From positions 70,645-134,644 of the forward strand of contig NW_001865039.1 of assembly GCF_000002865.3 (NCBI RefSeq): DNA of 64,000 bases, in the 5' to 3' direction. This DNA is from Monosiga brevicollis MX1 (Eukaryota; Opisthokonta; Choanoflagellata; Craspedida; Salpingoecidae). A model generated the notes under the pieces. It saw only the letters and a list, made by a program, of their open reading frames with translations, ran no database searches and was not told where the DNA came from. A program made the translations under genes and the position numbers. Positions 1 through 64,000 of this stretch are shown here, piece by piece (within the stretch, counting starts at the first letter, position 1; each line of letters begins with the position of its first letter).

Positions 1-1019
1 CCAACACGTTGCTCCTGGACGTTGCGAGGATACGCACACAGAGATGGTCAGCCAAAACAAGACTTTAGGGCAAACATGTTGGGCTGGAAAGGCTGGGCCT
101 TGAACACACCAGAGATCGAAGTTCGTCCTCGACTTGAGCAATGGTGGCCTGAAGATGAGCAAGCTCAGACTCGCTGCAGGTGCCGAGGAATGAGTCGGGC
201 AGATTGTGCAACCCCGCGAAGGGCAAATTCAAAACGATGAGGAAGACAAGCATGGGCAACAAGAACAGACACAATCTCTGACCGAGGTTGATGACCCTGG
301 AGCTGCTGCACCAAGGCTTGCTCATCTGTCGCCAGCAGCGAGGCACCAGTGGCCCAGCTCTGCCAAATGGAACGGGATCAACAGTGTCAGAACCTCGGAC
401 GAGAGAATTCTCCTTTCTACGCGTCTCTTTTGCATATCAGTTTGCACGTTGATGGTGGTTGTATGCCACAATCAAGCCTCACCTCTTGAGACCGCGTCAA
501 ATGCTTGAGCAAATTGTAATGCTCGTGAGTGCTAATCGCACCAAAGGATGAAGAAGATGAGACACTTGTGTATGCAAAAGGTACCTGCTTTGCAAACACA
601 TCTCACCCTAGAGTGCGACCCTCGAGTTGCGTGGTCAAAAGTGTGAGGACCTGAACGCAGGCGCCAGCTTCGCCAATGGCGGGGAGCCTGTGCACTCCCA
701 GTGTTTGTAATCGATCCAAAACTACAGCAGGCAACAAGAAGTTGCTGTGAGGTGCGTCGCTGGTGGCATAGACATCAAGACATGCCGAGTTGCAGCGCCA
801 GTTTGAAGAGTCACACAAGAGCGATGCCATGAAACGATGGTGTGCTTGCGAATGGTACGTACAGGGAAGCTCGCTGCCATTGCTCTCGCTCGCGGGCAGG
901 AGCTCCTCCACGAGCCACTCGACAGTTTCTCGAAACAAGACGGCATCATTAAGCACGCTACCCGGATCACGCCCAACACTTGGGCAGCTGGTTTGCAGCA
1001 AGCTCCGATGCCAATCCAT
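1..1019 (-). CDS. Unrecognised gene fragment running off the left edge
   Basis: The ATG at 1019 opens a reading frame rich in Leu, Glu and Ala helices (NDAVLFRETVEWLVEELL). A plausible donor (GTACGT) lies near 870 and an acceptor (CTGCTGTAG) near 724. The next exon reads LDRLQTLGVHRLPAIGEA and continues to a donor-like GGTGAG near 605. Further left, exon-like stretches (EVLTLLIPFHLAELGHWCLAA; DEQALVQQLQGHQPRSEIV) lie at about 200-420 on the same strand. Together they suggest an all-helical, HEAT- or exocyst-like protein, but I recognise no family signature. The 3' end is outside the window. The strand choice and exon chain are inference; chance open frames remain possible. Confidence 0.35.
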
Positions 1020-1739
1020 GGCAATGTTTACCCAGCAGCAGCACTGCTGCCGTCGCGGGCCGCGGGCCGCTCTGCTCCTCCGCCGTGGGAAACAAAACTG
1101 AAAAAAAAAAAATCTGTTTCGAGTTCAGACAAAGTGGAAAATTAAATTTTTGCTTTTTGGGCTTATTTTTATTTTATTTTTTTCGAGTTGTTCTCCTTTT
1201 TTCTTTGCTCGAAATGTCGCGATTGGAATGGGTTCGTGGGGTGGTTATGTTCATTTGATGTAGATTCGCTTGCACATGGGGTAGCAAAGTTGGAAAGTGA
1301 TCGGCGCCTGGATCTTGTCGAAGATAAGTGGGCTCAGATTGATTGATAGATAGATCGCAGAAGAGCCGATAAAGAATGAATTGGGAATCAAAACAAAACA
1401 GACAAAAGCCGGGATAACTTCAACGTCGCGCAATGTTGACATAACAAAACCAGGAAAGGAGGAAAACAAGCCACACACAGACAGACCCCAAACACGAGGA
1501 CATAATGCACAGGGCGGGACCACAATCATCACGACAATAAAATATGGCTATCCTAAAACTGAAGAGGAAGAACAAATGGGAACCGATTAAGTAAAAAACA
1601 AAAAATCTCACACACAGACAAGACTTTTAGGGGACGAACAGCGTAGATGCAGCGAGAGCACGCAGAGCTCATATCATCTCGGCTTGTTCGAGTCAGACGA
1701 AGCTTGAGATCGCACACACAATCACAAAATAAGAAAGCG
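1020..1739. other. Intergenic, promoter side of the left-edge gene
   Basis: No convincing gene is seen. Around 1,097-1,200 the sequence becomes A/T-rich with homopolymer runs. The rest is low-complexity AC- and GA-rich DNA. It separates the divergent left-edge gene from the 3' end of the membrane mucin gene. No motif beyond poly-A/T could be assigned. Confidence 0.5.
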
Positions 1740-4700
1740 TCAACAATTGCTCTCTATATTGCTGTGCACTGACGATGGTTTCTTGGCCATGATCGCGACA
1801 ATGTCCGAGGCAGAAAGATCGTAGGAGGCTCGCGATGCGGAGGAGTGGGGGTCGGAAACATGGTCGTCAAAGTCGTCAAAGGGGGGCAGAAGCACCGTGT
1901 CATCATGATGTGAGGTGTAACTACGCATGCTATCGCCACGCGACAGAGGAGCGGGCGTCGGGGGCATGGGTGCCGCCAGGGCCACACGTCGACTGCGCAA
2001 AGAACGGCGATAAGAGGCAATCAACATGACGGTGATGCCCACGCAGAGCGCTACGACACAGATCACTACCACGGGGACTAGTGCTATCATCCATAATCAC
2101 CGAATCGAGCGTGAGGACAGCGCATACGACAAATGGGCAACGCCTGGAGCCGAGAGCAAGGACACAGGCTTACAACAACGTACCAGATGAGCGCGAGGCA
2201 TTCTTATCAACCGAGCTACCCTGAGCAGGTGCAGTACTGCTGACAGGTGCTGTGGAGTCGGGCGTCACAGAGGCGACTGGAGTACTCGAGCCAACCGGCG
2301 TCCCCGGCGTCGAATCACGAGGTGAGGACCTGGGAACGGCACAGTGGGCAGCAGCAGCAGCATCACACTTTTCCTCATCCAAATTGGCTGCGGGACACTC
2401 CAGCCCCTGCCCTTGCTGAGCTGACAGGACCCGAACAAAGCGGCGGCGCGTGCAGCTGTGGGTATCGCAAAGACCCCATGGCGACCAAGCCCAGAGGCAA
2501 TCTGCATCCGACCAAGGAGCGGTGCGCGCCACATAACGACGGCGCTGGAAAATGACATCGAGGCTTCGACTACGCAGGCCCTCAGACAGAGTCTGCGCCG
2601 CAGCCTCGGAGTAAAGGATGCATCGGAAAGCCAACTTATCCTCGATAAATTCGAGGGTGAGCGCCTCGGCCTCGCTGGTATGCAGGTTTAGCAGTCCAAC
2701 AATGGTGTTACGCACAGCACTCTGGAACATTAAGAGAAGCTGCTCTTCTGTGTAGGCCGATGACGAGCTGGTCATCAGTGACGAAGCGTCTTCGTCAAAG
2801 TACACCGTGACCTCGTGCAGTTGTTCGTCAGTCACAGCCGTTGAGGAGGTCGTGACCAAGGTGGTCTCTGCATGGGTGGTCGATTTGGTGGAGGTGGGGG
2901 TAGAAGAGGAGGTTGACGTGGTCGCGGGAGGCGAGGACGAAGGAATATCCATGCTCGTGGTCTCAACTCGAGTAGTCGGCGCTGTTGTTGGACGTGTTGT
3001 GGTGGTTGTGGTGGTTGTGGACGCATTTGTGGATGTGATGCTCGTGGCTGGCGCAGATGAAGCCGTCGAGCCGGGAAAAGTGGCACCCGTGGCACCAGTG
3101 CTCGAGCGGCTCTGCGCTGATGTGGTTGCATTAATTACGGCAGTTGTAGTCGTGGTGGTGGTTGTTCTTGCGGTGGGTGTTGAGGTGGTCGTTGTCGAAG
3201 TGGAAACAATGCTTGCAGTGGTGGTGGTAGTAGGGGTTGTTGTGGTGGTGGTGGTAGTGGTAGTGGTCGTGGTAGTGGTGGTGATAGTGGTGGTAGTGGT
3301 GGTAGTGGTTGTGGTGGTAGCCGTAGTAGAGGTGGTCGGCAGGGTTGTGGTCGTAGTCGTCGTCGACGGAGAAGGTGTGGTGGTCGAAATGACATCGCCA
3401 TCGGCAAACACGACCAAATAGTCCCAGCTATGTTTGCAACCGAATAGGAGTGAGTCACCGCGAGCAGAGTGCGATGGCCTCGACGGTGGCGCATCCTCAC
3501 CTCAGAGCATATCTGGTGGTGCCGGGTAGAAGGAAGCGTAGGCAAAAATCAGTATTGGGAGCCAAGTCAAAGCCCGCGGTGGCTGCTCGAACAACGCATG
3601 GCAGGCCCGAGATGTGAGGCTGAGCCGGCCATCATGAAGTGACGTGGAGAAAGAAAAGGGGGGTGTCAAGGGAGAAGGCTGGCCATACCGGAGACATCAC
3701 ACGTGCAGACGCTAAAGCTGCAACGACTGCAGTCCCAAGCCAGAGCCTCCGTCTTGAGCCCATGAATGGACCAGTTGTACCTAAGTTGCATGCAGAAAAT
3801 GTCATGCATGCTTTGGTCAGAAGAAAATCCTCTCAAGCAGAAACCTTGAGCAGCGGGGACAATTGACGCACTCGACGGCAACGCCAATGGTGTCAAGGGA
3901 GTGACTGGTGATTGATCCACTAAAGTGAACAGAAAACAAGATGCGAAAGCGACTGGCAGGGCTCGAAATGGTCTCGGACCGATATAAAACTTGCTCCTGC
4001 AGCAAAGTCAAACGCAGTGGAGTGGGCGAAGACGGGGTGAGGGCTTGCTACAATCTAGGAGAAAAATAAATGATGGTGGTTTGGCATTGGGAGCTGCAGT
4101 CGAGAGCAACGCACGTCAAGGCCCGAGAGAGCCAGCACTTTTTGATTATCCAAAGTAGAGATGGACACGGAGCCCGAGGAAGTGTAAGAGGGAGGGTTGC
4201 TGTAGTAGCTGAGCAGCCAATGGGAGCTTGTGGGTAGGGCATGCGAGTTCCAACGATCGTCTGCGGGATGCCACGCATGAATGGGTTAAAAGTCATTAGC
4301 ACGCGTGAGGAACAACGGAAAACATTGCAAGGGAAAAAAAAGGGCAAAAAGAAAACAAATTGACGGACCGTCATTGGAAGTGGCATCAGAAAAGTCATCC
4401 GCCCAAACAAAGCCCTTGGCATAGCTGTAAAAGTGGATGCGCTGGACGACGAGTGTTTGGTAGAAGAGTTGAAAACGAAGTTGAACCTTGCGTACGCAGT
4501 AGGGCAAAGTGCCGTTTAAATGCACGTCTACCATGAGTCGCGAGATTGGAATCATGAGAACATGTGACCGCGTGATGGAGTGGCGTCCACAGATGAGGCG
4601 ATTAAAGGAATGAAAGTTGAGGCGAAATCGCACAGTTGTTGGTTGGTTTGGCATCGAGAGGGAGGTGCATCCAGTTGATGTCATCGCAAGTAGCAGCAAG

Positions 4701-5593
4701 GGTGACGCTTTGGGAGTGACTAGTCGGGTTCGAGCTCTGCGCCCCAATGTAGAGATAGACGGGCCGGCCGATGGGGTTCAGCTTTGGGCTTGTCCAGGTC
4801 CCATCCACACCCCCGTGGGCTGCGAGCATGCACGATGGATGAGAACCCAGAAAAGGCGAAGGGGAAACGCAAAGGCAAGCGAAATAAAATATTATCAGAT
4901 CCACCAAAGAGAACGGGGGTAGAGGTTTGGATGCTGGCAAAGGGAGGGACACCATGGGTCTAGCCAGCTCCGAGCGCCAGACCGACCGTAGAGCGTGCAA
5001 TCGTTGTAGGCGGAAGAAATGAGTTTGAATTGGCCATAATCGTTTGCAGAGCTGTTGACCTCGCCGGTACAAATGGTAGAAAAGGCGTCCAAAACAGTCG
5101 AAAATTCACAGCTGGAGCCCCAGAAAGGGAGGGGGCAGGAGCAATATGACTCGGAATCTATTGAAAAAAAAAAAAAAAAAAAAAAAGCGGCGAGCAAGCG
5201 CCACAGTGAGAAGGAGGTGCGAGGGGCGAGGATCTTCTTTGCATATCTTGTAGCAGCGATTTGGAGATCACACTCAACGGAGGCAGATGCGAGCGGGGAC
5301 TGACGTTCATTGTTGCCCTTCCAAACAAGGCTTGTGACACCATTGCAAGAGCCGTGATTGGTGTTATAATCATTGGCGGGAGCCATGGTTGGGTGGCTAA
5401 AACTTTGACCGCTCGTTGGCGGGGTAAGTGTTGTGGGTACGATATTCTGCGAATTGGAACCATCACTATCATCGCCATCATCACCATCACCATCGTCGTG
5501 CTTGTCGCCAATCACGGCAAGGGACAGGATGACGAGCAAGAGGAGCGTGCGAAGCAGGGCACCGCATGCACCAAATGCACGACGATGAACCAT
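1740..5593 (-). CDS. Single-pass membrane mucin with TSP1 repeat
   Basis: The start ATG at 5593 is followed by a signal peptide (RTLLLLVILSLAVIG) and an Asp-rich stretch. Exons at about 4,930-5,155 carry EGF-like cysteines (CSCPLPFWGSSCE). Exons at about 3,853-4,830 encode an ectodomain I cannot name; acceptors are visible near 4,261 and 4,034. A large exon (about 2,189-3,430) encodes a Thr/Ser mucin stalk, then a globular segment that could be SEA-like, then a thrombospondin type 1 repeat (WAWSPWGLC..CTRRR..C..C..C). The last exon gives a transmembrane helix (VPVVVICVVALCVGITVML), basic stop-transfer residues and a tail of about 88 residues ending at 1740. It is probably a surface adhesion or matrix protein. 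The domain order is clear, but exact exon edges in the 3.5-5.2 kb part are not resolved. A poly-A/T run near 5,165 lies in an intron. Confidence 0.7.
3150..3375 (-). repeat. Thr-codon low-complexity repeat (mucin stalk)
   Basis: Imperfect GTGGTG/GTAGTG trinucleotide runs on the plus strand read as Thr codons on the minus strand, giving a nearly pure threonine tract. It forms the core of the mucin-like stalk of the surrounding gene and is likely to vary in length between strains. Confidence 0.85.
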
Positions 5594-7180
5594 GGTGGCA
5601 GGTCGTCGTACGAGTGCACTCAAAGAAGAAGAAGAAGAGAAGGAAGAGGAGGAGGAGGAGGAAAGTGAGGAAAAACAAGAAAGTGGGCGTTGGGCGATGG
5701 GCCGAGTAAGTGGACGCGCACGGTGCTGATATTGTTCAGAAGCGTTCGAAACGTGACCAAAAGTCACGAGGGCTGGATTTTGTGAAAACGACGAGCGATC
5801 AGATGAAATGGGCAAGCAGCTCTCGTGATTGATGTGGAGATGGGCGCCTGGTAAGCCGCCAAAGGCCTCGGCGCGCCTGCGATGCGGCCCAGATGGCGGA
5901 AAGCGGAACAAGCCCGCAAGCCGGGCCAAAGATCGCGCGCCGACTCTGGGTCGACGCCTCCCACCAATGCAACAAATCCAAGGTTCAAACGGGTGACACC
6001 TACACCGCAGAGCAATGGGCAAATGAGCTCCAGCGATGTCCTTTCGAACCCGACGCCTGCCCTCGCCCTCAACGGCAGGTCACGGCAGGTTGCATTTGAA
6101 GGCGCAGACACGAGCAGTCAAGGCGCGGCGGGACGACGCGGAGCGAGACCCGAGCTCGCGCCAACAAACCGAGCAATGGGAAAATATTCCACAAAGAGAG
6201 AGAGAGAAAGAGAAAGGGGGAGTGAGACAGAGATAGAGAGTGAAACGATGACAGAAGAAGAGAGGGAGACTGACAGAGAGCGTTTTGACAAAGAGTTTGA
6301 GAGGGATACAGAGAGAGAGAGAGAGAGATTCAGAGAGATATGCAGAGAGAGAGACAGAGCCAGAGCTAAAGCCAGAGATAGAGCCAGGAGACACAGTCAG
6401 GAGAACAAAGAGATCTCTCGCTTGATTCTTTTGTCCCTTCGTGTTGGCGCCATCTCGACCGGTCGGAGAAAAAGTCTGACAACCCCATTCTGACAAGTGC
6501 CGCGACGTCGCCATTCGCCGTGACAGTTGGTAATAGCTACAAGCTGACCGGAGCAAGGACAGGCGCACCCTACAAACGCGAGTTTGGGGACAACCCACAA
6601 TTGCCCAACATATCCACCCGGTGACATCGCTGCATCGCGACTCTTCATCTCAGCGAGAGAGGTAGACAGATAGAGAAGACAGATCAAGAGAGTGTGTAGA
6701 CGAGAAAAGCACACATCAGCAACATTCACGCTCTGATCAACTTTCACGCTCTGATTATTAAAAGACCATCTTTAAAATTGAAGTATTGTCAGATAAATAA
6801 ATATCAAGTTTTGTCAGACAAAAGAGGCCCTGACGCGGCCAAAAGCGCGCCGGCGTCGGTCATTTGATCTTGTCCTCCCCCTCCCGCCTGGGTTTGACTT
6901 GATCAATCTCTCCCCCGCCCTCCCTCTTTTTTTTTTTGGAACATGACGCCAATGGTGGAGTGACAAGGCAGGTGTGTCCGAGTGGCTGGGTTGGGTCTTG
7001 TTCATTTGGCTCCCAGTGAATATCATACGCTGGTGCTGGTGGTCGTGTCGTTCGAGGCGTCATCACGTCCGGCTCACTTGCTGCATTCCACAGTACCTGA
7101 AAAAAATACTCCACAGCAACAGACCAGAGGCCTAGACTCGAAGCTTTGTGGGACGACCCTCGAGCTCTTCCAAAGATCAA
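5594..7180. promoter_or_regulatory. Divergent intergenic region with TTGTCAGA motifs
   Basis: This region separates the start of the mucin gene (minus) from AMMECR1 (plus). It holds a purine-rich GA tract (6,196-6,400), two TCTGACAA copies (6,475-6,482 and 6,489-6,496) and two TTGTCAGA copies (6,786-6,793 and 6,811-6,818). The last is part of the palindrome-like TTGTCAGACAA. The open frame across the GA tract is Arg/Glu low complexity and is not accepted as a gene. The role as a promoter is inferred from position and from recurrence of the motif upstream of other genes here. Confidence 0.45.
6196..6400 (+). repeat. GA-rich purine tract
   Basis: Long irregular runs of GAGA with interspersed C and T. 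The plus-strand translation is an artefactual Arg/Glu dipeptide string. It lies between two divergent genes. Confidence 0.85.
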
Positions 7181-8182
<1,002 letters not shown>

Positions 8183-8388
8183 CTGCGCACAAGCAACCAC
8201 TGTCCGTCCCACCCATCACCACCGCCTTTTTGGCTGCCAGCCCATCCAATCTGAACTGTTCTGTATAAAATAACTGAAGTGCCGTGCCCTTCTTCCTTCT
8301 GCTTTGATGATCTATGGTCATCTCCAGCTCCTCCCTGTCGGCCTGTCCATCTGCTGAATTGGTTCCACAAAGAAAAGTAAACACGTAA

Positions 8389-8424
<36 letters not shown>

Positions 8425-8773
8425 GTACCACACGGTCTGCTTGATCTCATTCGCTGTCTCTGTTCTTGTCAGTCTTTTCCAGTATATCTCTGTTTCTCGC
8501 TTACTTTTCTGTAACGAATGGTTTCCTCACATCACCATTTCTCTGACTTTTTTAAACGTTTTTGTCATCTCTCTTTCTTCTGATCGGAGACTGCACGACC
8601 TCGTGTCTGAAGCAGGCGGATCAAGGTGGGGGAGGGTAGTAGCTTGATTAGGGGGAGGCATAGCAGAGGCTTGTCCTGGGGCTGGTGCGCGTGCGCGTGT
8701 CGCGCTGCGATTGTGTGGGGCGGGGGTTGGGGTTTGGCCGTGCCGCACGCACGTTAGAGAACTCCCGGACAAC
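8183..8773. other. Intergenic with AC microsatellite
   Basis: An (AC)n run of about 30 bases lies at 8,391-8,420, followed by T-rich sequence. It contains the AMMECR1 3' region and the 5' region of the next gene. No gene is seen. Confidence 0.6.
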
Positions 8774-9865
8774 ATGGCACGACACTATTCCATCGTCTGC
8801 GGGATGCAGATTGCCCGCTTGGATCTCAAGGCCAGCTTGTACCTGGCGGCTGTCCTTGTGCAACTGGGCGTTCTTCTGGGCTCGCTCATATACTCGGCCG
8901 CGCAGAAGCACTTGCCTCTTCGCCGTGAAGTGGACAAGGATATGCTGGCCTATGAAATTGCGACGGCGTGGACCGTCTTTTGCGTCATGTTCCTGGTTTG
9001 CGACGGCCTCTTTCTGGAGAAGAGGCTGGCCATCTACATGTTTGCCGGTAGCTCCATCCTCATGGGCGCCTACCTCCTCTATGATTATTTTGAGGGCACG
9101 GGTGGAGTGACCCAACGCCTCTTTCGCCTCATCCTTGGCTGCTTGGCTCAGCCCCTGAACGTCGTGGGCGGCCTCGTCGTCGCCGCCAACATGCAATGGC
9201 TCGAGTTTCACATTGTTGGCGGTGACGAAGTTCAACTTCGCGCGTACCGCCTCCTCCTCGATTTCGACTGCTGGATCAAGGTGGACTTTCTTGTGGCCGT
9301 CTCCCTCGTCATTCTGGCTGCCTTCCCGGGCCTGCTTTCTGACCTTCAGATTGGCTTGTGCGTGGCCGGCCTCATCATTTCCCTGCTCTGGCTCATTGTC
9401 GCCTTTGTCTTCACGCGCTTTGAGAGCCGTGTCTGGGGTTACATCTTTTTTCTTTGGGTGCCCATCGAGCCCATGTTTGTCGTGTACAAGTTTGTCGACT
9501 TTGCCCGGGATGATACCCACAGCGACTTGACATTTTACCCCATCCTGATCCTCGGGGTGGCCGCTATCCTCATCCGCATCCTCGTCATCGTCTATGCCAT
9601 TCTCATCTGGCGTCGCTTCGGATCGGGCTTGCGGAGCGCCCTCACCGCCTACCGCCATGAGGCCGATAAAGCGCCCTTGGTCACAAATCAAGCCCAACAG
9701 ACCACACCAAACTATACGACTTTTAATGCCCCTGCCGCAGCACCGCAGACGGAGGCCAATGCGGCCCTCCTCACTGCACCAGCCGTCGAGGACCGCTGGG
9801 GTAGTCTATCCTACTCGACCAACGATAAACCGCTCGTGTATGACGACGACGACGATGAAGATTGA
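8774..9865 (+). CDS. Multipass membrane protein of unknown function
   Basis: An intronless frame of 363 residues starts at MARHYSIVCGMQ. I chose this ATG because upstream in-frame residues are low-complexity and the hydrophobic pattern starts here. About eight hydrophobic segments are visible, including SLYLAAVLVQLGVLLGSLIY, TVFCVMFLVCDGLFL, VDFLVAVSLVILAAFPGLL, LCVAGLIISLLWLIVAFVF and LILGVAAILIRILVIVYAIL. The C-terminal tail is hydrophilic and ends in an acidic cluster (YDDDDDED). I do not recognise a transporter or receptor signature. The layout resembles conserved eukaryotic membrane proteins of unknown function. Lack of introns is unusual here, since nearly all neighbours are split. A T-rich tract follows at 9,960-10,005. 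Confidence 0.85.
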   Translation: MARHYSIVCGMQIARLDLKASLYLAAVLVQLGVLLGSLIYSAAQKHLPLRREVDKDMLAYEIATAWTVFCVMFLVCDGLFLEKRLAIYMFAGSSILMGAYLLYDYFEGTGGVTQRLFRLILGCLAQPLNVVGGLVVAANMQWLEFHIVGGDEVQLRAYRLLLDFDCWIKVDFLVAVSLVILAAFPGLLSDLQIGLCVAGLIISLLWLIVAFVFTRFESRVWGYIFFLWVPIEPMFVVYKFVDFARDDTHSDLTFYPILILGVAAILIRILVIVYAILIWRRFGSGLRSALTAYRHEADKAPLVTNQAQQTTPNYTTFNAPAAAPQTEANAALLTAPAVEDRWGSLSYSTNDKPLVYDDDDDED

Positions 9866-10510
9866 GGCACGTCCACAGCTGTACGAGCCGTGTCATCACG
9901 CAAACCCCCGTAGATCCTGCCCAGGCCTCTTCTGATGTCTGCTTGCCTTGAGTTTATTTCTTCTTTTTATTTCTTTCTTTTTCTTGTTTTTTTTTTTTTT
10001 TCTTTCTGGGTCCACTCCCGCGTCTTGCCCGCTTTCCTCGTCTACATCTGCCCGCGGTAGTCGCTGCTTGTTTCATATTGAATGATGTCTATCGACGGGA
10101 TGTTAATTTTTGCCCGCAGCAGAATGCCGGGGTTGTGTGTGTGCCGTCCATGGGGCGCGAGTCGCCACAACAAACGATTTAAAACCTTAAAACCACACGA
10201 GATTCTCTAAGTCTGGGACACTGGAAAAAGGGAGGAAAGCAAAGCCGAGATGGTCAACAGGCAGGTCCAGGAAAAGGGCTAACCAAGGAGCATGCAATAA
10301 AATGCTTGCGCTGAGGGCCAGTCGTTCTTGTGCACCAACAACACCCAGCCTGAGCCGGCTCGCCAACACCTTTTTAGCCCCAAGCACATGAACGCAGGAC
10401 AACAACAAAGGAAAAAAAAAAGTCAGGTTTGTGCCCTCAGGGCAAAATAATCAAGGCCGCTTTGTAGGCCGAGGGGCCCAGACAAAGCCAAGGCTGGCTG
10501 TGGCTTGGGC
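9866..10510. other. Convergent 3' region, no gene seen
   Basis: Lies between the ends of the membrane-protein gene (plus) and DPH3 (minus). It starts with pyrimidine-rich sequence (about 9,950-10,005), a likely 3' UTR or termination zone. Short open frames here lack splice support and family resemblance. Confidence 0.5.
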
Positions 10511-11006
10511 TTAAGCCGTGACAAGGTGAAGGTCGGCGTCATCATCGCTTTCCTCACAGAAATCCTCCTACTCATGGATTGATAAAGAGCGGGCAAGCGT
10601 GACATGAGCGGTCAAGCGCCCTTCAAGGAGGTAGGGCAAAGTAGCAAACATGCAAGTTGGGCGGTTGCACCAGCACACCCGACGTACCATATCATAAATG
10701 ACACGCACAAGCAAGGAACAGGATGGGCATCGTGCAATATCCTCGCCATCCATCAGCTCCTCCTGCCAAGTTCATTGTACAAAAGTTCATGCACACGTGA
10801 GCTTGTCGCTGAGCCGACGGTCACAAGGCTTGCACCATCGGCACCCAAGTCATCTGCGCTTGGCCCGCAGGACGCCGGCATCTGTACGTGGGACACACCT
10901 TTGTGATGCGGAAGAGATCGCCGCATGGACAGGGATACGTGTACGATTCTGTGTCTTCGTCATAGTCAAAGTCCTCAATCTCAATCTCGTCGTGAAACAC
11001 AGACAT
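10511..11006 (-). CDS. DPH3: DPH3, CSL zinc-finger protein of diphthamide synthesis
   Basis: Three exons (11006-10899, 10762-10688 and 10567-10511) join in frame. Exon 1 reads [13 protein letters not shown] and [13 protein letters not shown], the signature of the DPH3/KTI11 family. Exon 2 supplies the second cysteine pair ([16 protein letters not shown]). Exon 3 gives [18 protein letters not shown] and the stop. In other eukaryotes DPH3 is a small iron/zinc-binding electron carrier for Dph1-Dph2. It also serves Elongator-linked tRNA modification. The four metal ligands (CPC..C and CPSC pattern) are present and the length (about 80 residues) is normal. Motif copies TCTGACAA (11,253) and TTGTCAGC (11,272) lie about 250 bases upstream of its ATG. 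Confidence 0.96.
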
Positions 11007-11562
11007 GCTGTCCTGCTGTCGTGTGACTCGCTTGTCTCCAGTAAGCCACCACCTCCACGCACCCCTTGACCCGCCGCAAAACGACCCGCCGGCGCTGACC
11101 CTCGACCACCAATCGATACCCGTCGACGCACCACCCGCGTCAACCAGAAAAAAAAAAAGTTTCAAAAATAAAAAAAAAATACAAAAAAGGAAGGTCACGT
11201 GTGTGTGTGTGTGTGTGTGTGTGACGCGAGTTATCATCATCAATCAAAGTTTTCTGACAACTGGCTCTCAATTGTCAGCATCCTTAATAAAACGATAGCG
11301 TCTTTCACACACCAACCCGTGCCATTAAATTTATTTTTTACATTTGGTGTCTCTTTGGCGATAACGATGAAGATGATCATCAGGACACCACATTTGGTGT
11401 CAGTGGTCCGATTTGTTCGTGTCATCTGTGTTGTCGGGAGGAGGATGCCCGAGTCCATGATGATGTTGCAAAACGAAACGTCGAGCAATCGAATGAGCAG
11501 TTTTTGGTCAGAAATCGTTCAGTGGTTTGTGGCAGTGACGACCTCCGGAATATCAGACCGCG
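11007..11562. promoter_or_regulatory. Divergent intergenic region with motif pair and GT repeat
   Basis: Contains a (GT)n run (11,199-11,222), TCTGACAA at 11,253-11,260 and an inverted TTGTCAG at 11,272-11,278. The 12-base direct repeat ACATTTGGTGTC appears near 11,340 and 11,390. It is the upstream region of DPH3. Whether it also drives the transposase-like frame is unknown. Confidence 0.4.
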
Positions 11563-13764
11563 ATGCCGCGCCCAAGTGCGAAACTCGCGCCGGGCGCGAT
11601 CGTCACAGCTAAACCAGGCGTGCTGCGCCCAAGGGATGCGGCCCGTGCACTTCCAACTGACCACTCGAACCGCGTTCAGGAGCTGCGCGTGGTGCAGATC
11701 CGGCCGGCGACGCAGGGCCGCCGGCCGGGGCTTGAGCTTTGCCTTGCCCATGCGTCGAGTCGTGTGATGTTTGTGGCCAAGGCTGGGCTGTGACCTATGT
11801 TCGACAAGGCCCGACCTTCAACGATGCCAGCCGTGGTAATGATCCCGACACCAACCTCTCTTCAGCTCCAAGTACCGTGGACGCCACAACCCACGCAGCG
11901 AGTACCGTCGCACCTCATGACCGGACGTGGCTAGATGAGCAAATGGCGCTTTTGGATAACGGTCCAAAGGATCCGGCAGCCTTCGACTTTGAAAGAGTCA
12001 CATCTGATGATGAGGATGTCTACCCAGCCCAGGAGCCTCCCGCAAGTCCGTTGCCGCAACACATCACTGACACGGCAGCACAGGCGGCTGCGCGGGCTAT
12101 CGCTCCCCCGCACGCCCTCATTACCCGCGCAGGAGAAGAGTGGTCGCGCCTGGATGACCCCGTAGTTTTTGCTGAAATTATACCACGGTTTTCCGACCGT
12201 ACTAAAGAGGATGGCATCGCTTACTCCCGTCGTCCTTTCCTGCGAGCGGATGCAGCTGGCTTTTCAACGCCGGAAGAGCTTCACCGAGCCTTTTTGCCGA
12301 CGCGGATGCTAGATCGAGTTCTCAAGGCTACCAATCAGAGGTTGGCGCAGGCGGGACTCGACACCATGACAATGACCGAGCTCCGCATGGTCGTGTACGT
12401 TATTCCCCAGCTCATGAGTCAGTCCTTTGGCATGAAACGACATGAGCTGTGGGAGCCTTGCGAAAGCGAAAGCCCCTACCTCCCAAAGCCGACCCTCCGC
12501 AACACCAACCTCACACGTCAACGAGTCGATGAAATCATGGCCCAATTGCACATTGGCGTCGACCCACCAACCGATGATCCGTTGGCACACGTTCGTGCCC
12601 TTCAAGAACTGTTCAATGAGGACGTGACCCACGTCTTTGCGCCGGGTTGCGTAACATGCCTTGACAATAGCACGGTCGCCTTTCACAACGAACGTGGCCC
12701 AAGTTATCTGGACCTGGAGCGCAAGCCTCACCCAAAAGGGTTTGAATATCACACCCTTGCAGACGCAGACACCGGTGTCATCTTCTACGTTGAACTCGTG
12801 GAAGATTCATTCACGCCAGCAGCTCGGCAAGCATCTCTTGAACATCCGGAGGGGAGGATGGCGGGCTTGATGATGCATGTCAAAGCCTATTCAGAGGCAA
12901 GGTCATGTCATGGTGATGGACTCGGACTTTTGTGATCTCAAAGGCCTTGCCACCCTTACCCGGGTGGGCGTCTATGCCTCGGCTGTAGCAAGGGAAAATA
13001 CTCACTGGCCACAGGGCGTGCCAGGCGAGGACATTGACCGAGAAGTGGCCGCCAAAAAGCTTTCCATCGGATCACTGCACACCGCTCGGCGCATCTTGAA
13101 CTCAGAAGGAACTCGCGTTGCTGTGAATCTGTATTGTGTGCCTCACCCAGACTGCACTCTAATCTTGGCTTCGACATATGGCTCAGGCAACCCGAAAGAA
13201 CGCTTCGACCTGCGTCTTCAAACCGGTGACACGATCCGAATTGAGCGCAATGTGCCCTTGCAGCACTACTACCACGCCAGGCACGCTGTGCATCACAACA
13301 ACTATACTCGCCTCGGCCGTAATGAGGGCATGGAGAGAGCTTGGGCGCCCAAAAGTATAGCGCTGCGCCATTTGGCATTTTTCCTGTCTTTGGCTGACGC
13401 CAATGCCATCCGCTTTTGGAACTACACGCATCCGACACAACGTATGACAGCCAAAGAGTTTCAAGCTCACTGGTGCCTCCAAACGATTCGAGAATACGAG
13501 CAATCTGCTCCTCAAATTCGATCAGCACGCAAGTTCGAGCCCCGAGCACCGCTTGGAACACACAAGTTTGAGCCCCGAGCACCGCCCGGCACTTGCGCTG
13601 ATGGAGTTGTTCGACAGAGCAAGACCAACAACCAGCACTACCGTCGCGTCGTGTGTCGAGGCAAGGGATGCTCTGCCCGGGTAAGAAGCCGATGCTCGTG
13701 CTCGGCCACCCTTTGGCTTTGCCACGACTGCTGGCTCGAACACGTGTTCGATGAAGCACCATGA
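11563..13764 (+). mobile_element. PiggyBac-like (DDE_Tnp_1_7) transposase, decayed or domesticated
   Basis: Two long overlapping frames together give a PiggyBac-type transposase: 11,739-12,935, then 12,877-13,764 with a one-base frame change. Family features are LTRQRVDEIMAQL, then PGCVTCLDNSTVAF (position of the first catalytic Asp) and FEYHTLADADTGVIFYVEL. MDSDFCDLKGL stands at the DNFYTS-like second Asp. The C terminus is Cys/His-rich (CRGKGCSARVRSRCSC..CHDCW). The segment that normally holds the third Asp (GGVDxxD) reads YTRLGRNEGMERAW, so that Asp is missing. A further frame at 11,563-11,791 may be the N-terminal part, implying a second shift near 11,745. A 22-residue direct repeat (RKFEPRAP..GT) occurs near 13,530-13,590. 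I found no convincing terminal inverted repeats or TTAA duplications. It is either an inactive copy or a domesticated gene. Confidence 0.7.
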
Positions 13765-14125
13765 GAAAAGGCCCGATAACCCGGCGTGCTGATTGACCCG
13801 ACGAGTATTCATAGCACGCCCAATTGGACGTTCAGAGGTCAGTCGCGCAAGGCCCAAATGCAAAAGGGTGTTTTTGCCAGGCTTTTCTCATCAGTCAGTA
13901 GGTCAGAGTGTAGTGCCGAGTCTCCACTTTGCCTGGTTGCTTTTTTGCTACAAGCAGCTCGAGCGTCACACGTCCAAGTTGCCCATGCCATTCCCATGCC
14001 ATTCTGCTGTGACGTTTGGGTGTTAGAATTAAATTTGTTTGCTTAACATGTTGTGAAAACATCAAGGTCTCATTCACCACCAACGCACACGCACGCCACT
14101 CGTGTCAACGATGCATGGTCAACAT
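13765..14125. other. Intergenic, nothing recognised
   Basis: Convergent gap between the transposase-like frame and the 3' end of the scaffold gene. Moderately A/T-rich near 14,020-14,060. No gene, repeat or motif could be supported. Confidence 0.5.
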
Positions 14126-17100
14126 TTACAAGCGCTGTATCACTAGGGATACGCTGTTCTGTACGGGGTCCACACTCATGTAGAGTACCTTGAGCACGTC
14201 CTCCAAGCCGAGCCGTGTCACGCTCACGTCTGTTATGCACAAGCAGAGTCGAGCAGGCGGCAATGAGATCTGACTCGATATCACAGGCAGACAGGCCGCT
14301 GCCTTTGGCGCTCTGCTCAAAACGTACTGTTAATCTGCCATATCACATCGTTGATCTTCAAGCCCATGCACAACGCGGGCTCTCGGATGTGGGCAACAAC
14401 TGCCGTACCCTCCCGCCCCGTGACGGTCGGAGTACCTTCGGCCAAGTCAAAGCCAAAGCCCACTTGCTCTGATTTGATGACCGTGACCACAAAGGTCTTT
14501 TGATCTCGGTTTCTAACATCCATGGCAAGGTAGTGAGGGCTTGAAAACAGCAAACCGGCCCAACTTCAACACGCCAAACTTTTCAAAAGATGAGAGCAGA
14601 GACAGCAACAATGACAAAGATGGTGAAAAGGGTCAAGGCAAAGGATAGAAAAACAGAACAACGGTCACAGATAGACCAGGGACAAAGGTCAGAAGCCGGG
14701 TAGGAACACGGAAAAAACTTACAAGACTTGCTCCTTTGCATCGGCAATTGCACTCATCCACTGGAGCTTTTCTGCTTTCGATGGGCAATACACGATATAC
14801 CACTTGTTCTGTCGCAAAGCCAAACAACACAATTAGACTGTCACATGTCATTGCGTACACCGATGACCAAAGGTAGATGCTTTCACAATGACCGACTTTG
14901 GCCAGATTTTTGATGTTGAACGCGTTCCGAATGAGCTTGCCGCCACAAGATTCAGCGTCGTCTTGAATGTCTGCCAATGCCAGCCGTCACATGATGAGCA
15001 TTTTGGGAGACAATCTCGAGGCTCGTGCTTTTCCTCGGGCAAAAACAAAACAAAATTATTGCTTCGTGTCCACAGGGCACATACCCGTGTAAAATAGATC
15101 ATTGACAGGTAGTGTTCCCTTGAGGGTCAGGAGGCCCTTTTCACGCTTACAGTATACCAAAACCTTGGGAAAGAGGTAGAATTCACGGCACTGGGCCTTG
15201 CCCTTGCTGATCTTCATCATTTGTCCGTGGTGCAGCAAGTTCATGTTGATCCGATGACCAGAGCCATCTGCCGATCAACAAACCCCAAACTGGTGAAATT
15301 ACAGCACCCACGTACGATCGGAGGGAACCGTCCACTTTCTTTCTGGCGAAGCAAGCAAGATTCATACCGGACCAGCCACTCAGCTGGGTCTTAAGCTGTT
15401 CAAGGTCATCCAACAAGCGCGCGGCTGGATCTCGCGCCAGCTCCAACCGCGTCGCGACTGATGGCCGTCGCCCCTGCACCAAAAGGAGCGCACAAAATCC
15501 ATCAGAGGCATGCAATATATTGAAGTGCAGTGAAGCCCGGCCGTTTTCAAAACAACAGAACAAGAAGTGAAAAAAGGGCGGGGGGAAGGAGGCGGAGGGG
15601 AAGAAAGAAAGAAAACATGTGGACAAGAAAAAGAGGGAAAGAGGTGTGGCCAATGGCCAAAAGTTCGAGCAAGATACACTCACAACAGGGTGTCGTGCAA
15701 CCGAGGTTGACCATCGGCGGGATAATTCCGGATCTTGATCGGAACTGGGACCATCACGACCTAATTGGACGATGCCTAAGAGCAAGACACATCGGTCACA
15801 ATTGTTGACATTGTGAGAGGCACAATAAGCAAGAAGAGGTGCTCTTGACTTCCTATGACGAGGAGATAAAGGTATCGACGTACTGCCTCGACGTTGGCCC
15901 GGGAGGACAGCCATGGACTTGGGCCGGGGCTTGCGCGCCTTTTTGCCTGCTGCTGGAGGCGCATCCGGCGGTGGCGGGGCGGATCGGCGAGGACGCGAGG
16001 ACATGGTGCTCGCGGTGCGCGTGAGCTCTTCATCCATCGCGTTGCCCTCCTCCGCTTGTGGCGGGGGAGGAGGTGGCGGGGTGGGAATGGCTACTTCAAC
16101 ACCCCGCAAGCTGACTGTCGTGCGCCGTGTGCCCAGCTGAGGTGTGGCGGACGAAGAGACGGTGCCAGGCTCATGGCCAGCAGTTGGTGGAGCCAAAGGC
16201 GCATCCTCGCTGGTGGGTGGTGGTGGAATAACGAAGCGCACATTCCCACTTGGGGATACAATGGGCATGGTTTGAGGGAGGCGAGCTGGAGGTTGGTTTG
16301 CGGGAAATCCAGAAGGCACAGCTGTGGCCGGAGTTGGGCGTGTAGATGGTGCTTGAGGTGGTGCGCCGGTGGGCATTTGAAGAGGATGACTTGCTGGGAC
16401 TTGGGGCGGCATCTGAGCAGGTGCAGGCGGGGCGGGTGATGGTGTCAGAGTTGTTTGCATGGAGCGCGTTGGAGGCAACGGCCGATTGACGGCTGCACGT
16501 GAGATTGTCGAAGAAGGTTGGTTCGGAGGCTGCGCTGGAGGTTGCGCTGGGGGCTGCGCGGGGGGCTGCGCGGGGGGCTGCGCTGGGGGCTGCGCTGGGG
16601 GCTGCGCTGGGGGCTGCGCTGGGGGTTGTGCCGGGGGCTTGGCGGGTGGCTGCGCTGGGGGTTGTGCTGGGGGCTGCGCTGGAGGTTGCGCTGGGGGTTG
16701 TGCCGGGGGCTTGGCGGGTGGCTGCGCTGGGGGTTGCGCTGGGGGCTGCGCTGGGGGCTGCGCTGGGGGCTGCGCTGGGGGTTGTGCTGGGGGCTGTGCT
16801 GGGGGCTGTGCTGGGGGCTGTGCTGGGGGTTGTGCTGGGGGCTTAGCGGGTGGCTGCGTCGGAGGTTTGGCAGGGCTGCTTGCAGGAGGCTTGGCTGGTG
16901 GTTTTGTCGGTTTAACAGGTGGAGCAACAGCGGGCTTGGCGAGTGGCCGGGGGGCCACAGTGGGCGATGCACCAGCCGTTGAAGCGGGTTTGGGTTTGGC
17001 TGCGGTAACCGGGGGAGTGACAACTGCTTTTTTGGCAGCCACTGCGGGAGCTGGAGGCTTGGCTGAGATAGGGGCGGGCGATGCCTGCTCGGATGAAGGC

Positions 17101-18840
17101 ATGTATGATGCAGTTTCACCCGTGGTGGGTGGAGTTTGTTGCTCGGGATCCACGAGTGACACCGCACTACCCTTCTGTTGAGGAGTCTTCTTAAGCTTAG
17201 CAAACGCCTGCTGAATTTGGCCCAAGGCAGGGGGGGCAGAATCATTTGCAGTTGCTTTTGCTGGGGCTGGTGATGCACGCTTCAACTGCACGCCCTTGAG
17301 GAGGTCGGCAGTCACAGTACCAGGACTGGCGGCAGGCGGCTCACTGGGCGACCCCTTGGAGAGTGAGGATGCTTGTTGTTGCAACGCAGCTGCCAGCCCA
17401 CCCGCACTCGCGGGACCAGATGAAGGCCCACCAAGCATAGGAGGTACGGCAGGGGGAGCGGGGGGCGCAGGTGGAGCAGCAGGTGGCGCAGGTGGGGCTG
17501 CTGGTGGAGCGGGCGGCGCAGGTGGGGCTGCTGGTGGAGCAGCAGGTGGCGCAGGTGGGGCAGCAGGTGGGGCAGCAGGGGCAGCAGGTGGGGCAGCCGG
17601 TGGGGCAGCAGGTGGGGCAGCCGGTGGGGCAGCCGGTGGCATGGGTGGTGCGGTCGATGGTCCAGAAAGCACGGGTGGTGTGAATGAGGGTTGTGCGGCC
17701 TCGGCGCTGATCATCGGCCCACTCGGGCCTCGCCGGACTTGGCTAAATATGTCCGTTATGTATTCATGACCATCTGGAGCCTGCGCAGCCACGGCACGTT
17801 CAGCATATCCATCGGAGGCTGCCCCAGTAGGTGTGCTGGGCTCCGGCTCACGCGGCGGCAGCGGAGGTGCTTCTAGTTCCAGGCCACGCGCAGGCAACAC
17901 CAGATCGGCGGAAGACTCAAAGTCATCATCAGAGCTATCGCTGCCATCGTCTGCGGTCTGATCAAATGTCATAACGTTGCGTGCGTCTGCACTTTGTGTC
18001 TTCTGAATGGGCTGCCCTTGGTCATCAAGCCGCTCCACGTAGGCTGCGGGAAAGTGGCCCACGTTGCCTGCCAGTCCCCACAAGCGAGCCGTTGGGTGAG
18101 GAGGAAAGAGATTTGACCGTGCTGATGCAACGGCAGCCAGCGGGATGATAGGATGCATGACAACTGTAGCACGGACGTACCATCGTGAACGCCTGACCAC
18201 CACTCAGGGTCGTTGGAGCGAACCACACGAATGATGTCATTGGCTTGAAAGCTGAGCTCGTCGTCATCCTGGGCTTGAAAGGCATAAAGAGCACGCGCAA
18301 AAAAGGTCTCCATCTATAAAACGGGTGCAAAGTGAGAACAGAATTGCCATGAATGAAGAGCACGTCGAACAGCAGGCGAGACGACATGATTGGCCCCGGC
18401 AAGTGTCGTACGGTCATGAGGTTGTTGCTGGCAAGAGTGGCGTTGCTGGTTCGGCGAAATATGAGCACACCCTCTTCCTCATCGGCGCGATCCTCCACCT
18501 CCACATCCACACTGGCATCATCACACTCATGGCCTTCATTGGCAGGGGCTGACGTTGATACTGGTTGCGGGGCACTGGCTGCAGCGGCAGGTGGAGGTGG
18601 TGGTGGAGCCGCCGCTGGGGGAGCGGTTGGCGGGGCTGCGATAGGTTGAAGCCAGGTTGCAGGGAGCCAGTGGCCAACCCCTTCGTGTGTCGCCATGCAC
18701 CAACCATTCTGGGTATCGTGCACCTCGACGAGTGCGTGATCTGGCAATACCACCCCCTCAGGGGTGGTGTATGCGGCGAGGAGCTGCATCAACTGCATGG
18801 CTGATGCTCGGCTCAAGGCCAGCAGCGAACGCCAGATCAC
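14126..18840 (-). CDS. SH3-proline-rich-PH-PDZ scaffold protein
   Basis: Read from 18,840 downward. Exon 1 has an SH3-like segment (NGWCMATHEGVGHWLPATWLQPI) and Pro/acidic sequence. An exon starting METFFARALYAFQAQDDDEL carries a clear SH3 domain, split by an intron and completed by GNVGHFPAAYVERL. A large exon then holds long Pro/Ala and Gln-Pro-Pro-Ala repeats and basic Ser-rich sequence (RPKSMAVLPGQRRGS). After further exons comes a PH domain (LLHHGQMMKISKGK, REFYLFPKVLVYCKR, ending KAEKLQWMSAIADAKEQVL). Last is a PDZ domain (VGFGFDLAEG..LKINDVIWQIN, then TRLGLEDVLKVLYM) with the stop at 14,126. This is a typical membrane-proximal adaptor. The Pro-rich part could bind SH3 or profilin-type partners; PH suggests phosphoinositide binding. 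No catalytic domain is visible. Translation could instead start at the METFF codon. Exon edges between 15,240 and 15,480 are approximate. Confidence 0.8.
16520..16860 (-). repeat. 12-base tandem repeat coding Pro-Pro-Ala-Gln/Lys
   Basis: About 28 tandem copies of a 12-base unit (plus strand GGGGGCTGCGCT and variants) in the scaffold gene encode PPAQ or PPAK. Variants cluster in blocks, as expected from slippage and unequal exchange. Confidence 0.9.
17450..17650 (-). repeat. Pro/Ala-coding tandem repeat
   Basis: Repeats of GGTGGGGCAGCA-type units (plus strand) encode a PPAAPPAPPAAPP-like tract in the same exon as the PPAQ array. It is a second, independent proline-rich expansion in the scaffold. 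Confidence 0.85.
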
Positions 18841-19789
18841 GGCAACCTCCCAGCCAGCAAAGCACCAGGAGGCGGACGAAGCAAATCAAAGACTCGAAGC
18901 TGGGGCACGTAGAGGCCGGGCAGGCTCAAGAGTATCTGAGCTCCATCGAGTCCCCAGCCCACCTGCAAAAGCCCGAGGCCGGCTGACGGAGAAGAACCAA
19001 ACCAAACACACCCCACAAATTCCAGCTGCATCCGCCGCTTCACAAAGCACTCTGCCTCGTAGAAACACTGAGCGCACCCCCAAGAGCACCTGTTCACCGC
19101 TTCAACACGGACGGGAAGGATGCACAAGCGGGTCTGGTCTCAAGGTCGCGGCGGATCCAGTCGAGTGCTTGCGCCCAAGAGAGAGCGCCAAGGGGGGCAA
19201 GTTGCTTCGATCAAAACTACAGTTTTCAACAATCCAGTTGGCTTCGCTTCCGTCTTTGTTCTGCTTGTGTGAAAACGCAGTACCCGAAGACAGTGACCAT
19301 AATTATTATAATCACAGGATGCGAATGCAGTGATACGTGTTGAAAGTAAAGTGTGCTAAATATCACACATTCGTATAGAGCCGGCGACCTTTCGCGTCTC
19401 TCTCTCTCTCTCAAAACTTGGCGCGCGACGCCGCAACGGCACAAGAGCCTCGACTGGACTCCCCTTGTGGCGGGTGATTTCGGCCGCTGAAAGGCAACTG
19501 CATGACGAAGGCCTTCGGGTTATTGGGTTTTGAAGGGCGTCTTTTGTTTTTTTTTTTATTCGTCGAGATCGACGACTTTATAAAGCTGCTCGCCACTGTC
19601 ACTTGACCCGTCGGCTCATCAGGTCGGTCGTCAGCTTACGCGCGTCAGATCTGCGCCCCAGATCCCACCGACGCTCAGCCTTGGCTTGCCTGCGTGTCCA
19701 TTGATACGCTTTGCACCATCAGTGAATCCTTGACTCCATGCGGCAATTTGTGATGGCGCGTTTTTACAGGTCTTGATAATCCCAGCACC
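18841..19789. promoter_or_regulatory. Divergent promoter region between scaffold and kinase
   Basis: Separates the starts of the SH3-PH-PDZ gene (minus) and the LIMK/TESK-like kinase (plus). It includes a short (TC)n run near 19,397 and a poly-T run at about 19,547. No TCTGACAA copy is seen here. Overlapping open frames have no family support. Confidence 0.4.
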
Positions 19790-22700
19790 ATGAGCGCGAC
19801 GGGCGCGGCCAGCGAGCACCCCGATGCTCGCGTGGATCCCAGCCCACGCCGCCGGCTCTTCAAAGTGAGTATCGCAAACGGGCCTTGAACCTTCATTCGT
19901 GTGGCAGGGCTTTGAGCCAGCTTGACTCATTAAAATGGGTTTGATTCATAGTTTCGCATTACCAAGCTCGGCGATGAAGTGCTTTCAGTGCGAAAGAATA
20001 GCACGAGCTCACGCCGTCAGAGCTCCGCCAGCAGCGCCATATCCTCGCAGTCGCTGGCCCTCAACGCCGAAGAAGCCACCGGGCCGTCTCCACCACCGGG
20101 GGGAAGCTCGCCGCAAACGTCCAAAAAACGGCACAGTCTTGTTGATGTTTTCCGACGCAAGAGTCGCCCGTCGCTTCCCGTCATTGAGGCAAAGCTGGAA
20201 GCTGCCGACTCGGACCGCGTCTGTGCTTCCCCGGACGCAAATGCTTCACCCTCGCCTTCCCCCGCACAGCAACCAGACTCTCATTCTACCTCGCCGAACC
20301 TCAATCCCACCATGACCACGGAAACACAGCCAACTGATGGAAATGATGCTTCACCCGGAGCTTCAATGGCAACGAGCACCTCACCTGCAGATCTCGACCC
20401 CGCCGGCGACCCATCCAAGTCACCTTTTCTTCGCCGAGCCGTGTCTGGTCAATTGACAGCCGCACAACGCGCCTCGATTCGCTCGTTACGCATGTCCAAG
20501 CGAGCTTCGCGCCCCTCACTTCACCAGGCTGGCTTTGTTCCGGTGGCTGGCCCTTGCATGCGACGTGATGATTCTTCCACCACAGGTATGGACTGCATTG
20601 TCTCAGCATAACTATATTTGGCAAAGCATACATGTACCCGCCCTTGCCGCCCTCGCACCCCTTTGCGTTTATACTTTTACTGCCCCAGCTTCCACACATG
20701 GGAGCTATGACGGCCTCCCTCACCACCTTTTTGCATGGCGGGTCTTCCTTCCTTTATCGACGGAGTAGTGACGGCACGCTCACCCATGCCCGCTCGGTCA
20801 GCCCTTGCCCGCTCCAGTGGTGCCCATCGGAGTCGTGGACGCAAGGTTGTTTCTGAAAGCTCCCAGTTTGACTCGATTCGGCGCCGAGGCAGTTTTTCTG
20901 ACTTGCTCAGCGATGCTGGCCCCACATTCTCCTCTGGCATGGCGGCCCAACCGCGCTCCCGAGCCACTTCTCATCAGCCAGCATCTCGGCAGCCTGATGA
21001 GTTGGCAGATGCCGCCCGTGTTCCTTCAGAAGGTAGTCGAGCTGAAGCCAGCCGCGAAGTTTTTACACCGACTTCACCCCAACCGGATCCCGACAACGCC
21101 GGCAATGTAACCGTGCCCTTGGACGAAGAGCGCCTCAATGCTGCACGAAACGTCAGTTATGATTATATCCTTGCTTCTGGCAGCGCACCGCTTACAGCCT
21201 GCAAAGCCAAAGCCAGCCGCTTGTTTTGACTCCTCATTTTCTTGGTGTTCATTCTCTTATTTGGCAAATCACCTCGTCCAAAGTTTCGACATAGCTGGCC
21301 ATTGCTGGAGCAGCCCGATGTGCAGCCTCTTGTGGTTCAACCTGGTAAGCACGGTTGGCCCTCCCATTCCTGACCTGCCAACCCGTGTCGTCGTCCCACC
21401 TATGCTACCTACACCGACCCTTGCTCATTCATTTTTATTGTTTTATTCTTGGTAGTGGCCTCGGGTACAGCTGTGTTTCGCATCACCGATCTCGACATTG
21501 GCAGAGAGTTGGGCCAGGTTGGTATTTGTGATGAAAAGCAATACGTGCCATCTCGAAACAGAGGCTGTGCCACTCTTCAAGCTCAGCTGCGCTTTCTTTG
21601 CTTCTTTTAGGGCTTCTACGGTCGCGTTTTGCTTTGTCGACACAAATTCACTAACGAGGAATACGTTCTCAAAGAACTGACGCGCTCGTACGTGGCCCTC
21701 ATCCCTACAACTGCGATGGTTTTGACACAGTTTTTCAATCTTTGTTGCCAACTTTCCGACCGTTTGTTCAAGTCGTTGTGCTCCGTGTGAAACCTGGAAA
21801 GCTCACCTCACCTTTTGCAGGGATCCCGAGGCTCAGGCCAAATTTGTCCAGGAAATGTCCCTGCTCAAAAGCCTGTCGCACCCCAACTTGGTCAAGTTCA
21901 TTGGCCTCTTTTATCGAGAAGAACGCGTACGTTTGTTTGGCGGTCACTCCTTGCGCTATCCATGGCCTTTTCCCCAGGCCTGCGATTGAGTTGCCATCGA
22001 GCTACGCTTCGTTGAAGGTCCTCACCAATGATGTTGTGATTCTTTTCCTTGGCCCATGATTTACATACAGTTGCACCTTGTGATGGAATTTGTGGACAAT
22101 GGTACTCTCAAAACACTCTTGGAAACTTCCAAAACTCCTCTCTCTTGGGGTCTACGGTACGCCGCGTGCAGTTCGGAGACCTGCCAACACCGAGTTTGTT
22201 TCCTTGTCCCCCTCTCTTTTCTGTCTGTTTTGTTGTTCAACCTTGACCTTGGTTGGGGGCTTGATTGGCAAACACAGCACCGAAATGGCTAATGACATTG
22301 CCAGTGGCATGGCCTGTCTCCACGAGAGATCCATCATCCATCGTGACCTGAAGACCGGTGTGTTTCGCCTGTCCTTTGCCACAGTTCGTCATGCCTGCTT
22401 CTCATCCATGTGGGCGGCGCACCTTTTCTCTGACCTTCCCATGTCCAGAAAACTGCTTGGTGCGCTCCAATATGAGCGTTGTTGTCGCGGACTTTGGCTT
22501 GGCTCGAGGTTCGTCACCTTGACCGGTTGCGCATTGAGATGTTGAGAGTTTTGTTGACCGTTGTGACCCAACGTCCTCGTTGCGTTTGTCTGGCCGCATG
22601 CTTTATGGATCCAGTTATGCGGGGTGAGATTCTCCGCGAAAAGGGTGAGTTTAACATGTAATCCATGTTCTGCATGACGTCCGAACGATCTTTTTTTCTG

Positions 22701-23739
22701 CCCCTGCCATACATTGATCATGCCCTGCTTGTTTGCCGTGCAGCGCACGCCGCTTTGGCTCGGGTCTCGGGCTCGGTTAAGGTGGCTAGCATGGGAGGGC
22801 ATCGTGGTAAATTTGCACCACAAGCCATGTCTATCGTGGGCACTGCCGATTTCATGGCACCTGAACTGTGAGTAAAAGCTGCCTCCAGCTCGCATTGTTG
22901 CATGATCACATGGTCGCAGTGCCACATGTCTTGCTTTGCTCACCCCCAACGAGCAGGTTCTTTGGCAAAGAATACAACGAGACAGTGGATGTGTTTTCTT
23001 TCGGTGGGTTCACTCGGCATCTCTATTTACCCTGAATGCGCGCCCTTACGGCGGAACAACTGACGTATATTTTTGTTGTGTCTGCCCCGCTTTTGGGGGG
23101 GTCTTCAGCGGTCATTCTTTGCTCAATCCTGACACGACGCGACCCAGATCCAGACGAAGTTCGCACGATGCAGTTTGGCCTTGATGAGACCAAAATTCGG
23201 TGAGACCCAATACAAAAAAGCTGGCAGAGGTGGATCGCGGGCATGCACATTAGTCCTGCTGTCGTGCTGCCTGTCCATGCTCACGTGCACCTCTTTGCGC
23301 CATTGTGGATGTGTAGTGCCTTGATTGAGCCTGGGTGTCCAGAAGATTTGGTGCGCCTGATGATGCGTTGCGCGTGCTTGGAACCGGAGGTTCGTACTCG
23401 TTTTGGCTTTTATGCACAGCCCTTGACGCATCCCAGTTACCGCCACACCCTCATTTTTTTTTTTTACTGCCTGGTTCTTGCCTTTAGCAACGACCCAGCT
23501 TTGATGCCGTCGACGCTGAACTTTTCCTGCTAGACCTCAAGTTTGCGACGAGTACATCAATCAGCAGCCCCAAGGCTGCGTTGCTACCTGCATCCTCCCC
23601 AAAGCCTGACAGCCACTCCAATCAGGATGATGAACCGGGCAATGATGACGGTGATGGCGATGCTGGCGAAGGCAAGGGCAACGACAAAACAGCAGGCGCC
23701 GCCGGAAAGCAGCCAAAGTCCATCATCACTGTTTGTTAA
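19790..23739 (+). CDS. LIMK/TESK-family protein kinase
   Basis: Starts MSATGAASEHPDAR and ends KQPKSIITVC. The first ~400 residues are Ser/Pro-rich and basic, with RRRGS/RRQSS-type phosphosites and no LIM or PDZ domain. The kinase domain is spread over about nine short exons: ITDLDIGRELGQ-GFYGRV (P-loop), EYVLKEL (catalytic Lys), HPNLVKFIGLFY, MEFVDNGTLKTLL, DIASGMACLHE, IIHRDLK (HRD), ENCLVRSN, VVVADFGLAR (DFG) and VGTADFMAPEL (APE). It ends with NETVDVFSF, DPDPDEVR and RPSFDAVDAELFLL. The NCLVR..VVVADFGLAR and DVFSF..DPD blocks are typical of the LIMK/TESK group, which phosphorylates cofilin and controls actin. All catalytic residues are present. Domain layout is closer to TESK (no LIM) but with an N-terminal rather than C-terminal extension. 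The C-terminal tail is acidic and Gly-rich. Confidence 0.88.
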
Positions 23740-24109
23740 AAGTGCTTGACTCGATGTCGTTTTATGAAATCATGCCAACTACATTTTAACCCCTCTTGAA
23801 CATTGCTGGCAATGTTGGACTGAGCGGTGTTTTCTTCCTGATGCAGGCGTGCACGCCCTGCCCAGAGGCAGGTGCAAAAGTACGAGGCTGGCTTGGCCAA
23901 ATTCATCCCTTCTTTTTAAAGCATGTTTATCCCCATCCCTCTGCGTCTTTTGAAGTGAGATACTGTTTCTTGTAGGGAGTCAATTAAGGTTTGAGCTGGA
24001 GCAGCAAACAAAGCACAATCAAAGATCAAGTCTCATGCAACCACAACACATGCCCGGATGAAGCGATGTATAAAACGCTCGATCAAAAGAATTGCATGCG
24101 TGGGCATAG
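23740..24109. other. Convergent 3' gap, nothing recognised
   Basis: Between the stop codons of the kinase (plus) and the RhoGAP (minus). It probably holds both 3' UTRs. No gene or repeat is seen. Confidence 0.5.
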
Positions 24110-25134
24110 TTATTCATTACGGAAGGCTGTCAAATCCATGACAGAGCCTGAATCGACATCTCGGTCCTGAAGCTCCATGAGCATGGAGCTGCGAGGACCA
24201 CCGCCCATGGTTTCAGCCTCAGCCTCATCCGTGTTAGGCAGTACAATGCCCATGCTACGTAGCAGGATAATCATTTGCTATCGGTGTTTGACAGGCGGGC
24301 AGTGAGGCCAGACACAACAAAAGACATCATGCCCCATGTGAATGAACACAACCTGTTGGCCGCTCGCCTTGATGCTCACCTTGAGCTTCAGCTCGGCCTC
24401 GAGCCGCAATGAATATTCTTCTTCTGCTGCTTGTCGAGAGGTGGCTAGCTTGCGTTTGAGAGCAGAGTTTTGTTGCCGTAAACGCTGAAGCTCCTCTTGC
24501 ATGGAGCGAATGGGCCCCTGCAAGAGCGCAGCTGGGTTGTCGGCGGGCATCTTGCCTTGGCTAAAATTCTTGGTCGCTGCGATTTGATCAAACTCGCTAC
24601 ATTGCGGGATAATGGGCACATGATTCTTGTCTCGGCCACAAAAGCAAGGGTGCAAAACTTGAAAGAAGGGGAGCACGAGGCGCACGTACCCCGTGGGTCG
24701 TCGGCGATTGGAAAGCTGGCTGAGTGAGAACGTTCGACGGCGCTCGCCATCGGCGGCAGCTGCACCCATCTCTTCATCGTCATCCATATCGTAGTCTTCA
24801 TATTGCACATTTGTGGGGCGCAGTGTAGTCACACGTGTGTCCTGCCCCAAGGCCCCGAGCAAAGCATCGCGGCAGGGTGAGAAGTTCGGCATGACAAGTC
24901 ATTCACAGGCTACAAACCCATCACACCAGCGCCCCCCAGGCAGAATGGAGCGATTGCACGCTACCTTGGCCTCGGGCATGTGCTCAAATACTTGGTCACA
25001 ATGGCTGATGATGGCGGACGTTAACGCATGTACCAATGGGGTCTCCTCCATGAGACAGCTTTCAGAAAAGTCCTGCCAGTTTTGAAGTGGGGAAAAACAA
25101 TGAGCATCGCATGTATGCTAGCCAGCTAGCCAAC

Positions 25135-25209
<75 letters not shown>

Positions 25210-26832
25210 GCCAAAAGCTTACGCCAGAGTCAAGAACATTGGGTGCGAAGACCGTGGCAACATTGGCCAAGGTCATCTTGTTCTCATCGGCATGCTCCAC
25301 GACCTTGGCCAAGAAAGCACTGAGAGCGGAAAAGGGAGTCAACGGTGAGTGGACCAATTTGACAGACCAGGAATTGTGCCGAGCCGGAAAGTTTGGAACG
25401 CGACGCATCAAGAACTAACCAGAGATAGCGAAGCAGAACGGCGTTGTGGGCTGGCATTTGGGGGATGACGCGTTGAATGCTGCTGATATCCTAGGCGAGA
25501 TGAGCGGCGGCAAGCAAGTGTGGATTAAAAGTTCGGGCCGACACGGCCGAAGAATAGGACACATTTGCAGCCAACAGCCTTTCCGGGACAATGTACCTGA
25601 TCAGCACTGGCCTTGTAGAAGCGTGTTGCGTTGAGAAAATTGCTTCGAAGGGAGCGAGTCATCAAAGGCTCGGGAAGCTCACGAAAGTAGAGCTTGAGGA
25701 GTGAGGCCACTGAGTGCACATCGCTCTCGTTCAAGTCGGGGTGTTGTCCTAAGACCAGCGGAGACAAGGCGCTTGTTGTGAGCGATGACAGCCATGTATT
25801 CATCCTTGACAGCACCTTAGGCGCTTGAATTACGCTGATGTGAACGGCCAGGAACGCTCTTGAACCAAAGCCCAGGAGATCGTACCAGTCGCGTAGGCGT
25901 GCTTCAGCTCACGAATGCGAACGGCGCTGCCGGGCAAACGAAAGATGCCCACTTCGTCCAGGGCATTGGCGGTGAGATATTCGACGCAATCTGAAATGAG
26001 ACGGGGTACGTCACCATAGCCTTTGTGCTGCGGCAAGGCGTTGCATGTGGAGCATCAAAGGTTAGGGCCGGATGAGGACGATGATGTTCACAGATCGGGC
26101 TTGTCCGGGTCAGCTGATGAGGCAGCGTGCGCCATGAGCCTACCTCGCGATGAAGCTGGTCAGCCACGGAGACGCCGAAGATTCCACCGCCATGTGAGGC
26201 GTAAACGACACGGTACAAAACGTCGAGCCAGCGCTCCAGATCCTTCATGCTGAAGATTTTAACGACGGCGACGTGAACCGAAAACGACCAATATGAGCTG
26301 GGCAACAAGGCTTTTTTTTTTTCCTTCCTTGAGTTGCTTTCTATGTTTGGGTGTTTTGACTTGAGCAAGCAGAATGATGGGCTTTTACCTAGTGGTGTGG
26401 CAGTAGTAGGTGCGCTGTGCGTCACTGAGGCCTGCAAGAGCAGCAGCAGTACAGTGACCAAGCACATGATATTTGGCGGTGTCAGAGGAAAGGGGCCACT
26501 GCCTGCGTGGCGCGCGAGGCAAAGAGCGGCATAAGGTAGGTGGATGATCTGGCTCACGTACTCTTGATTTCAAAGCAATAAGGTTTGCGGGGTTCTTCAT
26601 CTTCAGGTACGATGCGAATTTCCACGAGCTGCGCTAGGCCCTCAGCCAGGGTAATGACGCCAAGGGGCTTGACGCCGTCCTCAGGACGGGTCTCTTCCTT
26701 GTAGTAGAGCATTTGACAGCCACGGATGGAGAACCAACGGCGCTTCCAACTCTTGAATTGTCCACCTTGTTTGACCAACCAGCCCGAGATGAGCTCTCGG
26801 CTAGGCCCAGCCGTGGATGAGTTTGAATCCAT
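24110..26832 (-). CDS. PH-RhoGAP-coiled-coil protein (ARHGAP22/24/25-like)
   Basis: Begins MDSNSSTAG at 26,832. An N-terminal PH domain follows (SGWLVKQGGQFKSWKRRWF..LYYKEE, completed by DLERWLDVLYRV after an intron). The linker GIFGVSVADQL leads into a RhoGAP domain: VPRLISDCVEYL, VGIFRLPGSAVRIRELK (arginine finger), DVHSVASLLKLYFRELPEPLM, and ENKMTLANVATVFAPNVL. After a disordered region (RRRTFSLSQLSNRRRP) comes a coiled coil (SMQEELQRLRQQNSALKRKL) and a short C terminus ending FRNE. PH-RhoGAP-coiled coil in this order is the layout of the FilGAP/ARHGAP22/24/25 family, which turns off Rac-type GTPases at the membrane. The catalytic Arg and the NKM motif are intact. One intron holds a long GT microsatellite. 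The gene is convergent with the kinase. Confidence 0.9.
25137..25208 (+). repeat. (GT)n microsatellite
   Basis: About 36 uninterrupted GT units within an intron of the PH-RhoGAP gene. On the sense (minus) strand it reads as (CA)n close to a splice site, so length changes could affect splicing. Confidence 0.95.
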
Positions 26833-28465
26833 CGTGATGATGGCAAGCTGTCAGGAAAAGTAATCGGGTGCTGCGCAGCTAATGCAGAGGTGGCATTCGA
26901 GGACAAAAGCACGATCTGAAGCTCTGTTCACCGACTCGTTCACGCCATCTGGAGAGGGTTCAACTGCAAAAAGATGTGTGGGGACGTGTGACTTCACGTG
27001 TGTGCACTCGCCACGAGAGCAGAAGAGGAGCTGAACAGCAAGACTATCGAATCGGTGAATACGAGTGCGTGAACAAGGGTGAGGGATTTCGCGGAAACGC
27101 AAGGAGTGAAGAGCCCGCAATCAGGCCAAGTTGGAACACGCCCGTGCCAGCGAGACGCGAGCGGGCGAGAACAAACGACCCGTGCCTGGAGCCAAAGCTA
27201 CTACGCCTCACAGTGAGTCATCAAGAAGAGAAGCAGGACAATCGCTTACCGCGCACAAGTTCAAACAATCATCTTCCAAACAGCACGAGTCCACACCGGG
27301 TCTAAGTTGACGGCTGCTGGACTCGATGCTGAATGCCTGATCCAAACAAACATGCGCAGACACGCCAGGCAATCGCGCAGCGGAAATACGCCAGCGAGTG
27401 AACGAGGTCGTCGCGAGAAGACCGACGAAAGGCATCAAGCTTAATAAACCAATAAATGAAACCGCTTTGCAAGTTTGCAAGGGGATTTGGCTTATTAAAC
27501 CGAAAAAACCAAAAAGTGCACCATTATAAGCCGACATGCTTGTTAAAATAATGCCAAGCTGGAGAAGCAGAACTGCTACCATATGAAAGTTCACATGGAC
27601 GCTTGATAGGATGTCAGACTTTCAAAACGTGTCGCGTCTTGTGTACCGACGGCGACAACCACTTGGTTTTCATTGTCGGCTCCGAGCAGTTTGCGACCAT
27701 AAAAGTAATTTTGGTGTCGCTGAGGGCGAAAGAACACCTGCAACCAGGTAGCGTCAAGGCAAGCGTTTGAACGACGAAGCTTGCCACAACACCACCTTGC
27801 ACGTATATCAAGGGGTTCCCTTGTGTTGGCGACACGTTGATCAGCTGAGTGATATTTTGTCAAAGACATCTTGATTGTTGTTGTTTCCTCTTCCTTTGCT
27901 TTGGTTTGCTTTTATACATTTCGTGTTTTGAGGCTCGGTCGAAACAAAACGCCGCAGGTCTGACGCGCATGTCGATGGTTGTGATATAACTCATCGCACC
28001 ACGAGCTGAGAACAATTGATAGCTTTAAGACGTCAATCGCTTTCACGCAGAGATTTATTGACGTTCTACAGAGTCGAATTTATCACAACAGGCATGTCAC
28101 GCGCTTGACCTTGATTATCGAGCGAGAAGGGGAGTCGATCAGCGGATCAAGCTAAGCAACTACACCACCGAAACACAAGCAAGGAAAATAATACAACGGC
28201 ATTGGTTCTTGGTTGTGGTTCCTGTCGAATCTTTGCTTTGCTTTGGTGGTCAAACGCTTCCTCCAAATTTACTATTCGCCAGTTGATACTGCTTGAGACG
28301 ACCGGCTTCAGGTGCTCTCTCGGCCGTGGCATTTTTTTACCTTGCGCACCCCGCCATCAGTCTTCACTCCATGCCTCGCTCTTCGGGTCGGCGCCCCACC
28401 TCCTCCCTCTTCATCACTCGCATCGACGTCCCTCTCTCGCTCGGCTGCGCTGTTGCCAGTTCGAG
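26833..28465. other. Intergenic, A/T-rich in part, weak ORFs only
   Basis: Upstream of the PH-RhoGAP gene. The 27,430-27,900 part is A/T-rich and open on the minus strand. One frame begins MSLTKYHSADQRV and holds FFRPQRHQNYFYGRKLLG. Another reads as a hydrophobic stretch (LLLQLGIILTSMS). Neither has splice or family support, so I do not call a gene. A small minus-strand gene around 27,590-27,870 cannot be excluded. Confidence 0.35.
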
Positions 28466-29404
28466 ATGTTCCGAACACATAATCTCCACGACCGCCTCGA
28501 CCAGATTGACGGGGAGGTTCTGGCGGCTCGCCGCGCTGCGCTCGAGCGTGACGGCATTTCCAACCCGCAAGCCTTTCTTGAGGGGAGCAAAGTGGGCTGC
28601 ACCTCTCTGCTGCAGAACATTCGCGTGCTTCTGCACGCCAGCCGCAGCCAACTGCCGACACCGGACATGATCGTGGCCGAGATTGCCGAGACGGCGCGGT
28701 GCGACAGCATCTACACGGAGCCAGAGCGCATGCGCACTGTGCGGTCGCGCCTGCTCGAGCGACTGGGGCCAGACCTTTACAAGAAGTGCGCCACACCGGA
28801 CGGCGAGGGGCTCAGCGAGGTGGAGGAGCGTCGCGTTGGTCACTGCATCGCCCACTACGAGCACTTCATCCGCACACAGGCACGGTCGAGCCTGCCTTTC
28901 GGCCCGTACGCGCTCGCGCTCATGGCCGACTACGCGCTCCACATCGGCCTGGCACTGACGGCGGGGGGGCTGGTCGCCAGCGCCCCCAACCTCATACGGA
29001 ACTCGCAGCGGTGGCACGCGGCCCGTGAGGCTCGTGCCAAGACCACCGAGGCCAAGCGATCGATGTCCGAGGTGGCCAAGCCCACCGAGACCAAGCGATC
29101 GACGGTGTCCGCGGTGGCCAAGCCGGAGCAGCAATCGCCGGCCACGCGGGACCCATCAAGGCTTGCCGTGGGCCATGTTCCCCACCCTTCAGCGAACCAA
29201 CGAGCAATCCGCCGAGCCGGGAATCCCCGAGCATGTGTGAAGGTAGGCAAACAGAGAGAGCGTTGTTCCAATTCTGGAAAAAATATTCATGCCGCCGGGC
29301 CATATCGGCCACATATTGACGCCTGCGCACGAGCTGGTCCCGCTCTTTCGAATATACCCTTGGCCACCACTTCAATCGAGGAAATTAACACGTTAAAAAA
29401 ATAA
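28466..29404 (+). CDS. Unrecognised GC-rich ORF
   Basis: The frame starts MFRTHNLHDRLDQIDGEVL and is strongly coding-like to about residue 260. It is helical and charged (EVLAARRAALERDGIS; PERMRTVRSRLLERLGPDLY; LSEVEERRVGHCIAHYEHF), with one hydrophobic segment (ALMADYALHIGLALTAGGL) that could span a membrane. A Lys/Ala/Thr-rich repeat follows (AKPTETKRS twice). The last ~50 residues look unlike coding sequence, so the true end may be an unrecognised splice site near 29,240. GC content is visibly higher than in the flanks and there is no internal intron. Composition and the adjacent hairpins hint at a transferred or mobile origin, which is inference. I do not recognise the family. Confidence 0.45.
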   Translation: MFRTHNLHDRLDQIDGEVLAARRAALERDGISNPQAFLEGSKVGCTSLLQNIRVLLHASRSQLPTPDMIVAEIAETARCDSIYTEPERMRTVRSRLLERLGPDLYKKCATPDGEGLSEVEERRVGHCIAHYEHFIRTQARSSLPFGPYALALMADYALHIGLALTAGGLVASAPNLIRNSQRWHAAREARAKTTEAKRSMSEVAKPTETKRSTVSAVAKPEQQSPATRDPSRLAVGHVPHPSANQRAIRRAGNPRACVKVGKQRERCSNSGKNIHAAGPYRPHIDACARAGPALSNIPLATTSIEEINTLKK

Positions 29405-29920
29405 TAATAATAAGATTCGATCACCAGAAGGATAATGAACCGGTATACCTCTAACTGACACTGGGGTGGGGAGAAGTTCGGCGGGGTACTGTGGTAGGGA
29501 GTTGTTCGCAGAGAGAATTTTTGGCTGGGGGAGCGAAGCCCCCGTCCCCCACCTTCTTCCCACCGCAGAATTTACACACTTTTGGGCGAATTTTGCTGCG
29601 TGTTTCAACCGATTGTTCCGCCCCGGTCGCTACCCTCTTGCGAGCCGGTGAATGTTAGGCCACTGGGGGGCGCATCATGAGCTCGTCAAGGAAGCCCCCC
29701 AGTGGCTTGAAAAAAGACAAAGACGTGCGTTTTGGCTGTCCAGACATTTTCTACTCTTGCTCACTTATCAATCAATTTAGCACATCTAGATGTATCATTA
29801 CCGGCCAGAACACACTCACGTTCTCCCGTCGATCAGCGCGCCTGCACGGCAGACAAGGCGAGGTCGAATATTGAAAACACCATCAAGCAACGCGGCGGTT
29901 CCAAAGAGCCAGAACGGACA
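29405..29920. other. Hairpin-rich spacer
   Basis: Contains a small stem GGGGG-AGCGAAG-CCCCC (about 29,526-29,541) and a 13-base perfect inverted repeat (29,659-29,706). It lies between the two unrecognised GC-rich ORFs. No gene is called. Confidence 0.5.
29659..29706. repeat. 13-base perfect inverted repeat (hairpin)
   Basis: GCCACTGGGGGGC at 29,659-29,671 is exactly mirrored by GCCCCCCAGTGGC at 29,694-29,706 with a 22-base loop. The stem is GC-rich and would be very stable. It could be a terminator-like RNA hairpin, an element end or a cruciform; function unknown. Confidence 0.9.
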
Positions 29921-30211
29921 ATGGCCAACGTGTCTGGCGCGGCAAGGCCAGCCGTTTGGGTCGCGGTTGCGAGCCAGGCAGGCCGCAATGGCTTCATGGA
30001 TCTCTTCCTCCGAGCGCGGAGGCAGGCCGTGGTGGAGGCGCGAGACGCGGTCGTGGCGCAAGCGCTGCTCGGCTACGACCTGCGAAACGTGATCGTCCAG
30101 CAGGAGACAGTAGTCCACCAGCCGGCCGGCACCTTGTGCCCTCAATTTGAGAACTAACATCCGGATGTAAAACGAGAAACGAATTAACAAGCAGTGACGA
30201 TCTATCTGCAT
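29816..30211. CDS. Small GC-rich ORF, strand undecided
   Basis: Both strands are open. The minus frame (131 residues, 30,211 to 29,816) includes EEEIHEAIAACLARNRDPNGW and GHCPFWLFGTAALLDG. The plus frame (29,921-30,157, 78 residues) reads MANVSGAARPAVWVAVASQAG and FMDLFLRARRQAVVEARDAV. Either looks partly coding because of the high GC content. Neither is recognised. It may belong with the upstream GC-rich ORF as one foreign-looking block. Confidence 0.25.
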
Positions 30212-30763
30212 GCATGCTCTTCTTAAAGAATTATGTCAGATTATACCCTCTGTGTGTGTGTATTCCTCTGTGTGTGTGTGTGTTGTGTGTGTGTGTTGTG
30301 TGTGTGTGTGTGATTGCTTACGACGATCAAAAGCCCGTGACACCTTTGAGGATCTTGAGGGGGTGGGGGTGTCCAAGCGATTTCGAGGTCGTCACTGCGC
30401 TGCGGGTTTGAATGTGTGTGTGATTCGGTGTCAGGCCAGGCTGGCGTATTTGGGTACATAGGTTTGGTGCTGCGCTCCAGCTCCAGCCTGTTCCTGCTTT
30501 TGACATGTGAGAAAAACTTGATCGTCAATTCGTTGGACACCGGACGGACAGCATCCAAGAACCATCGCCTCCGATCTGCGACACAGCCACACACACACCC
30601 TGATCTCGATCTCGCGATCCTCCTTTTACGACAGCTCTGTGATGGAAAAGCCATGGGGAGGCGAGAAAGAGAGAGAGAGGAAGAGAGAGCGAGAGAGAGA
30701 GGATCGGCCGTCGTTTGCATCTGAATACCAGACGGATAAACGCGTGACTCTCGACAAAACGAG
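30212..30763. other. Upstream region of glycosyltransferase A with microsatellites
   Basis: GT-rich repeats (about 30,251-30,312) and a GA tract (about 30,660-30,705) lie immediately 5' of the first glycosyltransferase. A near-match ATGTCAGA occurs at about 30,234. No gene is seen. Confidence 0.45.
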
Positions 30764-32646
30764 ATGGCTGAAGCGCAGCGTGCCATACTGGGAGTGGCCC
30801 TCCTGGTGCTGCTGATGCTGTGCACTTTGATCGTTCATCGGGGCTCCTTGGGCTCCAACCATTTGACCGCTGAACCACAGCCTGTAGCATTGCCAGACAC
30901 CGAAGAAGGGGCCACCGCTGGCCGTGTCTTCAACGTACGCGCAGCCGAATTCCACGGCCCTGATGCCACCTTGGCTCCCCTCGCGGACGAGCCGATCGCT
31001 GCCCTAGTACAGGCGCCAGCAATGTACCAAGCACAGACGCGGCCTATCATCAGAGTGCCCCACTTCAAAGTTTAACCCACACTGTCTCACAAAGGCGCCG
31101 TCTGCGCGTGGCTTGGGATGGCCCCTTTGCTGCTGGCATGCCCATGGGCTTTGCCCAGGAGGGCTTGGGCTTTTTGAAGGGTCTGCGACATCGCGCCGAT
31201 GTGGCCCTCGTCTCCACTTTTATCTTGGACAATTACCGTCGCATGATCACAAAGGAACAGCGTCAAATCCTGGATGACCTGCACAACCTTCGTAGCCCAG
31301 CTGCGCTCGAACCGGATGTCTACGTGACCCAGTGGACTCCGGATCCTGGCTTTCGAGAGCGAATTTCCTGGTATCTGGATCGCGACGTACACCCTACCAA
31401 AAGGGACTTTAAGGTCGTGGCCCGCCTCATGTTTGAAACAGATACCATTCCCGCGACTTGGGCCCGTGGTACGAAATGTCGCGCTTTCACTCGTTTTCTT
31501 GCTTGAATCGGCGCGATGACAATCCTCCCATCAACAGGACACAGTATTTTAGTGTCTTGCGTTTGAGTGAGGCTAAGCAACTGTCTGCAGCGGAAGATCA
31601 CCTGACCTCGGCCCCGACATGTGTGTTCAACCCTTGCATCTTTAGATTTTTCGCGGATGGACCGTATTCTCGTGACCAGCGAGTGGCAGCTGGATGTTTT
31701 TGCTGCCAACGGGGTGCCTCGTAGCAAGCTGCGCGTGCTGGGCGAGGTTGTGGACAGCGAACAAGAGTTTGACCCAGCTCTTTGGCCCGACAAGACCAGC
31801 ATTCGACAGCGACTCGTTCCCAGGGCACAAGACCGCCTGATTTTTCTCTCTGTAGGCAAGGCTGAGGCCCGCAAAAACTGGAATACCCTGCTGCACGCCT
31901 TTTACCAAGCCTGTCAGGAGCGTGACACCGATGACTTGGCTCTGGTGATCGTGAATGGCGTCTCAGAGTTTGAAAAACAACGTATGTCTTGCCATGCTTA
32001 TCATCCTGCCCCTCTTATCCCTGACAGCCGTGTCTGGCCAGCCTTGACGTTTGAGCTTACCTTCTTTTTTAAAAAAAAAAAAAATGCGCCCGTGTGGCTG
32101 TTTTAGGGTTTCGACCCTCCCAATCACCTCGTGGTCTTGTATTGACCTTACACGATCTCAACGCCGTTGATCTCGTGCAATTGTACAAGTATGTAGCGGC
32201 AACTGCAAGCAAATGTGATCCGCGCCGCCGCCCTTACGTTGTTCCTCCCACCCATCACCCATGTCTGCAAAAGAGCGGCCGATGCCTTTGTGACGCCAAC
32301 CCATGGGGAGGGATTTGGACGACCTATTGTCGAGGCCATGGCCATGCAACTCCCCATCCTGGCCACCAACTGGTCAGCCCCAGGAGAATACTTGACACCC
32401 GATCGCGGATATCCCATTCCCATCGAGCCTGACTTGGTCCAATCTTCCGATGGCCATGGTCGGTGGGCGGCGGTCAATGATGCAAGCGTGAAAGCTCTCA
32501 TCCTGCACGTTGCCGACCATCCCGAGGAACGGGCTGCCAAGGCTGCGGCAGCCCGTGCGTACGCTCTGGCTCACTTTAGTGAGAAAGTCATTGCCGATCG
32601 CCTCTTGGAATTGTTGCAAGAGGTCGTTGACAGCCCCCATACCTAA
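30764..32646 (+). CDS. GT4-like glycosyltransferase, copy A
   Basis: The N terminus MAEAQRAILGVALLVLLMLCTL is a type II signal anchor, followed by a short stem, so a Golgi or ER location is expected. The catalytic part shows LRVAWDGPFAAGMPMGFAQEG, DVYVTQWTPDPGF and FKVVARLMFETDTIP. These are followed by RMDRILVTSEWQLDVFAANGV, LIFLSVGKAEARKNWNTLL, and DAFVTPTHGEGFGRPIVEAMAM. The last holds the EX7E-type motif (EGFGRPIVE) of retaining GT-B enzymes of family GT4. Four or more exons with GT..AG junctions are visible (for example after 31,470 and 31,980). The frame changes between the stem (frame ending 31,075) and the catalytic part (from about 31,021). I could not place that junction, which is either a short intron or a model error. 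Acceptor sugar is unknown. It is a tandem paralogue of the next gene. Confidence 0.82.
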
Positions 32647-33229
32647 TCACAATAATCATTCTTCCTTTCGCATTGTCTCCCTCTCATTTCAGCATTAGAT
32701 GACCCTGCACACCTCGCGATCTATTTCAAAACCAATTCATATCTGCACCAGTGTCCTTTTCATCGTGTCCCCCTGCCCTGTTCCTGCCCCTGCCCCCTAT
32801 CCCTGTCTCCATGTTCTCACTCTCTTCCTGTTTTCTGCTTCTTGTCTGTCCATTAAAGTTTTTGGTTTGCCGAACGAATGAAAAAAATTTCTTTGTCTCC
32901 TTTTGTGGTCTATCATCACTTCATTCGTTGAATTTGTCCCATTCGACTCTCTCTGCGCAGCTGAATTTTACATGTGAAGCACCAGCGCCCCGCCCCGCCG
33001 CCGCAACTACACACGCGCGCGCGCGCGCGCGTGGTGTTCGAGTCAGTTGCTTCATCCTTTTTATTTCCCCTGTGGGGCTTTGTGTCTTTGTCTCGATTCA
33101 ATCGGCCTGATCGTTGGTTGTTGTTTTTTTTATCTTTACGTCCTGCTGTTAAGATCAGCCCGGCGTGCTTGGGCGCGAGTGGACAAGCGTAGCTTCAGCC
33201 AGCAAACCTCCATAGCACCCAAAAGAAAA
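32647..33229. other. Spacer between tandem glycosyltransferases
   Basis: Pyrimidine-rich (about 32,660-32,860), with an alternating purine-pyrimidine (CG)n run at about 33,012-33,031 that could form Z-DNA. It holds the 3' region of copy A and the promoter of copy B. An open frame continues upstream of the copy B ATG but looks like untranslated sequence. Confidence 0.5.
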
Positions 33230-35241
33230 ATGCGTGTCTCACATGTTGCCATCAGCGCCGTCTTGGCCCTTGCAACTGGCGCCTTGCTCATTTGGCCCCT
33301 GCGCGAGGTCTTGCAAGTCACTATGCAAGGTGGCTCCTGGATAGGCAGAGTTGGTCGTGAGCCGACCGCGCTCGAAAGTGAGCAAAGTGCCATACGAGTC
33401 GCCATCCCAGGCACTGAAAATTTTGCAGCTACAAAAACCCCTACTACCCCGGGCTTGGGGCCTGCAACACGCACTCGTGTTTCTCCCACTGTCCAGAAGC
33501 CCACCACCACCGGCCCTCGGGCCATCGCATCAACCCAGCCACCAGCGCGCTCGAGCCGGCCACCGCCGCCTTTGCAAACAACACAGAAAAAACCTGCAGC
33601 GTCTACCACCGTTTCTCGCACCACGCCAGCCCGGCCAGCCCGAGTGATGAGCACAGCCCAGACGACTAAGAAGCATCAATCCGCCGCGCCTACAAAACCG
33701 CCACTTGCTCGAAAGCTGCGCGTGGCATGGGATGGACCCTTTGCGTCGGGTCTGACCATGGGCTTTGCGCAAGAAGGCCTCGGTTTTCTCCTTGGTCTCC
33801 GTCATCGGGCCGATGTTGCATTGGTGACCACATATTTTGAGGACAACTTCCGGCGGAAAATCTCCGCCGAGCATCTGAGCATCCTCGAGGGATTGCGCAA
33901 TTTAAAGAGTCCTGCAGCTCAGCGCCCAGACGTCTATGTGACGCAGTGGACGCCAGCCCCTGGGTTTGATGAACGCATCCAATCGTTTTTACACAAGGAC
34001 GTGCGCCCGCAAAAACGGGACTTTAAGGTTGTAGCCCGACTCATGTACGAAACCGACACCATTCCCAAAGTATGGGCTAAAGGTAAGAGCGAGTGCTCAG
34101 CTTTTTACACCCTGCCATCTCCACTCAAGAGGTCTACTTCTTTTGTCCTGACTTGTCTTGCCCGCTTGGAGCTGGGCGTGTGATTTTCGTTTTACAAAAC
34201 TGCCATGTTGTGTCTCCTGACCCATACCTGATCTACATTCGCGCGCTAGACCTGCCACGAATGGACCGCATTTTAGTGACAAGTGCATGGCAACTGGAAG
34301 TTTTTGCGGCCAACGGCGTACCGCGGAGTAAGCTGCGCGTGCTGGCTGAGGTTGTGGATGGCGAACAGGTCTTCAACCCAGCCCTTCTGCCCAGTAAGGA
34401 GGCTTGTCAGCAGCGCCTGGTACCTTCCGTCCAGGATCGCTTCGTCTTTCTCTCTGTGGGCAAAAAGGAGCTGCGCAAGAACTGGGACGCTCTTTTGAGA
34501 GCTTTTTTTACGGTCTGCCAACACCGAGAGGCAGATGACCTAGCCTTGGTTGTCGTCAACGGCGTGCCAGCCGCCGAAGTCGACTGTAAGTGACCCCATC
34601 CATTTCGCGCCCCCAAAGTTTTTTTTTTCAGGTCACAGGCGCTTAGCAGCAAACATTTTGATGTGGTGGTGGGTCTTCAGGTCTGCGCCCCCGTGGTATG
34701 ACCAAAGGGAAGGTCGTGGCTCTTAAGAGTCTCTCTGCTGTGGATATTGTCCACTCGTATCGGTACGCCTGCCCGCAGCGCACTAGAATGGCTACTCTTT
34801 TTTTTCCGTTCACCTTTTGCCGTACGCACTGTGCTTTGGTCCATGAATTCACACTCGGTCCGTCGTTTGGCTCACAGTGCAGCAGATGCCTTTGTGACGC
34901 CGACGCACGGTGAGGGGTTTGGGCGTCCCATTGTGGAGGCGATGGCCATGGAGCTACCAACGATTGCAACCAATTGGTCGGGGCCCGCTGCGTTCTTGGG
35001 TGAAGCTTGGTCGTACCCTCTCCCCATCAAGGGTTTGGTAGCGGCTGACCGAGGCAATGGGAAGTGGGCAGATGTAGCTGAAGAAAGTGTGGTGCAGCTG
35101 ATGGAACACGTCCTGGCACACCCTGAGGAGCGAAGAGCCAAGGCAAAAGCCGCCCGAGCATACGTCTTGGCTCACTTTAGCGAATCCGTCATCGCCGATC
35201 AGCTCTTGAATATTTTGGAGGAGGTGGTTCGTGATGGTTGA
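33230..35241 (+). CDS. GT4-like glycosyltransferase, copy B
   Basis: Starts MRVSHVAISAVLALATGALLIWPL (signal anchor). A long Thr/Pro-rich stem of about 140 residues follows (for example QPPARSSRPPPPLQTTQKK), then the same catalytic blocks as copy A: LRVAWDGPFASGLTMGFAQEG, DVYVTQWTPAPGF, FKVVARLMYETDTIP, RMDRILVTSAWQLEVFAANGV, FVFLSVGKKELRKNWDALL, and DAFVTPTHGEGFGRPIVEAMAM. The EX7E-type motif is intact. Intron positions match copy A (after TIPKVWAK and after the VVVNGV block), showing duplication of the whole gene. The stem is much longer than in copy A. The stop is at 35,241. Confidence 0.86.
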
Positions 35242-36078
35242 TAATGAACTTGGAAAAAAAAAAAAATGGGGCAGAGGTGCCAAGACCGGGCCAACTCCCC
35301 CCTGCTCGCATTTACGTGAAGCGTTCACCATGCCACGTATTATTCATTCGCAACGAGCCAAGGAAGGATATCGAATTGACAGTTTTGATCATTTTAGCTG
35401 CTCATCACTGACCACCGCCGTGCCTCTTGTGTTTCTTTGCCTAAAACCTAGCATTGAGCCAGATGCCAAGACCATTGTCCCACTTCGCCTTGATCTTAGC
35501 CACAGCCATGGTTATTTATCTTGATCTTAGCCACAGTCACGGCCACAGCCACGGTTATTCATCAGTCCATCCGCTGCACCTTAACCTTGCAAATCTTCAT
35601 CTACATGTGGTTCATTTCATGTGAAATGGTCAAAATCATTTGAATGTAAGCACTAAAAAACTACCACAAGTACATCAAATCAGATGACTTATGTGGTGAA
35701 GTGCCAAAGCTTTTGTTGATGTTTCAAAGTCGTATGTGTGATGCATTTTGTACAAAACACACAACAACGCGCTTGGACGCCGCCTGCCAGTAAACGGCAG
35801 CCAGACGGTGATCGAGGAGCAGGGACTTGAGTGGCCGTTTAGGCATTGGTATATGAAGCAGCAGCTCACTGGGAACCAGTCTGAATTGGAGCAACGAGGT
35901 GAGTCTTGGCTCCGGCCGTGGTTTTCGGCTTCAACGCACGGACACACCCACCGACCTGCCGTCACCATGACCCCACCCTACCACAGCTTGGAGAGCGCTC
36001 GCTCGCTGGCAAGCTTTCAGCTGTTTTTGACCTCTCACCCCGGGCTTGCTCTGTCCCACACTCAGGTACACCTGTACC
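35242..36078. other. Intergenic with imperfect tandem repeat and probable ACS 5' UTR
   Basis: At 35,490-35,565 a CTTGATCTTAGCCACAG unit is repeated with CACGGCCACAGCCA variants, ending in GGTTATTTAT/GGTTATTCAT. A donor (GAGGTGAGTCT, about 35,898) pairs plausibly with an acceptor (CACACTCAG at 36,064) just before the ACS start codon. That would make a 5' UTR intron of the acetyl-CoA synthetase gene. Confidence 0.45.
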
Positions 36079-39000
36079 ATGGCAGCGCTCACAGCAGCGT
36101 TGCGGTCATGGGTCAAAGCACCGACCCGCTGGAGCCGTTTGGCCCAGACGATTCCTGGCAGCGGCCAACATGCCTCCACTTCTTTAAGGGCGAGACAGGG
36201 CATCAGCCGCCCCGGAGCGGCGCGCTTCATGGCGGCATCTGCCCATGCCACCTCGACAACCGACGATGACGCCGATTACGTTGCCTACTACAACGATTGT
36301 ATGCAAAACCCCAACGCCTTTTGGGATCAGCAAGCCCGACAGCGACTCCAGTGGCGCCAGTTGTATGACAAGGTGGCTGACCACAACTTGGCTGAAGGTC
36401 AAATCCGCTGGTTTACCAACGGCAAGCTCAACGTTGCTGGTCAGTTCCTGGCGCTTCATCATTGTATCCAGCATGCTCGGCTCTCAACTTTCTCCCCGCC
36501 CATGGCTCGCGCCTGCGCTGCCACTCTACACGGCAACCCACGCACCTTTGTCATGTTTTCAAATTTTCTTTGATGTGTTGTTGTTGTTGTTGTTGTTGAC
36601 GAAATCGCGGGAACTTGTTTTTGTGTCGAAATTGTGCCCTTGCTTGAGCTCAACCTTTTTTTTTTTTTTTGGAATGGGTGCATGGTAGAGAACTGTATCG
36701 ACCGCCATGTCGAGTCGGGTCGTGGAGATGCGACCGCACTCATCTACGAGGCTGACGAGCCAGGCACCACCCAACACGTACGCCGACGGTTCACCTGATG
36801 TCTTTGCTTCTCCGAGCCCCCCCCCCCCCCCCGGCTTAATTCATCACCTGGTGGTTGGGCCTTAATCTGCCCGAACAGATNNNNNNNNNNNNNNNNNNNN
36901 NNNNNNNNNNNNNNNNNNNNNNNNNNNNNNGCGGGGGGTTCCCCGGATTTTTTTGGTTTTTCGGGGCCCCCCCCCCCCCCCCGCCTCAGTTCATCACCTG
37001 CTGCTTGGCCCTTAATCTGCCCGACCAGATTACTTACAAGGAGCTTCAAGAACAAGTCAACCGTCTCGCCAACGTTCTCCTGCAGCAGGGCGTCAAGCAG
37101 GTCTGCACATCAGCGCTTCGCCGCACTCCTGGCCACAGAACCCGGCTTGCCTCAGCGAAACTGCCCACCTGCCCGTCTCATCCAGCACTCTGTGCCACTC
37201 TTCCTTATTTCCCAGGGCGACCGCGTCTGCCTCTACCTCCCTATGACCCCCTACGCAGTGTATGCCATGCTAGCATGTGCACGCATCGGTGCCATCCACA
37301 CTCTTGTCTTTGCGGGCTTTAGCGAGGACGCGCTTGCTGCCCGCATCTCTGACGGTGATTGCCGTGTCTTGATCACTGCCGACGAAAGTGTTCGTGGTGG
37401 CAAGGTGAGACATGGCGAGGATTTCTTTCCTAATGGATTGATTTACAATGACGCTTGCTTGTATTGAACAGCCGCCACACGCTCGTCTTTAGCTTGGCGC
37501 CAACTAGCTTGCCATGTCTGCTCATAAATTGCCGCTCTCTCCTTGTGTGATACATCAACGCATGCAGAAAATTCCTCTGCGTCAAATTGCCAACGATGCT
37601 CTCGCTCAAATCCCGGGTCAAGTACGAGCAGTCCTTGTTCAAGAGCGCACCGGTAAGACCCCGCCCCAGGCGTGTTCATCCTTCTCGGTCAACGTTGTTG
37701 CTTTCAATCCCACAAGAAGCTTTGCTAGCCCGCATGCCACGCCTCACACTTGCCAATTGCCATGCTGATCATTCAACTTGCAGGAAACGCCCATGCCTTA
37801 CAAAAAGATGACATCAAGTTGTACGAAGCCATGGCAGCTGCTTCACCCGTTGCCGAGTCGGCCACAGTGGACGCCGAGGATGGCCTCTTCCTCCTTTACA
37901 CCTCGGGTAGCACAGGAGCACCCAAGGGACTTTTGCACACTTCGGGTGGCTACCTCCTCTACGCCGGCTATACTCATGAGGTGGGAGCCAAGTCGGTCGG
38001 GTACCTTGGCTCGTTGCTTGGGTGCCAAGTTGAAGCGTTTGCCTCGCACTGGCATTCATTGTCCATCTCGTGCTGCAGCACTTTTTCGACTACAAACCGG
38101 GAGATATCTATGCATGCTTGGCCGACGTCGGCTGGATCACTGGCCATACCTACGTGGTCTACGGCCCTCTCGTCAATGGCGCTACCACAGTCATTTTCGA
38201 GAGCGTGCCGACTTACCCAGATGCAAGCCGATATTGGGAGGTAAGCGCTGTCCTTACCGGCACGCTGGCTGCCATGCCACGCCCCGAGCTGACCCGGGCC
38301 TCGCCTGCGTGCGGCTAGATGGTTGAGCGACTGCGCATTAATCAGTTGTACACGGCCCCAACCGCGCTACGCCTTTTAATGAAGCAAGGTACAGCTCTTG
38401 GTTGATTCGAGGCTTTCCCGCGTAGAGCTCTGGATTTTTTATTCCCCTGTGATATTCATGGTATGCCGTGCGTGCGCTTAGGCGACGACTTTGTGCAGAA
38501 GCATGACCGCTCTTCGTTGCGCGTCCTGGGTTCGGGTGCGTATGCCTGACATGTTGCTCATGTGCTCCTGGCGTCTGTGTGTTTTGTCTCGCACTGTCAG
38601 CACGGCTTTTTTGCCACTGCCCTCCTTGATTCAAGCTCACGGCTGCTGATGGCTTGGTCTTCTCAGTCGGTGAGCCCATCAACCCAGAGGTGTGGCGCTG
38701 GTTTCACGATGTGGTTGGCAACAAACAGTGCCGAATTGCCGACACCTGGTGGCAAACGGAGACTGGTGGCATCATGATGTGCCCCTCACCGTTGGCAAGC
38801 AAGGAAGGTCATAAGCCGGGTGCCGCCATGCACCCAGCCGTTGGCGTGGTGCCCCTCTTGCTAGGCACCGATGGTCAAGAAATCAAAGGCAACGACGTCG
38901 AAGGTCTTCTATGCCTTCGAGATCCCACGCCAGGAATGGCCCGGACAGTCTTTGGAAACCACAAACGATTTTGTGAAACCTATTGGTCGCACTTTCCCGG

Positions 39001-39660
39001 CTACTACTTTACGGGCGATGGAGCAAAGCGCGATTCTGAAGGCCATTATCACATCACAGGCCGCGTGGACGACGTGATCAATGTCAGTGGTCACCGCCTC
39101 GGTACTGCCGAGGTTGAGAGCTCGCTCCTGCTACACAAGGGCGTCGCTGAGTCGGCCGTCGTGGGCTATCCACACGATGTCAAGGGTGAAGGAATTTGTG
39201 CCTACGTGATTTTGCGTGCCGATTTTGAGCCGACGGGCAACACAGCCAAGGAGCTCAAGGAGGTTGTGCGCCACCACATTGGCGCCTTTGCCAGTCCTGA
39301 TCGCGTGCAGGTGCGCTGGCATTTAAACTTCTTTAAAAAGACAACAATGATTCAGTCCTTTTTCGTCTTTGTTTATTTCTCACATGTTACCATTGGTGAT
39401 TTGACTGCCGGTAGTTGGTCAAGGACTTGCCAAAGACGCGTTCGGGCAAGATCATGCGTCGCATCTTGCGCAAAATTGCCAGCAATCAGGTCTGTGCGCC
39501 CTTGTTTGCCAACATTCACCCAGACGCTCAAGAATTTGACAGTTCGAGCCTCACCTCTTTTTGCTTCCCGTAGCTGAACGAGTTGGGAGATCTTTCTACT
39601 CTGGCTGAACCCAAAGTAGTCGACGAGATCATTGAAGGCCATAAGGAATTCCTGGGCTGA
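36079..39660 (+). CDS. Acetyl-CoA synthetase (AMP-forming)
   Basis: At least ten exons give a full-length acyl-CoA/acetyl-CoA synthetase: [60 protein letters not shown] and [13 protein letters not shown]. Next come [20 protein letters not shown] (P-loop), [27 protein letters not shown] and [16 protein letters not shown]. The last blocks are [14 protein letters not shown] and [14 protein letters not shown], the last carrying the catalytic Lys that is acetylation-regulated in this family. The N-terminal ~50 residues are Arg/Ser/Ala-rich and nearly free of acidic residues, like a mitochondrial presequence. A second in-frame Met at 36,229 (MAASAHATS) would give a form without it. It converts acetate, ATP and CoA to acetyl-CoA. 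An assembly gap at 36,881 lies in an intron. Confidence 0.95.
36881..36930. other. Assembly gap (50 N)
   Basis: The gap is flanked by two near-identical segments (about 36,818-36,880 and 36,968-37,030), each a C-run followed by TCATCACCTG..TCTGCCCGA.CAGAT. The right copy joins correctly to the exon ITYKELQEQ. The left copy looks like an error-rich duplicate of it, so the gap probably has zero or negative true size. Confidence 0.85.
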
Positions 39661-39883
39661 GAGTCTGTTGCCCGAACTGGATGACTTGTCCCCAACCTGC
39701 GTTGGCGTTTGTGCGTGATTTGTGTTGTTTGTACAGCATGTTTTATTTTTTTTTTTCTTTTGTTTTTTTTTATAATGAACAGGTCAATTTATGCAAATCA
39801 CAATGTCAGCGCAGTGTCGCATCAAGGCATGCGAGGCACATCAAACCAGCGTTGTTTTCAATCGCAGTCGCACAGCCAGACCG

Positions 39884-40914
39884 CTAGTTGACGCGCTGGG
39901 CCATGGCTTTGAAGGTGTCTTTGAGATCAACAGGGGTTGGCGCGATCAGAGCCATGCTGGCAGTAGGTACCAGATCGGCCTTGCGCATGGTTGTACTGTC
40001 ACGAGGCAGGCGCTGGCGGTTGTGCTGCGTCTGAAGCTCAAATTCGACGGTCTCATCGGCCAAGGCCTCACTCACGAATTGATACAAGGCTTGCAGTGTA
40101 TCTGTGACACGGAAGGTGCCTTGCAGCACATAATCGGCATTGATGCGCACACGCAGCAGGCAGAATCTACAAAAGAAGGCACGGCAATGAGAGAGACTTG
40201 ACAGCTTTATGTTCTTCAGACTGGGGTCAAAATGGCAAAAGAGTTGCGTGTGGTACCGATAAATTCGCTTGCGTTTATCCGCCTGTGCTTCACGCATAGC
40301 CTACAGCAATGTCATTCCACCTGCTGTCAGTTCACGAGGCCACACACTGGGGGTGTCTGGCACGAGCATAGGGTGCGCCGGGCCGTGCCTTTGTTCGGAG
40401 AGAAAGCATTTCGTCCATCTTGGCAGCGTTGAGCTTGTGTTGCAGTCTAGGGCACCCATTCGCCGATGAGAGGCAACAGATTCGCCCACTCGCCAGCTTG
40501 TAGTCGTGTCCAGAAACACGTTTTTGTGACATACTTGACATCCTCGAGGGTGATGGCATAAAAGTCTGGGGGCAGCTCCGTGCGCAAGGCAATGGATGCC
40601 CCGTCTCCCACTCGCAAGACTTGCGGGTCACGATACAATGGAAACTCGACTCGTTGGTTGGAAGAAATCAGTGCCTGCGCTGCTTCAAGGAAGGCCTCGT
40701 CCACGCCATCGGGCAAAACGAGATAGCTTTCGTCCTCTGTCGTGGCGCGACGTGGGGATGAGGCGAGATGGGGGTGAGCCTGAAGTGCAAAAAAAACAGC
40801 AGCCCCAAACACCATCTGTCGCTCACCTAAAGTGGTCTCCTGGAAGCCGGTCGCCACAAGGAAGTCCTTGCCGCCCAGGACGCTGTCGACGCGCTCCTGT
40901 CAGTTTATTATTCA

Positions 40915-40955
<41 letters not shown>

Positions 40956-42096
40956 ACCAGTCAAAACCAACGCATCACTCCAGTTGATTACGAGGGACCA
41001 ACGAAGCTGCCCGTGCCAACCTGAAAGACCTTGTTCCCTTGGCGAATCTTGCGAAACTTTTCGTCACCGGGATGGTCGATGGCGTTTTGCAAGTACCTGC
41101 ATGCAGCCAATGGAGTTGATGCCAATCCCCAATTTGGCACCGTCGGTCAGAAATCGAAAATCCAGCTTTGGCGTGCACTAAGCTCAATCTAACTCGATAC
41201 GGCACCCACTTGCAAATGGTAGTCACGCAAGTATCGCGGACAGCAGGGTCAGGGCACAACGAGTGAATCATCTTGGCCGACGCGTCCAAGGGTGATATGT
41301 CGTATAGCTCCAGCAACTGCAAAGTGAGATGTTCCGTGACATCCATCTCACGGATGATTTGCCCGGTGAGAGGACACTCAACACGGACAGCCAGGTGTGA
41401 TGTAGGAGGGGTGGGCGACGAGCTGGCTTGCTGAGCAGCTGCCTCAGCCGCCGCTTGCTGTGATGCAGAGAGCCCCATGTCAGCAAGAAGTGCATTTGCC
41501 TCTTGCTGACGCCGAGCCTCGGCGCTGGGCTTGCCCCGCTGTCCCCGCGCCTCAATGCGGTCCAAAGCCGCCTGCGCAGCTGGGCTCAATTCGGCTGTGG
41601 GCAGGTCGGGTGGTGCGACGCATCAAAATCATGTTAGTGTCGAAGGCCGGGCCGCAGGTGAGTGCCAAAACCACAAATGAGACCAGCAAGAACCTGCAAC
41701 GCACAACGATTGGGTTGCCGTCTGGCCGCAGCTGACGGCGCCACCTAGACAGGGCAATGGTCGGCGTCAGAAGCTAACCCCGAAGAAGGGCTGGCAAGAT
41801 GGGACACGACTCACGGCTGCGCCAGTGGCGGGCGGGGCACCATCGGAAACTGCATGACTGAGTGACTGCCCTAGAGATGGCAAATTGGAGATCAATGCAA
41901 CACCGTGATCTCACTCGAGCGCAGGACTTTGGTCAAATCCTCTTGAGGATCAAAGGAGTATATCCTAACAACGCCACACGCGGCCAGCTGCCGCCAATGC
42001 GGCCTTGTCTGAACGGATGCGTTGCTGACCTGGTCCGGCCTTTTTGAAGCGATGATCGGCTTTCTTCCTCTTATACCAAGACTTGAGCGAGTCCAT
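39884..42096 (-). CDS. UBXN6: UBXN6/UBXD1-like p97 (VCP) adaptor
   Basis: Starts MDSLKSWYKRKKADHRFKKAGPG at 42,096, matching the N-terminal VIM-type region of UBXN6. A long Ala/Gln-rich segment (MSPAAQAALDRIEARGQRG) and CPLTGQIIREMDVTEHL follow. Next is a PUB domain (NAIDHPGDEKFRKIRQGNKVFQ, RVDSVLGGKDFLVATGF), then ELPPDFYAITLEDVK and a C-terminal UBX domain (VNADYVLQGTFRVTDTLQALYQFV, DLVPTASMALIAP) with the stop at 39,884. UBXN6 is a cofactor of the AAA ATPase p97 in endolysosomal sorting and protein turnover. PUB and the N-terminal motif are the p97 contacts. A 41-base poly-A run (40,914-40,954) lies in one intron. The gene is divergent from the RAD6-like gene across a motif-rich promoter. 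Confidence 0.92.
40914..40954 (+). repeat. Poly-A run in an intron
   Basis: About 41 A bases with almost no interruption, inside a UBXN6-like intron; on the sense strand it is poly-T just after an exon. It could serve as an extended pyrimidine tract or be simple slippage. Confidence 0.9.
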
Positions 42097-43034
42097 GATG
42101 ATAGGCAATCACGTTGAAGTACAGCCAGCAGTATTTTAGCGCGTGTGTACCCGATGCCGCGCGCCCACCTGCACAACAAAACCCAGGCAACGCCATCCAT
42201 CATGAGCTCATTCAAGCCACAACTCCTCAGACCAACTTACAATTAGAAAACTACATAAAGCCTCTAAGTCTCCACAGGTTCCAACACTACACTTCAGTAC
42301 ATATCTACATAAAGTCCATGACTGTCTTCCATAAATCCCCACCAAGCCCGGCCCGCTGCCTGCTGGAAAACGTATGCGCGAGAATCGTCTGACAATACAT
42401 CATCCAGAAGAAGTTAGCCATATTTTATCTGACAATTTGAAGTGTTTGTCTGACAATTTGAAGTGTTTGTCTGACAATTTCATGCGTTTTTGTCTGACAG
42501 TTTGAAGTGTAGCCGTTGATCACACATCAACTGCGACCAAAGGCCTTGAACGAACTGACTGCCGGCAGCGACAGCGGCACCGCCTCTGGGCTGCCAAACG
42601 TGCGTGCGTGCGTGCGTGGGAACTGGCTCTGCTTTGGTAGGCCTCATGCTTGGCATTGATAGTGGGACTGGCCCTCGTGGTGGTAGCCTTGACTACGAGG
42701 CTGTTTGTGGTCCCAGTCAGGGGGCGGCGGCAGGGATATTCACCTCGTTGATCGTTTCTGTTGAACGCCTTGTCCTGGTCGGGTGCTCTTCTGACAAGCT
42801 CAGACCTTCTGCCCGCCAGCAGACCACACATGTGGCGACGACGACTCTGCACATGGCTTGCTCATGCCCAATGTTTTTTTCAAAAAAAAAGCACCTCGTG
42901 CCATCTCACCGACCTGCAATTTCCCGCCATTAGACTCGGGTTGATATTGTTGTTCGTCAGACCCCTTTCGACCGGCCTGACCACGACGTGCACATTTTGC
43001 TTGACGCAGATTGTGTGCTCGTCCACATCTCATC
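42097..43034. promoter_or_regulatory. Divergent UBXN6/RAD6 promoter region
   Basis: 938 bases separate the two start codons. The region contains five copies of the TCTGACA core (42,388-42,500). The four from 42,428 onward are spaced about 21 bases apart. A (GTGC)n run lies near 42,600. No gene is called in it. Confidence 0.5.
42388..42500 (+). promoter_or_regulatory. Array of TCTGACAA motifs, 21-bp period
   Basis: TCTGACAA occurs at 42,388, 42,428, 42,449 and 42,470, and TCTGACAG at 42,493. The last four are in an imperfect tandem repeat with unit TCTGACAATTTGAAGTGTT. A 21-base period is two helical turns, so the sites would face the same side of DNA. The array lies about 330 bases from the UBXN6 ATG and 540 from the RAD6 ATG. 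A protein-binding role is inference. Confidence 0.6.
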
Positions 43035-43710
43035 ATGACGACCCCAGCTCGCAAGCGTCTCTTAAAAGACTTTAAGAACCTGACACAGGATCCTCCAGAG
43101 GGCATTGCTGGTGCTCCTGTTGGTGACAACATCTTTGTCTGGCACGCCGTCATTTTTGGGTGCGATGTCGCGTCCAGGCATCACAGTCCCACGCAGGCTG
43201 CGCTCCAACCTACCTCGGCCCGCAGGGATTGCTCACCCGTGTGTCTTGGCTTTGGTGTAGACCTCGCGACACGCCGTTTGAGGACGGCGCCTTCAAGCTC
43301 GTCCTGGAGTTTAGGTTTGTTGTCGCGTCAACTTGGCGAAATGGACCACGGCTCAAACTCACCCCTTCCATGTTTGTCTCAGCGAGGACTACCCCAATAA
43401 GGCCCCCAAAGTTCGCTTCGTCTCGCAGCTGTTTCATCCCAATGGTAGGTCATTCGCTTTCTTGTTTGTCCCCGCTCATTTACCAGCGCTCCGGAAGTGT
43501 GTGACCTCGATTCACCTGCACCCTCACCCGTGCGCCAACTGCGCCCGACTGTTAGTATATGCTGATGGCTCCATTTGTCTGGATATCCTTGCTTCCAAGT
43601 GGTCCCCGACGTTCAATGTATCTGGCATCTTGACCTCCATCCAATCCCTCCTTGACGAGCCCAACCCCAATTCCCCGGCGTTAGTTTTCTGTTGGTGTGA
43701 GCACATGTGA
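43035..43710 (+). CDS. RAD6/UBE2A-like ubiquitin-conjugating enzyme, C terminus atypical
   Basis: Exons 43035-43159, 43261-43314, 43383-43444 and 43556 onward join in frame. The product matches RAD6 through [34 protein letters not shown] and [15 protein letters not shown]. It continues with [18 protein letters not shown] and [18 protein letters not shown] (the active-site Cys is in SICLDIL). It closes with [18 protein letters not shown]. The usual continuation (NSQAAQLY.. and the last two helices, about 30 residues) is not found; the open frame instead reads LVFCWCEHM and stops at 43,710. I searched the following 350 bases in all plus frames by eye without finding it. Possible explanations are a distant last exon, an assembly error or a truncated enzyme. 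RAD6 acts in histone H2B ubiquitination and post-replication repair. Confidence 0.85.
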
Positions 43711-44125
43711 AGCGCGCTTTGCAGGCCCCTTTGGAGTGAGCCAAGATCACCTCCTTTTCGATGCGACAATTTGCTTGGTGGTCCTGCTTGGTGGTCCTCA
43801 CATGTACATGTTTGATTGGTCCCGGCGGTGCCGATGACTGCGACAACAGATCATCATGCGTGTGTGCATGTCTTGTGCAGACTTCGAATTGAGCGTGCTC
43901 TTGTAACACTCACGGCCATTGCCCTAAGGCCACGTACAGAATCAGGCGTCACAACATTGGCATTTTCCTCTGTATACACAAGCAAATCAATTCCAGCAAT
44001 GTGCACAACTGTGCGCAGGAAGGGTGCACGCATGTAGCGTGGCCAAAGACGCTCAGCGCCTCTGCTGTCGGAAGGCTGCTAGTGCCGGGTTGTCGGTGCT
44101 GGGGCGTGAAGACCAGCCTGGGCGG
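43711..44125. other. Convergent 3' region
   Basis: Lies between the RAD6-like and J-protein genes. It contains the imperfect repeat TTGCTTGGTGGTCCTG / CTTGGTGGTCCTC (43,770-43,800). No additional gene is recognised, and the missing RAD6 C terminus is not visible here. Confidence 0.45.
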
Positions 44126-44810
44126 TCAATGCCAGAAGATGATTCCTCCCCTCTTGCTGTCGCGGACACGGGCTGCCCTGTTGAACCGCCCTGCAATCTC
44201 GCTGTCGTTTGCACTGGTGCAAAATGCCGACACTGCAGGCACAAGGCACAAGAAACAAAACAAAAGGAGAGGGTGGGGGAACAAGAAGCATCAGTACAAG
44301 GGCCAAAGACAACTTGTTTGAGGGCCTTGGTCCTCGTGTCAACGGCACCGCCACCGCAATATCGCTTTTCGAAGGCATACCTCGCCGGGGTTGAAACGTT
44401 TGCAAAAGTTGGCAAAAGTGGTGGGGCGTTCGAGTTCCAGCCAGAGATCATAATGTTCACGCGTCTTGGGATCGCTGAGGACTTCATACGCACGGTTAAT
44501 TACGGCCATATCCCTACGAGAACGCTTGCTGGGTGATACCAGCTCTTGACGGTCTGGGTGATGCTGCTTGGACAGCAGGCGAAACTCCGTCCGGATCTGC
44601 TCGGCCTGCGAAAACAAACGCAATAAAGGTCATGCCGTTTCTGTCTCCGGTCCAGTTGCACGGCCCCTTTGACTCCTCAAGCGGCACAGGCACCTCTCAT
44701 TGACATACATTGGAGGAGGAAGAGCAACCGAGAATCTCATAAAAGGTCAATGCCGCCGGATCTGCCTCTTCTCCCAGCGCAGCCTGAGCGGCAGGCTGCG
44801 CCTTGGCCAT
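44126..44810 (-). CDS. DNAJC12-like J-domain protein
   Basis: Exon 1 starts at 44,810 (MAKAQPAAQAALGEEADP) and contains LTFYEILGCSSSSN up to a GTATGT donor. Exon 2 continues AEQIRTEFRLLSKQHHPDR (with the HPD motif), INRAYEVLSDPKTREHYDLWL and FANFCKRFNPGE. The FYEILGC start and the YDLWLELER sequence after the J domain resemble DNAJC12, a small Hsp70 co-chaperone. A donor after NPGE (GTATGC) suggests a last exon. The best reading is NDSEIAGRFNRAARVRD..IIFWH ending at 44,126, but this is uncertain. A TTGTCAGA motif lies about 50 bases upstream of the ATG (44,857-44,864). Confidence 0.78.
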
Positions 44811-45690
44811 GACGCAGTGTCTGCTCCTGTGCTTGGCCCGCTGTCCGCAGTTTGAATTGTCAGAAAATAGCTTTGAGGGAGTTGCTTTGTGTATGTTATT
44901 ATTCAGCACGTAAAAATACGTCGCCATTGATACAAAACTTCCAACTCAGAACCCCTTGGCAACGTCCGTTCTTCAAAGGGAGAGAAGGGCAGCGGGTGCC
45001 CTCAAGCCCGCTGCCGCTCGCCGGGCTGTGATCAGGATCAAATGGAATGATGCTCTACACGCAAGCAGCACCAGCGACCCGCAAACGCCAGCTCCCAAGC
45101 ACATCTCCAAGCCAGCTCCTCCCACTCCCTCACCATAAGAACGTTACGAGAATGGCTTACAACATACCCTTGTAAGCAAGGCGGGCGCTCACTGACAGCT
45201 GACGACTGACTGACTGGCTGACTGTCATTTGCATTTGACCCGTCCTCCCTTTCCTGTGCGCTGTGTGACTGCCTCCGCTACGAAGCGCGTTGACCGTGAC
45301 TGACTGAACCAACTGAGCTGAACGAACAACCGACTTCTTTAAAGGTGAGTCAAAGTAGGACTTTGACTACGTTTTGAGAGTAGCCCGCTGCCATTCTGTG
45401 CACCTTCATTTCACACCCCTCCACTCTACCCAGGTACTGGCCACGTTTTCTTCAACCTAAACTGAGAGGCTTTCCGTGCCAGCGGTACCAGGCGAGCCAA
45501 CCAGGTTCGTGCCTCGCCAATTCTAACCCACCCTTGGCAACAAGGCATGCCATCGCTTTGCATGTCTGGCTCCAGACGATGAGATAATGTCGAGTCCCTG
45601 ATGACTCAACCATGCCTCGGTGCGCTGCCATTGCCACAGAAGTGCCTGTTTGTTAAGCGAAGAACCTACTTTAACTCGACCAGCAACAAG
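44811..45690. promoter_or_regulatory. Divergent upstream region of J protein and phosphagen kinase
   Basis: Contains TTGTCAGA at 44,857-44,864 near the J-protein start. A CTGA-rich stretch (45,195-45,315) and a donor-like AAAGGTGAGT at about 45,342 look like a 5' UTR intron of the phosphagen kinase gene. A plausible acceptor is CTACCCAG near 45,434. The frame continuing upstream of 45,691 is not favoured as coding. Confidence 0.45.
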
Positions 45691-48030
45691 ATGGGTGGAT
45701 GTGTCCCCTCCAAGACAGCCCAGGCAGGCACTGCGGCTGCGGTCAAGCAGTCAAGCGCCCCATTGCCCGATGATCCCACCGTGCGTAAGATCCTCGAGGT
45801 GCGGGAGAGCCACCCAGGAAACCGCATGGCCAAGCACTTTGACGTTGACTATTACCTCTCGTTGAGCGACGACGACAAGAAGGCCCTGATCAAGTGCTGC
45901 CAGAGCGGTATCGACAACGGCGACTCGGGCATGGGCTGCTACGCCATGCAGCCGGCCGATTACGACCGCTTCAAGCCCTTCTTTAGCAAGGTCCTGGCCG
46001 ACTACCACAAGGTGGGCGAGGACGCCAAGCACACCAACAACTGGGACCTGTCGGGTGTCGAGGGTCTGCCCGCGGACGGCCGCCTGGACCTGGCTGCCCT
46101 GGGTCTGCCGGCGCTGTCGATGCGCGTGCGGGTGGGTCGCAACCTGGCCGACTTCCCGCTGCCGGGTGCCATGACCAAGGATGACCGTGTCAACCTGGAG
46201 AAGAAGATGTGCGAGGCCTTTGACAAGCTCAAGGCCATGCCCGAGTACGGCGGCGGCTACAACTCGCTGACGCCCGATCACCCGGACCACATCAGCGAGG
46301 AGGCGTACCAGCAGTTAGTCAAGGACCACATCATGTTCAAGGACATGGCGGCGGACCCGTACCTGGCGTCGGCTGGTATTGCGGCCGACTGGCCCTATGG
46401 CCGTGGCTGCTACGTGTCGGAGGACCGTGGCTTTATCATCTGGGTGGGTGAGGAAGACCACCTGCGTATCATGTGCATGCGCAAGGGCACGGTGCTGAAC
46501 GAGGTGTTTGACCGCTTGAAGACGGCGCTGGACGTGGTCAACGGCATTGAGGGCCTGTCCTTTGCCATGTCGCCCGACTACGGTGTGGTGACGAGCTGCC
46601 CGACCAACCTGGGCACGGGCATGCGCGCGAGCGTGCACATTGGCCTGCCCAACCTGACGGCGGATGGCACGGATGCAAAGGCCAAGGAGGTGTGCCGCCC
46701 GCTGGGCCTGTCGGTGCGTGGCATTGGCGGCGAGCACACGCCGATTGGCGAGGGTGGTGTGTGCGACATTTCGCCGAGTGCACGCTTCTGCATCACGGAG
46801 GCTCAGATTATCACGGCACTGTACACGGGCATCAAGCTTCTCAAGGAGGAGGAGGACAAGGCCGGCAGTGCCCCAGCTGCTGCCGAGGCCCCTGCTGCCG
46901 AGGCCCCTGCTGCCGAGTCGCCTGCCGATGATGTCGTGGAGAAGATTGCAGCCGTCAAGGCGGCGCACCCGGGTAACCGCATGGCCAAGCACTTTGATGT
47001 CGACTACTACAACACGTTGAGCGATGACGACAAGAAGGCCCTGATCAAGTGCTGCCAGAGCGGTATCGACAACGGCGACTCGGGCATGGGCTGCTACGCC
47101 ATGCAGCCGGCCGATTACGACCGCTTCAAGCCCTTCTTTAGCAAGGTCCTGGCCGACTACCACAAGGTGGGCGAGGACGCCAAGCACACCAACAACTGGG
47201 ACCTGTCGGGTGTCGAGGGTCTGCCCGCGGACGGCCGCCTGGACCTGGCTGCCCTGGGTCTGCCGGCGCTGTCGATGCGCGTGCGGGTGGGTCGCAACCT
47301 GGCCGACTTCCCGCTGCCGGGTGCCATGACCAAGGATGACCGTGTCAACCTGGAGAAGAAGATGTGCGAGGCCTTTGACAAGCTCAAGGCCATGCCCGAG
47401 TACGGCGGCGGCTACAACTCGCTGACGCCCGATCACCCGGACCACATCAGCGAGGAGGCGTACCAGCAGTTAGTCAAGGACCACATCATGTTCAAGGACA
47501 TGGCGGCGGACCCGTACCTGGCGTCGGCTGGTATTGCGGCCGACTGGCCCTATGGCCGTGGCTGCTACGTGTCGGAGGACCGTGGCTTTATCATCTGGGT
47601 GGGTGAGGAAGACCACCTGCGTATCATGTGCATGCGCAAGGGCACGGTGCTGAACGAGGTGTTTGACCGCTTGAAGACGGCGCTGGACGTGGTCAACGGC
47701 ATTGAGGGCCTGTCCTTTGCCATGTCGCCCGACTACGGTGTGGTGACGAGCTGCCCGACCAACCTGGGCACGGGCATGCGCGCGAGCGTGCACATTGGCC
47801 TGCCCAACCTGACGGCGGATGGCACGGATGCAAAGGCCAAGGAGGTGTGCCGCCCGCTGGGCCTGTCGGTGCGTGGCATTGGCGGCGAGCACACGCCGAT
47901 TGGCGAGGGTGGTGTGTGCGACATTTCGCCGAGTGCACGCTTCTGCATCACGGAGGCTCAGATTATCACGGCACTGTACACGGGCATCAAGCTTCTCAAG
48001 GAGGAGGAGGACAAGGCCGGCAGTGCTTAG
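45691..48030 (+). CDS. Two-domain phosphagen (arginine-type) kinase with acylation signal
   Basis: Intronless, 779 residues from MGGCVPSK at 45,691. Each half is a complete guanidino kinase: SGIDNGDSGMGCYAM (specificity loop), SMRVRVGRNLADFPLPG, WPYGRGCYV, GEEDHLRIMCMRKG (catalytic Glu), SCPTNLGTGMRASVHIGLP (catalytic Cys) and VRGIGGEHTPIGEGG. The GEHT..GG block and RASVHI are more like arginine than creatine kinase, but substrate cannot be settled by eye. The enzyme buffers ATP via a phosphagen. The start MGGC fits N-myristoylation at Gly2 and palmitoylation at Cys4, so membrane (for example flagellar) anchoring is likely. The two domains are joined by an AEAPAAEAPAAESPADD linker. Codon use is very biased to G/C-ending codons, suggesting high expression. 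I chose this ATG because the acylation motif starts there and upstream sequence looks untranslated. Confidence 0.93.
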   Translation: MGGCVPSKTAQAGTAAAVKQSSAPLPDDPTVRKILEVRESHPGNRMAKHFDVDYYLSLSDDDKKALIKCCQSGIDNGDSGMGCYAMQPADYDRFKPFFSKVLADYHKVGEDAKHTNNWDLSGVEGLPADGRLDLAALGLPALSMRVRVGRNLADFPLPGAMTKDDRVNLEKKMCEAFDKLKAMPEYGGGYNSLTPDHPDHISEEAYQQLVKDHIMFKDMAADPYLASAGIAADWPYGRGCYVSEDRGFIIWVGEEDHLRIMCMRKGTVLNEVFDRLKTALDVVNGIEGLSFAMSPDYGVVTSCPTNLGTGMRASVHIGLPNLTADGTDAKAKEVCRPLGLSVRGIGGEHTPIGEGGVCDISPSARFCITEAQIITALYTGIKLLKEEEDKAGSAPAAAEAPAAEAPAAESPADDVVEKIAAVKAAHPGNRMAKHFDVDYYNTLSDDDKKALIKCCQSGIDNGDSGMGCYAMQPADYDRFKPFFSKVLADYHKVGEDAKHTNNWDLSGVEGLPADGRLDLAALGLPALSMRVRVGRNLADFPLPGAMTKDDRVNLEKKMCEAFDKLKAMPEYGGGYNSLTPDHPDHISEEAYQQLVKDHIMFKDMAADPYLASAGIAADWPYGRGCYVSEDRGFIIWVGEEDHLRIMCMRKGTVLNEVFDRLKTALDVVNGIEGLSFAMSPDYGVVTSCPTNLGTGMRASVHIGLPNLTADGTDAKAKEVCRPLGLSVRGIGGEHTPIGEGGVCDISPSARFCITEAQIITALYTGIKLLKEEEDKAGSA
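45871..48026 (+). repeat. Internal direct repeat of about 1,001 bases (offset 1,155)
   Basis: 45,871-46,871 and 47,026-48,026 appear identical base for base, including silent sites. Just upstream (45,800-45,870 versus 46,955-47,025) the copies differ at several silent and coding positions. This sharp boundary suggests recent gene conversion or a recent duplication. Confidence 0.9.
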
Positions 48031-48254
48031 ATCATAGTTTTTGAAGCTTTCGTCGCATGAATTGATTTTCGTTTGTGTTCTTTGTTTCTCGTTGAGCCTG
48101 TGGCTTTGCTTGCATCTGAAAAGCCACTAATCGAGTTGATTGATTTTTCAAATATCTGGTTAAGTGATGTGCATCGTCTTTGCCAAATGCCTTTTGTGAG
48201 ATTGAATCACCAGGGGCAAGTTCAGGGAGCTGTGTTGGTTCGGCTCGGCAGCAA

Positions 48255-49375
48255 CTACCACAAGGTAGCATGGCTGCTAGGTCGCGAAGCGGATGCTTCT
48301 ACTTCTTTAACAATGGCTTGAATGCGAGCCTCAACCTCCTCAATCGTTTGGTTGCTCACGTCAAGGATAATGGGTTTGCAGTTTGTTGTTAAGCTCTCGT
48401 ACAACGTCTTGAACTGCAAAACAAGCAAATGACATGAGGGTAGCCCGCTTGATTGACAGCTTTAGCTTTGACGCCTTGGGCAGACTAGACTCACCTGCTC
48501 TTTCACCTTGGCCTGAAACTCTGAAACTTCATAGCGCTCCTCGCCAAAGCCGCCTCGAGACTCTGCCTCGCTCTGGCTGAGTTCCATGTGAATCAGAACA
48601 TCTGGCACGGGCAGTCCAGCATCTGGCTGCTTGCACCACTCCACGTCTAGACCCTATGTGAACCAAGAGGGCAATCAAGTGGACGAAGGTTGAGGCAACA
48701 GAATATTGAGAGAAAATGTGGCGGCCTGCTCCGGGGACTCTGACTTGATACCTTAGCACTGGTAAAGGCAACGCCAGAGAAGGCATAGCGATCCACCACC
48801 AGCGACACTCCATTTGCGAGTTTACGTTCAATCTCATCGCTGCGAGCGTGTGTAAATGGACATGAGCATAAGCAAGTGTCTTGCACGTTCGTCAGATCAA
48901 GGGATAGAGGAAAGACGTGTACACGACGGGCACTGGACGGTGCACAAGAACTCAACAAACCGCAGCTCCCATCGGTTGGCAGAGAAGAGCAGGTGTGCGG
49001 CCTTGTCGGGAAGCTCAATCTCCTTCCGCAGATACTGATTGATCAGGGAACCAATCTGCGTGGTGCGATCTAGTATAAGGATGCGCGCGCACCGCCGGTC
49101 GCGTGAGTAAGTTTGACTTCTGGTATAGGTCACCATGGACCTGCTCTAGCGGGACTACTCACCAGGAAAGCGCATGCTTTCTGCGCCATTGGGACGATGG
49201 TTCTTGAGCCATTCCACGAGCCGTCCACATTGCGTGCTATGTGATTCTCGCTGCCACATGAATGCGACGCGCGTTGCCAGAAAAGCAACAACACAACTGA
49301 CCCAGCCATGACCCACCTCTTGCCGCAGCGATCACACCCCTCCAATACAATCAGCAAGCCTCGATTCATAGCCAT
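48255..49375 (-). CDS. DTYMK: Thymidylate kinase (dTMP kinase)
   Basis: Starts MAMNRGLLIVLEGCDRCGK at 49,375 (P-loop, split by an intron after GK). It continues STQCGRLVEWLKNHRPNGAESMRFP, DRTTQIGSLINQYLRKEIELPDK, HLLFSANRWEL, VSLVVDRYAFSGVAFTSAK (DRY/substrate motif) and EWCKQPDAGLPVPDVLI. GGFGEERYE (lid region) comes next, and the C terminus ends EVEASAS..TLW at 48,255. Order and length match eukaryotic TMPK. It phosphorylates dTMP to dTDP for DNA synthesis. The P-loop reads GCDRCGK rather than the common GLDRAGK; the key Lys is kept. The gene is divergent from the next gene with only 203 bases between start codons. Confidence 0.93.
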
Positions 49376-49578
49376 GACGCCGGTTCCACCCTTCGAGTTG
49401 GTCGTGTCAAATATAAGGAACCACACACACACACACGCACACACACGACTCTCTCTCTCTCTCTCTTCGTTTTGTAACGGTTTTGGTTCAGAAGTTTTAT
49501 CTGACAATTGAGGGTTGCTTTGCATGCATGAAGAATGGGCGTGCTTTTTGGTTTTTCAAGCATTTGAGTAACCAAGAG
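49376..49578. promoter_or_regulatory. Compact bidirectional promoter with TCTGACAA
   Basis: The 203 bases between two divergent start codons hold an (AC)n run (49,424-49,446), a (TC)n run (49,450-49,465) and TTTATCTGACAATT with the core at 49,500-49,507. The core lies 125 bases from the DTYMK ATG and 72 from the plus-strand ATG. Confidence 0.55.
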
Positions 49579-51417
49579 AATGGCAGGACAGGGTCGGCAG
49601 CTGGGTCGAGGGAGTGGCAGCATCTGGGACGCCCAGTTCGGCAAGTAAGTTAGATCATGGCCGAAGCATGGAGCAGTTCATGGGTGCCCTTGACCTCTTG
49701 TGCGCACATGCCCATTCAAGCTCAATGTGTCATGGCATCTGGCGCAGGTTTTGGCCACAGCCTAGCCCTGAGCAGAGCGCTGTTCAAGCCAAGGTTGGTG
49801 GCCTCGCATTGCGAGCCGATCATGAGAGATTCAAAATTTAAACGCTGGGATGAACAATCTGTCACCCGCTTGCTAATCGCCCACTCTTTCCCGACGCCTC
49901 TGCAATGAGGTAGAGCCGCACACAAATGCAAGAAGATGCCAACTTTGGTCTTCACATTGCCAGCTCCTCGTCGGAAGATTCCGCCATTGTGACCTCGCAT
50001 CGCGTCAAACGGCTCAACCCAGTTTTTGAGCGTCAGGAAGATGAAAATAGCGAAGAACTTGGTATTCTGCAAGAAAGCACCAATACAGACCAGCTTCTTC
50101 TTGATGGCAGTACCGTGACCGAATCGCGTATCGACACGGCCTCCAACATGCCCTCGACGCGCCCCTCGGTTGCGGGCGCCTTGCCAGTTGTCGTCTTTCA
50201 ACCAAGACTGCTAACTCTGGCGTCTGCTCCATCCTCAAGCTGCTGTGCACCGCACCACATCTCAAAACTGGCCAAGTGCCAAGCGCCCTACCACACCTGG
50301 TGCAACCCAGGAGCCTGGCTCAGCTGTGTGGCGAAAAATCACCAAGTTAGAGAGACGTACGTTCTCTGCGCATGAGCCCCGTGCCCAAAAAGACACGGGA
50401 CCGAGTGTTACTCTGCCTCGCTTTGACCTGATCGCGTGCTTGCGCTTGGAAACTTTTGTTTGATGTACATTGCTTCTGGGGATCAACGATATTATTATCT
50501 GGCCGTGGACCAGCTGGGAATATCGCAACATTGGCCCAGACCAGATGCTGCGGTTACTCGTGGGTGCTTGGCGTTGCTATTCAGAGCGATCTGACCATGA
50601 CAATGGAGAAGTTTTTGTGCTTTCAAAGGTACGGCTGAAAGTGTGGCCGTTTCAGCCGCCATTCCCAACGTGATGGAGGGCAAGTCGTGCCGTCTCTAAT
50701 CTGACTTGACTGGTGAAACCACCTTCACAGTTGGATCCCAAGAGGCAAAGGCTACAACTGCAAGCGTACACTCAAGCAGATTGGATCGACGTCATTGAGT
50801 TTCGGCTCTTTCATACGTAAGAAGCCCTCTCATTTCGATGGCCGCTGCCCGCTAGACTCTCACATCAAGTTGATCTTAACAGCACTGTTCGACTGGCTGG
50901 CGCGGTGGAGCTGCCGGGAACCTCGATCGAGGTCTGTATCGTCGCACCCCGTCTTCGAAAGCATGAAAATTGGTGCTTGACACTGCGACAGGAAACTCCA
51001 TCAATGTTTCTCATTGCAACCTGTGTGCTGCAAAATCAGGTGTTTTCAAACTCAACTGGCTGTTGCCCAGCCAGCTGCCCAGGCTCCTGCTTACTCAACA
51101 TGGCAAGTCGCCTGCATAAAGCAGCGTTCAAGTAGATTACATCCCTCGTTGTTTCGTCTTATTGTTGCGGTGCCTGACCACAAGATTTTTGTGCTTTTTT
51201 TTTATCTGACCACAAGCTAATTGTTTGTTATCTTGCACGCATTACCACGCCTTTCCCTTCGCTTTGCTAACGAACGATTGTGTATCTGTTGTCATGCCAG
51301 GCATTGTGCTGTTGTCCATTCAGCGACCACGGGTGGAACGAAGAACGAATTCTGGCCATTCGCAAAATATTGGATCAAACTCTACCGCAGCCCACAAGCG
51401 AAACAACCTGGATTTAA
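49579..51417 (+). CDS. Unrecognised multi-exon gene
   Basis: Exon 1 reads MAGQGRQLGRGSGSIWDAQFG with a GTAAGT donor. It joins in phase to FWPQPSPEQSAVQAK (after 49,749) and then to SRTQMQEDANFGLHIASSSSED, a Ser/Glu/Thr-rich exon containing RVKRLNPVFERQEDE (from about 49,919). Later exon-like pieces are AVWRKITKLER, DQMLRLLVGAWRCYSE, LQAYTQADWIDVIEFRLFH, VRLAGAVELPGTSIEVCIVA..WCLTLRQETPSMFLIAT, and a last exon DHGWNEERILAIRKILDQTL ending at 51,417. The middle part is rich in beta-strand-like sequence and might be a PH/GRAM-type fold, but that is a guess. The first three exons are well supported; later junctions are not. Confidence 0.5.
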
Positions 51418-51696
51418 GTCTGGTTTAGAAGAGCATGGTTTGGAGGGTACAAGCAACATCACATGGTTTTGCTTGCTCTTGTCTGTGCACTATGTGTCTG
51501 GTTTGTTCTATGCAGCCTTGACTGCGATTGCCTGCCGTACTACGCGTCCCCCAGCTGCTGGGATTAAAATTTAATTTCAGAGTCTCAACCAGAAAAAAGC
51601 CATCCATCAATTCTGCCTTGATGATTCGTGGAAACTTTCCCCTTTTTTTCTTTTTTTTTTTTTTCTATTTTTTTTTTTCGCTGCTGCTCGCCTGAG

Positions 51697-54600
51697 CTAA
51701 TGACGACCATCTTCTTCTTCATCTTCTTCGTCTTGATCTTCACCGTGGTCGGCAACTATGCCGACATTACGACTTGCGACCGAGGGCGAAGAAACAAGTT
51801 GTTCGTACAACGGAGCTAGACACCAAGCATCGATCGCAGCATACTCGGCTTGATCCGGTCGCAATGGCCGCCGATCCCAATTGGAGCATTGATTGCGCTT
51901 GTCAAGGGTTTGTCCAAGAACAGCCGCGACCACCGTGCCCAACCCAGGGCGCTTTTTGCGCTGCAGCCAGCTCTGGGCCAAGGGCTGCACGTCCACGACC
52001 TGCACCGGCGATGCATGTGCGGGCAACATCCGCTGCAAATGCCTGGTATCTTCCCCGAAGGAGAAGCCGAGAAGCGTGTGTGGTGCGCCACGACTCAGCA
52101 CAAATGCCAGCAGCTGTCCCAGCTATGACAAAACAATGGGAACAAGGCATCAGATACCATGAACGACGTGGCACATTCGCATTTGCTACTCGCCCCACCG
52201 ACCTCGTATGCATAAGCAGCATCCCCCATCCCTGGTACAGCATCCAGAAGAAACACGTCATCACCCATGGCTACTTGAATGAGTGAGCAAGTGGGGCGGG
52301 GTGATCGCCTACAATCCGCAATCAGAATGCATGACGACATCAAGATGAGCGACGACACGAAAAAGAAGCTCGGCGCAAAAGAAGAAAAGCTGAAATGCCA
52401 TAATCCGTACCACTCAGTATCAATGCCCACGAGTCGAGGGGAGGTCAGGAGTTGCTCCATGCGCTGGCGAGCATCTTGCATCGCTGTTCAAACAAACATG
52501 TTCCAAGTCAAGGAGACAGCAGCAAGGCCTGCAATACTCGCCCGATGTGTGGACTCACCGGATTGCGTGCCAACAAAATGGATCGTGGTCGACTTCGGCA
52601 AGCAAAGTCGGTTGTCGATGCCAGCAACCCCGGCACGCAAAAGGTCGGCCAGAGGTGGAACCCCCAGCACTTCCAGGAAGCTGAGTAGGTGTGGCGTGGT
52701 GGCTGCATACTCAGCTGCCTCCAAAGCGCCCCGAGTCTGGATGGTTCGAGCACAAATTAGTGTTTCGACGGCCAATGCCTCGTCGGTGGAGAATTCGTAA
52801 CCCCACTGTTCAAATATTTTGAGCAGCGAAACGGGATTGGCACGGGTCAAGCTGTGCAGCAAGGCAGACCGATCTTTGGCTTGGGTTAAAGATAAAGTCC
52901 CGAGGCTCGCGGTGTTGGTGATTTGCTCAGTCTTTTCAGCGAGTTCGTCCGACACCGCCTCTGTTGACGTGGCCAGCGATGCAAGCTGCTGGCAAAGCTT
53001 TGTCAAACTGAGCGACGAGTCGGGCGTCAAGGACAGCTGCGCGTTGGTGATCAAGCCGGGGGCGAGAACTTGGCTGGCGAAAACGTGCTGCAAATGACCG
53101 GTCTCGCGCTGCGATTGGACTGGAGGCGAATGCAAAAACCATGTTGACCATTTGTCCACTAGGGCAGCTGCCATCGGGTAATTGCCCTGAGCAACCATGT
53201 CTCTCATGCATTGCTCAGCTGTATCGAGGAGTGTTCCGGCATTCAAGGCCCCCTGCTGCCCGCTTGCGGGATGATCGACAATGGCAGCCATCACTTGGAG
53301 AGTATGAACTGCCTCGCCAGACTTGTTGCGCCGAGCCATATGGCGTGCCGATAAGAGGCCATGATCAAGGATGACGGCCCATGGCACCTCAGCCAGAACG
53401 GGAGTCAAAGAAACCGTGTGCAGCGTATCCTGGACATGCTCCAACAACAGCACAAGCACAGTGCTATCTGTCAAGGCTATGGTGGCTGGCGCCAACAACT
53501 GGAGCCGCACACTAGAGTCTGTGACGCGTGTACAAAAGTTACGCAGAAATTCCTTGAAGCAGCGTTGCAAAAACTTGATCATGTTCACGGCCCGCTTGAA
53601 GAGGATGCCGTGGTTATTGAGTTGCCGTCGCAGCTCGCGTCGCTGGCATGCGACTGCCACATCGGCTAATCGAGACTAACCGGCAAAAAAATGACGGAGC
53701 AAGGTATTATGCAATCAACCTTCAGAAGAAACCCCGTTTGGCTGGTTCAGGCCGCTCATGAGCATGCTCAAATACCTCGTCTAATGGACTGATTAGCAGC
53801 AATTGCTGAGGCAGCTGCTCAAAAAACTGACGACGTGCCACTGGTGGGCCGGTGAAGCAGGTATGAATGGTTCGGGCCAGGACTAGGGCAAGCTACAATT
53901 GTTTTGTTAGGGCACACGGCAGATAATGTCCTTGAGTAAAAACCCCTCAAACCTGGCTAGCAGATGGGTCGCTGTTCTGGTCGAAGCCCACCTCTTTGGT
54001 CGTCCATGTAGGGCCCAAAGCGGCCACCACTTGATCCACAGGCAAGGGCTCGAGGTCTTGCACGGCCTCGTCCGTGCGCTGGGATCCACCTGAAAAAAAA
54101 AAGGGGGGGGGGGGGAAGCAGGCCAAATTTGAGACGTACGGACACTAACAGGAGAATGAGAGCATCATGGCTGCGCAGGCCTGGCAAACAGAACAGAGAC
54201 AACTGTGTGACCATACTTGTATGTGGCTCGAGGCCGAGCTTGGCACGACAGTGGCGACATGTTGCTACGTGGGTGGATTGAGCAGCCAGGGCCTGATCAT
54301 CCTTGGTAAAATCCCGCCATTCCCGGGTTTCAGCTGCCTCCCGATGCTCGAGCTCCGTCATTTCACTTTCTGATAGCTGCGTGACCCGGTATGTCAGTCT
54401 TTCAGACCATCGCGCGTGCTAAAAATGGATAAAGAGGAATACAGTGCGCACAGCTAGGCACGACGGACCTTCAGACGTGCCAGGCCTAAAGGCGTATCTC
54501 CAGTCACAACAGTTAGACGAAGACTGCCGCCCTCGTCAAGAAGATGGAGTAGCGAGCGCCAACGACCTTTGCCTGATGCGCAAATTTGTAAACGAGCAAG

Positions 54601-55105
54601 AATGTGTATGCAAACGAATGGACATTAGCTAACGCACTTCCTCAGAGCTAGGGTATATAGATCCAATCCCGTGACGGGGATGTAAAGAGTTGCACATACC
54701 TGCAGCAAACATGACGGCCGTGTGGCCGCGTTTCGTACTCTGGTTAGGGTCGGCACCCAACTGAAGAAGGTAATGAACCAGGTCTTCCGAACTGCTGAGC
54801 TGCGCCGCATACATCAAAGCCGTCTTGCCGTTTTCATTGCCCAGATTGATGTAGTCTGCGGAGGTCAGGCATGCAGAGCCAGGGCGCTGAGCGATTGGAG
54901 GCCTCTCCTCTGTCGTGGTGGACCCTCGGGTCTATCCCTGGTTCTGAGCATGCATACCTGGTGGGGCGATGCCAGCCTCTTGCGCCGCGGATACAACTGC
55001 CTGCGCTTCGCTCACATCACGGCACTTGAAAAACGTGCGTTTGCATGCCCTTCGCAGTTGCTCGCCGACCTCGACGGCCGTCAAGCTCGAAGCAGTCTCG
55101 GTCAT
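51697..55105 (-). CDS. Ankyrin-repeat plus RNase D-type 3'-5' exonuclease (EXD3/Mut-7-like)
   Basis: The 5' exons start MTETASSLTAVEVGEQL at 55,105. They give ankyrin repeats (DYINLGNENGKTALMYAAQ, LVHYLLQLGADPNQSTKRGHTAVMFAAG, GDTPLGLARL) and a Cys/His pair (HVATCRHCRAKLGLEP). GSQRTDEAVQDLEPLPVDQV follows. The 3' part has a helical region (IKFLQRCFKEFLRNF) and then a DEDDy exonuclease. Its motifs are LVGIDTEW (Exo I), LLGFSFGEDTRHLQ (Exo II) and EYAAIDAWCLAPLYEQL (Exo III, Tyr present). The acidic tail EEDEEEDGRH ends at 51,697. The nuclease part resembles EXD3/Nibbler/Mut-7, which trim small RNAs. No start codon in the right frame was found for a separate nuclease gene near 53,660, which favours one fused gene. 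Two adjacent genes remain possible. Confidence 0.72.
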
Positions 55106-55268
55106 TGTGCTTCGCCTTGCACGGCCCCCCTGCTCTTCGTCTGTCGCAGTCGACGACTCCCGCAACCAAAATAGCTCCAGACCAGCTTGAGCTCCCCTAT
55201 TGCATTTGATGCTCCAAACACCATTGCACTCGCACGCTCCTCTAGCCAAATGGGGGCTGCCATTCACG

Positions 55269-55306
<38 letters not shown>

Positions 55307-55593
55307 CGCACACACACTTGTCCGCATTCAGAGAAACAAAACTGATTCTGGTGATGTCATCATATCTTCTAACTGAAGCGATTATTGAACTTTTTGCAGG
55401 TTTACTTGAAAAATTTGTTTCTATACTAGTGACTTTGTGTGGCAGTTTTGGAGGTTGTAGTTCTTGTTGTCGTTTGTGTTGAATTTGTTTGATTTTCTTT
55501 TTTTTTTTTTTTTTTTTGGCAGCGCAACAGCGATATTCGGCAGTAGTGGGCACTGACGCGCGGGTTCTTGAAGACAAGAGCCAATCGCCCACG
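55106..55593. promoter_or_regulatory. Divergent upstream region with AC and poly-T runs
   Basis: An (AC)n-rich run (55,268-55,318) and an uninterrupted T tract (about 55,500-55,518) lie between the ankyrin-nuclease start and the FN3-GRXCR start. No TCTGACAA copy is seen. Confidence 0.5.
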
Positions 55594-58500
55594 ATGCCTG
55601 CCATGGAGCCACCACGCGATGTCGAGGCCGTAGTGCTATCTCCGACTTCCATCAAGGTGGGTGCTTCACTTGACTGCTCCCTCTTTCCTGTCCGCTTGAT
55701 CCACCCCGTGCTGGTCTCACTGCTGCTTTGCTGGGTTCGCTCCTTGTTAGGTGACATGGCGGCGGCCCATGGGCTTGATTGCTTACTCCTTTCGACTCTA
55801 TGTCAAGCCCCAAGCGGCAGCCAACAATGCTTGGAAAAGAGTTTTGGAGGGCAAGGATGAGTATGAATACACCTTGACAGACCTTGAACCCTCAACGACC
55901 TACGAGTTCAAGGTCCAGAGCTTTGGCATGGCCGGCGATGGCCCTTTCAGTGACATCATAACTGCTACGACCAAAGCTGGCGGTGCGTTCTCTTTCCGCA
56001 TTAGACATGAGCATGAAGTACCCTGCTTGTTCGTCTCACTTCTCATGTGATCGAGTGCTGTGTCCCTTCATCGTATATCACAGCGCCTCAAGCACCGCCT
56101 CGGAACCTTCGCGCCTCCGTTACCACGGTACGCAGAACTTGCAGGGTGTGCCTTGATCACACGCAGCAAAGTGCAGGCCGCTCCTGGTACATGCATGCCT
56201 GAATCAGACCTACTCCCTTCCTCTGACCACCCTTTCACGTCCTTGGCTGACACTCAGATGGACTCCATCACCGTGGTCTGGGAGCCTCCAGCCGTGCATC
56301 CTGAGAGCGTTCAGGCTTATCGCCTCTATTTTGATCGCGCGGGTGAAGATGCTTACGTTGAGGTCGAACTCGAGGCAGCGAGCCTAAGCTACAGTACGCT
56401 GTTGCCCCAACTTTGTGAATTTGAGTGTTTGCTTTGGCTGCCCGACCGCAAATCCTCTTTCTGGCTCTTCGAAAGCACGCGCTCTGCTGCTCACAGACGT
56501 GAACACCAATTCCGTCCCCCTTCCCTCTGCCTTGGCCACTTTACCACCTCTTAGGCGTTCTTTACTTGCGGCGAGATACAATCTATCGCTTTCAAATTTG
56601 CGCCATCACCGATGCGGGAGAGGGGCCTCTCTCTGCCATCGTGCCCATCCGTACCAAGCAAGACGGTAGGCCTGTCCTCGTGCTCACCCATGACGCCATC
56701 CCAGCGATATATTAATGCTATACCACGCCCTCCTGCGCGTTGTTTTCATTGTGCATAGCCCGCTCGCGCTTCCTCAAGGGAGAGGCTCAAGCCAGCCAAG
56801 AGGTGTCTGGACGCAAGGTATTCACGCTGCCAACCACCCCTCTGACTTGAGAGTTGGCACATTCTCAACCCGGCCACCTGACTGTTGTCAGTCGTTAGCC
56901 AAGTTTATCACAGCTCATCGCATGACACGCCCAATTGGTTTGCAACTCGAACTAGGCCGAATACATCCGTGATATGCCTGAAGAAGAGCCGGAACCAGCA
57001 GTGTCGGAAACAGCGCCAGCTGCAGGCCCGCAGGCACAGCGCCTCCGGCCTGTGGGAACCCTGCCCGCTGCCGGTGACTTGCCTCCTTATGTGGGTCTAA
57101 GGCTTGTTTTTATTTGTTCCATGCTTGTTTTTTTTTTTTTTTTTCTACATCTACAAACGGCAGCCTCCACTCCCAATAGCACTCACGTGCGTTTACATTT
57201 AGGCTCGGCAACGTTGGAAGCCCCCGAAACCAAGTACCGAACCGACCCCTGATGAGGTTGGTGCAGCGGGGCAAAATAGCACCTCCTCTGCCATCTGCTC
57301 TGATATCTTGCCTTTTGGCCTTCATACACGACTGATGCAACTCTCTAGATCGAAGCAGAGAAGCAGCGAATCGAGGCTGAGCGACGCGAGCAGCTGCGTC
57401 GAGAACAACGAGACAAGGTGTGCAATTAGTCCACCGTTGAGCCAGCCATTGCGCTGGAGCTTCACTGCTTGTTGTCGCTCTTGTGATGGTTATCTAGATG
57501 GCAGAAAAGGCCTCCTTCTTCAATCACACCCGCCAACAAGACGAGCAGCGCATGCTTCAGCGCACGGTATGTAAGGGCTGTTCTTGAGCCACTGCGTGCC
57601 TTTTTTTAAAAAAAAAAAAACTAAACCTGCATTTTTCTCTCATTTTTACGGCGTTGGCAGCAATCACTCCGCATCCAGCCGCAAACACAGCATCAAGTAT
57701 CGGCTGGCGTTGGCGAACCCCGACAAGAGGTTGGTGGCGCACAGGACTGTGTTACACTATTTGGCAAACTGGCACCGATCAACCTTTGATGTCTTGTCTG
57801 CGCTTGATAGGCAAGCAGCGTAACGCGTCGCGACCAAGAATGGGCCTTTATCCAGAATCAACTGGCGGCAGACGAGCATGCTGGGGCTGAGATCGAGGCG
57901 GATGCGTTGCGAAGTCTTGTGGATGGTGCGTTGAGCCAAGTATTTTGCAGCAACCACCCCCCCTCCCCCCCCCCCCAAAAGCACGGTGCACGGTGCATGA
58001 CTCACGGCTGAAGGCTTGCTTCTTAATGCTGCCCGTACCTAGGGCGTGAGCTGAAGGGCTTGGATGGCACAATTCGTGGCAAACGCCACGCAGTGCGTGC
58101 CGCGCTTGACTCGCTTACCCAACCTGCCAAGTTTGAGTCTGCCCTGTTGCAGCAGCTCTATGACGTAGAGCGCCACAACCAAATTGTCCGTGTCTCGGTC
58201 CTGTAGCCCCCTGGCATGTGCGAATTTTATTTGGCCAAACTCACTATTGTCACGCTGGCTCCGGTTTGGCTGCACCTAGGTGTTGTATATTACCTCCGTC
58301 AGTGGCATTCGATCAACTTTTTCAGACTGCAAGCGCATGATGCATGTACGTTGACATGAACGAACCATTGGTCACCTGCATGTTGCAGCACTCACCCGCC
58401 CTGGTGTGCTCGGTCGGACAGATTTTTGAAACTTTGAACAAGAAAGTCCGAGTGAAAGATGTGCAGCTTGATGCTCGCGTACGTTTGTCTCTGCCCTTTT

Positions 58501-59198
58501 GACAGAGACGCCACTGCAAGCTATGTTTGCCTCAACTCATTCACCATCTCACCTCGTTCACCGTCGGCCTTACAGTTTGGGCAAGAATTGGAGGAACGCT
58601 TGCCTGGCAATGATGGCAAGGTGCCGCAGGCCTTTATTAATTTCTCTCATGCTGGTGTACGCAAGTCAACCCGCTGGTTTGAAGCCAACGCAGCGCACGT
58701 GGGGGCTTCCCTTTGCTCCAAGTATTTCTCCATTCGTTGGCTTTTTCCCTCACTGTGCACATGCGTCACCATATCTCAGGACTTGGAGCGCATCATGACC
58801 CTCAATGAAACAGGTCAGCTGGCACGCATGCTCAAGAACTTTGAGGTATGTTTGCCCACCGTCACCATTAGGCTGTGTGACACGTGCCTTTCAAAACCAA
58901 ATTGTTTGCCCTTCCTCCTTTAGGACCGCTCAAGCACACCTTGTAGCTCGTGTGGTGGCGCCGGCTTTGTGCCCTGCCGTTGGTGCTTTGGCAGCAAAAA
59001 GAGCATTTCCAATCATTTCACCAACGGTCGGTTCTTTGTGGGCTGTTTCTATTGTTTTTGTTTCTGTCGCTGCTCGCTTCGGGCTGACACTCTTTCCGCG
59101 CTGCACGCTCACCTTTGAACTATTGGTTAGGACCCTCGTCGCACTTGAAGTGCACCGTGTGTAATGAGAACGGCCTGCAGCGCTGTGACGCTTGCTGA
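55594..59198 (+). CDS. FN3-FN3-coiled-coil-GRXCR-like (glutaredoxin, Cys-rich) protein
   Basis: Starts MPAMEPPRDVEAVVLSPTSIK. The first fibronectin III domain (SPTSIKVTWRRP..YEYTLTDLEPSTTYEFKVQ, GDGPFSDI) and the second (SITVVWEPP..ESVQAYRLYF, RFQICAITDAGEGPLSAIVP) are followed by an acidic/Pro linker. Charged helices come next (EKQRIEAERREQLRREQRDK, NQLAADEHAGAEIEADALR). The C-terminal half matches GRXCR1/2: VLYITSVSGIRSTFSDCKRMM, KVRVKDVQLDAR, FGQELEERLPG, VPQAFINFSHAG and ERIMTLNETGQLARMLKNFE. The Cys-rich tail is CSSCGGAGFVPCRWCFGSKKS and CTVCNENGLQRCDAC, ending at 59,198. The thioredoxin-fold part lacks a CPYC active site, as in GRXCR proteins. Vertebrate GRXCR1 acts in stereocilia (actin bundles). 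About a dozen short introns. The N-terminal FN3 pair is not part of GRXCR1 as I know it. Confidence 0.87.
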
Positions 59199-59405
59199 GG
59201 CCTGCACTATGGGGTGGGGGATGACACGTGCTTTGACTCTTTCTGTGCTTTGTTTATTTATTTTGTGGAACGTGTCAGGTTTTGCTGCACGATCAAATTC
59301 ACATGCTGATCTCCACGCAACCACGAAACAATTTCCAGTGCGTGCGCAGCGTCGATTCGGCGACGAGTGAAGAGTTGGCAGCAGGTATGGCGATAGGCTT
59401 GAACT

Positions 59406-61669
59406 TTACCAGGTGTACACCCAGCCGTAGCTGGTCACGATGGAGGGGGTTGGTGAGCCGACAATGTTTCCGTTGGCCAGCGTGTAGCACTTGAGGCCCG
59501 AGTGAGGGTCGTTCATATCGCCGTTACGCCATTGAAGGCGGAAGCCGTTGTTGAAAGGCAGAGGGTCCATCTCATGGAAGCGATACGCACTCCATTCAAT
59601 GCTGCTGTTCTTCACGTTCAAATGCGTGAAGCCAGCTACGGGCAGGCGGAACTCGCCGGCATTGAAGTACCAAGCTGAGATCAATGAGGGAAGCAACAAA
59701 AAGGTAGAGTTAGCCATATCGACCAGCCCGCGTGCCGGCAGCTAGATACTCATGCCGGAGGCAAGTAACATACCAGAATCAAAGTAGTCTTCTGTGCCCG
59801 TGGAAAGGACGATGCCCGGCCATGGCATATCCACGGGAGTGTACGCATGGTAGCATCCTTCCAAAAAGTTCAGATTGCCACTTGGGGTTGGAGCCGAATT
59901 GGGAAGGCAATGGGAGCATTTGGTAGACCAAATTTAGAATGGTAAGACGGCAATGCGTGACGGCTCGTTCCCACAAGTACGACTTACCTTTGGACCTGAA
60001 GTGTGCTCATGAGCATCAGACCCGCCCCAGAGGGCACGTTGACCACATTCAAAAAGTCCATGGGCTGTAGCACCAGGTTTTCTTGGCGCTGCAATTGAAG
60101 GCGTGCTGTCTTGGGAATGGTCACACCCCCAAAGGTAATCTGCAGCACCCATCAGGCGAGTACCAGACCAGATCGTCCGACATCATGAATAGGGAAAGAC
60201 TTCAGAAACAAGAGGTGTAGTTAGCGCAGGCTGGGACAAACTTCTTGATCCAAAACGCCCCGGACAATCATGTAAAATCCGTTGCTGTCGTTCAGACTGG
60301 ATTGCGCAGTCACGCGAATCGACTTCTACGGCAGTGTTTGAAGCCAAGCAGGCATTGCACACACATGCGCCTTGAGTTGTGAGTATGGTGAGGTAGCCGC
60401 AGGGATTGGGAAATGTGCAGACGTATCTCAGGAGATCCAACCTGGAAAGGAATCTTAAAGTTGACGTTAAAGTTTTTGCCTTGGCCGTTGCCCGCCCCCA
60501 TGCCAATCCTAAGCGAAGCGGTGCTCACCCCGATCAGAGCCAAAATACACAGCATGAACATGACGCAACTGGCAGATTGAGACTGACCACTTGGTACCCC
60601 AAGGGGCCTTGGAGTCGTTAAAACCAACGCCCACGGCCATTGAGGGTCTGAACTCGATGGAAGGCTTGGTCTCATTGTCAATGTAGTAGCGGATGATGGT
60701 GTTATCCATTAGCTCCGCAGTGCCTGGACTCAAGGTCGACAGGAAGGAAGACATCAGGGACCTCTAGTTCTGATCAGAGTTGGGACTTGGAGCGCAAGGC
60801 AGCTCTTACCCGTAACCCAGAAATGTGTCATGACGCCAAAGTGGCCATCGGCCACGACGTGCTCGAAGTGGTTTGTCTCGTTCACTGTGAGGCTGCCCGA
60901 AGAGTAGCCTGTGCCGAAGAAAGGCAGTGTCGTGGCATCGCCGGTACAGCGACACAAGCGTCGAACGCTCCAATAGCGAGCCTGGCAAGACCCATTGACG
61001 GGAGGATTGACGTATCCCACGCAGCGGCCGTAGTTTTCATCCGAGGGATCCGAGCAGTAGGAGGGCTGGTCTGGTGCCCACCATGGTGTCGAGTCACTGT
61101 TGCAATTAATGCCCAACTGCTACTGGTCCGTGGTCCGGGCAGCAGACCAATCGCAATTCACCAAACAGTGAGAAAAGTCGTGGTCGTGACAAGGAAAGAA
61201 GAATGGAGACGAAAGTCTTTTACGGGCTTTGACCAGAGATGAAGGTCGCAGGCGCAGTCCAGCGAACCTTGAAAATGGAATCGGAGTTGTTTGTGTTTAC
61301 GTCCGGGTTGCAAAACTGCCCGCGACGGCCACAAGTGGTGGCACAATCCTGACCTGCGGTAGGAGTAGTGAGCAAAAGTCGAGTTGCGTTTGTCAAGTGT
61401 CGCCAGATTCCTTGCCAAAAGGTACTTTGCCGTGGAAGCACGTCCTTATCCATCAGATCGCCCGATCCCCGAGGGGCGGCCGTCCAGGCGCGTGCCCACC
61501 TCCAAAACACTGATCTTTCGACTTGTCTTCCGATAAAGTCTCCATGAACGCGAAAGCAAAACGGCTCACCTTGATCACCAATAACATAGCTGTCGGCCGC
61601 CAGTGCTGAAGTGAGGAGGCTGGCCCCGGCCAGCAGAACCAGAAGCTGCACTGCACGTCGGCGATCCAT
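59406..61669 (-). CDS. Secreted DUF2961/GH172-family protein with Cys-rich N-terminal module
   Basis: Starts MDRRRAVQLLVLLAGASLLTSALA (signal peptide) at 61,669. The N-terminal module is Cys-rich (GQDCATTCGRRGQFC, CNSDSTPWWAPDQPSYCSD, CQARYWSVRRLCRC), a pattern seen in secreted protist and algal proteins. The main part matches DUF2961: DGHFGVMTHFWVTG, RYYIDNETKPSIEF, MAVGVGFNDS, FNVNFKIPF, KSIRVTAQSSLNDSNGFY. It goes on with NLNFLEGCYHAYTP, GIVLSTGTEDYFDSAWYF (hallmark TEDYF) and SAYRFHEMDPLPFNNGFRL, ending YGWVYTW at 59,406. DUF2961 is now glycoside hydrolase family GH172, acting on fructose or arabinofuranose linkages in bacteria. Secretion suggests digestion of bacterial or algal polysaccharide. 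Several introns are present, so any transfer from bacteria would be old. Convergent with the GRXCR-like gene (208 bases apart). Confidence 0.86.
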
Positions 61670-62217
61670 CGCGCGCGGGATGCCCAGATCCGATCAAATC
61701 TCAGTCACTGTTGAGCTTCCAATGTCAGATTTTCAATCTCAACACAAACTCTATATTTTTCGTAATGTGTTTGATATAGGTACACTATACAGACTGCAAT
61801 TGCTTTTTGAAACGCTACATTTGATATACGCTGATACGTTCATTTGTCAGATAAACGACGGTCGTCGTCTGTATGACAATATCTTGTNNNNNNNNNNNNN
61901 NNNNNNNNNNNNNNNNNNNNNNNNNNNNNNNNNNNNNNNNNNNNNNNNNNNNNNNNNNNNNNNNNNNNNNNNNNNNNNNNNNNNNNNNNNNNNNNNNNNN
62001 NNNNNNNNNNNCGAGTTGTTCCCCACCCTCCCCCTTGGGGCACGGTGGACACGAGCTGCTTGGGCTTGTGTTACGTTGGCGAGGGAAGAGGAGAAGACAG
62101 GGGGTGGCCTTTCTCTGCTCCACTTTCTCTCTTCTTTCTTCAATCAGTTTTATCCGCATGTTCTTTTCATGCCTCTCTGAATGAGCTTGTCGGTGGTCTG
62201 CTTGCGTGAAGAGGAAC
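61670..62217. promoter_or_regulatory. Divergent upstream region with TTGTCAGA, partly unsequenced
   Basis: ATGTCAGA (61,722) and TTGTCAGATAAA (core 61,844-61,851) lie 55 and 175 bases upstream of the GH172 ATG. The rest up to the AZUL-ligase start is interrupted by a 124-base gap. Confidence 0.5.
61888..62011. other. Assembly gap (124 N)
   Basis: Run of N in the intergenic region between the GH172 and AZUL-ligase genes. Flanking sequence shows no duplication, unlike the gap at 36,881. Confidence 0.99.
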
Positions 62218-64000
62218 ATGAGTCAAGCCCGCAGTCCCAGGGGTGCACAGGCGGCGCGCGCCACCGCTACAGGTGGTCATCGCCGTTCGCAATCACTCGG
62301 GGCAAATCTTTTCATTAGCGACAGCGAGGTGCCGCACGCCTTTGAACGCTACCTGCACCAGCTGCGCGAAGGCTGCGGGCAAGCGGATTGCCAGAACGTG
62401 GCGTTGTGCGCCACTGCACGAACACACATCAATCCCAACTTGGCGTACAATGAAGTTACAGCAACCGCCCTCGCGATGGAGCTGGCCCAGCGTCCCCGGT
62501 CTGTGCATGGAGAGCTTGTCTTCTATGATTGCACTTGCATTTCGTGTCCATCTCTCACCTCTCACCTCGCCATGATTTTTTTTTGTGTTCTGCACAAGGT
62601 CCTTCTTCTGCCCGGGCTCGCAACCGCCCCGAGCCGGTGTTCACGAACATGGTCGGCACGCGGTATCAGAAAGCGAGGATGATGCTAGTCTCTTTCAACG
62701 CGGCCTGGCAGCTGTTGGCTTAACCCCCATGTACAACCTCGCCGCTCGAGTATTAAGCAACACGACAGACAGCAGCGACCGTGCTGGACCTGCACACGTT
62801 TTGGCCACCGCACTTGCGCATGCGTTGGAACAGAGTACCTCGCCTACCAGCCTCTTCCCACTGCTAGACAACGTGGACGAAGCCGGAAAATGGGCTGCTC
62901 ACGCGCGTCGGCGTAACCTGCTTGACTTTTTGGACCTTGGACTCCATGGCCCCATGGCCAGCCCAGATCTCGCTTTTTATTGCCTCTGCCTTGCCCTCGA
63001 GGTCTGTCTCTTTGCGCCTTTTGCACCAAAACTTTACCAGCCACTACACCCCTCTCTTGCCCTCTTGATCCACCACAGTGATCCCATGGCTTTCCACTCA
63101 TTTCTTCTCGGGCTGCTTTGTGGTCGATTGTAGGTGATTAGCTGCAAAGCACAACGCAGTGCCGGCCGCCTACTGCTGTCCGATTCGATTGCCACTGACA
63201 TTGGGTATGAATCTTAATCATGAAATCTCTTGTGCCACATAAACTATGTGAAACCGGACGGTCTGGTTGAGATCCACCCTTTGCATGGATATTTGCTGCT
63301 TGTTTTGCCGTGCCCAGCCAACTCCTACCAGCTCAATGCCACTTCGGGCGATGTGTTTGCAAATGTGCAGGGTATACTGGAACATGGTTCAAGCACAATT
63401 GTCGCCCCACGTCTTTAAGGCGCGCATGGCAGCATGGGTGGCGGCGCAATCGGTCCGTAAATTTTTTGCCTCTCGTGTCTCGTATCTGCTGTCTTGATTG
63501 CACAACCAGCCACGGCCTATCAAGTCTATAAATTGGCCTGGCCTCGATTTTTTTCCTTCGGTTTTGTACGATTCCGTCACACGGCTCTCATTCACCGCAT
63601 GACCACATTTGGGGTTCTCAGGCCCCGGCACTAGAGGCCTTGACGTTTGCGATCCGCGTAACCGTTAATCGCCAAACCACCCACACCCTGGCGGCTGAAG
63701 TGGATGCGCTCTTACAGTTGGGACAGCACATTCGCAACCAGGTGAGCGGGCTGTTCCTCTTCCGAACATATAACTTTCTGTCCCACATCGGCCCATGCAA
63801 ATCTCATCGAGCCTGAATGTTGTTGGTGGATGGTTCAACAACAGGTGCCCGCAGCCAACCTGGTGTGCGAGGCTTTTGCCCGACGCATCAACATCAAAGA
63901 AGCCTTTTATGAATACATTGCCATCATCAAACGCGACCAGCACACCTACCTCATTCCCTTTCGGTGCGTTCAAAATTGCCATGGGCCTGAGCATTTTCAA
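62218..64000 (+). CDS. AZUL-domain HECT-type E3 ligase (UBE3A-like), 5' part only
   Basis: Starts MSQARSPRGAQAAR. A Zn-binding AZUL domain follows (EVPHAFERYLHQLREGCGQADCQNVALCATARTH), very like the N terminus of UBE3A. Later exons encode helical sequence: DDASLFQRGLAAVGL, VLATALAHALEQSTSPTSLFPLL, HARRRNLLDFLDLGLHG, FKARMAAWVAAQS, ALEALTFAIRVTVNRQTTH and REAFYEYIAIIKRDQ-like text (INIKEAFYEYIAI), as in the UBE3A region before the HECT domain. The window ends before the HECT catalytic part, so the ligase call rests on AZUL plus the following helical blocks. Introns are near 62,520-62,600, 63,003-63,133 and others. Confidence 0.75.

What the first reader, a model, noticed from the sequence alone, without database searches (positions are those of the whole stretch)
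55594..59198. GRXCR1-like protein with FN3 domains in a unicellular relative of animals
The C-terminal half matches the stereocilia protein GRXCR1 in its glutaredoxin-like fold without CPYC and in its CSSCGGAGFVPC / CTVCNENGLQRC Cys-rich tail. Here it is joined to two fibronectin III domains and charged helices. Choanoflagellates carry a collar of actin-filled microvilli. A role in microvillus length or bundling would predate animal hair cells.
Basis: partly seen in the sequence, partly recalled or inferred. Interest (0 to 1): 0.75.

Follow-up and report, generated by a model that had tools for sequence, protein, structure and literature searches.

The report
GRXCR-family protein with fibronectin domains
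A single-celled relative of animals carries a gene whose protein joins two fibronectin-type domains to the same kind of glutaredoxin-like domain (without its catalytic cysteine) and cysteine-rich tail found in a human deafness protein, so this building block appears older than hair cells, though its job in this cell is untested.

Summary
A 19-exon GT-AG model spans exactly 55594-59198 and gives 581 residues: two FN3 domains, a charged linker, a glutaredoxin-like domain without CPYC, and an eight-Cys tail above the cut-off of Pfam GRXCR1-2_C (42.4 v 26 bits), with the published GRXCR1/2 Cys spacing. It is one of five members found in this genome: 5 of 5 pass both Pfam cut-offs and 3 of 5 have two FN3 domains upstream, which argues for one gene. 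The best tail score belongs to a paralogue without recognised FN3 (49 bits), so GRXCR1 orthology is not shown. The microvillus role is untested: plant THRUMIN1, reported similar to GRXCR1, bundles actin through a disordered N-terminus not present here. New lead: the five-member Grx profile ranks SH3BGRL3 first among solved structures (2e-8), and SH3BGRL proteins were reported in 2026 to cap actin pointed ends; but glutaredoxins follow closely and single sequences rank them first. Verdict: a real new variant of a known family; actin-end binding is testable, not shown.

The parts
55594..59198 (+). whole gene, 19 exons, 581 aa; by inspection no signal peptide; best 19-residue hydropathy mean 0.94
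55609..55966 (+). FN3 domain 1 (residues 6-93), split by one intron
   Evidence: (Pfam fn3 6-93), coordinates
56086..56664 (+). FN3 domain 2 (about residues 100-195), split by introns
   Evidence: second fn3 stretch, its limits not printed; boundaries by inspection, coordinates
56759..57925 (+). linker exons 6-12: Pro/acidic stretch, then a charged helix-like stretch (IEAEKQRIEAERREQLRREQRDK); no homology support
   Evidence: composition
58069..58101 (+). TIRGKRHAVRA motif before the Grx domain, similar in the two other FN3-bearing paralogues
58280..58842 (+). glutaredoxin-like domain (residues 436-524) lacking the catalytic N-terminal Cys; only the C-terminal Cys position (C452) kept
58942..59195 (+). 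eight-Cys tail (residues 532-581), GRXCR1-2_C PF23733

Best explanation
One intracellular protein of the GRXCR family. Its glutaredoxin fold has lost the catalytic cysteine, as in all five members found, so it most likely works as a non-enzymatic binding module together with a zinc-type Cys tail, while the two FN3 domains and charged linker dock it to partners. Most likely place of work: an actin-based structure, the collar microvilli being the obvious candidate. Shown here: gene model, domains, family membership, loss of CPYC, paralogues. Inferred: zinc binding, non-catalytic action, cytosolic location. Speculative: actin or microvillus role.
For: Gene model. Pfam scores. Paralogues: 5 of 5 pass PF23733 and PF00462 cut-offs and 3 of 5 have two upstream FN3 domains (L023's first FN3 only just, 25.7 v 25); the FN3-bearing three split from the other two with 98% ultrafast bootstrap in an unrooted tree of five. 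The profile consensus f-e-d-C lies on C-P-Y-C of solved glutaredoxin 2klx; the first-Cys column reads F, F, H, Y, G in the five. Purified murine GRXCR1 had no detectable Grx activity (PMC8333275, passages). THRUMIN1 with four tail cysteines changed does not restore chloroplast movement (PMC8566215, passages). [quoted passage not shown] Among the FN3 matches are intracellular titin domains (6.4e-26).
Against: The best solved FN3 relatives are extracellular domains of receptor phosphatases (3.4e-40). Zebrafish Grxcr1 is reported to act through Grx activity (cited in PMC8333275). Actin binding of THRUMIN1 lies in a region not present here, and its tail-Cys mutant lay more, not less, on actin filaments. 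GRXCR2 overexpression had only minor effects on actin in COS7 cells (PMC6317715, passages). No localisation, transcript or structure here; no structure prediction was run.
Confidence: 0.45

Rival explanations
1. Two neighbouring genes: an FN3 gene (exons 1-5) and a GRXCR gene starting in the linker (for instance at the ATG that opens exon 10, 57498).
For: Linker exons 6-12 have no homology support; the codon-usage score is uninformative. The linkers of L023 and L024 were not assembled.
Against: Phases fit through every junction; the order FN3-FN3-Grx-Cys tail occurs on three contigs, and in L023 the frame that ends FN3-2 runs on open toward the Grx part.
Confidence: 0.06
2. A redox enzyme: the protein glutathionylates or deglutathionylates partners through C452 or the Cys tail, as proposed for zebrafish Grxcr1.
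For: C452 and a proline column that I take for the cis-Pro (P110 of the first row of A1) are invariant in the five members; zebrafish work cited.
Against: Nucleophile position is not Cys in any of five; murine GRXCR1 inactive in the HEDS assay, with the authors' caution that it may not have folded.
Confidence: 0.15
3. A general housekeeping scaffold or chaperone-like zinc protein with no link to actin (the Cys tail resembles DnaJ-type zinc domains).
For: PMC6114524 notes a DnaJ-like Cys arrangement in GRXCR2 (passages); paralogue L025 gives a DnaJ_CXXCXGXG hit below its cut-off (11.8 v 32.7 bits, E 0.3); I searched for no actin-binding motif and have no direct actin evidence.
Against: DnaJ_CXXCXGXG gives no hit at E 1 for the window protein; GRXCR1, GRXCR2 and THRUMIN1 are tied to actin structures.
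Confidence: 0.3

Closest known systems
GRXCR1 / GRXCR2 (DFNB25, DFNB101)
   Same: Grx-like region without the catalytic pair followed by a Cys tail; curated profile PF23733 matched above cut-off; published spacing CX2CX7CX2CX20CX2CX7C equalled
   Different: About 30 kDa in mammals; here 581 aa with two FN3 domains and a charged linker; one of five members in its genome
THRUMIN1 (Arabidopsis At1g64500)
   Same: Reported similarity to GRXCR1; Grx-like domain plus Cys-rich tail; its cysteines 317, 320, 351, 354 fit the same spacing within one residue if they are the first and third pairs (my arithmetic)
SH3BGRL family (TPECs) and fungal Aip5
   Same: Non-catalytic thioredoxin/Grx fold; SH3BGRL3 is the best solved match of the five-member profile (2e-8) and shares 5 of 7 residues in the stretch T9-R15 reported from simulations to contact the actin pointed end
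   Different: Shorter (SH3BGRLs) and without this Cys tail or FN3 as far as the papers seen describe; the window protein alone does not reach the SH3BGR profile; the genome has a separate SH3BGRL gene (66.6 bits)

Membership tests
GRXCR1/2 family | C-terminal Cys domain PF23733 above curated cut-off | tested here: met
   42.4 v 26 bits; paralogues L022 49, L023 36.2, L024 32.3, L025 27.9
GRXCR1/2 family | Cys spacing CX2CX7CX2CX20CX2CX7C | tested here: met
   window 2,7,2,20,2,7,2; in the paralogues the middle gap is 21, 21, 19, 18; published pattern in PMC6114524
GRXCR1/2 family | Grx-like central domain without catalytic CXXC | tested here: met
   PF00462 25.8 v 22.9; f-e-d-C on CPYC
GRXCR1/2 family | short protein, about 30 kDa, as in mammals | tested here: not met
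   581 aa with two FN3. A difference in size and architecture; I do not take it as family-defining
GRXCR1 orthologue | closer to animal GRXCR1 than to plant sequences or other paralogues in a rooted tree | not testable with these tools
   no animal or plant sequence obtainable; 2 genome contigs and 2 viral-contig scans found no relative
GRXCR1 orthologue | localisation to actin protrusions | not testable with these tools
   needs experiment
SH3BGRL / TPEC | Pfam SH3BGR PF04908 above cut-off | tested here: not met
   no hit at E 1 for the window protein; among paralogues L024 21.4 and L025 33.2 pass (cut-off 21), L022 13.1 does not, L023 no hit; Glutaredoxin scores higher in all five
SH3BGRL / TPEC | actin pointed-end capping | not testable with these tools
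   5 of 7 identity over T9-R15 is only suggestive (alignment; PMC12827327 section 8)
catalytic glutaredoxin | N-terminal active-site Cys (CPYC/CGFS) | tested here: not met
   column reads F, F, H, Y, G in the five members
DnaJ CXXCXGXG zinc domain | PF00684 match above cut-off | tested here: not met
   window protein: no hit at E 1; L025 11.8 v 32.7 bits

The most novel reading that the evidence does not exclude
[quoted passage not shown] GRXCR2 and its partner taperin, which resembles the pointed-end capper phostensin, sit at the stereocilium base. Against: murine GRXCR1 is spread along the stereocilium and was not co-precipitated with taperin. The one paper found that mentions both GRXCR1 and SH3BGRL is a hair-cell proteomics study.
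Probability: 0.15. Interest if true: 0.75.

Novelty: new variant of a known kind. Interest (0 to 1): 0.45.

Why it matters
It shows that the GRXCR module, known from two human deafness genes whose biochemistry is unresolved, exists as at least five genes in a genome with cadherin domains and fascin, in FN3-bearing and other architectures. That offers a hair-cell-free setting for asking what the inactive-looking glutaredoxin and its Cys tail do. The lead to SH3BGRL turns a vague 'actin-related' role into one assay: pointed-end elongation.

Tried and rejected
Relatives in public collections: 2 scans of genome contigs and 2 of viral contigs, by single sequence and by alignment, found none by tblastn, so there was no outgroup and no rooted tree. 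Codon-usage scoring of exons did not separate exons from introns; the training set of long frames was poor; not used. Poly(A)- and TATA-like hexamers: none of four in 55001-59800 (+), uninformative. C5:99045 (21.8 bits, below cut-off) was dropped as a family member: its locus gave only matches of E above 1. The paralogue count is a lower bound: the member at C48:339k was not in the PF23733 table and came from the protein search. The phostensin profile rang nowhere, controls included, so says nothing. SH3BGRL as nearest family was considered and not adopted: by single-sequence search the top hits are glutaredoxins for the window protein, L025 and L022 (L023 and L024 were not searched alone), and SH3BGRL3 leads only with the five-member profile. 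In that profile search designed armadillo-repeat chains also appear (7.2e-6), so the Aip5 match at 3.2e-6 is weak by itself. A text search for CNENGL found nothing on this family. Linkers of L023 and L024 between FN3-2 and Grx were not assembled; the 5' ends of L022 and L025 are not resolved.

Recalled, from no call: that a conserved-domain entry describes Grx-like proteins, mostly of plants, with only the C-terminal Cys; that choanoflagellates have a microvillar collar; which Cys of a glutaredoxin is dispensable; the species guess Monosiga brevicollis, which was not tested. Papers: passages only of PMC8333275, PMC6114524, PMC8566215, PMC3426786, PMC8890737, PMC6737964, PMC6855842, PMC6317715; outline with abstract, passages and section 8 of PMC12827327. 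Search listing only for the rest. PMC12916166 is not held.

Full report
What is there. Reading the window with introns removed gives one open frame of 19 exons from the ATG at 55594 to the stop at 59198, 581 residues, all 18 introns GT...AG and 76-161 bases long. Pfam finds two FN3 stretches, a glutaredoxin domain and, at the very end, GRXCR1-2_C, each above the curated cut-off; Pur_ac_phosph_N also passes over the first FN3 domain (34.7 v 30), an FN3-like overlap. The best 19-residue hydropathy mean is 0.94 and no signal peptide is seen by eye, so the protein is probably cytosolic (inference).

One gene or two. Exons 1-5 (FN3) and 13-19 (GRXCR) are fixed by homology; exons 6-12 are not. The strongest argument for one gene comes from elsewhere in the genome (39.5 Mb in 57 contigs). 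A family search and a protein search led to four further GRXCR members: L022 on C50, L023 on C52, L024 and L025 on C48. I modelled their Grx and Cys parts from a single frame (L022) or GT-AG joins. Counting the window gene, 5 of 5 exceed the cut-offs of PF23733 and PF00462. L024 has two FN3 domains upstream on the same strand (85.5 bits together); L023 has two as well, the first only just over the cut-off (25.7 v 25) and from a join with one imperfect boundary, though the single unspliced frame also matched my own FN3 profile (8e-5), and the second at 53.7. L025 has a long Pro-rich and acidic frame instead, and within the fetched stretches no FN3 was recognised upstream of L025 or L022. In the unrooted tree of the shared part the FN3-bearing three separate from the other two with 98% ultrafast bootstrap. 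Second FN3 domains of the three are 31-37% alike and first ones 20-27%; cross-position pairs are 14-25% in 8 of 9 cases and 32% for the window's own two. Intron positions are partly shared: the phase-0 intron after HAG in window, L023 and L025, and that before IF/LF in window, L023 and L024 (read on A1).

Family. The tail spacing 2,7,2,20,2,7,2 equals the published GRXCR1/2 arrangement; the paralogues differ only in the middle gap (18-21). It fits the four cysteines named for THRUMIN1 within one residue if those are the first and third pairs (my arithmetic). The best GRXCR tail score among the five belongs to L022 (49 bits), not to the window gene (42.4), so the word GRXCR1 should not be read as orthology. 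No animal or plant sequences could be fetched, and scans of prokaryote and virus collections gave no relative. GRXCR1 is reported to show similarity to Arabidopsis THRUMIN1 (PMC8333275, passages), so the module is probably not an animal invention.

Chemistry. The five-member profile puts its consensus f-e-d-C, in the window F449-S-D-C452, on C-P-Y-C of a solved glutaredoxin (2klx). The first position is F, F, H, Y, G in the five members, so the nucleophile is gone. Purified murine GRXCR1 showed no activity in the HEDS assay, with the authors' caution about folding, whereas zebrafish Grxcr1 is reported to need its activity.

Actin. Direct evidence in this organism: none. Indirect: GRXCR1 and GRXCR2 shape stereocilia; THRUMIN1 bundles F-actin, but its F-actin binding is assigned to a disordered N-terminus, its Grx-like domain has no known function, and its Cys tail is needed for proper movement though a Cys mutant still lies on filaments, more than the wild type. 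A new lead came from the profile search against solved structures: the five-member profile ranks SH3BGRL3 first (2e-8), glutaredoxins close behind (1.5e-7), Aip5 at 3.2e-6 and an entry named 'Actin binding protein' at 0.0021; designed armadillo chains at 7.2e-6 warn that matches of that strength may be chance (60 of 90 matches shown). SH3BGRL proteins were reported in 2026 as non-enzymatic pointed-end caps, with simulation contacts over T9-R15 of SH3BGRL3, and Aip5 is named there as appearing to bind pointed ends in a similar way (PMC12827327, outline with abstract, passages and section 8). Taking chain positions as the protein's numbering, that stretch reads TSVTGSR in the solved protein and TSVSGIR in the window (5 of 7 the same); in L023, L024, L025 and L022 it is 4, 4, 3 and 2 of 7, with the Arg kept in all. 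Against this: single-sequence searches of the window protein, L025 and L022 rank glutaredoxins first, the window protein does not reach the SH3BGR profile, the genome has its own separate SH3BGRL gene, murine GRXCR1 is spread along the stereocilium, and GRXCR2 alone hardly changed actin in COS7 cells. The text of PMC12827327 does not mention GRXCR, and a search for GRXCR1 with SH3BGRL found one paper, a proteomics study.

Organism. 150 scored cadherin-domain matches (of 288 candidates; one archaeal control also rang) and fascin at two loci (no control rang), dense short introns in this gene and a 39.5 Mb genome fit a choanoflagellate; the species was not determined.

In print. GRXCR1 with choanoflagellate: 0 papers. 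Monosiga brevicollis with fibronectin and glutaredoxin: 1 paper, on another subject by its title. These searches cover only openly licensed PMC papers.

Verdict. The feature is real and correctly delimited. It is a new variant of the GRXCR family: an FN3-bearing branch with three members in one genome. The microvillus role is a fair hypothesis without evidence here; the pointed-end idea makes it testable.

Noticed in passing
45583-48030 (+): Intronless frame with two ATP:guanido phosphotransferase copies, unit 1155 bases; 345 of 347 residues and 1033 of 1041 bases identical, seven of the eight differences near the start of the compared stretch, so a very recent duplication, conversion or assembly artefact; the frame carries MGGC, a possible lipidation start.
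   Followed up: partly
11736-13764 (+): DDE_Tnp_1_7 transposase matched in two overlapping frames, probably a split or decayed copy.
   Followed up: no
62185-62682 (+): AZUL zinc domain of the UBE3A ubiquitin-ligase type, near a run of N at about 61.9 kb.
   Followed up: no
54629-54931 (-): Ankyrin-repeat frame on the strand opposite to the GRXCR gene and upstream of it, with a CA repeat between them.
   Followed up: no
59406-59741 (-): DUF2961 match in a frame converging on the GRXCR gene.
   Followed up: no
51697-52122 (-): 3'-5' exonuclease domain (DNA_pol_A_exo1).
   Followed up: no
15183-18203 (-): 1006-residue open frame with long PPAQ/PPAK-type repeats.
   Followed up: no
57349-57417, 57498-57566, 57661-57729 (+): Three successive linker exons of exactly 69 bases, all phase 0, without obvious sequence similarity.
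   Followed up: no
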